From positions 1-53,872 of the forward strand of contig CAINMH010000012.1 in the NCBI GenBank assembly GCA_903850745.1: 53,872 nucleotides of DNA. The letters run 5' to 3'. Below the pieces are notes generated by a model. The model saw only the letters and a program-made list of their open reading frames with translations, was not told the DNA's origin and did no database searches. The translations under genes were made by a program, and so were the position numbers. How positions within the stretch are numbered: position 1 is the stretch's first letter; every line of letters begins with the position of its first letter. Shown in pieces: positions 1 through 53,872 of the stretch. The stretch comes from an uncultured bacterium. GTDB lineage: Bacteria; Actinomycetota; Actinomycetes; S36-B12.

Positions 1-297
1 CGGCAAAATAAAGTGCAGCAAGGTGTCGCGACGCTCCTTGGTTGCGCCCGGTACCACCACGACAAGTCGAGCCGTCCAAGATCCGATCTTGTCGCCCTCC
101 AACGTGTTGGCAAGCGTGCCATGAGTGATGGTCAGGTCGCCCAGGCTGCTGCCTGTCGCGCCCACGTCGATCACCGTACGCGTGTCAACATGCAAGAAGA
201 TGCGATCGGCCCTCGGGGCTGCTTGCGCGCTGGTGGCGAACCCAGCCAGTGGAATCGCGATTGCAGAGGCAAGGACAAGTGTGATGATTCGGCGCAT
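1..297 (-). CDS. Secreted protein with signal peptide, possibly allene-oxide-cyclase-barrel-like; C-terminus runs off the window start
   Basis: Reverse complement from the CAT at 295-297 reads MRRIITLVLASAIAIPLAGFATSAQAAPRADRIFLHVDTRTVIDVGATGSSLGDLTITHGTLANT... open to base 1; not in the ORF track because it has no stop inside the window. Confidence 0.75.
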   Translation of the reverse strand, partial: MRRIITLVLASAIAIPLAGFATSAQAAPRADRIFLHVDTRTVIDVGATGSSLGDLTITHGTLANTLEGDKIGSWTARLVVVVPGATKERRDTLLHFILP

Positions 298-380
298 GTT
301 GTGAACCTAGTGTGGCTAGAGGGTGGTGGCAAGCATCACGATCTCGCCCTTAACGGTCCCGCGTAGGTGATACTCACCAG

Positions 381-746
381 ATGAAGTCGCGTGGGCTCTT
401 CGGATTATTGCTAGTAGGCGTAGTCCTCGCAGGCTGCAGTTCGACTGCTGCGACCTACCAGGTCTCTGGCACCGCGCTAGCCACCCCGGGTTGTCCCGTC
501 GAGCGTCCAGGGGAGAAGTGCCCGCCCATCCCCGTCGTGGCCCCCATCGTTTTCCTCAACGGTGACAACGAAGTAGCTCGTACGACCAGCGACGCCGATG
601 GCAGTTTCACGATCTCCCTCGCCGCGGGCTCGTACTCCGTCGAGGTGCAGGCTCCCAGCGGCATGCCCAATTGCCCGACCACTCCGCTCACAGTCTCGAC
701 TGGCCCCGTCACCATCGCCATCGAGTGCGACTCGGGCATTCGCTAA
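381..746 (+). CDS. Small lipoprotein with carboxypeptidase-regulatory/CNA-B-like beta domain
   Basis: Lipobox LVGVVLAGCSS, then a V-x-G-T...DADGSFTISLAAGSYSVEV pattern. Confidence 0.75.
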   Translation: MKSRGLFGLLLVGVVLAGCSSTAATYQVSGTALATPGCPVERPGEKCPPIPVVAPIVFLNGDNEVARTTSDADGSFTISLAAGSYSVEVQAPSGMPNCPTTPLTVSTGPVTIAIECDSGIR

Positions 747-880
747 CGCTCGTCCACAGCCTTGCCCGCACCTCTATATATGTAGTGAAATCCAGCGCAC
801 TCTGCTCACGTGCCGTTCCTATTTCCCGGTGTCCTGCCTTGACAGGCCAATACTGTTTCACAATAATTGGTCGTGTCTGG

Positions 881-1138
881 GTGGAGTTCACCCAGTCGTC
901 TCGTAAGCACCGGATCGGCCGCGAACGTATGCGCCATGTTCTCGCCAACCCAGTGACCAGAATTCCGTTTCCGACGGAGGACGGTCGAGCACCCCGAGAG
1001 ATGTTTCTCGGAGTGGATGACACCGGTCGTCGCCTTGAAGTGATGGTGGTTCTCGAGACTGAGCGTCTTGTGGTGATTCACGCCATGGACATGCGAGCAA
1101 AATTCGAACTGGAATTTGAAAGGGGACAACGATCGTGA
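881..1138 (+). CDS. Putative toxin of a type II TA pair
   Basis: GTG start at 881 gives VEFTQSSRKHRIGRERMRHVLANPVTRIPF...MFLGVDDTGRRLEVMVVLETERLVVIHAMDMRAKFELEFERGQRS; the stop overlaps the GTG of a ribbon-helix-helix-like partner (GTGA). Confidence 0.65.
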   Translation: MEFTQSSRKHRIGRERMRHVLANPVTRIPFPTEDGRAPREMFLGVDDTGRRLEVMVVLETERLVVIHAMDMRAKFELEFERGQRS

Positions 1139-1476
1139 GTAAGAAGACCACTAAGAAGAAGCCGAAGTTGACCGAATTGGATAAAAAGTACGACGAGAAG
1201 ACCGTAGCTGCAATGCTCGCGGAGTTCGATGCGGCTTACGACGCAGGGCTTGTGACGTTTATCTACCCCCAACGCGGTCGCCCGTCACTCAATGGCGAAT
1301 CCGCAGAGTCACCCACGATCGGCTTTCGGCTCACTCCGGATTTGCGCGAGCGCGCAACAGCGATTGCGCAGCAAGAGGGATTGAGTATTTCGGCGTTAGC
1401 ACGCCGGGCACTTGAGGACTACGTCAATCGCGTAGCGGTGGATCCGAGTCCCAGAACCGACCCGCAGGATTCGTAA
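1135..1476 (+). CDS. Putative antitoxin, ribbon-helix-helix-like C-terminus
   Basis: TIGFRLTPDLRERATAIAQQEGLSISALARRALEDYV is an RHH/CopG-like pattern; lysine-rich N-terminus; translationally coupled to the upstream toxin candidate. Confidence 0.7.
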   Translation: MSKKTTKKKPKLTELDKKYDEKTVAAMLAEFDAAYDAGLVTFIYPQRGRPSLNGESAESPTIGFRLTPDLRERATAIAQQEGLSISALARRALEDYVNRVAVDPSPRTDPQDS

Positions 1477-2899
1477 ATCGCAGAGTTCGGTTGGGATCTC
1501 CGGACAGACTCCACCCACCTTCATGAGCTAAGTGGTGGTGATGACTACATAAGCCGACGAGGTTGTCGGATGTCGTCTTGCCGCCCTTTGCCCAATGAAT
1601 GACGTGGTGTACTTCGCGAATCTGCGTGTGGCAGCCAGGGAATCTGCACTTGCCGTGGTCGCGGGTGAGGATCGCGCGGCGCATCTGTGGGGGAGTGATG
1701 CGCCACTTCGCGCTGATCGCATCGAGATCGCCGGCTGGATTGAGCACGAGCAGTTGCGCGACCGCGTCGCAGGAGAGTCGCTGCGCTGCTGTCGCGGTGA
1801 TGGGCGTGATCTGCGTGCCCGTGAGCGACTGAATCCACCCCGGCGCCGCGCTGCCGTGATCGATGAGCGACTGCGAGTCAATGGTGATGTGTACGACCGG
1901 CCGTTCGCCGCCCGTGTCAGGCAGACGCGCGTCGCCCGTCGCAGTTGCTGCGGCGTCGAGGATGAGCGCGAGTGCTTCGACATTGCGACTGGCCAGGCTC
2001 GGCTTGGTGTCACTGGGCAGGCTCGCGTCAGGAAGTGGCTGCTCGGCCATGATCCCTTCGGCGTGCTTGCACCACCCCGCGTCTTCGCACCCGCATGCGG
2101 CGAGTTTGGCCGCCAACTCAGCCGCCTCGCGATTGCGTATCGCGTCGCGCGCAGACCCAAGCGCTGCGATGAGTTGCGCTCCGACTTCTGCGGGCAGCAG
2201 ACCGTCGACAAGCACGGAGCCGTCGGGGAGCGTGGATGCGCGGAAGCCGTACGAGTCGCGACGACGCTTCGCCTCGGCCTCGTCGATTGCGTCGGGATCG
2301 ATGCGCTGCAACGTGCGCAGGAGTGTGTTGCCGAATGCGGCGGGGTCGAGGTCCTTCGCGCCCTCGGCCAGCTCGGCTTCGATCTGCGTCAACGCGGCGG
2401 AGAGGCGCGGGAAGGTCTTGTGCATGTGGTCGAGGGCGCGCATGTGGCGGCGTGAGATCGCGGCCTCGCGCCACGCCTGCGCCATCGCCGGGTAGCGCCG
2501 CATCCAGATCGCGGAGTCGAACGGCTGGCCCGCATCGCCGGAGCTCGCGTTGGTATGCCGCCGCAACCAATCGCGCGCAGAACGGCAACCCTCCGCGGGC
2601 CACACGTTGCCGCCGGAGAATCGCCCGGCCACATCGCTGATCGCGGCGTCCATCTGACGTTGCGCTTTCGCCAGATCGAGCAGCGCCTCGCCGACCTCGT
2701 CGTCGGTCGCCATCGCGAGGGGGAGCCCAGCGGCTGCCTCATTCATACGGGCCATCACGTCGAGCAACTCCGCCCGCAGATCGCGCAGGTCGTCGCCGGT
2801 GGCCGGCGCCCCATGGAAGTCGGCGAACTCGTAGACCCACTCGACCGGCACCCGCCACTGCCCCTGGAGGTCGGCAAGCAGCAATTCGGTGGTGCTCAT
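1424..2899 (-). CDS. DUF222-type HNH endonuclease domain protein
   Basis: C-terminal CRFPGCHTQIREVHHVIHWAKGGKTTSDNLVGLCSHHHHLAHEGGW HNH signature with DUF222-like N-terminus. Confidence 0.9.
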   Translation of the reverse strand: MSTTELLLADLQGQWRVPVEWVYEFADFHGAPATGDDLRDLRAELLDVMARMNEAAAGLPLAMATDDEVGEALLDLAKAQRQMDAAISDVAGRFSGGNVWPAEGCRSARDWLRRHTNASSGDAGQPFDSAIWMRRYPAMAQAWREAAISRRHMRALDHMHKTFPRLSAALTQIEAELAEGAKDLDPAAFGNTLLRTLQRIDPDAIDEAEAKRRRDSYGFRASTLPDGSVLVDGLLPAEVGAQLIAALGSARDAIRNREAAELAAKLAACGCEDAGWCKHAEGIMAEQPLPDASLPSDTKPSLASRNVEALALILDAAATATGDARLPDTGGERPVVHITIDSQSLIDHGSAAPGWIQSLTGTQITPITATAAQRLSCDAVAQLLVLNPAGDLDAISAKWRITPPQMRRAILTRDHGKCRFPGCHTQIREVHHVIHWAKGGKTTSDNLVGLCSHHHHLAHEGGWSLSGDPNRTLRFTNPAGRFWDSDPPLRD

Positions 2900-3061
2900 C
2901 CGGACCTCCCCTCGTGGATTAACTGGTGAAAAGATATTAATCGAACGGACGTACTAGTGTCAAGTGTTTTCGGGATATTTTCTAAATCTGTGGAAATCCA
3001 ATGCGCCGGCCATTCAACCCACCATGGATGAATAGGTATCGCCTATTGAAAGGAGAAACTC

Positions 3062-3238
3062 ATGACGCTTGGAGACATGACCCCGCCAGACTCCACCCCT
3101 GAACGCGAACTCCTCGTCTGGGAGCACCAGCAGCTCAAAGAGAGTCTCGCCCGCGGCCTCGCGCAAAGCGCAGCCGGTGAGACGGTCGATCTAGGCGACT
3201 TCACGCAATGCGTTGGCGTGGTAAATGGCCCTGCTTGA
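3062..3238 (+). pseudogene. Small antitoxin-like ORF (58 aa) with altered C-terminus
   Basis: MTLGDMTPPDSTPERELLVWEHQQLKESLARGLAQSAAGETVDLGDFTQ then VGVVNGPA*; RBS-like aggag upstream; directly followed by and overlapping a toxin-like fragment. Confidence 0.5.
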
Positions 3239-3413
3239 TCCGACCTACCCCGGCCTGCACTCACATAAGTACCGCAGCATCCACGGCTCAGCGGGCGAAG
3301 ATGTCTGGGACTCCTACGTCGAGAATCACACGCCTAGCGCGTGGCGCATCTTCTGGCATTACGGACCAGGCTCTGACGTGATCACGATCATCACAATCGG
3401 CCCGCATGCGTAG
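3225..3413 (+). pseudogene. RelE-like toxin C-terminal fragment
   Basis: YPGLHSHKYRSIHGSAGEDVWDSYVENHTPSAWRIFWHYGPGSDVITIITIGPHA resembles the C-terminal part of RelE-fold toxins; the N-terminal helices appear absent. Confidence 0.5.
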
Positions 3414-3434
3414 CCGTTAACGCCAACGCAGGAA

Positions 3435-3722
3435 TCAACCGTCCTTGCGCCCACCGATCCATGATGCGAGCGCGATTAGCGGCAGCATGATCAACATGAA
3501 TCCCCAGTAGACGACCGTCAGCACGATCGGGTCGATGATGAACAGCCATAGCAACCCGCGTCCGAGACTGAACCCGGTGAACTCCCACGGCGATAGCGGA
3601 GCCTGACCGCCGAAGAACGCGGTCCACGTCAGCAACAAGCTCCACACCCCCGCAGCCGCCGCAAGAATCGCGGCCATCACCTGCACGACCTTCATTGCGC
3701 CCGAACCTTCATTGCTCGACAT
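3435..3722 (-). CDS. Small membrane protein, 2-3 predicted TM segments
   Basis: MKVVQVMAAILAAAAGVWSLLLTWTAFF...LLWLFIIDPIVLTVVYWGFMLIMLPLIALASWIGG. Confidence 0.6.
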   Translation of the reverse strand: MSSNEGSGAMKVVQVMAAILAAAAGVWSLLLTWTAFFGGQAPLSPWEFTGFSLGRGLLWLFIIDPIVLTVVYWGFMLIMLPLIALASWIGGRKDG

Positions 3723-4092
3723 CGTGCCTCCCCCTCAAGAGCATGACCTTCAGGTTAGCGGTGCCGACCGACAAGCCAAGCCACCATCGGCGCGTTGCCA
3801 TGTGCAAAACAAAAGCGCCGAGGAGTCGATTCCTCGCTTCGCTGCAGACCTCCGCGCGACAGGAGGTCAACCCTGCATGTTGGCCCTGTATGTATGGGAT
3901 CGCGAATTGTCGGCCACCTTCTTCTCGGACATTGCCGTGCTTGAGGTGCCATTACGTAATGCGATAGATCGCGAGTTTGTCCACTATTTGGGCAGTGCAT
4001 CGCACCTGCAACACGACCTTTGGGACGCACGAACCCGGAGGAGAATCACTCAGGTTCTCGCACGAATAGCTTTTTTTAATGGCAGACTCTGA
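3712..4092 (+). pseudogene. Truncated Abi-family-like (Abi_2-type) protein
   Basis: IPRFAADLRATGGQPCMLALYVWDRELSATFFSDIAVLEVPLRNAIDREFVHYLG...LWDARTRRRI matches the N-terminal pattern of Abi-family proteins; stops before the usual C-terminal half. Confidence 0.5.
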
Positions 4093-4131
4093 GAAATTTA
4101 GAAATCTTTTGGTGATGGCAGGGGAGACCAC

Positions 4132-4818
4132 ATGTATGACTTGGAAAGTCTGAGCGAGGAACAGAGGGAGTTAGTGCAAGCGGGCAATTTGTGGCTCCGC
4201 GATCATCCCGCTGAGGCTGCAGGACCCGTGGATTTGGCGAGTGAACCTGACACACAGCCTGAAGTACTTTGGGCTCTGGGGTTATGTCACGAGATCGATG
4301 TAGTCCGTATGGAAGTCGCACTAAATGAAGCGGCCCATCCGGATCTTCTAGGGTTAATGACGCGGGATCAGTCCGAGGACGTCCGAGCCGACGTGAAGAC
4401 TAATCCGAATTGCCCTCCTGCTGCGTTACAGTTTCTCTCCGACTTGGAAGCGGCCCGTGATCCTGAAACACCCAAAGAGCATCTACTGCGCTGGAGCAAA
4501 GCCCCGGAGAATCTGCTGAGGTACCACGTTGCAATTAACCCAGGGATTGATGGCGATTTTTTCGAGTTGCTGAACGAACAGTTGAAAGTTGAGGGAGTTT
4601 CGGGACCGATTGCTTGGGGACTCGCACACAACCCCGCTACTCCCGCAAACTTGCTCATTCAGTTGGCGGAGTCCGATGCTTTCGACTTCATGAATGGCGA
4701 TTCCATTGCAGAGGCTGTTGCTTTACACCCCAACTCCTCAGCAGAGGTGCTAGCGAAGCTTTCCGACTGCGATCTCCCTGGGGTGCAGGAGGCCTTAGCC
4801 AGCCGATCTGGTTGGTGA
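4132..4818 (+). CDS. Leucine-rich-repeat-variant (LRV)-like repeat protein
   Basis: Repeated motifs VRADVKTNPNCPPAALQFLSD / VAINPGIDGDFFELL / LAHNPATPANLLIQLA / VALHPNSSAEVLAKLS. Confidence 0.6.
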   Translation: MYDLESLSEEQRELVQAGNLWLRDHPAEAAGPVDLASEPDTQPEVLWALGLCHEIDVVRMEVALNEAAHPDLLGLMTRDQSEDVRADVKTNPNCPPAALQFLSDLEAARDPETPKEHLLRWSKAPENLLRYHVAINPGIDGDFFELLNEQLKVEGVSGPIAWGLAHNPATPANLLIQLAESDAFDFMNGDSIAEAVALHPNSSAEVLAKLSDCDLPGVQEALASRSGW

Positions 4819-4946
4819 CGATGCTTGCCTCTTGCCCACTACCCGTAGGAGCTTTCGGAGACAAAGGCGGCAAGTAGTAGAAGCGCAGTAGAACCTTGGA
4901 CAGCAGTATTTGGACTGAAAGCCGGAACGGACCTATAGGGGGAACG

Positions 4947-5792
4947 ATGAGCAATCCATCAGCGTGGAAGCGGTATATCTCGGCGGTCGGGGGTAAGCCT
5001 GCGCCGGAGTTTGCGCGATTCGCAGCAAGATACAACGTCGCAACTTCCATTGAGGGTCTGCAGATCGTCGGGTTTAGTGACGCCACGCAAGAGGCCTACA
5101 ACGCGGCAATGCAAGCTGCTCTCGCCTATTCGGCACTTGAGGCACTCAACAAGGCGCTGAGCGACAAGCGCGGCACGCGCCACCTACCCGATCCGGCGCT
5201 GGCCAAGAACTATCGAGCGTCTAGCAGCACAAAACTTCGTGAGTTCCTAATGGCTTCAGTCGACAACAAGGCCCTGATCGGTCGGCTGGCGAGCCTTGCC
5301 AGCGATGAGGCAAACGACGACGTACTGCCGGTGGCCGAAGGCATTCGCCACCTGATGTTTCATGGTGATTTCACCGCGCATGGCGCGGGTGCGGCACAGT
5401 CCAAGGCAACCCGAGGGTTCATCTCGAGTCTCGCTGACGCAATCCTGGTGAGGGCCAACTCCAACTTCGAGCTGTACCTCGATCGTGAAGCACTCGGCGC
5501 TTGGCAGGTGACCCGGCTCGCGAAGTGTCCGTCGTGCAAAGTCACGCAGGGCGAGCTTCATACCGGCGCCTGCGAAATCGGACTGTGCCACACGCACGGT
5601 GAGCGTCGTTCCGACTGCATGGGTGATGGCAAGCACGCAGCAACGCGATATTGGGGTGTCTATCCCGGCACCATCGAAGCGTTGAAGCGTGGCTGGACTG
5701 TGAAGCAGGGCAAGCAGGTGTTGCCAGACATCAATCGCGTCATGGTCGAACTTGAGTGGGATCCGGCAACGGAGTCTCACCAATCGAAATAG
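4947..5792 (+). CDS. Hypothetical protein with HEPN-like motif and C-terminal Cys/His cluster
   Basis: MSNPSAWKRYIS...; IRHLMFHGDF contains R-x4-H; CPSCKVTQGELHTGACEIGLCHTHGERRSDC metal-binding-like cluster; possible longer start at 4896. Confidence 0.6.
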   Translation: MSNPSAWKRYISAVGGKPAPEFARFAARYNVATSIEGLQIVGFSDATQEAYNAAMQAALAYSALEALNKALSDKRGTRHLPDPALAKNYRASSSTKLREFLMASVDNKALIGRLASLASDEANDDVLPVAEGIRHLMFHGDFTAHGAGAAQSKATRGFISSLADAILVRANSNFELYLDREALGAWQVTRLAKCPSCKVTQGELHTGACEIGLCHTHGERRSDCMGDGKHAATRYWGVYPGTIEALKRGWTVKQGKQVLPDINRVMVELEWDPATESHQSK

Positions 5793-5841
5793 ATTTCAGT
5801 AGCGTCCAAGCTAATATCTCTGTTGCCGATTAAGGGAAGCC

Positions 5842-6783
5842 ATGAGGCCGTTTAACAATGTCCGGCTTGATGCCCGGTTCTTTGAAGCACCTCAGTCACA
5901 GGATTTTTGTGATGCGCTGGCGCCTTCTAGTGGGTTTATACAAGGCTCCGTCAACCAGGGTGCGGTCATTCGAGTTTTACTCCGAGAGGCGCTTTCTGCG
6001 GGCGTTGCCAGTTTGGAGACCGAACAGGTATCGAGCGGGTCAGAAGGTTGGATGTCGATATCCATAGACTTCAAGAAACGAGAGATTCGGTCCTTGTCTT
6101 GGGTGCTCGTGCGTGGTGACAATGATTGGACGTCTGAACGGCGTTGGCCATGGAACTCGCTGAAAAGTGTCTTTGAGCCTTGGAGTGAGTTTGTCGCCAA
6201 GCAGGAAGACGCGCGCGACCTTGTACATGACTCTATTGAAAGCAATTGGCAATACAGCGCCATGAACACAGGCATTCCCCAGCCTCGCTCTCTGCTCGAA
6301 TGCAATTTTGCGGACGATGAAGATCCGGTTGTGAGGCGGTATCTCGAGTGCCTGTGCGAAGCATTCACTGACTACAACACAGACGTCTTGTGGGGGGTGT
6401 TTCAGGACGAGGACTATGTCGCATCAGTTGAAGAAGCGGATCGACTTGAGGTCGTGCGGACCGCACTGTGCGACCTCGTAGCTCAACTTGGTGACGCATC
6501 TTTGGACACATTGATCAAGTTGTCGAATGACTGGGGTATGGACTGTGAAATCGACGGAGCTGCTCGCTGGACGTATTCGTGTCGCAAGCCATTTCCAGAC
6601 GCCATGGTTTGGGATCAACTTCCGTGGGAACAACAGAAGTTTGTTCTTGAGTCCTGTGATCCATGGGTGGTCGGCTTGGCTTGCTTGCTCCCCGATACAC
6701 ACTCAGAGATAATTGAGTGGGCGGCTACGTTTGAGGATGAGTTCGTAGCGCACATCGTTGCGAATCGTCTCAGTCGTCCGTGA
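5842..6783 (+). CDS. Hypothetical protein
   Basis: 313-aa acidic ORF, coding-like, 3' end overlaps the convergent nuclease/helicase gene by 14 bp. Confidence 0.6.
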   Translation: MRPFNNVRLDARFFEAPQSQDFCDALAPSSGFIQGSVNQGAVIRVLLREALSAGVASLETEQVSSGSEGWMSISIDFKKREIRSLSWVLVRGDNDWTSERRWPWNSLKSVFEPWSEFVAKQEDARDLVHDSIESNWQYSAMNTGIPQPRSLLECNFADDEDPVVRRYLECLCEAFTDYNTDVLWGVFQDEDYVASVEEADRLEVVRTALCDLVAQLGDASLDTLIKLSNDWGMDCEIDGAARWTYSCRKPFPDAMVWDQLPWEQQKFVLESCDPWVVGLACLLPDTHSEIIEWAATFEDEFVAHIVANRLSRP

Positions 6784-9700
6784 CTGTGAGACCAAGAAAC
6801 GCACCCAAATAACTCAAGCCCTCGACGCTTCCGGGCGCGATCGCACGCAAGGCGGGGGAGTGGACGAGAAGACAGGCCCATTTTCCTCGGCTGACCGCGA
6901 CGTTTAAGCGGTTGGGCGAGAGTAGGAAGTCGATGCCCCGCGGTAAGTCTTCGCCGCTTGAGGTTGCCATGCTGACGATGACCACGGGTGCCTCACGGCC
7001 TTGGAACTTGTCCACCGTGCCCACGGGAACGCTGGTGAGACCCGATTCGGCTAGCAGCCGGCGTATCAGTCGTACTTGAGCGTTGTAGGCGGCCACCACG
7101 ATGAGGTCATCTTCCGCTAGTGGCCTTGGCGCCAGTGCCACGTCATGTTTGGCGTCAATCCATGTTTGCCCGAGCAGCGACTTGGCAAGACGTACGACCT
7201 CGCGTGCTTCTTCGATGCTTGAGGTCGTGTTTCCCTCATGTGGCACTTGGATCGTGGTGATACCGGCTTCAATCGATTCGAGATGACGCATTGAAGTGAC
7301 CGGCGCCGCGTGAAGTCGCCCGTCGTACTGCAACCGCGACACCGGCGCGGCAAGAGCCGGATGCATGCGGTAGGTGGACGCGAGGAAGTAGCCGCGGTCC
7401 GCCGGCATGACTCGGTTACCGGCACTCACGTGCTCTAGCACAGAGAGTTGCACTGGTTCGGGGTGTATTGCTTGACTGACCTGAGGGAGTTGTTGGGGAT
7501 CGCCCAGTAGGAGCATGGTGCGCACGGTTCGTCCCGTTGCTATCGCGTTGGCCAACGAGAACTGCCCCGCCTCATCGATGACGAGCAAATCAAGACCCAA
7601 AGTGCGGACTGAGTCGCGGCAGAAAGTCCATGCGGTTCCACCGATGACAAATCCCTTGAATTGGCGATCGGTGAATGTGTCAAGTTTTTTGACGTGCCAT
7701 GGCATTGTCTGGTCTGCACCGTCTTGCGGTTCTTTGCCGATCGGTACGAGGGGATCGGTGTCATGCACGGCTTCGAGGAAGTTCTCGACCACCGCATGTG
7801 ACTGAGCCACGACACCAATGCGCCAGCCCTCTGCTGCGAGCCGCGCTACGACACGTGAGCCCACATAAGTCTTGCCGGTGCCAGGGGGACCTTGCACAGC
7901 AACATACGAATCTGCAGTCTTCAGAGCCATCGCGATGTCATCTACATCGATACCGGTGCGATGCAGGGGAGTGCGTCGACGGGGCGCATCGCCAAGCAGT
8001 AGATCGCCCCATGTCGATGGCGGAAATGCCTCATCTGATTGGCTCAGTCGATTGCAAACTTCTTGTGCGAGCTCGGTCAGTGCCTTCTTGAGCGCTCGGG
8101 TGTCGACGGGTCCACGAGGCAGCACGGCGATCGGGAGCGCGTCCCAGATCTCTTCCTCGGCCCCCGCAAGTTCTTCAACGACTATGTCGTTGCCGATCTG
8201 GACGATGGACGCTTTACGAAAGTTACGGGGCCCCTCGACGCGAAACGCGCCTAAAAGTGGCGTGTCGTAGAGCAGGAAGACAGGTCCGGGACGGTCGAAG
8301 ACGTCACGAGGCTCCTGCGTGTGAGAAGTTATGGTGACGGATCGACGTTCATTCCGCTGCCGACCGCTCTTCCCCCAGTCTGTCGCACTCACATGATCGG
8401 CGACGAAAATTGCCGGCGTGTCGCGCAGTGTGTCGTCGTCGGCCTCGCTCCACTCGAACATCTGCCACCACTGCGGACGATCCTCGCGCCGATGGAAGTT
8501 AACGGCCGCCGCGAGCAGTGCACGAGCACGCTGCTCCGGTGTGCGCTGCGCCAAGTCGTCGGGTACGCCGCTATAGAGTGCCTTGATGAGAGTCGCGATC
8601 TCTGGTGCGATGCCTGAATCTTCAGAGTCACCCTCGGGTGCGAACGGCGCCGCGCTGCGCGCCGCACTGCTCGTGCCCGGCAGCGCGCGCAGCCAGTCGT
8701 CGAGTTCCATCGTCGATAGGCAATCGACCTCGTTGTAGCGCTCGATTCTGTCTAGGCGTTCTTGAGCCTCGGGAAGATGCCCGTTGGCACGCTCCTGCAT
8801 GAAGAGGTCGTACTCAATGACTGAGCCCAGTGCGCTGACAACCGCATCGTCGTCTTTCGCGCGCGTGACGTTGTAGACCGGCTCGATGTACTTCAACGAG
8901 AGCGATTCTGTCGAGAAGCGCATGCCGTTCCTCACGGTTTTGAACAAGTCAACTAGGCGTTTTTCACTCACGATCTGATCAACCTCACTTTCGCGCACTC
9001 CATGCCGCTGCGCGAGAGAAAGTAGAGCCGCACGCTCATAGTTGGCGTAGTGATAGATATGCATCCCAGGATTCGCGGCACGACGGGCCATCACCTCGTC
9101 GACGAAGCTCACAAACGCGATGCGTTCTTCAGCCCGATTATGCGCAATGTAGGCATGGAACTTGAATTCACCGTTTTCAAGCCAGCCATAGCCAAACATG
9201 TATTCGAGACTGCGGCCGTCGAGCCATTGTGGGAAGCCTTCCATGTCGAACCAAATGTCACCCGCGTCGCGGGTGGGCATCGCGTCTAGGACATTTTGGT
9301 CAACAACCTCGAATAGGATTTCCACGGCCTGCTCGGCGCGGACCTGCAGGGCAGCTTGGGCGCGCAATTTCTCGAAGGTGTTCGTCGAGACTTTGTTTGG
9401 CCGGTTCGTTGGATCGACTGTTGCCAGTTGGTCGATTGTGGCTATCCCCGCGTCGATTAGTTTGTCCCGTGTGGTGGATCGGATGCCTTGTACGAGCGAG
9501 AGGTCGCGATCCTCACGACGGCCGTCCTTACACAGCGTCGCCCAATCGCAGCGAGTGCACGCTTCCCGTTGTGCTGCCCAGATCGGGTCTGGCAAGCCAC
9601 CCGCAGTTTCGAGACGATTTTGTAGGCGTTCGCGCACTTCCCGAGCCGCTGCCGCGAAGCGATCAGCATCGCCATGCCAGTTCTCGTCACGTGCGAGCCA

Positions 9701-10231
9701 CAGGTGCACCCGCTTAGGCATCGGCCAACCGAGTCGCACCAGAGCCTCGGCGTAGGCGCCGACCTGGAGCGCTGCAGTGCGCTTCGCTGATGTGGCGGAC
9801 TTTGCGTCAATGGGTTCGTAGACCGCGCGCCCATCGGCCCCACGCTCGATGTTGCCACTCTCGTCATAAGCGAGTGCGAGAAAGTCGACATAACCAAGGA
9901 AATCGCCCGTATAGAGAGTGGCCTGGTAGATGACCGGCACTTCATCGCACATGGCTTGCTCGGTGGCCTGCCAGGCGGCACGGTAGCTGGCATCGTCGTA
10001 GTTCACCGGTGTTGCGATGATGCGTACATCCCCTAGAGGCAACTCTTCGAGCCGGCGTCGCTCGTGCTGGCGGCCTTGCTCTGCGAGCAAATCGAGCATG
10101 GGGTCATCTACGCTCTCGTGCGCCAGATTGCCGAGGACGCGTGCCACATTCAACGCCACACGATGGTCGCACTCCAACTCCGCGACAAGGTCCTGCGGTG
10201 AGACTACCCAGCGCCCATCAATTCGTTGCAT
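6770..10231 (-). CDS. TM0106-family RecB-like nuclease fused to SF1 (DNA2-like) helicase
   Basis: CTRCDWATLCKDGR cluster; IWFDMEGFPQW RNaseH-like; Walker A VQGPPGTGKTYVGSRV; LLVIDEAGQFS; TVDKFQGREAPVVIVSM; LNVAVSRGKWACLLVHS. Confidence 0.9.
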   Translation of the reverse strand: MQRIDGRWVVSPQDLVAELECDHRVALNVARVLGNLAHESVDDPMLDLLAEQGRQHERRRLEELPLGDVRIIATPVNYDDASYRAAWQATEQAMCDEVPVIYQATLYTGDFLGYVDFLALAYDESGNIERGADGRAVYEPIDAKSATSAKRTAALQVGAYAEALVRLGWPMPKRVHLWLARDENWHGDADRFAAAAREVRERLQNRLETAGGLPDPIWAAQREACTRCDWATLCKDGRREDRDLSLVQGIRSTTRDKLIDAGIATIDQLATVDPTNRPNKVSTNTFEKLRAQAALQVRAEQAVEILFEVVDQNVLDAMPTRDAGDIWFDMEGFPQWLDGRSLEYMFGYGWLENGEFKFHAYIAHNRAEERIAFVSFVDEVMARRAANPGMHIYHYANYERAALLSLAQRHGVRESEVDQIVSEKRLVDLFKTVRNGMRFSTESLSLKYIEPVYNVTRAKDDDAVVSALGSVIEYDLFMQERANGHLPEAQERLDRIERYNEVDCLSTMELDDWLRALPGTSSAARSAAPFAPEGDSEDSGIAPEIATLIKALYSGVPDDLAQRTPEQRARALLAAAVNFHRREDRPQWWQMFEWSEADDDTLRDTPAIFVADHVSATDWGKSGRQRNERRSVTITSHTQEPRDVFDRPGPVFLLYDTPLLGAFRVEGPRNFRKASIVQIGNDIVVEELAGAEEEIWDALPIAVLPRGPVDTRALKKALTELAQEVCNRLSQSDEAFPPSTWGDLLLGDAPRRRTPLHRTGIDVDDIAMALKTADSYVAVQGPPGTGKTYVGSRVVARLAAEGWRIGVVAQSHAVVENFLEAVHDTDPLVPIGKEPQDGADQTMPWHVKKLDTFTDRQFKGFVIGGTAWTFCRDSVRTLGLDLLVIDEAGQFSLANAIATGRTVRTMLLLGDPQQLPQVSQAIHPEPVQLSVLEHVSAGNRVMPADRGYFLASTYRMHPALAAPVSRLQYDGRLHAAPVTSMRHLESIEAGITTIQVPHEGNTTSSIEEAREVVRLAKSLLGQTWIDAKHDVALAPRPLAEDDLIVVAAYNAQVRLIRRLLAESGLTSVPVGTVDKFQGREAPVVIVSMATSSGEDLPRGIDFLLSPNRLNVAVSRGKWACLLVHSPALRAIAPGSVEGLSYLGAFLGLTVTDD

Positions 10232-10393
10232 GATTCCCCCTGTTGAATTCCAAGGCCGAGCCTACGCGGCGCCCCGGATAGCTTTTCGCGCGCTCGACGA
10301 ACCCCGCTGGTAGCCACCCCGCCTGAGTCGGCTGGCTGCGTGCGAACAGCCAGCCCGCCCGCTCGTCGCTGTGAACGAACACCATCGAATCGG

Positions 10394-11719
10394 TCACAAC
10401 TCATCCTCGGAAGAATCAGGCGTGTTCGGCCGAGGCTTGCGACGCGACGTCTTCCCGCGGCTCTCTGCCATCGACTCCGTGAACATCTTGGAGTTGAACG
10501 CCATCGGCATCGTTTCCAGGCTCACTTCGAAGTCACGCAACTCTGCCAAGGTCTTGTCAAGGCGCGCGGCGACTTCCTCGGAGATGTCGGCGGCTTCGTT
10601 GCGCTTCGACGAAACTTTCTGCACTGCATCGGCGATGGCCGAGGCAGCGGTTTCGGGGTCGTAGTTGCGTAGAGCTTCGGCCGCGGCCTTCTTGGTCTCG
10701 TCGACCTCGAGGATGAGACGCTCGACTTCGACCACCGGGTTTGGCAGCACACCACGCGCTTCGTCTCCGGGCACCACGTTGACGACAATCGGCATCGTGA
10801 TGCGGTGCTCGGCAAGGTCGACTGCCGAAGTGAACTGCAGCTGTAGCTCAGCGATCGGCCGAGTTCCGAGCTCCCGTACGGCTTCGACTCCGAGTTGCAC
10901 CAAAAGGCGGCGCTGCTCGCCGGAGTAGAGGTCGCCTAGTGTGACAACCACCGAGCGGTCGTCGGCCCAGTGCGGAACATCGTGCCGCACGGTGATGCGG
11001 TTGACCGCTGCGTCACTTGGCGTGATTCGCAATGTGGCAGCGAGCACCGATACGTCGAGCAGATCGGACACCGTTTGTGCGATCTCGGCAGAGGCCACAT
11101 CGACTGTTTCAGCGAACCTGTGGGTGCCGTTGCCACCCCGTGTCATGGCGTCAAGCAGCACCTCGTCGTAATCGAGGCCGAGGCCGACGGTGCTGGTGAC
11201 AATAGAGTCGCTGACCGCACTGCGTGCCACATCGTGCATACGCTGCGGATCGACCTCGCCGGCGTTGGCGTGACCATCGGAAAGCAGCAACAACGTGGCA
11301 CCGGTGTGTCCGGTGGCAGCGAGCGACGACTTCACTTCACGCAAGGCCAGCAGGTAGCCACCCGAAAGATTGGTAGAACCACCAGAATGGATGCCGCGCA
11401 CCGTGTGAATGAGTGCTTCGAGGTTGTGGTCGGCCATCGGACGAACCGGAATGGTGACCTGCGCATCGTCATCGAAAACGACCAAGCCGAAGCAGTCGCG
11501 CTGCCCGAGCCGTCGCGCCAGGGACTCGATGGACGTGCGGGCCGCCTCTAGTGGCTCGCCACTCATGGAACCGGAGCGGTCGAGTACCACGACCAACGTA
11601 CGTGCGGGACGTTCGGCAACTCGCTCATCGGCGGGTGCAGTGAGCTCGAGCAGGCACGTGACCTGGTTCTCCTCGTCGAGGGCGATCAGGTCAAGATCAA
11701 GATGGGCTGTGATGTGCAT
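10394..11719 (-). CDS. VWA domain-containing protein
   Basis: MHITAHLDLDLIALDEENQVTCLLELTAP...VVVLDRSGSMSGEPLEAAR (MIDAS DxSxS), LLLLSDGHANAGEVDP. Confidence 0.9.
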   Translation of the reverse strand: MHITAHLDLDLIALDEENQVTCLLELTAPADERVAERPARTLVVVLDRSGSMSGEPLEAARTSIESLARRLGQRDCFGLVVFDDDAQVTIPVRPMADHNLEALIHTVRGIHSGGSTNLSGGYLLALREVKSSLAATGHTGATLLLLSDGHANAGEVDPQRMHDVARSAVSDSIVTSTVGLGLDYDEVLLDAMTRGGNGTHRFAETVDVASAEIAQTVSDLLDVSVLAATLRITPSDAAVNRITVRHDVPHWADDRSVVVTLGDLYSGEQRRLLVQLGVEAVRELGTRPIAELQLQFTSAVDLAEHRITMPIVVNVVPGDEARGVLPNPVVEVERLILEVDETKKAAAEALRNYDPETAASAIADAVQKVSSKRNEAADISEEVAARLDKTLAELRDFEVSLETMPMAFNSKMFTESMAESRGKTSRRKPRPNTPDSSEDEL

Positions 11720-11729
11720 GGTTGCCTCC

Positions 11730-12089
11730 TCAGGCTTCTGTCGAACGATCGAACGTGCTGGGTGTTGCGTGCTCAGCAATGAGCCCTTCCGCAGATGGGC
11801 CCAGCAGCCACGCCTCGAAGTTCCCGTTGGAGAGAACTGCGTTGCCGCGACGGCTTCGCTGGAGTGTCAAGGCACTTGCGGCGCTGAACCCGTGGTGCAT
11901 CAGCACCAAGGCCATCACGAGGCCGGACCTGTTAACCCCCGCTTGGCAGCGGATCAGAACCCGCTCACCTGCGAGCCAGTGTTGGTACGCGTTGCGTGCC
12001 AAGCTGACTGCTTTAAGTTCTACCAGTGGGGTCAGACAACTATCGGGAAAGCCAAACCGCAGCTCCTCGACTCCCCATGGCGCGGGCAT
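11730..12089 (-). CDS. Dual-specificity-phosphatase-like protein, possibly truncated or degraded
   Basis: VLIRCQAGVNRSGLVMALVLM carries the C-x5-R signature; directly upstream of the VWA gene on the same strand. Confidence 0.6.
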   Translation of the reverse strand: MPAPWGVEELRFGFPDSCLTPLVELKAVSLARNAYQHWLAGERVLIRCQAGVNRSGLVMALVLMHHGFSAASALTLQRSRRGNAVLSNGNFEAWLLGPSAEGLIAEHATPSTFDRSTEA

Positions 12090-12225
12090 CGCATCGGCGT
12101 CCTCGGTTCCGCCTTGCCAAAGGCCCGGAAGGATCTCTGTTGGCGCATATTCGGGCCAATGCTGAACCTAAGTGTCAGCCCCGACGGCTACGGTGAAAAC
12201 GAAAGACAAAGCGGTTGGGGGAGTT

Positions 12226-12858
12226 ATGCGCGAAGAAGAACGTTTGGCGCACCTGCGGTCTTGGCAGTTGACCGCCGAAATAGTCGGTCGCGGGCTTCCA
12301 GAACTCTTCCTTATGTGCCTGCGCTCGGCTGATGGCCAAAGTGACTGCCTCTATCTGTATGACGTCCAGATGTCTCCTCGAATCATCATCGATCGACGGG
12401 GCCCGATTACCACACACGAGGGGCGCGTCTGGGCGTATGACGAGTGGAATCAGCGGGCAGCCGATGATGCAGCCGGCTTCGCTGAGGAGATCGGAATGGA
12501 TGAACTTGGCATGTGGTTGTGTGCTGATGAGACGCCTGATTCCCGCGTCGCTGTTGCCTGCTATTCGATCGCTGCCGTTTTGGAGAATCCGGAGGCCCGA
12601 GCTCTTCCAATTTGGCACGAATCCATTGAAGGCGAGGATGGCTTCGTTCAGGAACGTCTGCTTGCACTGTACGAATTCGCCGATGGAATTCTGGGCGATG
12701 CGCAGGAGATGCCTAGAGGGGAGGAGTCTCCAAGGTTTCCGGCTGCTGCTTGGCTGTGGGCGATCGAATTAGATGGAGAATCTAGCCGCATCTTCAACAT
12801 CCGACACGCGGTCAGCTATCGCATGGACGACATGATCTTCAATCTCAATTACCCGTAG
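12226..12858 (+). CDS. Hypothetical protein
   Basis: MREEERLAHLRSWQLTAEIVGRGLPELFLMCLRSADG...; longer GTG start at 12172 possible. Confidence 0.55.
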   Translation: MREEERLAHLRSWQLTAEIVGRGLPELFLMCLRSADGQSDCLYLYDVQMSPRIIIDRRGPITTHEGRVWAYDEWNQRAADDAAGFAEEIGMDELGMWLCADETPDSRVAVACYSIAAVLENPEARALPIWHESIEGEDGFVQERLLALYEFADGILGDAQEMPRGEESPRFPAAAWLWAIELDGESSRIFNIRHAVSYRMDDMIFNLNYP

Positions 12859-12932
12859 TTGTCTGCGTTTCGTTCGAACCGAACGGCCGCACATCTCATC
12901 ACTGATTTAGTTAACTAAACGGGAGGGTCAAA

Positions 12933-13094
12933 ATGTCTGAGAAAAAGAAGCAAGAGTTGAAGGTTGTATCGACGCCCAAGGCACCGGCTCGTATGACGGA
13001 CGAAGAAATCATGGCTTGGGCCCAGGAGGCTTGGAAGCACTTGGTGAAAGACATGCAGCCTGAGCCGCCTGACCCCGAAAAGGAATCCAAATGA
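12933..13094 (+). CDS. Small hypothetical protein (53 aa)
   Basis: RBS-like gggagg upstream; MSEKKKQELKVVSTPKAPARMTDEEIMAWAQEAWKHLVKDMQPEPPDPEKESK; ATGA overlap with next ORF; below the ORF-track cutoff. Confidence 0.55.
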   Translation: MSEKKKQELKVVSTPKAPARMTDEEIMAWAQEAWKHLVKDMQPEPPDPEKESK

Positions 13095-13603
13095 GCGAAA
13101 AGAAGCGCGTTAGTTCTCCGACCGAGGTCTACAACCAATGGGTCAAGGCGAATGCTGGGATGGACCCTATGCAGCCAACCGACGAGCAAGACGCGGATTA
13201 CATGAAACGGCTGGTCGAAGCCGACCCCAGCATCACCGGCAAAGGATGGGCTGAAGCGGTGGCGGAGATGAGTGAAGAAGAGCACGCCGAGCTGTTACAA
13301 CGTCCCGAATACTGCGGAGTGAACCCCGCCACACCAGATGCGGAAGCGGCAATCTCAGATCGGATCACTTGGGGTGTTCAGACCGCGGAATCAATGCTCC
13401 GCAGGCAGGCTGGGGCGACCTTCGAATTGGTATCTCCACTCGGCCCTGTCACCGTACGAGACCGGGCGGGCGAGCTAGTGGCCACCTTCACCGAAGACGG
13501 CTGGACCGAGTCAGATGGGTCAGTGCATTTGTGGAGCAACATTCGCGAGGGCGGACCCCACGCGATTGGACAATCCATCATGCGCAAGTACCTCAGAGAT
13601 TGA
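13091..13603 (+). CDS. Hypothetical protein, partner of the preceding small ORF
   Basis: MSEKKRVSSPTEVYNQWVKANAGMDPMQPTDEQDADYMKRLVEADPS...; translationally coupled start. Confidence 0.6.
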   Translation: MSEKKRVSSPTEVYNQWVKANAGMDPMQPTDEQDADYMKRLVEADPSITGKGWAEAVAEMSEEEHAELLQRPEYCGVNPATPDAEAAISDRITWGVQTAESMLRRQAGATFELVSPLGPVTVRDRAGELVATFTEDGWTESDGSVHLWSNIREGGPHAIGQSIMRKYLRD

Positions 13604-13614
13604 CGCCGCTAAGG

Positions 13615-16380
13615 CTAAGAGCGGTAAACGCGCAAGTCGTGAGTCAGGGCCTTGACTAGGCCTGGCGGAATTGCAACGCGCTCCGCGATTTGGTCTGTGC
13701 CAGATTCGGAGAGATCCTCTTGCTCACCCATCACAATATTGAACCAACGAGCCCGATCAGTGACGACCTTGTATGTCTTCTCATCCTGAAGTCCAGTCGT
13801 GTATGGCTGGTATATCTCGATGGGTGATCCAATGATCTCGGATCGGCTTCCAATGCGGTCCACCCGACCGTTTCTCTGCTCAAGGGAGCTCGGGTTCCAA
13901 TCGAGATCATGATGAATTACCGTTCGGCACTCCCAATGCAGATCAACGCCCTCACTTAACACCGGACTCGCAATGAGAACCTCGGGGAAGAATGGCATAT
14001 TGAATGCAGTGACAAGCACTTCGCGCGTCTCCTGCTTTACGCCACCATTGGCAAGCCGCACATTGGGGAGAACCATGGTCTTATGTGTGTCGCCTTCGGC
14101 GGAGAGCAAAGTGGTCATCGTGCGACCGGTTTTGTATTCGTCAAGCGATTTGAGAACCTGAGCGCGACGCTGGTCGGGGAGCTTCGCGAGACGTTCTAGG
14201 AATCGCTCAAGGCGGTCTCGCAAGGGCTCGCTCCCGCCATCGTCACCTCGGAGTGCGGCGAGAAGTGCATCGCCATCTTGCCCGTGCGGCAATACGTAGC
14301 GCACGATAAAGGACTCTGTCCGAAGGAAACCGCGGACTACGTCCCCAAACAACTCCGACTCCTCAGGAGTGAAATTCATGGGGCGGCACATATCCAGCAA
14401 GAGAGCATCAATCTCTCTTCGCGTACGAGAGTCAGAGTCAAGAGAGTTAATCGCGATGCGCTTGAGTCTTTCCGAAATCGCTACTGAATCACTCGGGTCG
14501 ATATTGAGCAATCGGGCGGCGTCGTCGAAGATCCGGCGCTCAATGGCCGCTGACACCTCTCGCCGGAGAGCTTTCCCAGTTTCGCGATAGAAGCAGAAGA
14601 TGAGGACCTTCTCTCCAGCAGCCCAGGCCCTGACGGTTCGATCGACAGTTGCTGCGACTTTGGGGTGCACTGGGGTGCCGGGTTCGCGATCGCGAGGAAG
14701 CGCCTTTTCAATCCGGTCCAGGTACCACGCGAGATCGGGGTCATGTTCTAGCTGCCCGGGAGAGTCGTCACCGTCCACGTCGAGGCGACCCTCTCGCGTG
14801 AATCGGTACGCCTCAAACGAGGAGGCAAGGCCCTCAGCAAAATGGGCGCGCGCCGATGAGCCTCTCCTATTGTTCTCGGCCACGATAGTTCGGGCTCGAG
14901 CTGCAATGAGGAATGGAAAGAGTGCATCAGACGGGATATTCAGCCCGACTTCGGGATTTCCTTGATCGCGGATTGCTTCCCCCGGGAGTACAACTCTTCG
15001 AGTCGATCGATCGTCACGAACGTGGCGTATGATCCACGGCGCAAGGAGTTTCTGTGTCTTCGCGCAATCGCGCACCAGTCTTGAGACATCAGCTCGCGCT
15101 TCACTCACCCGGCCATTTGTCGTCGTGAGAACTCCCATTTTCTCATCCCACCACGAATCAGGTACCTCCCCCAGATCTGAAGGAGTGAGCCGTCCCCAAG
15201 CACGTTCGAAGAGCTTGGCAGATTCCTGATATCGGTCCAATGCTGAGGCTAGAGACGTGAGAGTCCCGTTGAACTCTGTAGCAGCTGCAGCGTTGGGCCA
15301 GTTGATTCCGTTAAAGCGTTCTAGCACGCTGATGAGTTCTTGATGACCTAGCTGAAATGGAGTGGCCGTCAGGAACAGCATTCGATCAAATTTGCCCGCG
15401 AGGGCCCCACCTGAGTGCAGAGCCTCGGCGTCACCCACACCCTCTGGGGTGGTGAAGAGCCGAGCAACTCGGGTGTGGTGGCGAACGTGATGCGCTTCAT
15501 CCAGGATCAAAAGTGGAGAGTGAATTGAGGCATGGCCGATGGCGCCATTCCATACATCTTGAATCGCAGCAATCAATTCAGGTTTGATTCTCTTGAGTCG
15601 CCTATCAATGTTTGGGCTTTGGTTCAGCGGTAGAGATCTCAGTACCTCCCGGAGAGGCGCGAGAGACACACCGCTGTCTTTGATCATGCTCGGGAGGCGA
15701 AGGAAAACCGGATCATCGTCCAGTTGTGGACCCTTTTTCCGAGAGTTCCAAAGGTCCTTCCATTCCGAGATTGGTGTTTCCAGTAAGAGCAGGGTCGTGT
15801 CCTCGTCGAAGTTGTTTCGTAGGAGAGAAGAAGCCCAGCGGGCAAAAGCACTCTTTTGCCGCGAAAGTTGAGTCCGGTGAAATGCCGCCTTAATGATGGC
15901 GAGTCGAGTGAACGGATCATCGACCTGACGCGTTAGTGCCCCGTGGGCGACAAACGCGATGTCAGTCCGTGAATCATCAAAGAGACGAAGAAAGTCAGCG
16001 GGCTTCTCCACAGTGTGATCAGTCGCGACCAGTCCGTGTCCCTTTGGTAAGCAATTTTGCTCGAAGGTGACCCACTCCAGCGGCCACTTAGTCTTCAAAG
16101 CAGGAGGGACCATTACGACTACCGGACTTTTGCGACCGGTCGAAAGCGCGACCGACGCTGCTACAGCAAGTGCGACGAAAGTCTTCCCGAGCCCGACCTC
16201 ATCAGCAAGTACTAATCCCGGCTGTTCCTGAAGACGCGTAATGATGGCCTGTGCCGTCTGTGTTTGGCGCGCAGCGTCCGCGGCACTGATCGCATCACTA
16301 CCACCAAGGGTGATCTCGGGCCGCCATGCGAAGCGGGCGGCTTGGTTACGAGGCATGGAGCGCCACGCTTTCCCGGACAT
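13615..16380 (-). CDS. SNF2-like/DEAH superfamily 2 helicase (candidate defence operon gene 3)
   Basis: LVLADEVGLGKTFVALAVAAS; LLILDEAHHVRHH; LFLTATPFQLG; VLIASPVLSEGVDLHWECRTVIHHDLDWNPSSLEQRNGRVDRIGS. Confidence 0.92.
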   Translation of the reverse strand: MSGKAWRSMPRNQAARFAWRPEITLGGSDAISAADAARQTQTAQAIITRLQEQPGLVLADEVGLGKTFVALAVAASVALSTGRKSPVVVMVPPALKTKWPLEWVTFEQNCLPKGHGLVATDHTVEKPADFLRLFDDSRTDIAFVAHGALTRQVDDPFTRLAIIKAAFHRTQLSRQKSAFARWASSLLRNNFDEDTTLLLLETPISEWKDLWNSRKKGPQLDDDPVFLRLPSMIKDSGVSLAPLREVLRSLPLNQSPNIDRRLKRIKPELIAAIQDVWNGAIGHASIHSPLLILDEAHHVRHHTRVARLFTTPEGVGDAEALHSGGALAGKFDRMLFLTATPFQLGHQELISVLERFNGINWPNAAAATEFNGTLTSLASALDRYQESAKLFERAWGRLTPSDLGEVPDSWWDEKMGVLTTTNGRVSEARADVSRLVRDCAKTQKLLAPWIIRHVRDDRSTRRVVLPGEAIRDQGNPEVGLNIPSDALFPFLIAARARTIVAENNRRGSSARAHFAEGLASSFEAYRFTREGRLDVDGDDSPGQLEHDPDLAWYLDRIEKALPRDREPGTPVHPKVAATVDRTVRAWAAGEKVLIFCFYRETGKALRREVSAAIERRIFDDAARLLNIDPSDSVAISERLKRIAINSLDSDSRTRREIDALLLDMCRPMNFTPEESELFGDVVRGFLRTESFIVRYVLPHGQDGDALLAALRGDDGGSEPLRDRLERFLERLAKLPDQRRAQVLKSLDEYKTGRTMTTLLSAEGDTHKTMVLPNVRLANGGVKQETREVLVTAFNMPFFPEVLIASPVLSEGVDLHWECRTVIHHDLDWNPSSLEQRNGRVDRIGSRSEIIGSPIEIYQPYTTGLQDEKTYKVVTDRARWFNIVMGEQEDLSESGTDQIAERVAIPPGLVKALTHDLRVYRS

Positions 16381-18385
16381 ACTCGTGTAGCTCTGAGCCT
16401 GAAGGCAGCGGTGGGAGTCGGTCGTAGGCAGCCTGCCACCGGGATTGCATCACGCTCTTTGCGTTGGATACAGCCGTCGCATCGAGGCCTTGCACTGCGG
16501 TTGCCCACTCAACTCTGTGTAGCGTGATCTGAATTTCTGCCAGGAGGAAGTGCGCAAGCTCGAGAGGCAAATCCTCGGCCTCGAACTGGTTTACCCAGCC
16601 CTCAGCTAGGCGGGCAGGGGAGATAACTCCTGTTAGGCGCCATGACAGTGCGGCTCCAGTCGGGCAGGGGCGCGATAGCTGTCGACGAAGTGTGTCCAAG
16701 GCCCGCCCGTAGGTCGTCATTCGGCGTAGGAGCGCTCGCGAGTCGTCGTAGGCTCTCAGAGGATCTAGAAGCAAATTTGATGTGGAGGCGTGTTCGTTCG
16801 AGTCCCAGCTTTCGAGGAGGCGCTCGAAAGTGATCGAAGGATCGACTCCTCGCAACGACAGAGCTTGAATGATTAGGTCGATGGGAATTGCCCTCAGTCG
16901 ATCATCAAGTGGCAGGTCAGCAGGCTCAGCCACGTTAATGATCCAATCGGCATGCTGCTCATGCCCTTTCGGGTCTGTCCACTTCACGATCAGGCCGAGC
17001 GGAAGGGCTTCACCATTTGCGACTTGGTAGCGCACCACGTCTCCGGAAATTGAAGAGTCCGAACTCGCGACCATCAATTTGTTATCCGTGGTCTTAGCTT
17101 CCCACCATTGAGGTAATTCTTGGGGATCGACCTTCATGAGAAGCTCCCAGCGCTCACCACATCGTGAAAGAACAGCACTTAGGAAAGCTGCCGGCAGGAT
17201 TGCGCCAGACGGCTCATCCTCTTGCTCATCGTCGAGGGGCCCAAACCGAACAGCATCCATATCGATGTGCTCTGAGTCGGGTAGGACCTTTTGGAGCGCT
17301 TTGCCCAGTGCGCTCGATTGAGGAGCGCCGAAGATTACGTTGAGTTCGATATTCCCAGCGACAGGGTTTAGGCCAAGGCCAGCTGAGGTCATGTTCGAGG
17401 ATCCGATCATGAGCGAGATCCATTCATCGCTCTCGACAAGCAACGCCTTTGCATGCAGTCGTCGAAACTCGTTGCCTGGATAGTCAGAGATGCCGTCCAA
17501 CTCGATCGTTATGCCCTGACGACAGGCTCGTTTAGGAAGACCATCAGGCGCATTGGTGAGCTGCCCAGCGTCGGAAACTCTAATTGGCACTGCGAGGTAT
17601 GCACTCGCTTCACCTGTGGCAGCCAGCAAGCCAGTGAGAGCACGAACCGCATCGTTCTTGCCCGCATCTTCGCGGTCCCAGTACGGAGACATCGCCGTGA
17701 GTCGTCGGGCTTTCGGACCCACCCAAGAATCTCGAAGGACGTCTAAGGCTGACTGTCCCGGTCGGGACGGCGCAAGAGTCACTCGCGCATCTGTTCGTGC
17801 AGGAGGCGCCACTTCAAGAATCCGCTGTTCTAGAAGATCCACCGCGGCGAGGGCCCTAGATTTCGGGCCTGTAGCTGTGACATCGTCTGGGACCAGCAAG
17901 ACTATGCGCCTCAGCTCCTCTGCGTAGTCATCCCAGAATTTCCTCGGGACTTGTCCGTTGGATTCGAGTTCGAAGGCGACCGCGATCTCCTGCTGCCGCC
18001 GGTATCCCGCCGGTGTGAGATTTGCGGATCCGATGATGATGCGTATGGAGTTCTCCCACATGAGCATCGCAGTCTTGGCATGGAGTAGACCGCCCTTGTG
18101 GACGACTGGAAGTACGTCCCAACGAAGATTGCGAGCCTCAACGCCTGCGCTACGGTCAATGATCGCGGTCGCTGTCACTTGAGCAAGGCACTCCTCTAGC
18201 TCATTGAGTTGCACCAGTGAAGAAGTGGAACCTTCTCCTAAGGCGACGCGCATGCCGAGAAAGCGTGCGAGGCAATCGTCACGAAAAAAGTCTGTATCGA
18301 AGGTGAAAGAGGTGGCCACTACGGCCATGGGTTGACCGGCTCCCTCGGGTGCCAACCAGTGGTCAAGAAGTCTCTGTTCATCCAT
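16346..18385 (-). CDS. Phospholipase D-like protein with two HKD motifs (candidate defence operon gene 2)
   Basis: LLHAKTAMLMWENSIRIIIGSANLTPAGYRRQQEIAV and RRLHAKALLVESDEWISLMIGSSNMTSAGLGL. Confidence 0.9.
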   Translation of the reverse strand: MDEQRLLDHWLAPEGAGQPMAVVATSFTFDTDFFRDDCLARFLGMRVALGEGSTSSLVQLNELEECLAQVTATAIIDRSAGVEARNLRWDVLPVVHKGGLLHAKTAMLMWENSIRIIIGSANLTPAGYRRQQEIAVAFELESNGQVPRKFWDDYAEELRRIVLLVPDDVTATGPKSRALAAVDLLEQRILEVAPPARTDARVTLAPSRPGQSALDVLRDSWVGPKARRLTAMSPYWDREDAGKNDAVRALTGLLAATGEASAYLAVPIRVSDAGQLTNAPDGLPKRACRQGITIELDGISDYPGNEFRRLHAKALLVESDEWISLMIGSSNMTSAGLGLNPVAGNIELNVIFGAPQSSALGKALQKVLPDSEHIDMDAVRFGPLDDEQEDEPSGAILPAAFLSAVLSRCGERWELLMKVDPQELPQWWEAKTTDNKLMVASSDSSISGDVVRYQVANGEALPLGLIVKWTDPKGHEQHADWIINVAEPADLPLDDRLRAIPIDLIIQALSLRGVDPSITFERLLESWDSNEHASTSNLLLDPLRAYDDSRALLRRMTTYGRALDTLRRQLSRPCPTGAALSWRLTGVISPARLAEGWVNQFEAEDLPLELAHFLLAEIQITLHRVEWATAVQGLDATAVSNAKSVMQSRWQAAYDRLPPLPSGSELHEYVRESVALHAS

Positions 18386-19775
18386 GGGTATCTGCCAAGA
18401 AAGATGTCATAGCGATGAACCGGTAGGGGTGCACAAAGGATTCGCGCCTTTCGGGTTCATCGTCGACCCTAAACATGTGTCGCACAGCCCACGTGCCGCC
18501 CACCTCGTCAAACCAGGAGCGCTTGCCGCTCGGAGCTTTGTTTCTCTGCACCAACCCGTGGCGAAATATCACCGTGCTAATCAGATTTTCGGGGCTAAGC
18601 GTTTCGTCGCCGAAGGCGCTGAATTCCCTCTCAAACGCCTGACCCAAACTCGGATCCGATCCCACTTCGGCAAGCCTCTCTAGTGCCAGGCGGGCTGACG
18701 CGTACTTTCCACGAATTTCCACAGCCGTCTGTCTTAGGGCTTCACTTTCGTTGATAGCTGAGAGACTCGGCGTGCTGCTTGGCGATGTGGTGCTCATCCA
18801 CCGGTAAGTGTCAAAAGCCCAGAGCAGGTCGCCCGCAAAGTCTTCAAATTTCTGCACCGCCGCCATACGGGCCGCGAGATTGACCGATGCATGTCGCATG
18901 ACCGTCTCAACCGCATCGAATTCGTAGTTGTCGGATTCGAAAGGATGATCTCGAAGGATCCCGAGTGTCTCCACGAAGGCGTTCGCATCTGACTCGTTTC
19001 GACTGAGTGCTGGGGGAGTGCTGAGTGCCTTCCGAAGTGAAACCCGCTCCTGCCGACTCATTCCAGCTGGTCTTGTGAGTGCGACAAGGTGCGGCAGAAA
19101 ATTGGTTTTGCGCTGTGCAAAGGTGTTTTGTCCTGCAACAAAGGCTTTGCGAGTCTCCTCGGCGAGCCAATTGAGAAATTCGCCACCCGGAGTGCCAGCA
19201 CGTCCGCTGAGAAGACCGTCAAGTTTGTGGTCGCGTTCAAGGGCCTCTATCAAGTCGCGGCCAGCTGGCAAAAGTCCGCCTTCACGATCCACCAATCCAA
19301 GCGCAACAGCGAAGGGCCGATAGACGCCATGAAATCCGAAGACCCGTGGGCCCTTCAGGTACCCGCCTGCGTTCAGCCGTTGCCCTACAGCGAGAGCGGC
19401 ATGCGCTTTTGCGATTCCAGGGATTCCAATCTCAGCAGACGCCGACTTATCGAGAGCTAGCGCTTCAACTGCCATTCGCTCGAAGGCAAGATCTGGGCTG
19501 TCCCCCCGTGCCCCCGCTTGAACTCCCTCGAGCCGAGGAGCCACCAATGCGCCGAGGCACATCGCACTGACAAATCGAATTCGTCGCATGCGAGCCGTCA
19601 TCGGGTCGGCATAAGTGTTGGCGAGCCGGTCAGCGATTGGGGCCATGCCGAGTGGATCTAGGACACCCTCATCTGAGAGTGGCGGATCGAAGGCAGACAT
19701 TGCCGGTAAAACTGCGAGGCCTTTTCGCACTTTGTCCCCCCACCCCGCTCTCAAGTGCATTATTGCCACGGTCAA
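18378..19775 (-). CDS. Uncharacterised protein, first gene of PLD/SNF2 operon
   Basis: 465-aa ORF overlapping the PLD gene by 8 bp; LDPLGMAPIADRLANTYADPMTARMRRIRFVSAMCLGALVAPRLEG N-terminal motif; no recognised catalytic site. Confidence 0.75.
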   Translation of the reverse strand: MTVAIMHLRAGWGDKVRKGLAVLPAMSAFDPPLSDEGVLDPLGMAPIADRLANTYADPMTARMRRIRFVSAMCLGALVAPRLEGVQAGARGDSPDLAFERMAVEALALDKSASAEIGIPGIAKAHAALAVGQRLNAGGYLKGPRVFGFHGVYRPFAVALGLVDREGGLLPAGRDLIEALERDHKLDGLLSGRAGTPGGEFLNWLAEETRKAFVAGQNTFAQRKTNFLPHLVALTRPAGMSRQERVSLRKALSTPPALSRNESDANAFVETLGILRDHPFESDNYEFDAVETVMRHASVNLAARMAAVQKFEDFAGDLLWAFDTYRWMSTTSPSSTPSLSAINESEALRQTAVEIRGKYASARLALERLAEVGSDPSLGQAFEREFSAFGDETLSPENLISTVIFRHGLVQRNKAPSGKRSWFDEVGGTWAVRHMFRVDDEPERRESFVHPYRFIAMTSFLADTHG

Positions 19776-19849
19776 CGCCCATGGCGTCTACCGAATAGGC
19801 ATTCTATTGCTCGAGTAGCAAGGCTTGGAGTCTCTTGTTGTTGAGTGTC

Positions 19850-19879
19850 GAAAAGCCCCTGCTGTATGGGGGTTTTTGT
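19850..19879. terminator. Terminator-like hairpin (roughly symmetric), upstream of the PLD/SNF2 operon
   Basis: cgaaaagcccctgctgtatgggggtttttg: stem with one mismatch flanked by A-run and T-run. Confidence 0.45.
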
Positions 19880-20019
19880 CGAGCGGTATAGGCGGTTCGA
19901 GAGTCGCAGACGGTCTGCTGACGGTTTGCCCCCCATAAACCTCTTGTCGCGAAGAGTGGTGCCAGGCCACTTACGCAGGCGGGACACAATTATCAAGGCA
20001 GTAGCCCAGTGCCTGGGCC

Positions 20020-20880
20020 CTAGCGGCACGACAAAGCGGTCAACGCGGCTTGAGACATTTGGATGTCTGCAAAGTAGCGAGTCAAGATGCGATCTGCCCT
20101 TGATTCACCCACAACGACCGGGGGGATGTAGGTCAAATCGAGACTCTTGGCACATGGACGCGGAGACGAAGGCGGTCGCGGAATACAGCCCTCGCCTTTC
20201 ATAAACCGCGCGTTCTTGAATATGTTGTCGAAGAGTGGCTGCAATTGTTCGAGGTATACCCCGTAACCGTCAGATCTAAGCAACTTGCTTGTTTGTGAAT
20301 AGATCCAGGCAATCCCGGCGATCTCCGCGCTGCACATGACCGGGTCCACCCCGCCGCACAAAGGCACAAAGTCCGCCGACCCGGCGAGGACCGACTCCCA
20401 ATCAGCACCTACCTGCGTCACGCGAGCGTCTAGTGGGTTGAATGGTTCCCACTCCCTGAGGTAGTCAGTGATGAACTCCTGGCTGCTGTCAAGGACATGC
20501 ACGTGTGGACACAGCTGCTGCAATTTTGGTGACTCCAGCTTCGCAAACTGCGTGGCGAATGCGAGTTCAGTGACGTGGTCTGTGACCATAGCTGCCAGGT
20601 AGTTGTCGACAGCCCCGGCGAACTCGCCTGTGTTTCGGGCGGTGATCATGCTCAGATTGCCGACAAGACGCGGACCCGCCTCGTTGATCGCAATATCGAG
20701 ACGTCCGAAGGAAAGAGCGGTCGCCGTGGGCGAAGAAGTCGCCTGTGACGATGATGAACTTTTGGGTGGCTTGCCCTTCGGAGAAGAGCTAACGGTGCCT
20801 TGACCAGATGAGCAGGCTGCGAGCGCGGCCACAGCCACAAGGATTGGTGCCCAAGCAAATCGTCGAAATCCTGGCAACAT
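20020..20880 (-). CDS. Lipoprotein of unknown function
   Basis: MLPGFRRFAWAPILVAVAALAACSSGQG lipobox followed by Ser/Lys-rich linker; alternative start at 20913. Confidence 0.65.
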   Translation of the reverse strand: MLPGFRRFAWAPILVAVAALAACSSGQGTVSSSPKGKPPKSSSSSQATSSPTATALSFGRLDIAINEAGPRLVGNLSMITARNTGEFAGAVDNYLAAMVTDHVTELAFATQFAKLESPKLQQLCPHVHVLDSSQEFITDYLREWEPFNPLDARVTQVGADWESVLAGSADFVPLCGGVDPVMCSAEIAGIAWIYSQTSKLLRSDGYGVYLEQLQPLFDNIFKNARFMKGEGCIPRPPSSPRPCAKSLDLTYIPPVVVGESRADRILTRYFADIQMSQAALTALSCR

Positions 20881-20975
20881 TTCAACCCCCTGCACTGTTA
20901 GATGCTGAAGCACGGTTTCGCAACGCCTAAAAGTATATCGCTGCTTGCGCCTATTTCATCGTGTTGAGCGATCTT

Positions 20976-21716
20976 CTAGAGATGATCGGGCACGGCAAGA
21001 TGCCAGAATCCTGAGTCCCTTTCATCCTGCGGGTAGATCCGACGCAGCTCATCAATCATCCCGAACATGTCCCAGCATTTTGAGTCGAAGCAGAGTTCCG
21101 GCACGGCCGCAAAGATGGTTCTCCATGCCATGCTTCTGCCTTGACGTGTGCCTGCGTCAATGTACGACTGGGCCCCGGGTTCCCCCCAGAAATCGAAGTC
21201 AATGCGCCATGTGGGAAATCCCTGGGGAAATGTTTGGGGGTTGAGTCCTTTGCACCATTCATTCTTGTATGCGACGCCGTGGTAGTACAACGTCTCTGTA
21301 GGGCTAGAGGTAAAGATCGCCTCGCAGATCTCGCCCCACCCTGCAGAAAATGCGATCTGAGCCTGAGCGCGGGCATCGTCGATCCTTCTGTCGTGAATTT
21401 GCGGGAGTACGACGAATATGGCTGCCAAAAGAGCAGTGACTCCAGCGAAAGATCCAATCTTTTTCCACTTGCGCTCTTTTGTCTCGCGACGGGCGTACTC
21501 CCGGGACTGGATCAGCCGAGGAGCCGCAGCGATCTGTTGCCATGTCGCCTCGGGCTGATCCCGAATGAAATCTTTGCGGATGCTCTCCTCTTGTTCCTCC
21601 ATGGTCCGCGAGTGCGCTTGATCCGCGTATGCCCAGATCGACCACAACATGATCCAAACGAGCACAGACAGGGCTATCGCTAGCAGCGGAATCCACGCCC
21701 CCGTCATGTTCCCCAT
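20976..21716 (-). CDS. Membrane protein of unknown function
   Basis: Two hydrophobic segments (WIPLLAIALSVLVWIMLWSIWAYA; IGSFAGVTALLAAIFVVLP) and a long extracytoplasmic-type C-terminus with Cys. Confidence 0.6.
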   Translation of the reverse strand: MGNMTGAWIPLLAIALSVLVWIMLWSIWAYADQAHSRTMEEQEESIRKDFIRDQPEATWQQIAAAPRLIQSREYARRETKERKWKKIGSFAGVTALLAAIFVVLPQIHDRRIDDARAQAQIAFSAGWGEICEAIFTSSPTETLYYHGVAYKNEWCKGLNPQTFPQGFPTWRIDFDFWGEPGAQSYIDAGTRQGRSMAWRTIFAAVPELCFDSKCWDMFGMIDELRRIYPQDERDSGFWHLAVPDHL

Positions 21717-21928
21717 TCTAGACGTCAGTAGGTGGTCGTAACTCGCAATTTCGGACGTCCCCGATCGCGCGCGGTATCAGCCGACTCGAGTCCTGTCTGG
21801 CCAAACCCTGTGTGGACAAGCCCACTCGAGATTTTCGAAGTTGCCGGACTTGACCGGAACAGATCGTGTTCGCACGGGCAGCCTTGGTCTCAGGTGGCGG
21901 CGAACGCCCGCCGCAGAATGGCACCATC

Positions 21929-22117
21929 GTGAATCAGCATCTCTACACAGTCCCAGAGGTCATGGACTCTCTGCGCCTAGGCCGTGCGAGGGTCTATGAC
22001 CTCATCCGTTCAGGTCAGCTCTCCTCCGTGCGCATCGGTTCTTCACGTCGCATACCGGCGACGGCTCTGGACGAGTTTTGGCGACACTTTTGGAGGCATC
22101 CCGTGTCTAGCCCATAG
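21929..22117 (+). CDS. Excisionase-family / MerR-like helix-turn-helix DNA-binding protein
   Basis: GTG start, NQHLYTVPEVMDSLRLGRARVYDLIRSGQLSSVRIGSSRRIPATALDEFWRHF. Confidence 0.8.
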   Translation: MNQHLYTVPEVMDSLRLGRARVYDLIRSGQLSSVRIGSSRRIPATALDEFWRHFWRHPVSSP

Positions 22118-22221
22118 ATATACACAAGCACGACCATAAACGGAGCACGGCGTGCAAGCCTCTCCCTCCATATCGTGAACCGCACGACCTCGGGAAACCT
22201 CAGCCGGGCATCAAGTAGGGG

Positions 22222-22422
22222 CACCGGCTCGCGTACCGGGTGTAGAGAGAGGCCAAAAGGCCAGAGACGCTTCGGGCAGGGGGTCCGCTGTGGCAGGGGA
22301 CCCAGACTTCTGGCTCCTTCACATAACTTCATCTTCCAAAGTTCCGCACACCATGCAACGGGGTGCGGAGCACCACGTGGGGCATGGTGTAGGTGAGGAG
22401 TGCCGAAGGCACGGATCCCTAC
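22222..22422 (+). ncRNA. Candidate structured RNA (hairpin-rich intergenic region)
   Basis: Stems seen by eye: 22222-22242 bulged hairpin; 22251-22262 ggcc-aaaa-ggcc; 22259-22265/22309-22315 enclosing 22281-22286/22298-22303; 22348-22356/22382-22390 enclosing ggtgc-gga-gcacc (22362-22374); 22389-22393/22418-22422 enclosing gtgcc-gaa-ggcac (22400-22412). Confidence 0.4.
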
Positions 22423-22852
22423 CAATTACTCTCAATCTGCGAGAGCAGCGCCAACCGGCGAGAATCTCAGCTCAGGAAGTTTGACGTCCACATGCAGAAT
22501 CTTGTTGAAGTTCAGAGTCCTGTCGTGAGGGTAGCCGGCGAAAAACCGCTCTCGGAGCTGCGTCCATAGAATTTCTGAGAATCTCGCCAAATCTGTCAAT
22601 GATCTAATTAGAATCTCCTTAAGCGAGTTTGAGCCCAAGCACGTCTCAAATGTGACTCAACTGAAGCTGTGAAGGCCAAGGGTCTTGGTTTCTCTTGGGT
22701 GTTGTGAAGCATGGGGGGTTAGATAGATGAACCTAAATGAACTTGTCCTTCTAGCAGGCCCGCGTCGATGAATCTTCCAGTCGCAGTTCGGCAACTACCA
22801 GTCTTCGCTCCCGTTTTTTGCCACACGTACTGTGACCGGAGGGGTGTGGTGC

Positions 22853-23626
22853 ATGGCTGAATACGAGCAGGGACAGCACGAGAATGGCTGGGTTCTAATT
22901 GGCAACGAATGGGTGCAACTTCGGGGAGTTAAGCCTGATTCAGAGCGGTTCGAAAAGGGTGACCTCTCCAACGGTCACATTTGGACAGGTTCCGAATGGA
23001 TTCTTTGTGTAAACCCTCCGCTCGCAATCGCAGACGGAACGAGACCAACATCGGGTTCGGATTTGGCACCTAGCCAGCAGAGGGCCCTCGCGAAGGCGGA
23101 GGTGAAGCGCCAAGAAGCGGACCGGTTTGGGACTGTGGTGGCCCAGAAGAACTTGGGGTTTTTGAAAGTCGTGACCATCTACTCCAAGGGATGGGTTGGC
23201 TGTCCTGACGGAAAGACGGAGAAATTACTGGCTATTTCGGTCAGCGATAACACGACGCGAAAAAATGCTGCGGCTGTCGGAGCCGGAATCCTCCTTACCG
23301 CTGGCTTGACTCTTGGCAATTCGGCAAACAAAGGAACGGTGTTTCTCGTGATCGTCACCGAGACCCGTACGCACCAGATCAAAGTGGCAGCACCTTCCGA
23401 CGCCACAATCGCAAATGCCCACACGCTTGTAGCCGCGGGAAACGCGGTTCTTGAGGCCAATGCCCGAGAACAGGGCATCTCGGCCAGTACCGGTCTAGGT
23501 CAGCCTTCATTCCCGACAGTTGACCTCTCGAGTCAACTCACTCGGTTGAGCGAACTTCATGCCTCTGGTGCCCTCAGTGCCTCAGAGTTCGCTGCCGCGA
23601 AGGCCCGCTTACTCTCCGACAGCTGA
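22853..23626 (+). CDS. Hypothetical protein with C-terminal SHOCT-like domain
   Basis: MAEYEQGQHENGWVLIGNEWVQL...LSSQLTRLSELHASGALSASEFAAAKARLLSDS. Confidence 0.7.
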   Translation: MAEYEQGQHENGWVLIGNEWVQLRGVKPDSERFEKGDLSNGHIWTGSEWILCVNPPLAIADGTRPTSGSDLAPSQQRALAKAEVKRQEADRFGTVVAQKNLGFLKVVTIYSKGWVGCPDGKTEKLLAISVSDNTTRKNAAAVGAGILLTAGLTLGNSANKGTVFLVIVTETRTHQIKVAAPSDATIANAHTLVAAGNAVLEANAREQGISASTGLGQPSFPTVDLSSQLTRLSELHASGALSASEFAAAKARLLSDS

Positions 23627-23832
23627 CCTAGTACGGGCACTCAATTGCAGAGGCCGTCAAGAGCCAGTGCGTTTAATTGATAGGGATTGTGAGGCGAATT
23701 CATGGATTAGGTATCGGCATGATCCTGACGACCCCGCGTGCCTACACGTCCGGGGGTCCGGGGGTAGCGTTTCTCTCGCAGGTGACTCCCGGAGCCATGT
23801 GAAGGATCGGACGACTTCGCAGATGGCCAATT

Positions 23833-24105
23833 TCAACGATAGAACAAGGTGACGAGGAAGATAGTCGCGCCGACGATGAACCCGATGCAACCGAGGACCT
23901 GGATCGGCCCCCATCCGCTTCCGGATGGATCGGGTGAACCGGGACCGGGTGGAGTTGGCTTCGTTATTAGTGGGTCGCCGTAGGATCGCTCGCTTTTCTT
24001 GGCGGTGGCTTGAGTCCACATGCCGCCGTCCCAGTATCGCAACCTCTCTGGAGATTGTGGGTCGCGGTACCAGCCAGGTGGCGGCTCAATGATTGGTGGT
24101 TCCAT
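23833..24105 (-). CDS. DUF2510 domain protein with C-terminal TM helix
   Basis: PPGWYRDPQSPERLRYWDGGMWTQAT plus GCIGFIVGATIFLVTLFYR. Confidence 0.8.
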   Translation of the reverse strand: MEPPIIEPPPGWYRDPQSPERLRYWDGGMWTQATAKKSERSYGDPLITKPTPPGPGSPDPSGSGWGPIQVLGCIGFIVGATIFLVTLFYR

Positions 24106-24284
24106 TATGTCTCCATCCCCGTATTTGAACACGAGCCTAGTAGGTAGCGACAGAGGGTAAGCGCTGTGAGGTTCTCCTCAGGCGTATTTTTCAGTGGCAT
24201 GTTCGAGGTCCTCATACAGCTTCAGAACAGGCGGGGGAGCCCGGGAAATTTGAGCTCCTGCCCATATTCGCAATGTTTCTTAAG

Positions 24285-27200
24285 TTAGGCGACGCCGACT
24301 GCTGTCGTGAGGGAATCGGACTGCCCGACTTTGTTTGAAGCCCACACGGAAACCGAATACGTTTTGGCGCTGGTGAGATTGGCGAATATGCAGGAGCGCT
24401 TCGAGATGTCTGCGGGCTTCGTGAGTGTCACGGTCTTGACTACTTTCCCGCCCGAGGACAGTTCGATCCGGTAGCCGTTAACTGGGAAAGCTTTTCCACC
24501 GTTAAATATTGGGGCGTTCCATGCCACCGCGATCTTTCCTACCGATGGCGAGATTGCGTTGAGGCTTGTCACGGGAAGTGGCGCACTGCCTGTCACTAGC
24601 AATGTGAGTGCGGTTGTGGCGACTGCGCCCTTACCTGCGATGGAGTAGGTACCGGATTTTGTTGCACACACTTTGAGGGTCACTTTGCCATTGACCGCTG
24701 CGCCGCTCAGTTTGCTTCCCTTGCACTTTTGTGTGGCACCCGCAGGAGGCGTGATCGTCACAGATACCCCTGTCGCGCGCGGAAGACCAAGAGCAAGGGC
24801 AGCCATCGCAGGAACTCGATCTTTCACGTTAACCGGTACCGACACCAACTGGTCCATGGTGGCCGTGAGCGTGTCTGGTACCTGGAGCCAAGGCATGTCC
24901 GCTAGCGCTACCTCAGTCACCGCTGCGGATAGAACAATGTTGCGTTGACGCTGCCACAAAATTCCGTCGCTGTAGATCACCGTGGCAACAGGGTCGCCAT
25001 TCGCGGAAAAGCCTCGAGCTTCAAAAGAACCATCAGCATCGGTGAGTCCTGAGGACTTCACTCCAGGGATGAAGAATGTGAAGCCATTTCTTGTTATTGA
25101 CTTCGTGAGCCCGCTAACCGTCACGGATGCACCAAGTATGGGAAGGGTTCCACCGGACGTGACTCGAACAACCCGCTCAACTCTTGAGTTCTCGGTCGGG
25201 ACGCGCAGGGTCAAGGCCGTATTCCCACTCGAGACGATGTCCCAACTCCCCGAGACCATCGCACCAGATGACAAGGTTGCTGCTTCCACTGTTACGCGGA
25301 CGGTGCCCGCAGGCAAACGGAAAAGATCCACATTGCCGAGCGCGGTGAATCCGTACTCAGCAGCAGACCGGAAGTCGCCATCGAGTGTGGCCCAGCTGAC
25401 TACCCCACCGGTTATCGCTGCCCCGTCAGAATCAAGGACCGTGAGACGTTGCGTCCGGGTGCCGGATGTTGCGGCGACCTCCGAAGGTGCTGACCACTCC
25501 GACGGGCCAACCCCGTTAACCGCAGCAGTGCGGAATTCATACACAGACGCTGAAGTTAAACTCCTGACTGTGATTGACGTCGCAGGCGACGGGTCATGGC
25601 TGAACGTAGTCCACGACATCTCACCACTCTTGCGATACTGCACTCGGTAGTCGGTAATCGGAGAGCCACCATCGCTCACGGGTGCAGTCCACGACACCTG
25701 CAGCGACGAACCTGTAGCGCTGGAAGCAATCACACGTGTGGGAGCGATCGTGGTGGCCAGCGTAGAGGTAGCGCTGGATGGGCTCGAGTAAACACCGGTA
25801 TCAACGGAGTTGACGGCCGCGACTTGAAACACGTATAAGGCACCTGAAGTTAAACCGGTAACCGTGATGGACGTCGAGGGTGACGGGTCATGGGTGAATA
25901 TTGACCACTGGTCTTCCGACGCGAGGCGGTATCGGACCCGGTAGTCCGTGATCGCCGCGCCACCGTCGTCTGCAGGTGCGGCCCAAGAGAGTTGCACTGA
26001 CGAACCAGTATCACCCGAACCAAGCACGTCTGTGGGGGCGCTTGGGGGATAGGCGGTAGCCGCCCATACTTCTTCGCAGGGACCATGGCGAACTGAGTTG
26101 ACTGCTGAAACGCAGAAAATGTAGTTAGTGGCCTGTTCCAGGCCAGTGACAGTGATTGAGGTCGAGGGTGACGGGTCATGGGTGAATATTGAGTATCCGC
26201 CTTCCGGAAGGCGGTATCGGACCCGGTAGTCCGTGATCGCCGCGCCACCGTCGTCTGCAGGTGCGGCCCAAGAGAGCTGCACTGAGGAACCAGTAGCACC
26301 CAAACGACGCACATTTCTTGGGAAATCCGGCGGAGAGAGGGTCTGCACCGCAACAGATGGATCAGAGAAGGCGCTGAGACTACCAGCTGAGTTGACTGCA
26401 GCAACGCGGAACACGAGTCGCATGCCGTCTTCTAAACCAGTGACCGTAATCGATGTCGCCGCCGAGTCGAGATGGCTGAATGTTGTCCAAGACAGGGGCC
26501 AATTAGAGAATTCACTAAATTGTACAAGGTAGTTATGGATCGGAGATCCACCGTCACTGGAAGGTGCAGACCACGACACCAGGACTGACGAACCGGTAGC
26601 GCCCGAGGCAATCACATTGGTGGGAGCGCCCGGCGTGGGTAGCGTATAGGCCGCGCTCGATGGGCTCGAAAACATGCCGGTATCAACCAAGTTGACCGCA
26701 GCAACCTGAAACACGTATGACGCCCCTGGAGTTAGACCGGTGACTGTGATGGATGTCGAATCCGAAGCTACATGGTTGAAGGTCGTCCAGGAATTCGCCG
26801 AGGCAAGGCGGTACTGCACTACGTAGTCGCTGATCGCGGCACCACCATCACTGGTGGGTGCGGTCCACGACAGCTGCAGCGAAGAGCTCGTCGCGCCAGA
26901 GGCACCCACATCTGTCGGCATACCCGGAGCGATCGCCAACGTGCGACTCCACGCACTTTGCGCGACCCGAGTCGCGGCTGTTAAGCCGGTGATACCCGAC
27001 ACCGGCACCGGGACCGGGACGGGACTAGGGGTGGTCAGGCTGTTACCTAACTGTCCTGAGCCGTTGTTACCCCAGCATTTCGCGGTGCCGTCCGCCATCA
27101 CCGCACACGAATGAGATCCCCCGGTGCTCACGCTGAGTGCGGTTGCGGCAGGAGTCAACCCGGTGGTACCCGACACCGGCACAGGGACGGGACTGTCGTC

Positions 27201-30200
27201 GGTCGAGTTGTTACCCAACGGGCCGTAGGTGTTGTCGCCCCAGCATCTAGCGGTGCCGTCCGCCATCACCGCACACGAATACAGTTGCCCGGTGCTCACG
27301 CTGACTGCGGTCGACGGGGGTGCCGACCCGGTGATACCCGACACCGGTACTGGGGCGAGACTTTCCGTGGTCGAGTTGTTGCCCACCTGGCCATTGTTGT
27401 TGTTACCCCAGCATTTCGCGGTGCCGTCCGCCATCACCGCACACGAATGAGAGCCTCCGGCACTCACGCTAAGCGCGGTCGTGCCGGGAGATAATCCGGT
27501 GATACCCGACACGAGCACCGGGCCTGGGACGGGACTGTACGTCTTCGAGCCGTTTCCCAATTGGCCAAAGCTGTTATAGCCCCAGCATTTGGAGGTGCCA
27601 TCCGCCATCACTGCACACGAATGAAGGGAACCGGTGGTCAGGCTGAGCGCGGTGGTGGCGGGTGTCAGCCCGGTAATACCCGACACCGGCACTGGGACAA
27701 GTCTGTTTGTGGTCAAGCCGTTGCCCAACTGGCCGTAGTCTCCTCTGCCCCAGCATTGGGCCGTGCCGTCCGCCATCACCGCACACGAATGATCAACACC
27801 GGTGCTCACGCTGAGCGCGGTCGTGGCAGGAGTCAACCCGGTGATGCCCGACACGGGTACTGGGACAGGGCTGTTTGTGGTCGAGTTGTTGCCCAATCGG
27901 CCGTAATAGTTGCGACCCCAACATTTCGCGGTGCCGTCCGCCATCACCGCACACGAATGAGAGCCTCCGGCATTCACGCTAAGCGCGGTCGTGCCGGGAG
28001 ACAACCCGGTGATACCCAACACTTGGACAGGGACAGGGCTGTCTGTGGTCGAGTTATTGCCCAACTGTCCGTAGTTGTTGGACCCCCAGCATTTTGCGGT
28101 TCCATTCGCTATCACCGCACACGAATGATAGGTACCGGCATCGATTGTGGGTTCTTGTCCGCTCCACACACTTGAGCCAACCGTGTTCACTGCAGCCACC
28201 CGGAATACGTATGTCGCCCCAGGCATCAAACCTGTAACCGTCACTGTCGTCGCAATCGATGGCGACACTTCCGCGAATGTCGACCAGGACAATTCACCGA
28301 CCTTGCGGTACTGGATCGCGTAATCGCGGATCGCTGAATCACCATCATTGGCAGGAGCGGTCCACGACACCTGCAGCGACGAACCCGTCGCACCTGAAAC
28401 GCTCACTCCAGTCGGCATACCGGGTGCGTTCGCCAGTGTGGAGGCGGCGCTCGATGGGCTCGAAAACATGCCGGTATCAACCAAGTTGACCGCAGCAACC
28501 TGAAACACGTATGACGCCCCTGGAGTTAGACCGGTGACCGTGATGGATGTCGAATCCGAAGCTACATGGTTGAAGGTCGTCCAGGAATTCGCCGAAGTAT
28601 GGCGGTACTCGATCGTGTAATCCGTGATCACGGCTCCACCATCACTGCTCGGTACGGTCCACGACACCTGCAGCGACGAGCCTGTAGCACCTGAGGCGCT
28701 CACACCGATAGGAGCACCTGGGGCGATCGCAAGCGTTCGACCCCAAGCTCCTGGCGCGACCCGAGCCGCGGCTGACAGCCCGGTGATACCCGACACCGGC
28801 ACTGGTACGGGACTGTCATCGCTCGTGCCGTCACCTAACTGGCCGTTACCGTTGTTGCCCCAGCATTTTGCGGTGCCGTCCGCCATCACCGCACACGTAT
28901 GTTGGAAACCGGCAGTCACGCTGACGGCGGTCGTGGAGGCCGTCAACGCGGTGATTCCCGATACTGTCACTGGGACGGCACTTTGATAAGTGAAGTCGTT
29001 ACCTAGTCGGCCGTAGATGTTCAAGCCCCAGCACTTTGCGGTGCCATCCGCCATCAGCGCACAAGAATGAGAATGACCAACGCTCACGCTTACTGCGGTC
29101 GCAGCGAGGGTCAACCCGGTGATACCTGAAACCGACACAGGGACAGGCGAACTCGTGGTCGTCCCATTGCCTAATTTTCCAGTAACGCCATCACCCCAAC
29201 ATTTTGCAGTGCCATCCGCCATCACCGCGCACGAATGGTAGTAACCGGTACTCAGGGTGACTACGGTCGACGCAGGCGTCAACCCGTCAATGTCTGACAC
29301 TGGCAACGGGACGGGGGTATAGGTCGAGTTGAAACCCAACTCGCCCTGGATGTTGCTTCCCCAGCATTTCGCGGTGCCGTCCGCCATCACCGCACATGAA
29401 TGAAAGTTACCCGTACTCACGCTGATTGCTCTCGTGGCGGGCGTCAACCCGTCGATACCCCACACTGGCACGGGGATAAGGCTGTTTGTCCCCGAGCCGT
29501 CGCCCAACTGGCCGGAGGCTCCTCTGCCCCAGCATTTTGCGGTGCCATCCGCCATGACTGCGCAAGAGTGAAAGTCCTTGGTGCTCACACTGAGCGCGGT
29601 CGTGGCGGGAGTCAACCCGGTGATACCCGCCACCGGTATAGGGACGGAACTGTTTGTGGTCGAGTTGTCACCCAGCTGACCCCAATTGTTCAAGCCCCAG
29701 CATTTTGCGGTGCCGTCCGCCATCACCGCACATGAATGCAGAAGCTCGTCACCTGTGCCTACGCTGATGGCGGTCGTGGCGGGTATTAGCCCGGTGATAC
29801 CTGTCACTGGCACTGGAACAAGACTGTCCGTGGTCGAGTTGTTATCCAACTGGCCGTAGTAGTTGCGACCCCAGCAATGGGCGCTGCCATCAGCCATAAC
29901 CGCGCATGAACCAACGGCCCCGGAGTTGAGCATGGGTTCCTGCCCACTCCACATGCTCGTGCCTTCCGTGTTCACTGCAGCCACCCGGAACACATACGTC
30001 GAGCCGGGCGTCAAACCTGTAACCGTCACTGTCGTCGCAACCGATGGCGACACTTGGGTGAACGTTGACCAGGACAGTTCACCGACCTTGCGGTACTGGA
30101 TCGTGTAATCGGTGATCGGAGAACCACCATCGTTGGCAGGTGCGTTCCATGACAACTGCAGCGACGAGCCTGTGGCTCCGGAAGTAACCACGAGGGTCGG

Positions 30201-30323
30201 TGCTCCCGGGACTGAGACGGTCTGCACGGTGGTGGCGCTGGAAACAGAAGGGGCACTGAGAGACAGGAAGACAACCGTCAGAGATAGGCAAGTAGGCGCA
30301 ATGACCCTGCGCAAAAAGTTCAT
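24285..30323 (-). CDS. Large secreted protein with Fn3 domains and two seven-repeat RCC1-type arrays
   Basis: Signal peptide MNFLRRVIAPTCLSLTVVFLSLSAPSVSSA; 14 copies of [HYG][ST]CA[VL][MI]A[DN]GTAKCWGxxxxGxLG in two sets of seven; about nine Fn3-type GSSLQ(L/V)SWxAP...YVFRVAAVN units. Confidence 0.9.
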   Translation of the reverse strand: MNFLRRVIAPTCLSLTVVFLSLSAPSVSSATTVQTVSVPGAPTLVVTSGATGSSLQLSWNAPANDGGSPITDYTIQYRKVGELSWSTFTQVSPSVATTVTVTGLTPGSTYVFRVAAVNTEGTSMWSGQEPMLNSGAVGSCAVMADGSAHCWGRNYYGQLDNNSTTDSLVPVPVTGITGLIPATTAISVGTGDELLHSCAVMADGTAKCWGLNNWGQLGDNSTTNSSVPIPVAGITGLTPATTALSVSTKDFHSCAVMADGTAKCWGRGASGQLGDGSGTNSLIPVPVWGIDGLTPATRAISVSTGNFHSCAVMADGTAKCWGSNIQGELGFNSTYTPVPLPVSDIDGLTPASTVVTLSTGYYHSCAVMADGTAKCWGDGVTGKLGNGTTTSSPVPVSVSGITGLTLAATAVSVSVGHSHSCALMADGTAKCWGLNIYGRLGNDFTYQSAVPVTVSGITALTASTTAVSVTAGFQHTCAVMADGTAKCWGNNGNGQLGDGTSDDSPVPVPVSGITGLSAAARVAPGAWGRTLAIAPGAPIGVSASGATGSSLQVSWTVPSSDGGAVITDYTIEYRHTSANSWTTFNHVASDSTSITVTGLTPGASYVFQVAAVNLVDTGMFSSPSSAASTLANAPGMPTGVSVSGATGSSLQVSWTAPANDGDSAIRDYAIQYRKVGELSWSTFAEVSPSIATTVTVTGLMPGATYVFRVAAVNTVGSSVWSGQEPTIDAGTYHSCAVIANGTAKCWGSNNYGQLGNNSTTDSPVPVQVLGITGLSPGTTALSVNAGGSHSCAVMADGTAKCWGRNYYGRLGNNSTTNSPVPVPVSGITGLTPATTALSVSTGVDHSCAVMADGTAQCWGRGDYGQLGNGLTTNRLVPVPVSGITGLTPATTALSLTTGSLHSCAVMADGTSKCWGYNSFGQLGNGSKTYSPVPGPVLVSGITGLSPGTTALSVSAGGSHSCAVMADGTAKCWGNNNNGQVGNNSTTESLAPVPVSGITGSAPPSTAVSVSTGQLYSCAVMADGTARCWGDNTYGPLGNNSTDDSPVPVPVSGTTGLTPAATALSVSTGGSHSCAVMADGTAKCWGNNGSGQLGNSLTTPSPVPVPVPVSGITGLTAATRVAQSAWSRTLAIAPGMPTDVGASGATSSSLQLSWTAPTSDGGAAISDYVVQYRLASANSWTTFNHVASDSTSITVTGLTPGASYVFQVAAVNLVDTGMFSSPSSAAYTLPTPGAPTNVIASGATGSSVLVSWSAPSSDGGSPIHNYLVQFSEFSNWPLSWTTFSHLDSAATSITVTGLEDGMRLVFRVAAVNSAGSLSAFSDPSVAVQTLSPPDFPRNVRRLGATGSSVQLSWAAPADDGGAAITDYRVRYRLPEGGYSIFTHDPSPSTSITVTGLEQATNYIFCVSAVNSVRHGPCEEVWAATAYPPSAPTDVLGSGDTGSSVQLSWAAPADDGGAAITDYRVRYRLASEDQWSIFTHDPSPSTSITVTGLTSGALYVFQVAAVNSVDTGVYSSPSSATSTLATTIAPTRVIASSATGSSLQVSWTAPVSDGGSPITDYRVQYRKSGEMSWTTFSHDPSPATSITVRSLTSASVYEFRTAAVNGVGPSEWSAPSEVAATSGTRTQRLTVLDSDGAAITGGVVSWATLDGDFRSAAEYGFTALGNVDLFRLPAGTVRVTVEAATLSSGAMVSGSWDIVSSGNTALTLRVPTENSRVERVVRVTSGGTLPILGASVTVSGLTKSITRNGFTFFIPGVKSSGLTDADGSFEARGFSANGDPVATVIYSDGILWQRQRNIVLSAAVTEVALADMPWLQVPDTLTATMDQLVSVPVNVKDRVPAMAALALGLPRATGVSVTITPPAGATQKCKGSKLSGAAVNGKVTLKVCATKSGTYSIAGKGAVATTALTLLVTGSAPLPVTSLNAISPSVGKIAVAWNAPIFNGGKAFPVNGYRIELSSGGKVVKTVTLTKPADISKRSCIFANLTSAKTYSVSVWASNKVGQSDSLTTAVGVA
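26930..29940 (-). repeat. Near-identical DNA repeats encoding RCC1-type blades (two blocks of seven)
   Basis: ccagcattt(c/t)gcggtgccgtccgccatcaccgcacacgaatg recurs about every 155-165 bp; blocks at about 26930-28155 and 28730-29940, separated by Fn3-coding sequence. Confidence 0.9.
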
Positions 30324-30605
30324 TCCAGCCCCCGATCACCCTGAGGCAACACTGCCCTCGAGACCACTATAGGCGCTCATCGGCGCAGAGACTCAGCCCA
30401 GGGAAGTGCGGATTTACGGCCGTTTGGGCAGCCCTGAGAGTCAATTAGAGGAGGTAGAGCTACTGGCTGTGCTTACTGGAGTTGCTCACAGGGTCGCACC
30501 CTTGGCGAAAGCCGATTCTGCTCTCAAGCTTGGGCCTTCAGGGCAATACCCGCCACGACTGAACATGGCTCGGAACCATACGCGCGCCAAGTCGCTCCGC
30601 GACTA

Positions 30606-31946
30606 CTAGTAGGAGTTCCCCCACTTCTTCGCGTTCCTTTTCGCGGCTGCCTGACGTTTCGTGGCCTTTTTGGGTTTGGTGCTAAGCCCCCCTAAGACTC
30701 CTCCAATAACGGCACCCAGAATGGACGGTTGTTTAGAACGTTTCGCAGGTTTCCGGGGGCTTGCTTTCCGGGGGCTTGTTTTTCGCAGAGCCGCAGCCTT
30801 CGCTGGGGTCGGTTTCGATGGGCCAGGATTCTTTGTTGCCGTGTTCCGGGGCGCTCGACGCATCCCCTCAACGAGTCCCGGGGGCAGCCCGTAGGGTCCG
30901 TCGGCGATCACGAAACAGTGGCAACCGATGTGAAATGGTGGCAGCTTCTCTACGTCAGCCTCTGCAATGTTGTCGAGTGCAATGGCGCACACTTTGCACC
31001 GATCGGCCCTGATGACATGCCATCCGCCCGGCGCTCCACCTTTGGACATCGCGACCTGCACCGTGCTCGAAACTTCAGCACGCCGAAGTAGCCAATCAGC
31101 GAGCAATGAACTGAACGAGAGAAGCCAATCAGCGTCTTTGCCTCGATTAGTCCCCACCGTGACGAGATAAGGCGAGGCAGCATCCGGGAAGCGCTCCAGC
31201 CTGGCCAAGATCTCCTCATCATCCAAGATCGCAGAGACTCCATCCACGAGAGCACTCTTGCTCTTCGCGGAGTCACCACATTCAGGGAACAACTCAACGA
31301 GTTGAGCGGCGGTCAGGAGCCGCAGCCTGTCTGCAGGCTCCGAACCACGCGCGAGACCGTGGTCTTCCAGTTCTTGAAGCGCTGGGAAGAACGTGGTGTC
31401 GATGTCCAACGTCGGCTCGATCCAGAAGGTATGGAGATGACCCGTCTTCACCTTCGCCACGGTCCCGGTATGTGCCAGCAGTCCGCGCGCATCTGCCGAG
31501 AGGTCGACCAGCTCGTCCGCGCCGAGAGCGAGTCCCGTCGGGGCAGTGAGCAGTACTGCGTCCCATGCGGCAGGAGCCTTCCTCTTCCATGTTCCTCGCT
31601 CCTCCCAGAACGCCGGCCATATATGTGCGTCAAGACCGGGACCGAGCAGCGCAGCGGTGACGTAGGGGGCGGGCTTGGAGTTGTGGATGAACGAGTGGAG
31701 TAAAAGGCCGGACCGGATCTCGTTGACCCTGTCTGCGGGGAAACCGCTGCCGTCAAGGTCGACCCCTGAGAGGAGCCGGTCCCGCACCCCATTCCAGTCG
31801 CAGCTTTGTGGTCCGTAGGCTGCCTGGATCAGTGAGGATTTCGTCTTCAGAAGGTCACGAATGACGCTTTCGTTCAAAGTTTGACATGCCTGCTTTAAGT
31901 CCATTCGTGCTGCAGTGACAGCAGGGTCTGGCAGTTTTACAGCCAC
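30606..31946 (-). CDS. Protein with phage Mu F/SPP1 gp7-like Cys/His motif and basic C-terminal tail
   Basis: DRCKVCAIALDNIAEADVEKLPPFHIGCHCFVIADGP; Lys/Arg/Pro-rich tail RKTSPRKASPRKPAKRSKQPS...KKATKRQAAAKRNAKKWGNSY. Confidence 0.55.
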   Translation of the reverse strand: MAVKLPDPAVTAARMDLKQACQTLNESVIRDLLKTKSSLIQAAYGPQSCDWNGVRDRLLSGVDLDGSGFPADRVNEIRSGLLLHSFIHNSKPAPYVTAALLGPGLDAHIWPAFWEERGTWKRKAPAAWDAVLLTAPTGLALGADELVDLSADARGLLAHTGTVAKVKTGHLHTFWIEPTLDIDTTFFPALQELEDHGLARGSEPADRLRLLTAAQLVELFPECGDSAKSKSALVDGVSAILDDEEILARLERFPDAASPYLVTVGTNRGKDADWLLSFSSLLADWLLRRAEVSSTVQVAMSKGGAPGGWHVIRADRCKVCAIALDNIAEADVEKLPPFHIGCHCFVIADGPYGLPPGLVEGMRRAPRNTATKNPGPSKPTPAKAAALRKTSPRKASPRKPAKRSKQPSILGAVIGGVLGGLSTKPKKATKRQAAAKRNAKKWGNSY

Positions 31947-31990
31947 TGTGTTCCCCCTCTATGGCTCCAAGTGGTCCACTCGCATTCCAC

Positions 31991-34900
31991 TTAGGCAACG
32001 CCGCCGGTCGACCGCACTACGTCAGAAGCTCCTGCCTTGTTCGACGCTGTCACTGTGGCCGTATACGTCTTCGCACTCGCTAACCCGGTGAATGTGTAGG
32101 AACGCTTGGCTACATCTGCCGCCTTAGTAAGTGTCACCGTCACAGGATTTTTCCCACCCGTGAGGACGATCGTGTAAGCAGTGATCGGGAAGCCACTACC
32201 TCCGGCGAACACCGGTTGGTTCCAGGACACCAGCAACTTGCCCGTCGCTGGTGAGACCGCGCTTAGTGCGGTGACCGGCATAGGTGCGGCCCCCTTCACC
32301 CGCAGCGTGAGAGCGGTCGTTGCTACCGCGCCTTTGCCCGAGATCGTGTAGACGCCGGACTTCGTGGCACAGATGGCTAGTTTCGCTTTGCCTTTGCTGT
32401 CCGTTTTCGCTGTCAGAGTCGCGCCCTTGCACTTCTGGGATGCTCCGGCCGGAGCCATGATCGTCACCGTCACACCCTTGAGTGAGCGAGTGCGTTGCCA
32501 GCCTCCAGAAGCCATGTCGTTTACTTCGACGGTCACGGGCACTAGCGCGTTGAGATTTGCTTGGACGTCATCGATAGCTAGATCGAGGTAAGGCATTTCC
32601 GACAATTCAATTGTGGTTACCGCGTCCTCAAGTGGCACGTTCTGGCGTCGCTGAATGAGGACACCGTCGTTGTAGACCACTGTTGCTGTAGGAGTGCCCG
32701 ATGAGGGGAAACCCGTGGCAACAAATACACCGTCTGGGTTTGTGGTGCCTGACTGCTGCGAGGTAACCGAAAAACTGAATCCTCCGACTGATGCACCCCC
32801 ACTCATACCTTCAACAGTCACCGCGGCACCGGATACGGGCAGGCCCCCAGGAAGTGTTACCAGCACCGTTCGCGCGCCCGAGAAGGGCGCATCCGGCACT
32901 GTCAGGGGCTCTGTGGATGAACTACCGAGGAACACCCGCCATGAGCCGGACACAGTTGTACCGTCCGGCAATGAGCCGTTTGTCATCGAGATGGTTACCG
33001 GTCCTGCCGGTGTTCTTGCTAGATCTGAAACTCCGGCCGCGGTTAAGCCGACCGCCGTCGCGGACTCGTAGCTGCGGTCCCCGCTCACCCATCGGATCGA
33101 CGCACCCGTGACCAACTGGCCTGATGCGGTGCGGATTTGCACGCGTGTGGTGCGCGTCCCTGTGGTGAAGGTCGCCACACTCGCCGACACACCATCGCCA
33201 GCGCTCGAGAGAGGCGTGACTCTCACCAAGAAGCGCGATGTTCCGGCAAGATCCGACACGGTCATTGATCTGGCATCTGCGGAAGCAACCGAGACCAACG
33301 TCCATGGACCCACACCCGACATCACGTTCGCGTACTCCACCCGGTAGCCCGTAACCGGAGCACCTTGATCCGGAGTCGCCGCACCCCACGTCACCGTGAC
33401 ACTGCTAGCTGTCCGCGCAGACTGCTGAAACGAAGGCGGTGCACCAGGCACCCCAGACGTCGCCGTACTCAGGTCTGATGAGGCGCCATCCCCTGCTTCC
33501 GACAAAGGAGTGATCCGCACGACGTAGGTACTCGCACTTTGAAGCCCCGTTACCGTCGCCTGCCGGGTTGCTGCGTCCGTCGTCGAAGACGTTGACCACG
33601 GACCCTGCACACTAGTCGCGTACTCCACCCGGTAGCCCGTAACCGGAGCACCTTGATCGGCGGTCGCCGCACCCCACGTCACCGTGGCAGTGGTTGCTGT
33701 TCGGGCAGATTGCGAGAGCGATTGTGGTGAGGTGGGCGGACTCGACGGAGTTGTCGCGAGATCCTCGAGCGACATGCCGATGACTGACACCAGCCCATCT
33801 TGCGGCTCTAGGGAGCCGTCACCCAATTGCCCCTGTTCGTTGCCTCTATTTCCGTGACCGAGACACTTCACGCCCTCGCCAGCGATCACTGCACAGGTGT
33901 GGAAGTTTCCGAGAGCTAGGCCCAGAATTGTTCCGCCTGCCGTGCTTTTGTCAACGAAGCTATTGCTGCCGGAACAGGGAACGGCACCAGTCGACCTCAG
34001 GGCACAAAACCCAACCTCTCCGGCCGCGATCAACTCTGCATCCAAAATTCCCTCGAGACCCCCGTACCCAAAGCATGTGACTTCGCCGCTGGTGCGCAGG
34101 AAACAGTTGAAGGACGTCCCACCAGCGATCGCGATCGCATCGGTGACGCCACTCACAGGGACTGGAACTTTGCGCCACGTCGAAGTCCCGTCTCCGAGGA
34201 GTCCTCTGTCGTTGTACCCCCAGCACTTCGCTGAGCCATCACCAAGAATTGCGCAGGTGTGAAAGTTTCCTGCACTTATCGCAGAGACTCCTGATAGCCC
34301 GGACACTGTGACAAGGCCTGAAGAGGTCGGAGTCGTGCCGTTGCCTAGTTGACCCATCTCCCCATATCCCCAGCATTGGACAGTTGCCGACTGGGTGAGA
34401 ACGCAGGCATGGCTTTGGCCGGCTGCGATAGCTGTCGCGCCACTCCCGCGCTGACCTAAACACTCATAATGATTATCTGCCTCCAACCAGCAAGTGTTGA
34501 ACGTCCGCACCGAGAGCCCAATCGCATTCTTTGCCTGGGCCAATTCTTCAGCTTGCGGGGTACCGCCGCCCCAGCACCGGATGGTTCCGTCTATGAGTAG
34601 TGCGCAGGTGTGGAAGACTCCTGCCGATATGGACACGACACTTGAGGCAATAGTCCATGGGCCTTGAGCCCCGGCAACTTCAGATGCGACGCGGACGTAG
34701 TATCCGGTGCGGGCATTCAATCCGTGAACTGTCGCCGAGAGATCGTTCGACACACCATCATTTACTCGAGTCCAAGGGCCACCGGGACTTGTCGCGTACT
34801 CAATGAGGTAGTCGTCTGGCACCAAATCGTTCCCAGGTGCGGGCCACGCAACGGTAAGGGATCCCGGCCCACGCGCCACGATTTTCGCCGCGACGGGAGG

Positions 34901-35005
34901 CACCTCCACTGCGCCTACGGCCATGACTCCGCCCGAGCTGACCGCCGTCAGAGCCGCGCACGCCACCATGACCGCAGAAAGAATTGCAGCGATGCGAATT
35001 TTCAT
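31991..35005 (-). CDS. Secreted Fn3/RCC1-type protein, paralogue of the 2012-aa protein
   Basis: Signal peptide MKIRIAAILSAVMVACAALTAVSSGGVMA; seven divergent RCC1-like units (HTCALLIDGTIRCWG ... HTCAVIAGEGVKCLG); same C-terminal architecture (QKCKGATLT...GKGAVATTALTLRV...FTGLASAKTYTATVTASNKAG). Confidence 0.85.
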   Translation of the reverse strand: MKIRIAAILSAVMVACAALTAVSSGGVMAVGAVEVPPVAAKIVARGPGSLTVAWPAPGNDLVPDDYLIEYATSPGGPWTRVNDGVSNDLSATVHGLNARTGYYVRVASEVAGAQGPWTIASSVVSISAGVFHTCALLIDGTIRCWGGGTPQAEELAQAKNAIGLSVRTFNTCWLEADNHYECLGQRGSGATAIAAGQSHACVLTQSATVQCWGYGEMGQLGNGTTPTSSGLVTVSGLSGVSAISAGNFHTCAILGDGSAKCWGYNDRGLLGDGTSTWRKVPVPVSGVTDAIAIAGGTSFNCFLRTSGEVTCFGYGGLEGILDAELIAAGEVGFCALRSTGAVPCSGSNSFVDKSTAGGTILGLALGNFHTCAVIAGEGVKCLGHGNRGNEQGQLGDGSLEPQDGLVSVIGMSLEDLATTPSSPPTSPQSLSQSARTATTATVTWGAATADQGAPVTGYRVEYATSVQGPWSTSSTTDAATRQATVTGLQSASTYVVRITPLSEAGDGASSDLSTATSGVPGAPPSFQQSARTASSVTVTWGAATPDQGAPVTGYRVEYANVMSGVGPWTLVSVASADARSMTVSDLAGTSRFLVRVTPLSSAGDGVSASVATFTTGTRTTRVQIRTASGQLVTGASIRWVSGDRSYESATAVGLTAAGVSDLARTPAGPVTISMTNGSLPDGTTVSGSWRVFLGSSSTEPLTVPDAPFSGARTVLVTLPGGLPVSGAAVTVEGMSGGASVGGFSFSVTSQQSGTTNPDGVFVATGFPSSGTPTATVVYNDGVLIQRRQNVPLEDAVTTIELSEMPYLDLAIDDVQANLNALVPVTVEVNDMASGGWQRTRSLKGVTVTIMAPAGASQKCKGATLTAKTDSKGKAKLAICATKSGVYTISGKGAVATTALTLRVKGAAPMPVTALSAVSPATGKLLVSWNQPVFAGGSGFPITAYTIVLTGGKNPVTVTLTKAADVAKRSYTFTGLASAKTYTATVTASNKAGASDVVRSTGGVA

Positions 35006-35281
35006 TTTTCCCCCAGATTCTCCGAACGATCTTCAGTCTAGGGGCCAGATGGTGCGGAATGCGCGGGTCGCACGAGGAGAGCTCATTTCGCTGGTTGAGT
35101 GCCTTCGCTGACCCCGTGGCACCGGTAGAGTCCACGAGCAGTGGGTCCGCGCTTGAAAAGGCCGCTTGAGTCGGTTGTGTGAGGGGACGGGGAGGGACAT
35201 GGGGGTTGTGACAGAAAAGAGTCGATTCCCGCGCCTCGACGCCTGCCCTGGAGACCTTTCTCGTCCTGGTAGGAGTGCCCG

Positions 35282-38053
35282 GTGAGTCCCGCGGAGTTGC
35301 CGGAGCAGCAGGCGCGCGTAGTCATTGATCGACAGTTGGCTCAGGCCGGCTGGTTCGTGTGTGACCGCAAGGATGTGGATCTTGTCAACAATTCCGGGGT
35401 CGCTGTTCGGGAAGTACATCTTGGTGACGCCGGGCGGGCTGACTACCTCCTCTATGTTGATAAGCAATTGTGTGGCGTGATTGAGGCGAAGCCTGCAGGC
35501 ACCCCGCTCTCGGGTGTGCAATGGCAGACGCTGCGCTATGCCGAGGGCGTGCCGAAAGAGATGCTGGCCAACACGGTGCTGCGCGAGGGCTTGTTGCCGT
35601 TTCGTTTCGAGGCCAGTGGCACAGAGACTCGTTTCACTAACGGTTTCGACCCGGATGCGAAGGATCGTCGCCTGTTCTGCTTCCCGAGGCCCGAAACTCT
35701 GGCCCGATTCCTTCGTGACGCCGTAGCGCACCCTGATGCTCCGACGTGGCGCGGCAAGGTCCGCTCGATGCCTAACCTCGACGGCTACGACATGCGCCCT
35801 GCCTCGGCACGTTCGGTGCTCGCCATCGAGGAGTCCATGGCCCTGGGCAAGGGCGGGGATCGTTCACTCGTTCAAATGGCAACGGGTGCAGGCAAGACCC
35901 GCATGGCAGTGGCGGAGTGCTACCGGCTGCTGAAGTTCGCCGGCGTCAACCGAGTCCTGTTTCTTGTCGATCGGAACAATCTCGCTGACCAGACGCTGCG
36001 GGAGTTTCGCGACTGGACCACGCCAGATGATGGGCGCAAGTTCACGGAGTTGTACAACGTCGACAAGTTGACTTCCTCAGGCATGGTCGGGTCTAGCAAG
36101 GTCGTCATCTCCACGATCCAGCGTGTGTGGAGCGTGCTGCGCGGGCAAGAGGTGCCGGATGGCGATGACCCCAACATCGACGACTACATGCCCGATGCCC
36201 CAGTCGAGGTCCAGTACAACGACATCCTGCCCCCTGAGACGTTCGACTTCGTTATCGTCGACGAGGCCCACCGGTCGATCTATGGGCTATGGCGTGGAGT
36301 GGTGGAGTATTTCGACGCACACATCGTAGGCCTGACCGCGACACCGATGAAGCAGACCTTTGGTTTCTTCAACCAGAACCTCGTGGCTGAATACACCTAC
36401 CCCCAATCCGTAGCGGACGGTGTGAACGTTGACTTTGACGTGTACCGGATCAAGACACAGATTACCGATTCTGGATCGACTATCGAAGCCGGATCCGTCA
36501 TCCCGGTGATGAACAAACGCACCCGTGCGCAGCGCCTGGAAGCCATTGACGAGGACGTGCTTTATGTGGCCAGCGAGTTGGATCGCAAGGTCATGAGTAA
36601 GGACCAGATCCGCACAATACTGTCCACATTCCGCGACCGGCTATTCACTGAGATCTTCCCCGGCCGCTCCACCGTGCCCAAAACGTTGATCTTCGCCAAA
36701 GACGACAACCATGCTGAAGAGATCGTGAACCAGATCAAGGAAGTCTTCGGCAAAGGCAACGACTTCGTCGCCAAAATCACCTACAACGCCAAAGACCCCA
36801 AGACCCTGCTCCAACAGTTCCGCAACTCCCCGACACTACGCATCGCAGTCACCGTCGACATGATCGCCACCGGCACAGACGTCAAACCCATCGAATGCGT
36901 CATGTTCATGCGCGACGTTCGCTCAGCGGCCTACTTCGAGCAGATGAAAGGCCGCGGAGCCCGCACCATCGACAACGCCACCTTCCAAGCCCTCACCCCA
37001 GACGCGCAATCCAAAGACCTGTTCGTGATCGTTGATGCAGTTGGGGTCACCGAACACGATTTTGTCGACGCGGCACCCCTACAGCGCGACCGCAGCATCA
37101 CCTTGAAACAACTCCTCGACAGGGCCGCCAACTTCACCATCACCCCAGACGAAACCACGACCCTCGCCTCACGACTCGCACGACTAGAACGCCAAATGAC
37201 CCCCGCAGAGCGTGTAGAAGTCAACGCTGTCGCCAAGCAGCCCTTCAGTGCCATCCTCGCCGGACTCATCTCTGTGGCAGACCCAGACGTCATCGCCGAA
37301 CGCGTAGCCGAAACCACTACCAGCAGCCAACCGGCCAACGAAGAGACCGTGAGACGAGAAATCGTCGCCCGAGTCATCGAACCCATCGCCGGCAACGCAC
37401 CACTTCGCCAACGACTCCTTGAACTTCGGGCTACACACGACCTACTCATTGACGAAACGTCCAAAGACACCCTCATCGACGCCTCCGGCCACGTCGACAA
37501 AGACAAAGCAATCGCCATTGTCACCTCATGGCGCGACTACCTCGAAACCAACAAAGACGAAATCACCGCAATCCAAGCCATCTACGCCCAACCCAAACAT
37601 CCCAAGGTCGCCTACAACGAGCTCAAAGAACTCGCCGACCGCATCAACCGGCCACCCCGCAACTGGACCGTCGACGTCCTCTGGTCCGCATACGAGGCAC
37701 TCGATACTGGACGCGTCAAACACTCCGCACGCCACACCACCACAGACCTCGTAGCACTCATCCGCTACGCCATCGGCTTCGATAACGAACTCGTGCCCTA
37801 CGCCAGCACTATCGAACAACGCTGGACCAACTGGCTCGCACAACAAGCCCAAGCTGGAACCAAATTCACCGACACCGAAATCTGGTGGCTAGAGAACATC
37901 AAAAACGTTGTCATTCAATCCGGCACCTTCCACATTCAAGACCTCGAATACTCACCCTTCACCGAACGCGGAGGAGCCGACGGAGCAGCACGAGACCTCG
38001 GCCCCCACGTCGCAAACACAATCGAAGGCCTCCGAGAGCAGCTCACCGCATGA
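35282..38053 (+). CDS. hsdR: Type I restriction-modification system, restriction (R) subunit
   Basis: QMATGAGKTRMAVAECYRLL; FDFVIVDEAHRSIYGLW; GLTATPMKQTFGFFNQNLVAEYTYPQSVADGVNVDFDVYRI; N-terminal nuclease-like YLLYVDKQLCGVIEAKPAG. Confidence 0.95.
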   Translation: MSPAELPEQQARVVIDRQLAQAGWFVCDRKDVDLVNNSGVAVREVHLGDAGRADYLLYVDKQLCGVIEAKPAGTPLSGVQWQTLRYAEGVPKEMLANTVLREGLLPFRFEASGTETRFTNGFDPDAKDRRLFCFPRPETLARFLRDAVAHPDAPTWRGKVRSMPNLDGYDMRPASARSVLAIEESMALGKGGDRSLVQMATGAGKTRMAVAECYRLLKFAGVNRVLFLVDRNNLADQTLREFRDWTTPDDGRKFTELYNVDKLTSSGMVGSSKVVISTIQRVWSVLRGQEVPDGDDPNIDDYMPDAPVEVQYNDILPPETFDFVIVDEAHRSIYGLWRGVVEYFDAHIVGLTATPMKQTFGFFNQNLVAEYTYPQSVADGVNVDFDVYRIKTQITDSGSTIEAGSVIPVMNKRTRAQRLEAIDEDVLYVASELDRKVMSKDQIRTILSTFRDRLFTEIFPGRSTVPKTLIFAKDDNHAEEIVNQIKEVFGKGNDFVAKITYNAKDPKTLLQQFRNSPTLRIAVTVDMIATGTDVKPIECVMFMRDVRSAAYFEQMKGRGARTIDNATFQALTPDAQSKDLFVIVDAVGVTEHDFVDAAPLQRDRSITLKQLLDRAANFTITPDETTTLASRLARLERQMTPAERVEVNAVAKQPFSAILAGLISVADPDVIAERVAETTTSSQPANEETVRREIVARVIEPIAGNAPLRQRLLELRATHDLLIDETSKDTLIDASGHVDKDKAIAIVTSWRDYLETNKDEITAIQAIYAQPKHPKVAYNELKELADRINRPPRNWTVDVLWSAYEALDTGRVKHSARHTTTDLVALIRYAIGFDNELVPYASTIEQRWTNWLAQQAQAGTKFTDTEIWWLENIKNVVIQSGTFHIQDLEYSPFTERGGADGAARDLGPHVANTIEGLREQLTA

Positions 38054-39285
38054 GTGAATTGCCTCCAAGCTGGAGGAGTGTTCAGTTGCGCGAAGTGTGC
38101 GCCCCCGTAAAGAAGGTGGATCCACTTGAACTTGGACTGGAGTCCTTTCGATACATCGACATCAGTGCCATCGATCCCGATCGAATGGCCATTGTCGAAC
38201 CTCAGCGCTTGCTAGCAGAGGCGGCCCCGGGTCGAGCACGTCAACCTGTGCGGTCTGGCGATTCTCTCTTCTCAACCGTGCGTCCCTATCTCAAGAAGAT
38301 CGCCTACGTTGGAGACGATCTACATGGCGCGATAGCGTCTACAGGCTTCTGCGTCCTACGCCCGCTCGTCGATCGCGTAGATCCGCGCTTTTTGTTCCAT
38401 TACCTTGGCAGCTCGTCCCTGATGAGTCAGGTCCTACCGAAACAGCGAGGGGTGAGTTACCCAGCTGTGCGAGATACAGATGTGCTTTCTGCCGGGATCC
38501 CCCTACCCCCATTAGAGGAGCAGCGGCGCATCGTCGCAATCCTCGAAGACCACCTCAGCCACCTCGACGCAGCTTCGAGAGGCATAGATTGGGCAGGGGA
38601 ACGCGCCGAAGCCTTGAGAAGCTCGGTGATTCGAGAGGTACTTTTAAGCAAAGGGAACGATGGGAAGCCGTTTGTGCGGAGATTCCTTGGCGATCTTGCG
38701 GAAGTGATTAATGGTGACCGTGGAAGTAACTACCCATCGCGGGATGCATACGTTTCGCAGGGCATTCCATTCGTAAATGCTGGACATCTAAAGGGCGGGC
38801 GTATCATAGAAGCAGACCTTAATTACATCACTCAGGAGCGATTCGATCTTCTCTCCAATGGGAAGATTCAGCGAGGAGACGTCCTTTTTTGCCTTCGCGG
38901 ATCTCTCGGAAAGGCTGCCCTCAACACGGAAATGTGCCCGGGAGCGATTGCATCCTCTCTAGCAATTGTTCGTGCAAAGGGTGAGCTAGTTCCCGAGTTC
39001 CTCTTGCTTTACTTCCAAAGTGAACTGTCTGACCAAGAAATTAGAAAATACGACAATGGCACAGCGCAACCAAATCTTTCCGCAGCCGATCTGCGCAAGT
39101 TTTTGGTACCAGTGCCGCCGCTCGCAGTGCAGCTTGAATTGGTAGCTCGAGCCCAATTTCTGCTATCGAAAGCAGAGGTTGCCATTGAGTCTTCCGCCAA
39201 GTTACTGAGGCTTGCCACTGCTTTGCGGCGATGTGTTCTGCGATCGGCCTTCTCGGGCCAACTCACTGGAGGTGCTCGTGTCTAA
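38050..39285 (+). CDS. hsdS: Type I restriction-modification system, specificity (S) subunit
   Basis: ATGA overlap with hsdR; two TRD-like halves with IPLPPLEEQRRIVAILEDHLSHLDAA and VPVPPLAVQLELVARAQFLLSKAE spacer helices. Confidence 0.92.
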   Translation: MSELPPSWRSVQLREVCAPVKKVDPLELGLESFRYIDISAIDPDRMAIVEPQRLLAEAAPGRARQPVRSGDSLFSTVRPYLKKIAYVGDDLHGAIASTGFCVLRPLVDRVDPRFLFHYLGSSSLMSQVLPKQRGVSYPAVRDTDVLSAGIPLPPLEEQRRIVAILEDHLSHLDAASRGIDWAGERAEALRSSVIREVLLSKGNDGKPFVRRFLGDLAEVINGDRGSNYPSRDAYVSQGIPFVNAGHLKGGRIIEADLNYITQERFDLLSNGKIQRGDVLFCLRGSLGKAALNTEMCPGAIASSLAIVRAKGELVPEFLLLYFQSELSDQEIRKYDNGTAQPNLSAADLRKFLVPVPPLAVQLELVARAQFLLSKAEVAIESSAKLLRLATALRRCVLRSAFSGQLTGGARV

Positions 39286-40756
39286 TTCACGTCAACTTGT
39301 CGATAAGTTGTGGTCCTATTGCAATGTTCTGCGTGATGATGGCGTGGGAACGATTGACTACACGGAGCAGTTGACATATTTGCTGTTTCTGAAGATGGCG
39401 CATGAGCGTGAGACTCGTACGCTGAATCCGGAGCGAATTGTTCCGAAGGATTGTTCGTGGCAGCGACTCCTTGATGCAGACGGTGACGAACTTGAGCGCA
39501 CTTATCGGCACATCCTTGAGAAGTTGGGCCGCGAGCAGGGAACGCTGGGTGTCATTTTTCGCAAGGCCCAGAACAAGATTCAGGACCCGGCCAAACTCAA
39601 GCGCCTCATCGTGGATCTGATTGACAAAGAGAACTGGTCTGCTTCTGGTGTCGATATCAAGGGCGACGCGTATGAGGAGTTGTTGCAGAAGGGCGCTGAA
39701 GACCTCAAGTCTGGTGCGGGTCAGTACTTCACTCCGAGAGCGCTCATCCATGCCATGGTCGACGTCATTCAGCCCACGGTGAAGGACTCTGTGTGTGACC
39801 CGGCCTGTGGCACGGGTGGCTTCTTACTAGTGGCGCACGAGTACGCGAGTCAGACAGCGACCAAGATGACTCCGGATCAGCGCACCCATCTGCGTGACAC
39901 GTTTGTCCACGGTGTGGAACTGGTTGATGGCACTGCTCGTTTGGCGGCGATGAACATGCTGCTCCACGGCATCGGCACCCCAGATGGGCAGAGCCTCGTA
40001 GAGGTCAAGGATGCTCTCACTGCGGATTCGGGCAGGCGCTACTCCGTGGTGCTCGCCAATCCTCCCTTCGGCACCAAGTCGAGTGTGAAGATGATCGGGG
40101 CTGACGGCAAAGAAACTGCCGGCAACCTAGAGATCGTGCGCGATGACTTCTGGGTCACGACATCCAACAAGCAACTTAACTTCGTGCAGCACATCAAGAC
40201 CATTCTCGACATGAATGGTCGTGCTGCCGTGGTCTTGCCCGACAATGTCCTGTTCGAGGGTGGGGCAGGGGAGACTCTGCGTCGGAGACTGCTCAAGGAA
40301 TTCGATTTGCACACTCTTCTGCGCCTACCCACGGGCATCTTCTACGCCGGTGGTGTAAAGGCCAACGTGCTGTTCTTCGACAAGAAGCCCGCATCTGAGA
40401 CACCCTGGACCAGAGCCCTATGGATCTACGACTTCCGGACAAACGAGCACTTCACCATGAAGCAGAACCCTCTGCGCCGCGAACACCTGCAGGACTTCGT
40501 GGACTCCTACAAGCCCGGCAAGCGCGACCAGCGCGTGGAGTCCGAGCGATTCAAGCCGTTTGCCTATGAAGAGCTAATGGCCAGAGATAAGGCCAACCTC
40601 GATATCATCTGGCTCAAAGACGACTCCCTCGAAGACGCCGAAAACCTTCCGGCCCCCGAGATCATCGCTCAAGAAATCATCGAAGAGTTGCAGGCTGCCC
40701 TCAATGAGTTCCAAGCGATCGCCGACGCACTGACAGGAAGCACTGAAACGAAGTGA
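39278..40756 (+). CDS. hsdM: Type I restriction-modification system, methyltransferase (M) subunit
   Basis: GQYFTPRALIHAMVDVIQPTVKDSVCDPACGTGGFLL; VVLANPPFGTKSS (NPPF). Confidence 0.95.
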   Translation: MSNSRQLVDKLWSYCNVLRDDGVGTIDYTEQLTYLLFLKMAHERETRTLNPERIVPKDCSWQRLLDADGDELERTYRHILEKLGREQGTLGVIFRKAQNKIQDPAKLKRLIVDLIDKENWSASGVDIKGDAYEELLQKGAEDLKSGAGQYFTPRALIHAMVDVIQPTVKDSVCDPACGTGGFLLVAHEYASQTATKMTPDQRTHLRDTFVHGVELVDGTARLAAMNMLLHGIGTPDGQSLVEVKDALTADSGRRYSVVLANPPFGTKSSVKMIGADGKETAGNLEIVRDDFWVTTSNKQLNFVQHIKTILDMNGRAAVVLPDNVLFEGGAGETLRRRLLKEFDLHTLLRLPTGIFYAGGVKANVLFFDKKPASETPWTRALWIYDFRTNEHFTMKQNPLRREHLQDFVDSYKPGKRDQRVESERFKPFAYEELMARDKANLDIIWLKDDSLEDAENLPAPEIIAQEIIEELQAALNEFQAIADALTGSTETK

Positions 40757-40759
40757 AGC

Positions 40760-41782
40760 ATGAACCGATCAGGGGACCTCATGACAAGTAGCAGCGAGAA
40801 CGTTAATGATGCGGGCTGGGAAGCCTTCAACGTCTGGATCAGTGGTCAGACACTCAAGTCCGTACCCGTGCCCGGCTACCTGCCAGAGGCACACAGGACC
40901 GGACTAGACACGATCTACCGTCAACTGGCTGATGACGCATGGATCGCAAGCGGGAAAATGGGGGCGACAGTTCGTGCCATCGCCGCCGAGCCCGAAATCT
41001 CACGGCAAGAATTGACGGAAACTGTTTTCCACGGCAACTCTGGGTACTCCCTCCAGTTGACGTGGCCACTCGTCTCGATTTTCGCGGCGCAAATGCCCCG
41101 GAGAATTGCGACATCCACAGCGCAGGCCTATGCAGGTTGGATTGACCGAATCCGTCGTATCGCCATAGGCGGAATTAGTGGCGAAGAGGCGCTGGCGGTT
41201 GAGGCAATTCTTGACTTGGTCAGTGACGCGTATCTGCAGGCTGTCGGCCAGCACTCCTCAGAGGGAACGGAGATCGTGCGCGTTGCTGAAGGCGCGACGG
41301 AGCGCCTTGATACAAACCAGCCGGGCATCTACGTCTTCACGACCCCTACTTATCTGGCATACCCGCCGTTTGGCTGGAATACGGATGACATCTCCCGTCA
41401 CGACTTCCGCTATCTCAAGACCGGAAGCACGTCAGTGGACGTGACGGGAAGAATTCAGGCGGAGATTCGTCGTCAAACGGGCTTGCCTGAGCCCTATGTC
41501 GTCGTCGCAACGTTCCGAGGTGTAACCCCAAATGCCGATTACTTGGCGATTGAACGATCCATCCATCTAATCCTCGGGGAAGCCCGCCATGGTCCGGAAG
41601 AGGATGGCACCAGACGCGGATCTGCTCGAGGTGCCGGCACGGAGTGGTTCATCACTCGCCTTCCCCTGCTTGTTGTGATTGCCCAGAGTCTTGGGCTTGA
41701 GTTGTCGATGGATGCGGAGTTCAAGACCAAGATCAACAACATGTTTGAAGAGTGCGACCTTCCAAACTGGCTTTTCTCCTGA
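40760..41782 (+). CDS. Protein with C-terminal GIY-YIG/T5orf172-like domain, linked to type I R-M operon
   Basis: GIYVFTTPTYLAYPPFG...FRYLKTGSTSVDVTGRIQAEIRRQTGLPEPYVVVATFRG...LAIERSIHLILGEARHG...GAGTEWFITRLPLLVVIAQSLGL; starts 3 bp after hsdM stop. Confidence 0.6.
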   Translation: MNRSGDLMTSSSENVNDAGWEAFNVWISGQTLKSVPVPGYLPEAHRTGLDTIYRQLADDAWIASGKMGATVRAIAAEPEISRQELTETVFHGNSGYSLQLTWPLVSIFAAQMPRRIATSTAQAYAGWIDRIRRIAIGGISGEEALAVEAILDLVSDAYLQAVGQHSSEGTEIVRVAEGATERLDTNQPGIYVFTTPTYLAYPPFGWNTDDISRHDFRYLKTGSTSVDVTGRIQAEIRRQTGLPEPYVVVATFRGVTPNADYLAIERSIHLILGEARHGPEEDGTRRGSARGAGTEWFITRLPLLVVIAQSLGLELSMDAEFKTKINNMFEECDLPNWLFS

Positions 41783-41893
41783 GACGACTGGTTCCGGCAC
41801 AAACAGACGCCGTGTCGCACCGAAGTCTTTGCACTCGAGTGCTCCGAGGGTGACTGTGTTCGCTAGCGAACAGAGCCCCGCGCTACTGCAGAG

Positions 41894-44449
41894 CTAGTCG
41901 GTGATGGCGAGCGTTGCTTTTGTTTCGATCGATCCTTCTGACTCGGTCCACGTCACGGTCTTGATACGGCCCACTGCGTTTAGGTCACCCGCTGCTGTTT
42001 GAAGTCGCTTGATTGTTGCCGCAGGCGCGCTCACTGTTAGGGATTCGATCTCGGCCTTCATGCTGACCTTCGCTTCGCTCTTTGCGCGGCGCACGCTCGA
42101 CAACACCACGGCGAGGTCAGCGATCAGCGCTGGGTCGCCATCTGCGGCCAGTACGCGAATCTCTGCTGCATTCGGCCACGCCGCGCGATGGATTGAGCCT
42201 TCTTGCCACCACGACCACACCTCTTCGGTCACGAATGGCGTGAACGGCGCGAAGAGGCGGAGCATTACGGATAGTGCGGTTGCGAGAGTTGCTTGAGCTG
42301 ATGCTGCAGCTGCTTCGCCTTGGCCGCCGTACGCACGGTCTTTGACGAGCTCGACGTGGTCGTCGGTGAAGGACCAGAAGAATTCTTCGGCGAGTTCGAG
42401 CGCGCGGGCGTAGTTGTAGTCCTCGAAGGCGGCTGTGCAAGCCTCGACGCGATCAGCGAGGAGGGCGAGCAGCGCACGGTCAAGAGGCTCAGTAATTGCG
42501 GTTGCGCTTTCCTGTGAGCCCAAGCCGAGAACGAACTTCGAGGCGTTGAGGATTTTGATCGACAGGCGTCGACCGATCTTCATTTGGCCCACATCAAACG
42601 CGGTGTCGGTGCCGGGGCGACCGCTCGCGGCCCAGTAGCGCACGGCGTCGGAGCCGTGCTCTTCGAGCAGATCAAGTGGGGTGACGACATTGCCCTTGGA
42701 CTTGCTCATCTTCTTGCGGTCGGGGTCGAGGATCCAGCCCGAGATCGCTGCGTTCGACCACGGCACCTCGTCAAACTCCAAGTGCGAGCGCACGACGGTC
42801 GAGAACAGCCAGGTGCGAATGATCTCGTGTGCCTGTGGGCGCACGTCCATCGGAAACACGCGTGCCCACAGATCGGGGTCACGCTCCCAGCCGCCGGCGA
42901 TCTCCGGCGTGAGCGAACTGGTCGCCCACGTGTCCATGATGTCGGGGTCGGCCATGAAGCCATTGGCCTGTCCGCGCTGTGACTCGGTATAGCCATCGGG
43001 CGTATCCGAAGACGGATCGACCGGCAGGCGCGACTCGTCGGGCACGAGCGGGTTGTCATAAACGGGCAGCCCATCGGCGTCGAGTGGGTACCACAGCGGG
43101 ATCGGCACACCGAAGAACCGCTGGCGCGAAATCAGCCAGTCACCATTAAGTCCTTCGACCCAGTTGTCGTAGCGCACCGCCATGTGCGGGGGATGCCACT
43201 TCAACTCACTACCGCGTGCGAGCAGCTTGGCGCGCAACTCCTTGCCGCGCCCGCCGTTGGTGATGTACCACTGCCGCGTGGTCACGATCTCGAGTGGCTT
43301 GTCGCCCTTCTCGAAGAACTTCACCTGGTGTGTGATCGGGCGTGGGTCGCCGACCATGTCGCCTGATGCGGTGAGCAACTCGACCATGCGGGCCTTGGCC
43401 GTGAATGTCGTGGCGCGAGCGATTGAGGCGTAGGCCTCTTGGCCCGCCGGCGTCGTGATCCACTCCGGCGTCTCTTGGAGGATGCGCCCGTCCCAGCCGA
43501 TGATGGGCCGCGTTGCGAGCTGCAACTCGCGCCACCACGTCACGTCGGTTGTGTCGCCGAAGGTGCAGATCATCGCGATGCCCGAGCCCTTTTCGGGGTC
43601 CGCGAGTGTGTGCGCAACCACCGGCACCTCGACACCAAAGATCGGCGTCGTCACCGTGGTGCCAAACAGCGGCTGGTAGCGCTCGTCATCAGGATGCGCC
43701 ACGAGCGCCACGCACGCCGCGATCAACTCCGGCCGCGTGGTCTCGATGAAGACGGTCTCGCCGTTTGGCTGCGTGAACCCGATGCGGTGGTAGGCACCCG
43801 GCATCTCGCGGTCCTCGAGCTCGGCCTGTGCGACCGCGGTGCGGAAGGTGACGTCCCACAGCGTGGGCGCCTCAGACATATAGGCCTCACCGCGCGCGAG
43901 GTTGCGCAGGAATGCTCGCTGCGACGCAGTCTGCGCATTGGCCCCGATGGTCTGATAGGTCTGCGTCCAGTCAACGCTCAACCCGAGTCGGCGCCACAAC
44001 TCCTCGAACACGACCTCGTCCTGCGTGGTCAACTCTTCGCACAGCGCGACGAAGTTGCGGCGCGAGATGGGGATCTGGTTCTTCGCATCCGGTGTCTCGG
44101 GCGCTGTGAAGTTGGGGTCAAAGGGCAGCGACGGATCGCAGCGCACGCCGTAGTAGTTCTGCACCCGGCGCTCGGTCGGCAGGCCGTTGTCGTCCCAGCC
44201 CATCGGATAGAAGACCTCGAGCCCGCGCATGCGCTTATAGCGGGCCATGCAGTCGGTGTGCGTATAAGAGAAGACGTGACCCACATGCAGTGACCCCGAC
44301 ACGGTCGGCGGGGGAGTGTCGATGGAGTAGACCTGCTCGCGGGTCTTGGACCGGTCGAAGCGGTAGACCCCCGACTCCTCCCACGCATCAGCCCAACGCT
44401 GCTCGAGGCCAGCGATCGTGGGCGTCTCTGGGATCCGGGGAGTGGTCAC
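41894..44449 (-). CDS. valS: Valine--tRNA ligase
   Basis: PPPTVSGSLHVGHVFSYTHTDCMARYKRMRG (HxGH-like) and DPDRKKMSKSKGNVVTP (KMSKS); GTG start at 44449 preferred over the ORF-track start. Confidence 0.97.
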   Translation of the reverse strand: MTTPRIPETPTIAGLEQRWADAWEESGVYRFDRSKTREQVYSIDTPPPTVSGSLHVGHVFSYTHTDCMARYKRMRGLEVFYPMGWDDNGLPTERRVQNYYGVRCDPSLPFDPNFTAPETPDAKNQIPISRRNFVALCEELTTQDEVVFEELWRRLGLSVDWTQTYQTIGANAQTASQRAFLRNLARGEAYMSEAPTLWDVTFRTAVAQAELEDREMPGAYHRIGFTQPNGETVFIETTRPELIAACVALVAHPDDERYQPLFGTTVTTPIFGVEVPVVAHTLADPEKGSGIAMICTFGDTTDVTWWRELQLATRPIIGWDGRILQETPEWITTPAGQEAYASIARATTFTAKARMVELLTASGDMVGDPRPITHQVKFFEKGDKPLEIVTTRQWYITNGGRGKELRAKLLARGSELKWHPPHMAVRYDNWVEGLNGDWLISRQRFFGVPIPLWYPLDADGLPVYDNPLVPDESRLPVDPSSDTPDGYTESQRGQANGFMADPDIMDTWATSSLTPEIAGGWERDPDLWARVFPMDVRPQAHEIIRTWLFSTVVRSHLEFDEVPWSNAAISGWILDPDRKKMSKSKGNVVTPLDLLEEHGSDAVRYWAASGRPGTDTAFDVGQMKIGRRLSIKILNASKFVLGLGSQESATAITEPLDRALLALLADRVEACTAAFEDYNYARALELAEEFFWSFTDDHVELVKDRAYGGQGEAAAASAQATLATALSVMLRLFAPFTPFVTEEVWSWWQEGSIHRAAWPNAAEIRVLAADGDPALIADLAVVLSSVRRAKSEAKVSMKAEIESLTVSAPAATIKRLQTAAGDLNAVGRIKTVTWTESEGSIETKATLAITD

Positions 44450-44490
44450 GGTGGTCAATCCTAGGAGGGCGGAGGCTTTAGGGTTCAGGC

Positions 44491-45834
44491 ATGGTCTCCG
44501 ACATTGAAGCGGCACTCAAGGCACGCTGGCCCGAGAACCGCATGGAGCCCGACATCGCCCGCATGGTCGCCCTCATGGACGTCCTCGGTGACCCCCAACT
44601 GTCCTACCCCGTCATTCACGTCACCGGCACTAACGGCAAGACCTCCACGACCCGCATGATCGAGGCACTGCTGCGCTCCAATGGTCTGCGCACTGGCCTC
44701 TACACCAGCCCACACTTGCAGGATGTGCGTGAGCGCATCTGCTTCGACGGTGAGCCGATCGACGAGGAGCGCTTCGCGGAGATCTACGTCGAGACCGCGC
44801 CCTACTTCGACCTCATCGACTCCCGCTCCGAAGCTGAGGGCGGCCCCGCACTGTCCTACTTCGAAGTGCTCACCGCAATGGCGTTCGCTGCATTCGCTGA
44901 CGCACCCATCGACGCGGCCGCAGTCGAAGTGGGCCTGGGTGGCACATGGGACGCCACCAATGTCGTGAAGTCTCAGGTCTCGGTCATCATGCCGGTCGAT
45001 CTCGATCACACCGAGATCCTCGGCGACACTTACGTCGACATCGCCCTAGAGAAGTCCGGCATTATCAAGGCCGGTGCCGCCACCGTGATCGCTGAACAGC
45101 GCGAGGACGTGCTCGACGTGCTGCTCGCGCGCTGCGAAGAAGTCGGCGCCACACCACTACAACAGGGCATCGACTTCGAGGTGCTAGAGCGCATGGTCGC
45201 CTTCGGCGGACAGCAACTCACCCTGCGCGGCCTGACCAGCGTCTACGACGAGATCTATCTGCCGCTCTTCGGCGAACACCAGGCCAATAACGCCGCGTGT
45301 GCCCTCGCCGCAGTCGAGTCCTTCCTTGGCGGCGATCGTCTCGACATTGAGTTCGTGCGCGAAGCGTTTGCTGCAGTGCGCGTGCCGGGTCGACTCGAGG
45401 TGGTGCGCACCAGCCCCACCGTGATCGTCGACGCAGCACACAACCCACACGGTGCTCGCTCGCTCGCCGAAGCGATCGGCGACTCCTTTTCCTTTGAGCG
45501 TCTCGTCGCTGTGGTGTCGATGTTTGAAGGCAAGGACGCCCTGCGCTTCCTCGACGCGTTGTCTTCTGTGGTCGACACCGTCGTCGTGACCCGCAACTCC
45601 TCACCGCGCGCCTTCGACCCTGATGAGTTGGGCGAGATCGCGATCGAGGTGTTTGGTGATGACCGCGTCGAAGTGGTGCCGAACTTTTCCAACGCGATCG
45701 CCCGCGCGGTCGACATCGCCGAAGAAGGTGGCGACTCCTCTATCTCTGGTCTCGGCGTGCTGATCACCGGCTCAGTGGCCACCGCAGGAGACGCGCTCAA
45801 GTTGCTCAAGCGACCGCGAAGGGGTCGGGAGTGA
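44491..45834 (+). CDS. folC: Folylpolyglutamate synthase/dihydrofolate synthase
   Basis: VIHVTGTNGKTSTTRMIEALL; LYTSPHLQDVRERI; VEVGLGGTWDATNVV; VIVDAAHNPHG. Confidence 0.97.
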   Translation: MVSDIEAALKARWPENRMEPDIARMVALMDVLGDPQLSYPVIHVTGTNGKTSTTRMIEALLRSNGLRTGLYTSPHLQDVRERICFDGEPIDEERFAEIYVETAPYFDLIDSRSEAEGGPALSYFEVLTAMAFAAFADAPIDAAAVEVGLGGTWDATNVVKSQVSVIMPVDLDHTEILGDTYVDIALEKSGIIKAGAATVIAEQREDVLDVLLARCEEVGATPLQQGIDFEVLERMVAFGGQQLTLRGLTSVYDEIYLPLFGEHQANNAACALAAVESFLGGDRLDIEFVREAFAAVRVPGRLEVVRTSPTVIVDAAHNPHGARSLAEAIGDSFSFERLVAVVSMFEGKDALRFLDALSSVVDTVVVTRNSSPRAFDPDELGEIAIEVFGDDRVEVVPNFSNAIARAVDIAEEGGDSSISGLGVLITGSVATAGDALKLLKRPRRGRE

Positions 45835-46166
45835 AGGTCCTCGGCGCATTTGTCCTCGGCTTCGAGGTCATCATCGTGCTCTTGTCCATACCCGTCGCCG
45901 TGATGGCCGGGTGGCGCTGGATCGAGATCCCCAATCTCGCCCTCATCATCGGCGGCATCGTGCTCGCGCTCGTCATGGTCGCGGTCGCTGGCACGCTCCC
46001 GCGCCGGGGCGCCGTCATCGCCGGGTGGGTGTTGCAGGTCATCATCGTGCTGACCGGGTTCCTCGTGCCGTTGATGTTCTTCATCGGCGGCATCTTCGCG
46101 CTGTTGTGGTTCTACGCGGTCCGAGTTGGCGGACGTATCGACCGAGCAGATAAGGTCGCGGAATGA
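45831..46166 (+). CDS. DUF4233-type membrane protein
   Basis: Four hydrophobic segments; overlaps folC stop and ndk start, a typical actinobacterial folC neighbourhood. Confidence 0.8.
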
Positions 46167-46573
46167 CTGAGCGCACCCTTGTCCTGGTAAAGCCTGATGG
46201 CGTCGCACGCGGCCTCGTGGGAGAGGTTCTTGGGCGCATTGAGCGCAAGGGCTTCCGCGTCGTTGCCCTACAGATGCGCACGCTCGAGCGCGCGATCGCC
46301 GAGGAGCACTACGGCGAGCACGCCGACAAGCCGTTCTTTAAGGACCTCGTCGACTTCATCACCTCCGCGCCGCTCGTCGCTGCGGTCATCGAAGGCCCCG
46401 CGGCGATCCTGTCGTGGCGGGCGATGATGGGCGCGACCAACCCGGCCAACGCCGCCCCCGGCACCATCCGTGGCGACTTGGCCACCGAGACACAGAACAA
46501 CGTCACGCATGGTTCTGACTCACCCGAGTCAGCCGCACGCGAGATCGGCCTGTTCTTCCCCGGCCTGGCCTAA
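46163..46573 (+). CDS. ndk: Nucleoside-diphosphate kinase
   Basis: [22 protein letters not shown]...[20 protein letters not shown]. Confidence 0.97.
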
Positions 46574-46576
46574 CCC

Positions 46577-47911
46577 ATGCGCAAGTTCCCGCTGCTCGCC
46601 GGTGTAGTCACTGGCGCCGCTGCGGGCTACTTGGCATCAAAGCCCTCGCTCATGCCGTGGCCCACTCAAGTGCGCGCGGCCGTCATCGGCGCGTGTGCGG
46701 TCAAGGTTGGCGTCACGACTGCGTGGGCTGTGGGCGGGTTCTGGCTCCCACGTCCGCGTGTTCTTGCGGGTCTTGCCGGCGTCGGTGTTGTTGCGGGTGT
46801 GGGTGGCACACTCGCTGCTCGCAAGGTGCTCGCCGGCTTAGCCACCAAGGGCCGCACGATGGACACCGCATTCGCCCAAGAGCCGATGAGTGCGCATCTG
46901 TCTACTGCGACGAGTTCGTGGCTGGACTACCGCACGGTCGGGCGCGAAGGTGCGCGCTTCTTGCACTCGGTCGTAAGTGCCGAAGACATTGAGCAGGTCA
47001 CTGGTCAGCCTGCAGTTGCCGAACCTGTGCGTGTCTTCGTCGGTGTCGCTTCTGCACCCACAGTGCAAGCACGCGTAGACATCGCGATGGCCGAACTCGA
47101 ACGCACGGGTGCATTCGAACGCAGCACTCTGATCGTCGAAGCTCCCGCGGGCACCGGCTACGCAAACCCGACACCCATCTCTGTTGTCGAAGTGTTGCTG
47201 CGCGGTGACGTAGCGACAGTTGCAGTGTCGTACGGACTGCTTCCGTCGTTCTTGTCACTCGGCAAGGTGCCGCTCGCCGCGCAGACTCAAGCCGCGTTGC
47301 TCGCTGCACTGCGTGCGAAGCTCGCGACCTTGCCACGTCGTCCGCGATTGCTGGTCTATGGCGAGAGCCTCGGTGCTCGCGTGCTGCAGACCGCGATCCC
47401 GGCTGGGTTCCCTGACCTCGATATCAATGGCATCGACGGCGCACTGTGGGTCGGCACTCCCGGCGGCAAACTCAGCGATGTCTTCCACGCCGAGGTGTCC
47501 TCAAGTTCGGTGACAGTCGACCGGCCCGAGCAGCTGCCTGATCTCACGGGCAAACCTCGCCCGCGCGTGTGGTTCTTGGAGCACGACGGCGACCCGATCG
47601 TGCATAACCGTCCGCGCATCGCCGTGCAGCGGCCCGCATGGCTGACCCCAGGTGAGCCCCGCGGCCGCAATGTCCCACCCAAGATGTCGTGGGTTCCGGG
47701 CATCACGTGGCTACAGGTGCTCATCGACACGTTCTTCGCGTCCAATGTGAAGCCAGGCCTCTTTGAGAGCCGTGGCCATGACTACCGGGCCGATCTGGGG
47801 GCCGTGGTCACCGCTGCCTATGACCTCCCTGCAGGTGGGGACATCCCCGCTCGGTTGGAGGAGTTCTTGCGCAAGGCGGAGGTCGCTCGAGCCGCTCAGC
47901 TAGGGGCTTAA
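46577..47911 (+). CDS. Alpha/beta-hydrolase-family membrane protein
   Basis: N-terminal hydrophobic segments; LLVYGESLGARVLQ nucleophile elbow. Confidence 0.8.
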   Translation: MRKFPLLAGVVTGAAAGYLASKPSLMPWPTQVRAAVIGACAVKVGVTTAWAVGGFWLPRPRVLAGLAGVGVVAGVGGTLAARKVLAGLATKGRTMDTAFAQEPMSAHLSTATSSWLDYRTVGREGARFLHSVVSAEDIEQVTGQPAVAEPVRVFVGVASAPTVQARVDIAMAELERTGAFERSTLIVEAPAGTGYANPTPISVVEVLLRGDVATVAVSYGLLPSFLSLGKVPLAAQTQAALLAALRAKLATLPRRPRLLVYGESLGARVLQTAIPAGFPDLDINGIDGALWVGTPGGKLSDVFHAEVSSSSVTVDRPEQLPDLTGKPRPRVWFLEHDGDPIVHNRPRIAVQRPAWLTPGEPRGRNVPPKMSWVPGITWLQVLIDTFFASNVKPGLFESRGHDYRADLGAVVTAAYDLPAGGDIPARLEEFLRKAEVARAAQLGA

Positions 47912-47985
47912 TTCTTCACAGGCGCGAGCATCCCGCCTCTACGCCTACACTATGAGGGTCCGGCGTTACCGCTCGAAGGGTTCTC

Positions 47986-49017
47986 ATGGCGAACAACATG
48001 TCTTTCATCGGTCGCGATATGGCCGTTGACCTCGGCACAGCCAACACCCTTGTCTACGTCCGCGGCCGTGGCATTGTCCTCAATGAGCCCTCCGTGGTGG
48101 CCATCAATCAGAACACCGGCGGCATTCTTGCGGTGGGCTCAGACGCCAAGCGCATGATCGGTCGCACCCCGGGCAACATCGTCGCGATCCGACCGCTGAA
48201 GGACGGTGTCATCGCCGACTTCGAGACGACCGAGCGCATGCTTCGCTACTTCATTCAGAAGGTGCACCGTCGTCGTCACCTCGCCAAGCCGCGTCTGGTC
48301 ATCTGTGTGCCCTCGGGCATCACGGGTGTGGAGCAGCGTGCAGTGAAGGACGCCGGCTACGCAGCGGGTGCACGCAAGGTCTACATCATCGAAGAGCCGA
48401 TGGCTGCCGCAATCGGTTCGGGACTTCCCGTGCACGAGCCGACCGGCAACATGGTGGTCGACATCGGTGGTGGCACAACTGAGGTGGCTGTCATCTCACT
48501 CGGCGGCATCGTCACGAGCATCTCGATTCGTGTCGGTGGCGACGAACTCGACAACGCGATCATTCAGTATGTGAAGAAGGAATACTCACTGATGCTCGGT
48601 GAGCGCACTGCCGAGCAAATCAAAATTGCTATTGGTTCTGCGTTCCCCGCACCCGAAGAACCGCATGCAGAGATTCGCGGACGCGATCTTGTCAGTGGTC
48701 TCCCGCGCACCGTTGTGGTCACGTCGGAAGAGATCCGCCGCGCCATCGACGAGCCGGTTAACGCCATCGTGGACGCGGTGAAGACCACCCTGGATCGCAC
48801 GCCTCCGGAGCTTTCCGGCGACATCATGGACCGCGGAATCGTCCTCACGGGAGGCGGAGCCCTCCTCACGGGCCTCGATGAGCGCCTTCGGCACGAGACC
48901 GGAATGCCCATCCTCATTGCGGATGAGCCACTGAGTTGTGTGGCGCTCGGCTCGGGCAAGTGTGTGGAGGAGTTCGAGGCGCTTCAGCAGGTCCTCATCT
49001 CCGAGCCCCGGCACTAA
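47986..49017 (+). CDS. mreB: Rod shape-determining protein MreB
   Basis: [63 protein letters not shown]. Confidence 0.98.
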
Positions 49018-49035
49018 CCTCCGGGTCACGCGCGG

Positions 49036-49914
49036 ATGAAGGACTTCAGACGGCTCCGCGTCATCATCGGGGTGCTCATACTCACCTGCGCGACGCTCAT
49101 CGTCCTCACCGTCCGCGAAGACTCCGGTGGTCCGCTGCGCAGTGTCGGCAGCGCGATCTTTGGCCCGTTGGAGCGAGGCGCATCTGCGGTGTTCACTCCC
49201 ATCGGTGGCTTCTTCAGTGATCTGGGTTCCTGGCGAGACTCGGTCGATCGCGTGAAAGAGCTCGAAGCCGAAAACGAAAAACTCAAAGCGCTCGTCGTGA
49301 CGTCGGCCGAAGATCGCGCCCGAGTCGCTGAGCTTGATGCGCTGCTCAAACTCTCTGCTGCTGGTCAGTACCGCATGGTCCCGGCGCAGGTCATCGCGAT
49401 CGGTCCGCGGCAGGACTTCGCATGGACCGTGACGATTGATGCAGGCTCGCGCGATGGGCTCGGAGTCGACATGACAGTCGTCAACGGATCCGGACTTGTG
49501 GGTCGGGTCGTGTCAGTTGGTGAAACCACTGCGACAGTCGCGTTATTGATCGACGCCACGACGTCGCTTGGTGGTCGCATCGCGCAGTCGCAGGAGATCG
49601 GCATCGTGTCTGGCACCGGTGCTCAATACGAGTTGCAAATGCAGATCCTTGACCCACTCGCTCCGGTGGATGCAGGCACGGCTGTGGTGACGTTCGGGTC
49701 AGAAGGCGGACGCCCGTACGTCCCTGGCGTGCCCATCGGTGTCGTGACTGAGGTCAAGGGCTCACCGGGACAACTCGCGCGCATCGCGGTCCTGCGTCCG
49801 TACGTCGACATGTCGACTCTCGATCTCGTGGGCGTAATCACCGAGCCGCCGAGAGTGGATCCGCGAGATGCAGTGCTGCCGAGTGCGACGCCAGTGCCTT
49901 CGAGCCCCTCATGA
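49036..49914 (+). CDS. mreC: Rod shape-determining protein MreC
   Basis: N-terminal TM, coiled-coil ELEAENEKLKALV, VIAIGPRQDFAWTVTIDAGSRDGLGVDMTVVNGSGLVGRVV. Confidence 0.96.
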   Translation: MKDFRRLRVIIGVLILTCATLIVLTVREDSGGPLRSVGSAIFGPLERGASAVFTPIGGFFSDLGSWRDSVDRVKELEAENEKLKALVVTSAEDRARVAELDALLKLSAAGQYRMVPAQVIAIGPRQDFAWTVTIDAGSRDGLGVDMTVVNGSGLVGRVVSVGETTATVALLIDATTSLGGRIAQSQEIGIVSGTGAQYELQMQILDPLAPVDAGTAVVTFGSEGGRPYVPGVPIGVVTEVKGSPGQLARIAVLRPYVDMSTLDLVGVITEPPRVDPRDAVLPSATPVPSSPS

Positions 49915-50417
49915 TCCGCAAAAGTGCGCTCGTTGCGTTGTTCATCCTCGCGGGAGTGACCTTAGAAGTGGTCGTCTTTGGTCGTATCCCGTTGCCGGGT
50001 GCGACTCCTGACCTCGTGGCTGTCATCGTCGTCTCGCTTGCCCTCGCGTTTGGCCCGCGCACCGGGGCGCTCGCGGGCTTCTTTGGCGGTCTGGCCATCG
50101 ACATTGCCCCGCCTGCTGACTCACCGATTGGGGTGTCCGCGCTGGTGCTGAGTGTCGCTGGGCTGCTCGTGGGGCTGGCCTCGGACCCGGGGGAGCGCTC
50201 GGCGCTGGCTAGCATCGGATTGGCTGCGGGCGCCTGCGCGGCGACCTTGTTGGTGTCGGCCATGGTGCTGGGGCTGGTGGGCAGCCCGCGGGTGGCGTGG
50301 GCGGATTTGGGCATTCTCCTCGTGACCACTGCTGCATATGGCGCAATTCTGGCCGCCTTTGTGATCCCGTTCACACTTCGGGTCTCACGCATTGGCCAGC
50401 CTCCGGTGCGGATCTAA
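49911..50417 (+). CDS. mreD: Rod shape-determining protein MreD
   Basis: Multi-TM; ATGA overlap with mreC; PDLVAVIVVSLALAFGPRTGALAGFFGGLAIDIAPP. Confidence 0.93.
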   Translation: MIRKSALVALFILAGVTLEVVVFGRIPLPGATPDLVAVIVVSLALAFGPRTGALAGFFGGLAIDIAPPADSPIGVSALVLSVAGLLVGLASDPGERSALASIGLAAGACAATLLVSAMVLGLVGSPRVAWADLGILLVTTAAYGAILAAFVIPFTLRVSRIGQPPVRI

Positions 50418-50499
50418 CGCGGGTGCATGTCGCTTCTGGTCTGCCATGGCTGGCCGGTTCGGCGTACCGTGTACCGGTGAGGCATAACGGAGCGGGCTC

Positions 50500-52659
50500 G
50501 TGAGCGACCGTTCCAATCTGCGCCTGGTCGTCTTGGGCGTCCTCGTCTTCTCCCTGCTGTGCACGCTGGGTGCCCGCTTGGTCTACCTCCAGCTCGTGGC
50601 GGGGGAGTCGTTCAAGGCCCAGGCGGTCGACAACTCGACCCGCGATCTGGTGACCCCGGCTGTGCGCGGATTGATTCTCGATCAAGATGGTCGGCCGCTC
50701 GTGGCCAATCGTGTGTCGTTGGTTGTCTCCGTCGACCGGGCGGCCCTGCGCAAGCAAGACGACGATGGAGCTGCGGTCTTGCAGCGACTCGCGGATGCGC
50801 TCGGCACCACACTCGCTGATATTCAAGGTCGGTTGCTCAACTGCGGCACCGAAGGCGCGCCGCCGCTGCCGTTGTGTTGGAACGGTTCGCCCTATGAAGC
50901 GGTGCCGGTTGCCAAAGACGTACCCGATCGACTTGCGTTGCAGATTCTCGAACGGAGTACAGATTTCCCCGGAGTCACGGCCCAGTTGCGCGCGGTGCGC
51001 GAATATCCCACTCCGTACGGCTCTAACGCCGCACACCTACTGGGCTACATCGGGCCCGTCACCGCCGAGCAATTAGAAGCGCAGGGCGACTCCACCGAAA
51101 TCTCGCGTTTGCGTGCGACTGACCTAGTGGGACGAAGCGGACTTGAGGCGCAGTACGACACCGAATTGCGCGGGATCCCCGGAGTGACAACCGTCAATGT
51201 CGATCAAGGTGGACGCGTGGTGGGGTCGGCCGAAAAGAGCCCACCGCAGGCAGGCAACTACGTCGTCACGAACATCGATGCGCCACTGCAGGCCGTGGTC
51301 GAACGCGAATTGCGCTCCGCCATCGATCGCGTGCGCGCGCAGGGCGGCGCCGGTGAGTCTGGCGCGGCTGTAGTTGTCGACACCACCAACGGCCACGTGC
51401 TGGCGATGGCGAGTTATCCGACCTACGACCCCACCATCTGGGTCGGTGGCATCTCCACGACTGATTTCCAGGAGTTGATGGATTCGAAGGGCTTGAGCTC
51501 CAACGCCTGGCAGGGTGCGTTGCCGCCGGGATCTACCTACAAAGTGTTCACCACCGCTGCGGCTATCGATCAGGGCTTCTCCGAGACGAAGGACTACAAG
51601 TGCCCGGCCGAATATCGCATCGGTCCGCAGGTCTTCCGCAACTCTGACTCGATTGGCTACGGCAGGATCTCGCTGGCGCGTGCGCTTGAGGTCTCGTGCA
51701 ACACCGTGTTCTACGGACTAGGTGATGAGATCTGGAAGTCGTTTGGTGGCTATGACACACCCGTCGATTCGATCGACCCCATCGCGCAGGCAGCAGAGGC
51801 ATTCGGGTTGGGCGCTGAGTCCGGTATCGATTTGCCGGCTGAGCGCGCTGGACGCGTCCATAGCCCGTTGTCGAAGCGCCTGAACTGGGAGCAGAACAAA
51901 GACACCTGGTGTGCAGATGCATCGTCGGGCTACCCGGAAGTGCGCCTGACTGATCCGAAGAAGGCTGACTACTTCACTGCTTTGGCGGTTGAGAACTGCC
52001 AGGACGGTTTCCGCTGGCGCCAAGGTGACGCGGTTAACGCCTCCATTGGTCAGGGCGATACCGCAACGACTCCATTGCAACTGGCCATGGCGTACGCAGC
52101 GATCGCCAATGGCGGCACGTTGTGGCAGCCACAGATTGCTCGCGGCATTCTCTCGGCGACCGGCGAAGTGGTGAAGGAGTTTGCGCCAGTCTCGCGCGGT
52201 CAGGTCGATGTGTCGCAGGGAGCGATTACGTTCCTGCAGAACTCGCTTCCGGGTGTGCCCGTCAATGGCACCGCGGCGCCCGCCTTCAAGGGATTCCCGT
52301 TGGCGCAGATTCCGGTTGCGGCGAAGACTGGTTCGGCGCAGATCTCGGGCAAAGACCAGACCGCATCATGGATGGCTGCCTATGCGCCCGCCAATGCGCC
52401 GCGCTATGCCGTGGTCATGATGGTCACCCAAAGTGCGACTGCGTCGGGCACCAGTGCGCCGGGCGTACGCAACATCATCGAGTCGTTGTTCGGTGTGAGT
52501 GGCAGGACGGTTGATCAGGCGAAGAGCGTCTTCCCTGATGGTCAGCCTGCGGTGGGAATGCCGCGTCTTTCTGCTGATGGCACACCTGCAACGCCCGAGG
52601 ACGGCGAAGTGCCCACCAGTCTCGGTGGCGTGATTCCGACGATGGTGCGACGTGACTGA
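50500..52659 (+). CDS. mrdA: Penicillin-binding protein 2
   Basis: RGLILDQDGRPLVANR; LPPGSTYKVFT (SxxK); VSCNTVFYGLGD (SxN); AAKTGSAQ (KTG). Confidence 0.95.
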   Translation: MSDRSNLRLVVLGVLVFSLLCTLGARLVYLQLVAGESFKAQAVDNSTRDLVTPAVRGLILDQDGRPLVANRVSLVVSVDRAALRKQDDDGAAVLQRLADALGTTLADIQGRLLNCGTEGAPPLPLCWNGSPYEAVPVAKDVPDRLALQILERSTDFPGVTAQLRAVREYPTPYGSNAAHLLGYIGPVTAEQLEAQGDSTEISRLRATDLVGRSGLEAQYDTELRGIPGVTTVNVDQGGRVVGSAEKSPPQAGNYVVTNIDAPLQAVVERELRSAIDRVRAQGGAGESGAAVVVDTTNGHVLAMASYPTYDPTIWVGGISTTDFQELMDSKGLSSNAWQGALPPGSTYKVFTTAAAIDQGFSETKDYKCPAEYRIGPQVFRNSDSIGYGRISLARALEVSCNTVFYGLGDEIWKSFGGYDTPVDSIDPIAQAAEAFGLGAESGIDLPAERAGRVHSPLSKRLNWEQNKDTWCADASSGYPEVRLTDPKKADYFTALAVENCQDGFRWRQGDAVNASIGQGDTATTPLQLAMAYAAIANGGTLWQPQIARGILSATGEVVKEFAPVSRGQVDVSQGAITFLQNSLPGVPVNGTAAPAFKGFPLAQIPVAAKTGSAQISGKDQTASWMAAYAPANAPRYAVVMMVTQSATASGTSAPGVRNIIESLFGVSGRTVDQAKSVFPDGQPAVGMPRLSADGTPATPEDGEVPTSLGGVIPTMVRRD

Positions 52660-53818
52660 GGGATATCGCACGACGTTCAAGCGTCGGCAGATGAGTCTGA
52701 GTTCGAGTCAGCGCAATCCGTACTGGCGCCGACTCGACTGGGTGCTGATTGGTGCCTCGTTGAGTGCGTCGTTATTGGGTTGCGTGCTGGTGTGGTCTGC
52801 TGGCCGGTCTGATCTCGCCGAGGACCCGTTGTATTTCCTCAAGCGTCACGTAATTTATCTCGTGGTCGGGCTGGCTCTGGCCCTGTTGGTCTCGCGCATT
52901 GATCACCGGCTGATGCGGGCGTACACCCCGGTCGTCTACGGCGCGAGTCTGCTCGGGTTGCTCCTGGTCTTTTCGCCGTTGGGCTACACCATCGGTGGCG
53001 CGCGTGGGTGGTTCAAACTGCCGATGGGCATCACGTTGCAGCCTGCAGAGTTTGCGAAAGTCGCCATCATCTTGATGCTGGCGATGATGCTGTCGGAGAA
53101 GCGCGACGCTGAAAGTGCACCGCGTGATCGAGATGTGCTGTTTGCCTTGCTTGTTGCGGCTGTGCCCTTGGGGCTCGTGCTTCTACAAAACGACACGGGC
53201 ACAGTGCTGATCATGGGCACGATCATCGTGGCGATGGTTGCCGTCTCGGGTGCGCGCACTCGTTGGGTTGCGGGGATGCTCGCGGCTGCTGTGACGCTGG
53301 GTGTGCTTGCTGTTCCGTTGGGGTTGTTGAAGGACTATCAAATTCAGCGGTTGACTGCGTTTGTCGATCCAACCGCCGAGGCCTCTGCTGGCTCATACGC
53401 GGTCAATCAAGCAGCCATCGCGATTGGCGGCGGTGGGGTCTCAGGACAGGGGTTGTTCTCGGGCACCCAGACTCAAGGCGGCTTTGTGCCGGTCAACGAG
53501 AGTGACTTCATCTTCTCCGTCGCCGGTGAGGAGCTTGGCTTCATTGGTGCGGTGCTGATCTTGGTGTTGATGGCTGTCATCCTCTGGCGAGGCATACGCA
53601 TCGCACTGAAGGCGCAGGATCTATTCGGTCGACTGGTCGCGACTGGAGTCGTGGCGTGGTTGGCCTTCCAGATGTTCGAGAACATCGGGATGAACCTCGG
53701 CATCATGCCCGTGACAGGTGTGCCGCTGCCGTTTGTGTCGTTCGGCGGTACCTCAATGATCGCCACGTGGCTAGGAATCGGCCTGTTGCTCAACGTCCGA
53801 ATCCACTCCGACAACTAA
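52652..53818 (+). CDS. rodA: Peptidoglycan polymerase RodA (SEDS)
   Basis: Multi-TM SEDS protein; GARGWFKLPMGITLQPAEFAKV; NESDFIFSVAGEELGFIGA; PLPFVSFGGTSMI. Confidence 0.96.
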   Translation: MTEGYRTTFKRRQMSLSSSQRNPYWRRLDWVLIGASLSASLLGCVLVWSAGRSDLAEDPLYFLKRHVIYLVVGLALALLVSRIDHRLMRAYTPVVYGASLLGLLLVFSPLGYTIGGARGWFKLPMGITLQPAEFAKVAIILMLAMMLSEKRDAESAPRDRDVLFALLVAAVPLGLVLLQNDTGTVLIMGTIIVAMVAVSGARTRWVAGMLAAAVTLGVLAVPLGLLKDYQIQRLTAFVDPTAEASAGSYAVNQAAIAIGGGGVSGQGLFSGTQTQGGFVPVNESDFIFSVAGEELGFIGAVLILVLMAVILWRGIRIALKAQDLFGRLVATGVVAWLAFQMFENIGMNLGIMPVTGVPLPFVSFGGTSMIATWLGIGLLLNVRIHSDN

Positions 53819-53825
53819 CCTCCTC

Positions 53826-53872
53826 GTTGCTGACTTGTGGCAACACCCAATTCTTTGTTGCTGACTTGTGGC
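53826..53872. repeat. Two direct copies of gttgctgacttgtggc, 31-bp period, at the window edge
   Basis: gttgctgacttgtggc at 53826-53841 and 53857-53872. Confidence 0.8.

What the first reader, a model, noticed from the sequence alone, without database searches (positions are those of the whole stretch)
13615..19775. Three-gene overlapping operon: unknown 465-aa protein, double-HKD PLD nuclease and SNF2-like helicase; candidate undescribed defence system
Seen: three minus-strand ORFs with overlapping ends (8 bp and about 35 bp) and no intergenic gaps. The middle gene keeps both PLD HKD half-sites (HAKTAML...GSANLT and HAKALLV...GSSNMT). The third has complete SF2/SNF2 motifs (ADEVGLGKT, DEAH, TATP, EQRNGRVDRIG). 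The first has no recognised catalytic site. Established: PLD nucleases and SF2 helicases are paired in known anti-phage systems such as DISARM (DrmC) and Mokosh. Inference: this operon lacks the DISARM methyltransferase/DrmAB genes and the large RNA helicase of Mokosh, so the architecture may be a separate system, with the 465-aa protein as a sensor or adaptor. It lies in a neighbourhood rich in other defence genes.
Basis: partly seen in the sequence, partly recalled or inferred. Interest (0 to 1): 0.78.

Follow-up and report, generated by a model that had tools for sequence, protein, structure and literature searches.

The report
Divergent Azaca-like three-gene defence operon
Three tightly coupled bacterial genes, found together in the same order in about 50 species from at least a dozen phyla, form a distant sister of the known Azaca anti-phage system (a helical protein, a predicted DNA-cutting enzyme and a DNA motor), so the kind of system is known but this branch is unnamed and missed by the detection models tested.

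Summary
In detail: three overlapping minus-strand genes (A 18378-19775, B 16346-18385, C 13615-16380; overlaps 8 and 35 bp) encode an all-helical protein without a Pfam domain, a double-PLD protein and an SNF2-type helicase. A's start is probably GTG at 19730 (450 aa). The module is real and conserved. Baiting with A in 84,980 species found 52 loci in 12 named phyla. All carry B directly downstream, and 48 of the 49 loci long enough to tell carry C next. A, B and C distance matrices correlate at r = 0.94-0.96, and catalytic residues are invariant. It is not architecturally new. Azaca (ZacA = DUF6361, ZacB = PLD, ZacC = helicase) and PADLOC candidate PDC-M27 have the same composition and order, and all three proteins are remote homologues of theirs. 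But the branches are very distant, and PADLOC, Pfam and NCBIfam give the window's A no hit. Verdict: an unnamed third lineage of the Azaca/PDC-M27 kind, probably an anti-MGE nuclease-translocase; patchy (1 of 59 related genomes), low GC3, probably acquired horizontally. The PLD sites are HxK...N, without the canonical D; the closest solved fold is Tdp1. Defence activity is inferred, not shown.

The parts
18378..19775 (-). Gene A: all-helical protein, 465-aa ORF (probable true start GTG 19730, 450 aa); remote homologue of ZacA/DUF6361 and PDC-M27A; invariant YLxxPxVFGFxGVY block (residues 139-152)
16346..18385 (-). Gene B: double-PLD protein, 679 aa, two HxK...GSxN half-sites (residues 102-133 and 311-347) plus a beta domain and a C-terminal helical domain; homologue of ZacB and PDC-M27B; closest solved fold Tdp1
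13615..16380 (-). Gene C: SNF2-type SF2 helicase/translocase, 921 aa; nearest PADLOC model PDC-M27C, then DrmD and ZacC; nearest solved structures RapA
18378..18385 (-). A/B 8-bp overlap (suggests translational coupling; overlap or near-zero gap in all relatives measured)
16346..16380 (-). B/C 35-bp overlap (11 bp if C starts at Met9)

Best explanation
A mobile three-gene anti-phage/anti-plasmid module, an unnamed third lineage of the Azaca/PDC-M27 kind. Likely mechanism: C, an SNF2-type ATPase, binds and moves along double-stranded DNA. B, whose two HxK...N half-sites fold into one PLD active site, cuts the DNA. A, an all-helical protein with strictly conserved residues, assembles the complex or decides when B is released (sensor/adaptor). 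There is no methyltransferase in the core, so self/non-self discrimination must rest on DNA structure, state or modification rather than on self-methylation. Shown here: gene order, co-inheritance, conserved catalytic residues, homology to Azaca/PDC-M27, patchy distribution. Inferred: DNA cleavage, complex formation, A's role, protection against phages or plasmids.
For: Unit: 52 loci, all with B; 48 of 49 with C where the contig extends; overlapping or near-zero gaps; A/B/C distance matrices r = 0.956, 0.945, 0.937, with 0 of 2000 permutations as high. The reverse bait agrees: B's profile in 397 actinobacterial genomes finds full-length hits only in the window's genome and Gordonia, both with A and C. 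Kind: B matches ZacB in 42 of 42 members; C matches PDC-M27C and ZacC; A members match PDC-M27A (19 of 50) and ZacA (13 of 50), best E 3e-5; hhalign score 41.9 with the ZacA alignment and 44.0 with PDC-M27A against a best of 24.1 among 150 decoys; same order and sizes in real Azaca and PDC-M27 loci. Azaca is catalogued as a defence system with PLD and helicase parts (PMC10952713, PMC12278908, PMC10482375). Mobility: 1 of 59 related genomes; tree mixes phyla; GC3 0.58 against 0.70-0.79 in valS, folC and other genes downstream and 0.63-0.72 in nearer genes. Several relatives sit beside ZorD-, DrmD-, type IV restriction-, HNH- or WYL-like genes.
Against: No member of this lineage has been tested. 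No relative was found on plasmids or phages. Defence neighbours were seen in only a few loci, with no background rate, and the window's own immediate neighbours are not classic defence genes. A's homology to ZacA is remote: hhalign probability 53% for the ZacA alignment and 2-87% for single ZacA sequences.
Confidence: 0.72

Rival explanations
1. A modification-dependent (type IV-like) restriction system: B and C are a split equivalent of SauUSI (PLD nuclease + SF2 ATPase), with A or B's beta/helical C-terminal domains reading modified phage bases. This is a sub-case of the best explanation.
For: B's profile weakly matches SauUSI (7clg, E 0.002, second half-site; PMC7913695). No self-methyltransferase in the core. 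One relative (L036) carries a SauUSI-like PLD-helicase gene directly after C.
Against: C is SNF2/RapA-like, while SauUSI's motor resembles HsdR (PMC7913695). No SRA or other reader domain was detected in A.
Confidence: 0.2
2. A DNA-repair module: B acts like Tdp1 on blocked 3' ends or DNA-protein adducts, with C as a RapA/Rad54-like remodeller.
For: Best fold match of B is Tdp1 (Foldseek E 3.5e-11, probability 1.0, TM by target length 0.48); subthreshold Pfam Tyr-DNA_phospho hit, E 0.004; HxK...N without D, as in Tdp1 (the Tdp1 motif is from my own knowledge).
Against: Two-domain PLD folds in general resemble Tdp1; identity is 12-14%. Patchy, apparently transferred distribution and kinship with Azaca do not suit housekeeping repair.
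Confidence: 0.1
3. A chance run of unrelated neighbouring genes, or a transcription-related RapA-like operon without a defence role.
For: C's nearest solved structures are RapA; the window's neighbours are not clearly defence genes.
Against: Order and coupling are conserved across at least 12 phyla, with matrix correlations of about 0.95.
Confidence: 0.04

Closest known systems
Azaca (ZacABC; Millman et al. 2022 as cited in PMC10952713)
   Same: Three genes in the same order, similar sizes (about 400-430, 620, 1090 aa) and overlapping or nearly so; ZacB is a PLD protein, ZacC an SF2 helicase; ZacA remotely homologous to A
   Different: ZacA is DUF6361 (E 1e-54) and A is not recognised as DUF6361; the C proteins are separated by a very long branch (8.35); ZacC is about 170 aa longer
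PDC-M27 (PADLOC-DB phage defence candidate)
   Same: Same three parts, order and overlaps in L077 (474, 674, 887 aa); nearest relative by profile score (C 134.6 bits against 50-66 for ZacC)
   Different: The window's A has no hit to PDC-M27A; only 19 of 50 relatives do, weakly; long branch in the C tree (7.47)
DISARM
   Same: PLD nuclease (DrmC) and SNF2 helicase (DrmD) homologues
   Different: No methyltransferase, DrmA or DrmB in the operon
Type-2 BREX-related (DUF499/Hma) systems (PMC12839542)
   Same: HKD nuclease + Swi2/Snf2 helicase as effector
   Different: There usually fused in one protein and accompanied by a DUF499 ATPase, N6-MTase and DUF3780; none in this operon
SauUSI type IV restriction enzyme (PMC7913695)
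   Same: PLD nuclease coupled to a translocating SF2 ATPase without a self-methylase
   Different: Single chain with an SRA-like reader domain and an HsdR-like motor
Mokosh
   Same: Helicase plus PLD in an anti-phage system
   Different: Different helicase type (MkoA/MkoC); no hit of C to Mokosh models among the 25 best shown; no DUF6361-like protein (own knowledge)

Membership tests
Azaca | ZacA: DUF6361 (PF19888) protein as first gene | tested here: not met
   No DUF6361 or ZacA hit for the window's A; one of 50 relatives at E 0.083; 13 of 50 hit the ZacA model, best 3e-5; remote homology only, hhalign 41.9 vs decoy maximum 24.1
Azaca | ZacB: PLD protein as second gene | tested here: met
   ZacB model E 1.9e-18, 42 of 42 relatives; hhalign E 4.8e-12
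Azaca | ZacC: SF2 helicase as third gene | tested here: met
   ZacC model E 7.9e-26; hhalign E 3.5e-12, though PDC-M27C and DrmD models score higher
Azaca | Helicase clusters with ZacC rather than apart from it | tested here: not met
   Own clade of 40, separated from ZacC by a branch of 8.35 changes per column (long-branch caveat)
Azaca | Anti-phage activity | not testable with these tools
   Needs phage assays
PDC-M27 | PDC-M27A first gene | tested here: inconclusive
   No hit for the window; 19 of 50 relatives weakly; hhalign 44.0 vs decoy maximum 24.1
PDC-M27 | PDC-M27B and PDC-M27C, same order | tested here: met
   B E 2.6e-6, C E 1e-32 (best model for C); same order and overlaps in L077
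DISARM | DNA methyltransferase plus DrmA/DrmB | tested here: not met
   The operon holds only A, B and C; the flanking ORFs examined are not these
Type-2 BREX-related (DUF499) | DUF499 ATPase, N6-MTase, HKD-helicase fusion | tested here: not met
   No ATPase or MTase in the operon; PLD and helicase are separate genes
Tdp1 | Tyr-DNA_phospho domain (PF06087) above its cut-off | tested here: not met
   16.5 bits, below the 22-bit cut-off; fold similarity only

The most novel reading that the evidence does not exclude
A separate defence type whose helical A protein carries a new recognition function and whose Tdp1-like B acts on protein-capped or otherwise blocked DNA ends, so that the module targets DNA-end or adduct chemistry peculiar to invading elements rather than sequence or base modification.
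Probability: 0.08. Interest if true: 0.75.

Novelty: new variant of a known kind. Interest (0 to 1): 0.45.

Why it matters
Azaca is listed in the literature as a system of unknown mechanism (PMC10482375). A third, deeply separated lineage in at least 12 phyla shows that the DUF6361-like/PLD/SNF2 triad is broader than the models tested detect, and it gives about 50 new sequences that fix the invariant residues of all three parts. That makes mutational tests of the mechanism direct, and detection tools such as PADLOC could be extended to cover it.

Tried and rejected
Plasmid, phage and viral-contig searches with A, B or C found nothing. PDC-M27A was absent from 297 actinobacterial genomes and found in 1 of 299 genomes of the phylum of a Cupriavidus relative. 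A fourth core gene was sought by clustering 479 neighbours: none exceeds 6 loci. A's AlphaFold model (pLDDT 88.6) has no PDB or viral fold match, and a profile of A finds no convincing solved relative. DISARM, Mokosh and Hma/BREX-related membership were rejected for lack of their defining genes. No Rfam match and no consensus promoter were found. No paper was found that describes the Zac proteins beyond list entries, and PDC-M27 is not named in the held library.

Full report
WHAT IS THERE. Three minus-strand genes overlap by 8 and 35 bp. In transcription order: A (18378-19775), B (16346-18385), C (13615-16380). The next ORF downstream is convergent (13091-13603, +), so the operon probably ends there. 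A's likely start is GTG 19730: it follows a GGGGGA run and reproduces the family consensus start M-x6-LPxLS. The first 26 residues of the longer ORF have very low confidence in the model.

IT IS A REAL UNIT. A search of 397 genomes of the phylum gave one full-length relative of A (L002/L009, Gordonia), and its locus holds A, B and C in the same order, at 30, 35 and 41% identity. Using that pair as bait in 84,980 species found 52 loci (the Gordonia locus returns as L020). All have B next to A. C follows in 48; of the four without C, three end at a contig edge and one (L030) truly lacks it. Phyla by record title: 13 Actinomycetota, 13 Planctomycetota, 9 Pseudomonadota and nine others, with four loci unassigned. 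Junctions overlap or nearly touch in all measured loci (the largest overlaps come from mechanical start choice). Distance matrices of A, B and C over 33 genomes correlate at 0.94-0.96, with 0 of 2000 permutations as high. Because A was the bait, the reverse test matters: B's profile in 397 actinobacterial genomes gives full-length hits only in the window's genome and Gordonia, both with A and C; two further hits are partial and weak. The number is small.

PARTS. B has two HxK...GSxN half-sites, with H102, K104, N122, E133 and H311, K313, N331, E347 invariant in 42 of 42; the canonical D position after K is variable. Its model (pLDDT 88.5) is closest to human Tdp1 among solved structures, with a beta domain (about 400-500) and a helical C-terminus. 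C has complete SF2 motifs, invariant or nearly so, and is nearest to RapA among solved structures. A is all-helical (pLDDT 88.6) with no fold match and invariant D30, R62, E99, Y139, the V145-Y152 block, E311, H406, Q410, W421 and R452. Such a set of invariant polar residues would also allow an enzymatic role, which I could not test.

WHAT KIND. PADLOC's best models for the window are ZacB (E 1.9e-18) for B, and PDC-M27C (1e-32), DrmD (7e-29) and ZacC (8e-26) among the best for C; A has none. Across the family, A members reach PDC-M27A (19 of 50) and ZacA (13 of 50) at up to 3e-5, and B members reach ZacB in 42 of 42. I fetched real loci of both: ZacA/B/C in L071, L072 and L074 and PDC-M27 in L077 show the same order and similar sizes. 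The family's profiles hit them with C at 2.8e-20 (Zac) and 3.7e-42 (M27), B at 1.8e-5 and 5.3e-9, and A at 4.5e-4 and 2.2e-7. HHalign scores of A were 41.9 with the ZacA alignment and 44.0 with PDC-M27A, against at most 24.1 for 150 neighbouring proteins used as decoys; single ZacA sequences scored 23 to 50. ZacA is DUF6361 by Pfam (E 1e-54), whereas A is not recognised as such. In a helicase tree the 40 relatives form their own clade, far from ZacC and PDC-M27C; the joins between clades are long-branched and unsure.

WHY DEFENCE. The first argument is kinship with Azaca, which is catalogued as a defence system with a PLD part (PMC10952713) and a helicase ZacC (PMC12278908) and is listed among systems of unknown mechanism enriched in Actinobacteria (PMC10482375). 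Distribution is patchy (1 of 59 related genomes) and crosses phyla. The operon's GC3 is 0.58 against 0.70-0.79 for valS, folC and other genes downstream, and 0.63-0.72 for nearer genes. Some relatives sit beside ZorD-, DrmD-, type IV restriction-, HNH- and WYL-like genes, but no background rate was measured, and the window's own surroundings are only moderately defence-like (type I R-M at 35282-40756).

MECHANISM. Best supported: C moves on double-stranded DNA, B cuts it, A assembles or gates. The pairing of a PLD nuclease with an SF2 motor is established for SauUSI (PMC7913695) and proposed as the effector of Type-2 BREX-related systems (PMC12839542). There is no self-methyltransferase in the core, which leaves DNA structure or modification as the likely discriminator. 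All of this is inference from homology.

LIMITS. The genome scan was pattern-based, so 52 is a lower bound. The homology of A to ZacA is remote and rests on the decoy comparison plus shared gene order. Only one PDC-M27 locus was obtained. DefenseFinder could not be run, so whether its Azaca model would call this operon is untested.

Noticed in passing
6770-10231 (-): 1153-aa protein with an RNase_H_2 domain and an SF1 AAA_11/AAA_12 helicase; matches to Mokosh MkoA/MkoC models. Possibly another nucleic-acid-processing or defence gene.
   Followed up: partly
35282-41782 (+): Type I restriction-modification cluster: HsdR-like (35282-38053), HsdS-like (37885-39285), HsdM-like (39212-40756), then a 340-aa ORF without a PADLOC match.
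   Followed up: partly
24285-30323 (-): 2012-aa protein built of repeated fibronectin type III domains and RCC1 repeats, presumably a surface or secreted protein.
   Followed up: no
L036:16442-19555; upstream regions of L018, L027, L028, L036: A SauUSI-like PLD-helicase gene overlaps the end of gene C in L036, and four relatives from different phyla share an SNF2 helicase plus a large methyltransferase-like gene upstream of the operon.
   Followed up: partly
L030:9968-14500: The only relative with A and B but no C although the contig continues; possibly a decaying copy.
   Followed up: no
L025:8933-9901 and L023:1552-2511: WYL-like regulator 40-53 bp upstream of the operon in two Pseudomonadota relatives, as seen next to other defence systems.
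   Followed up: no
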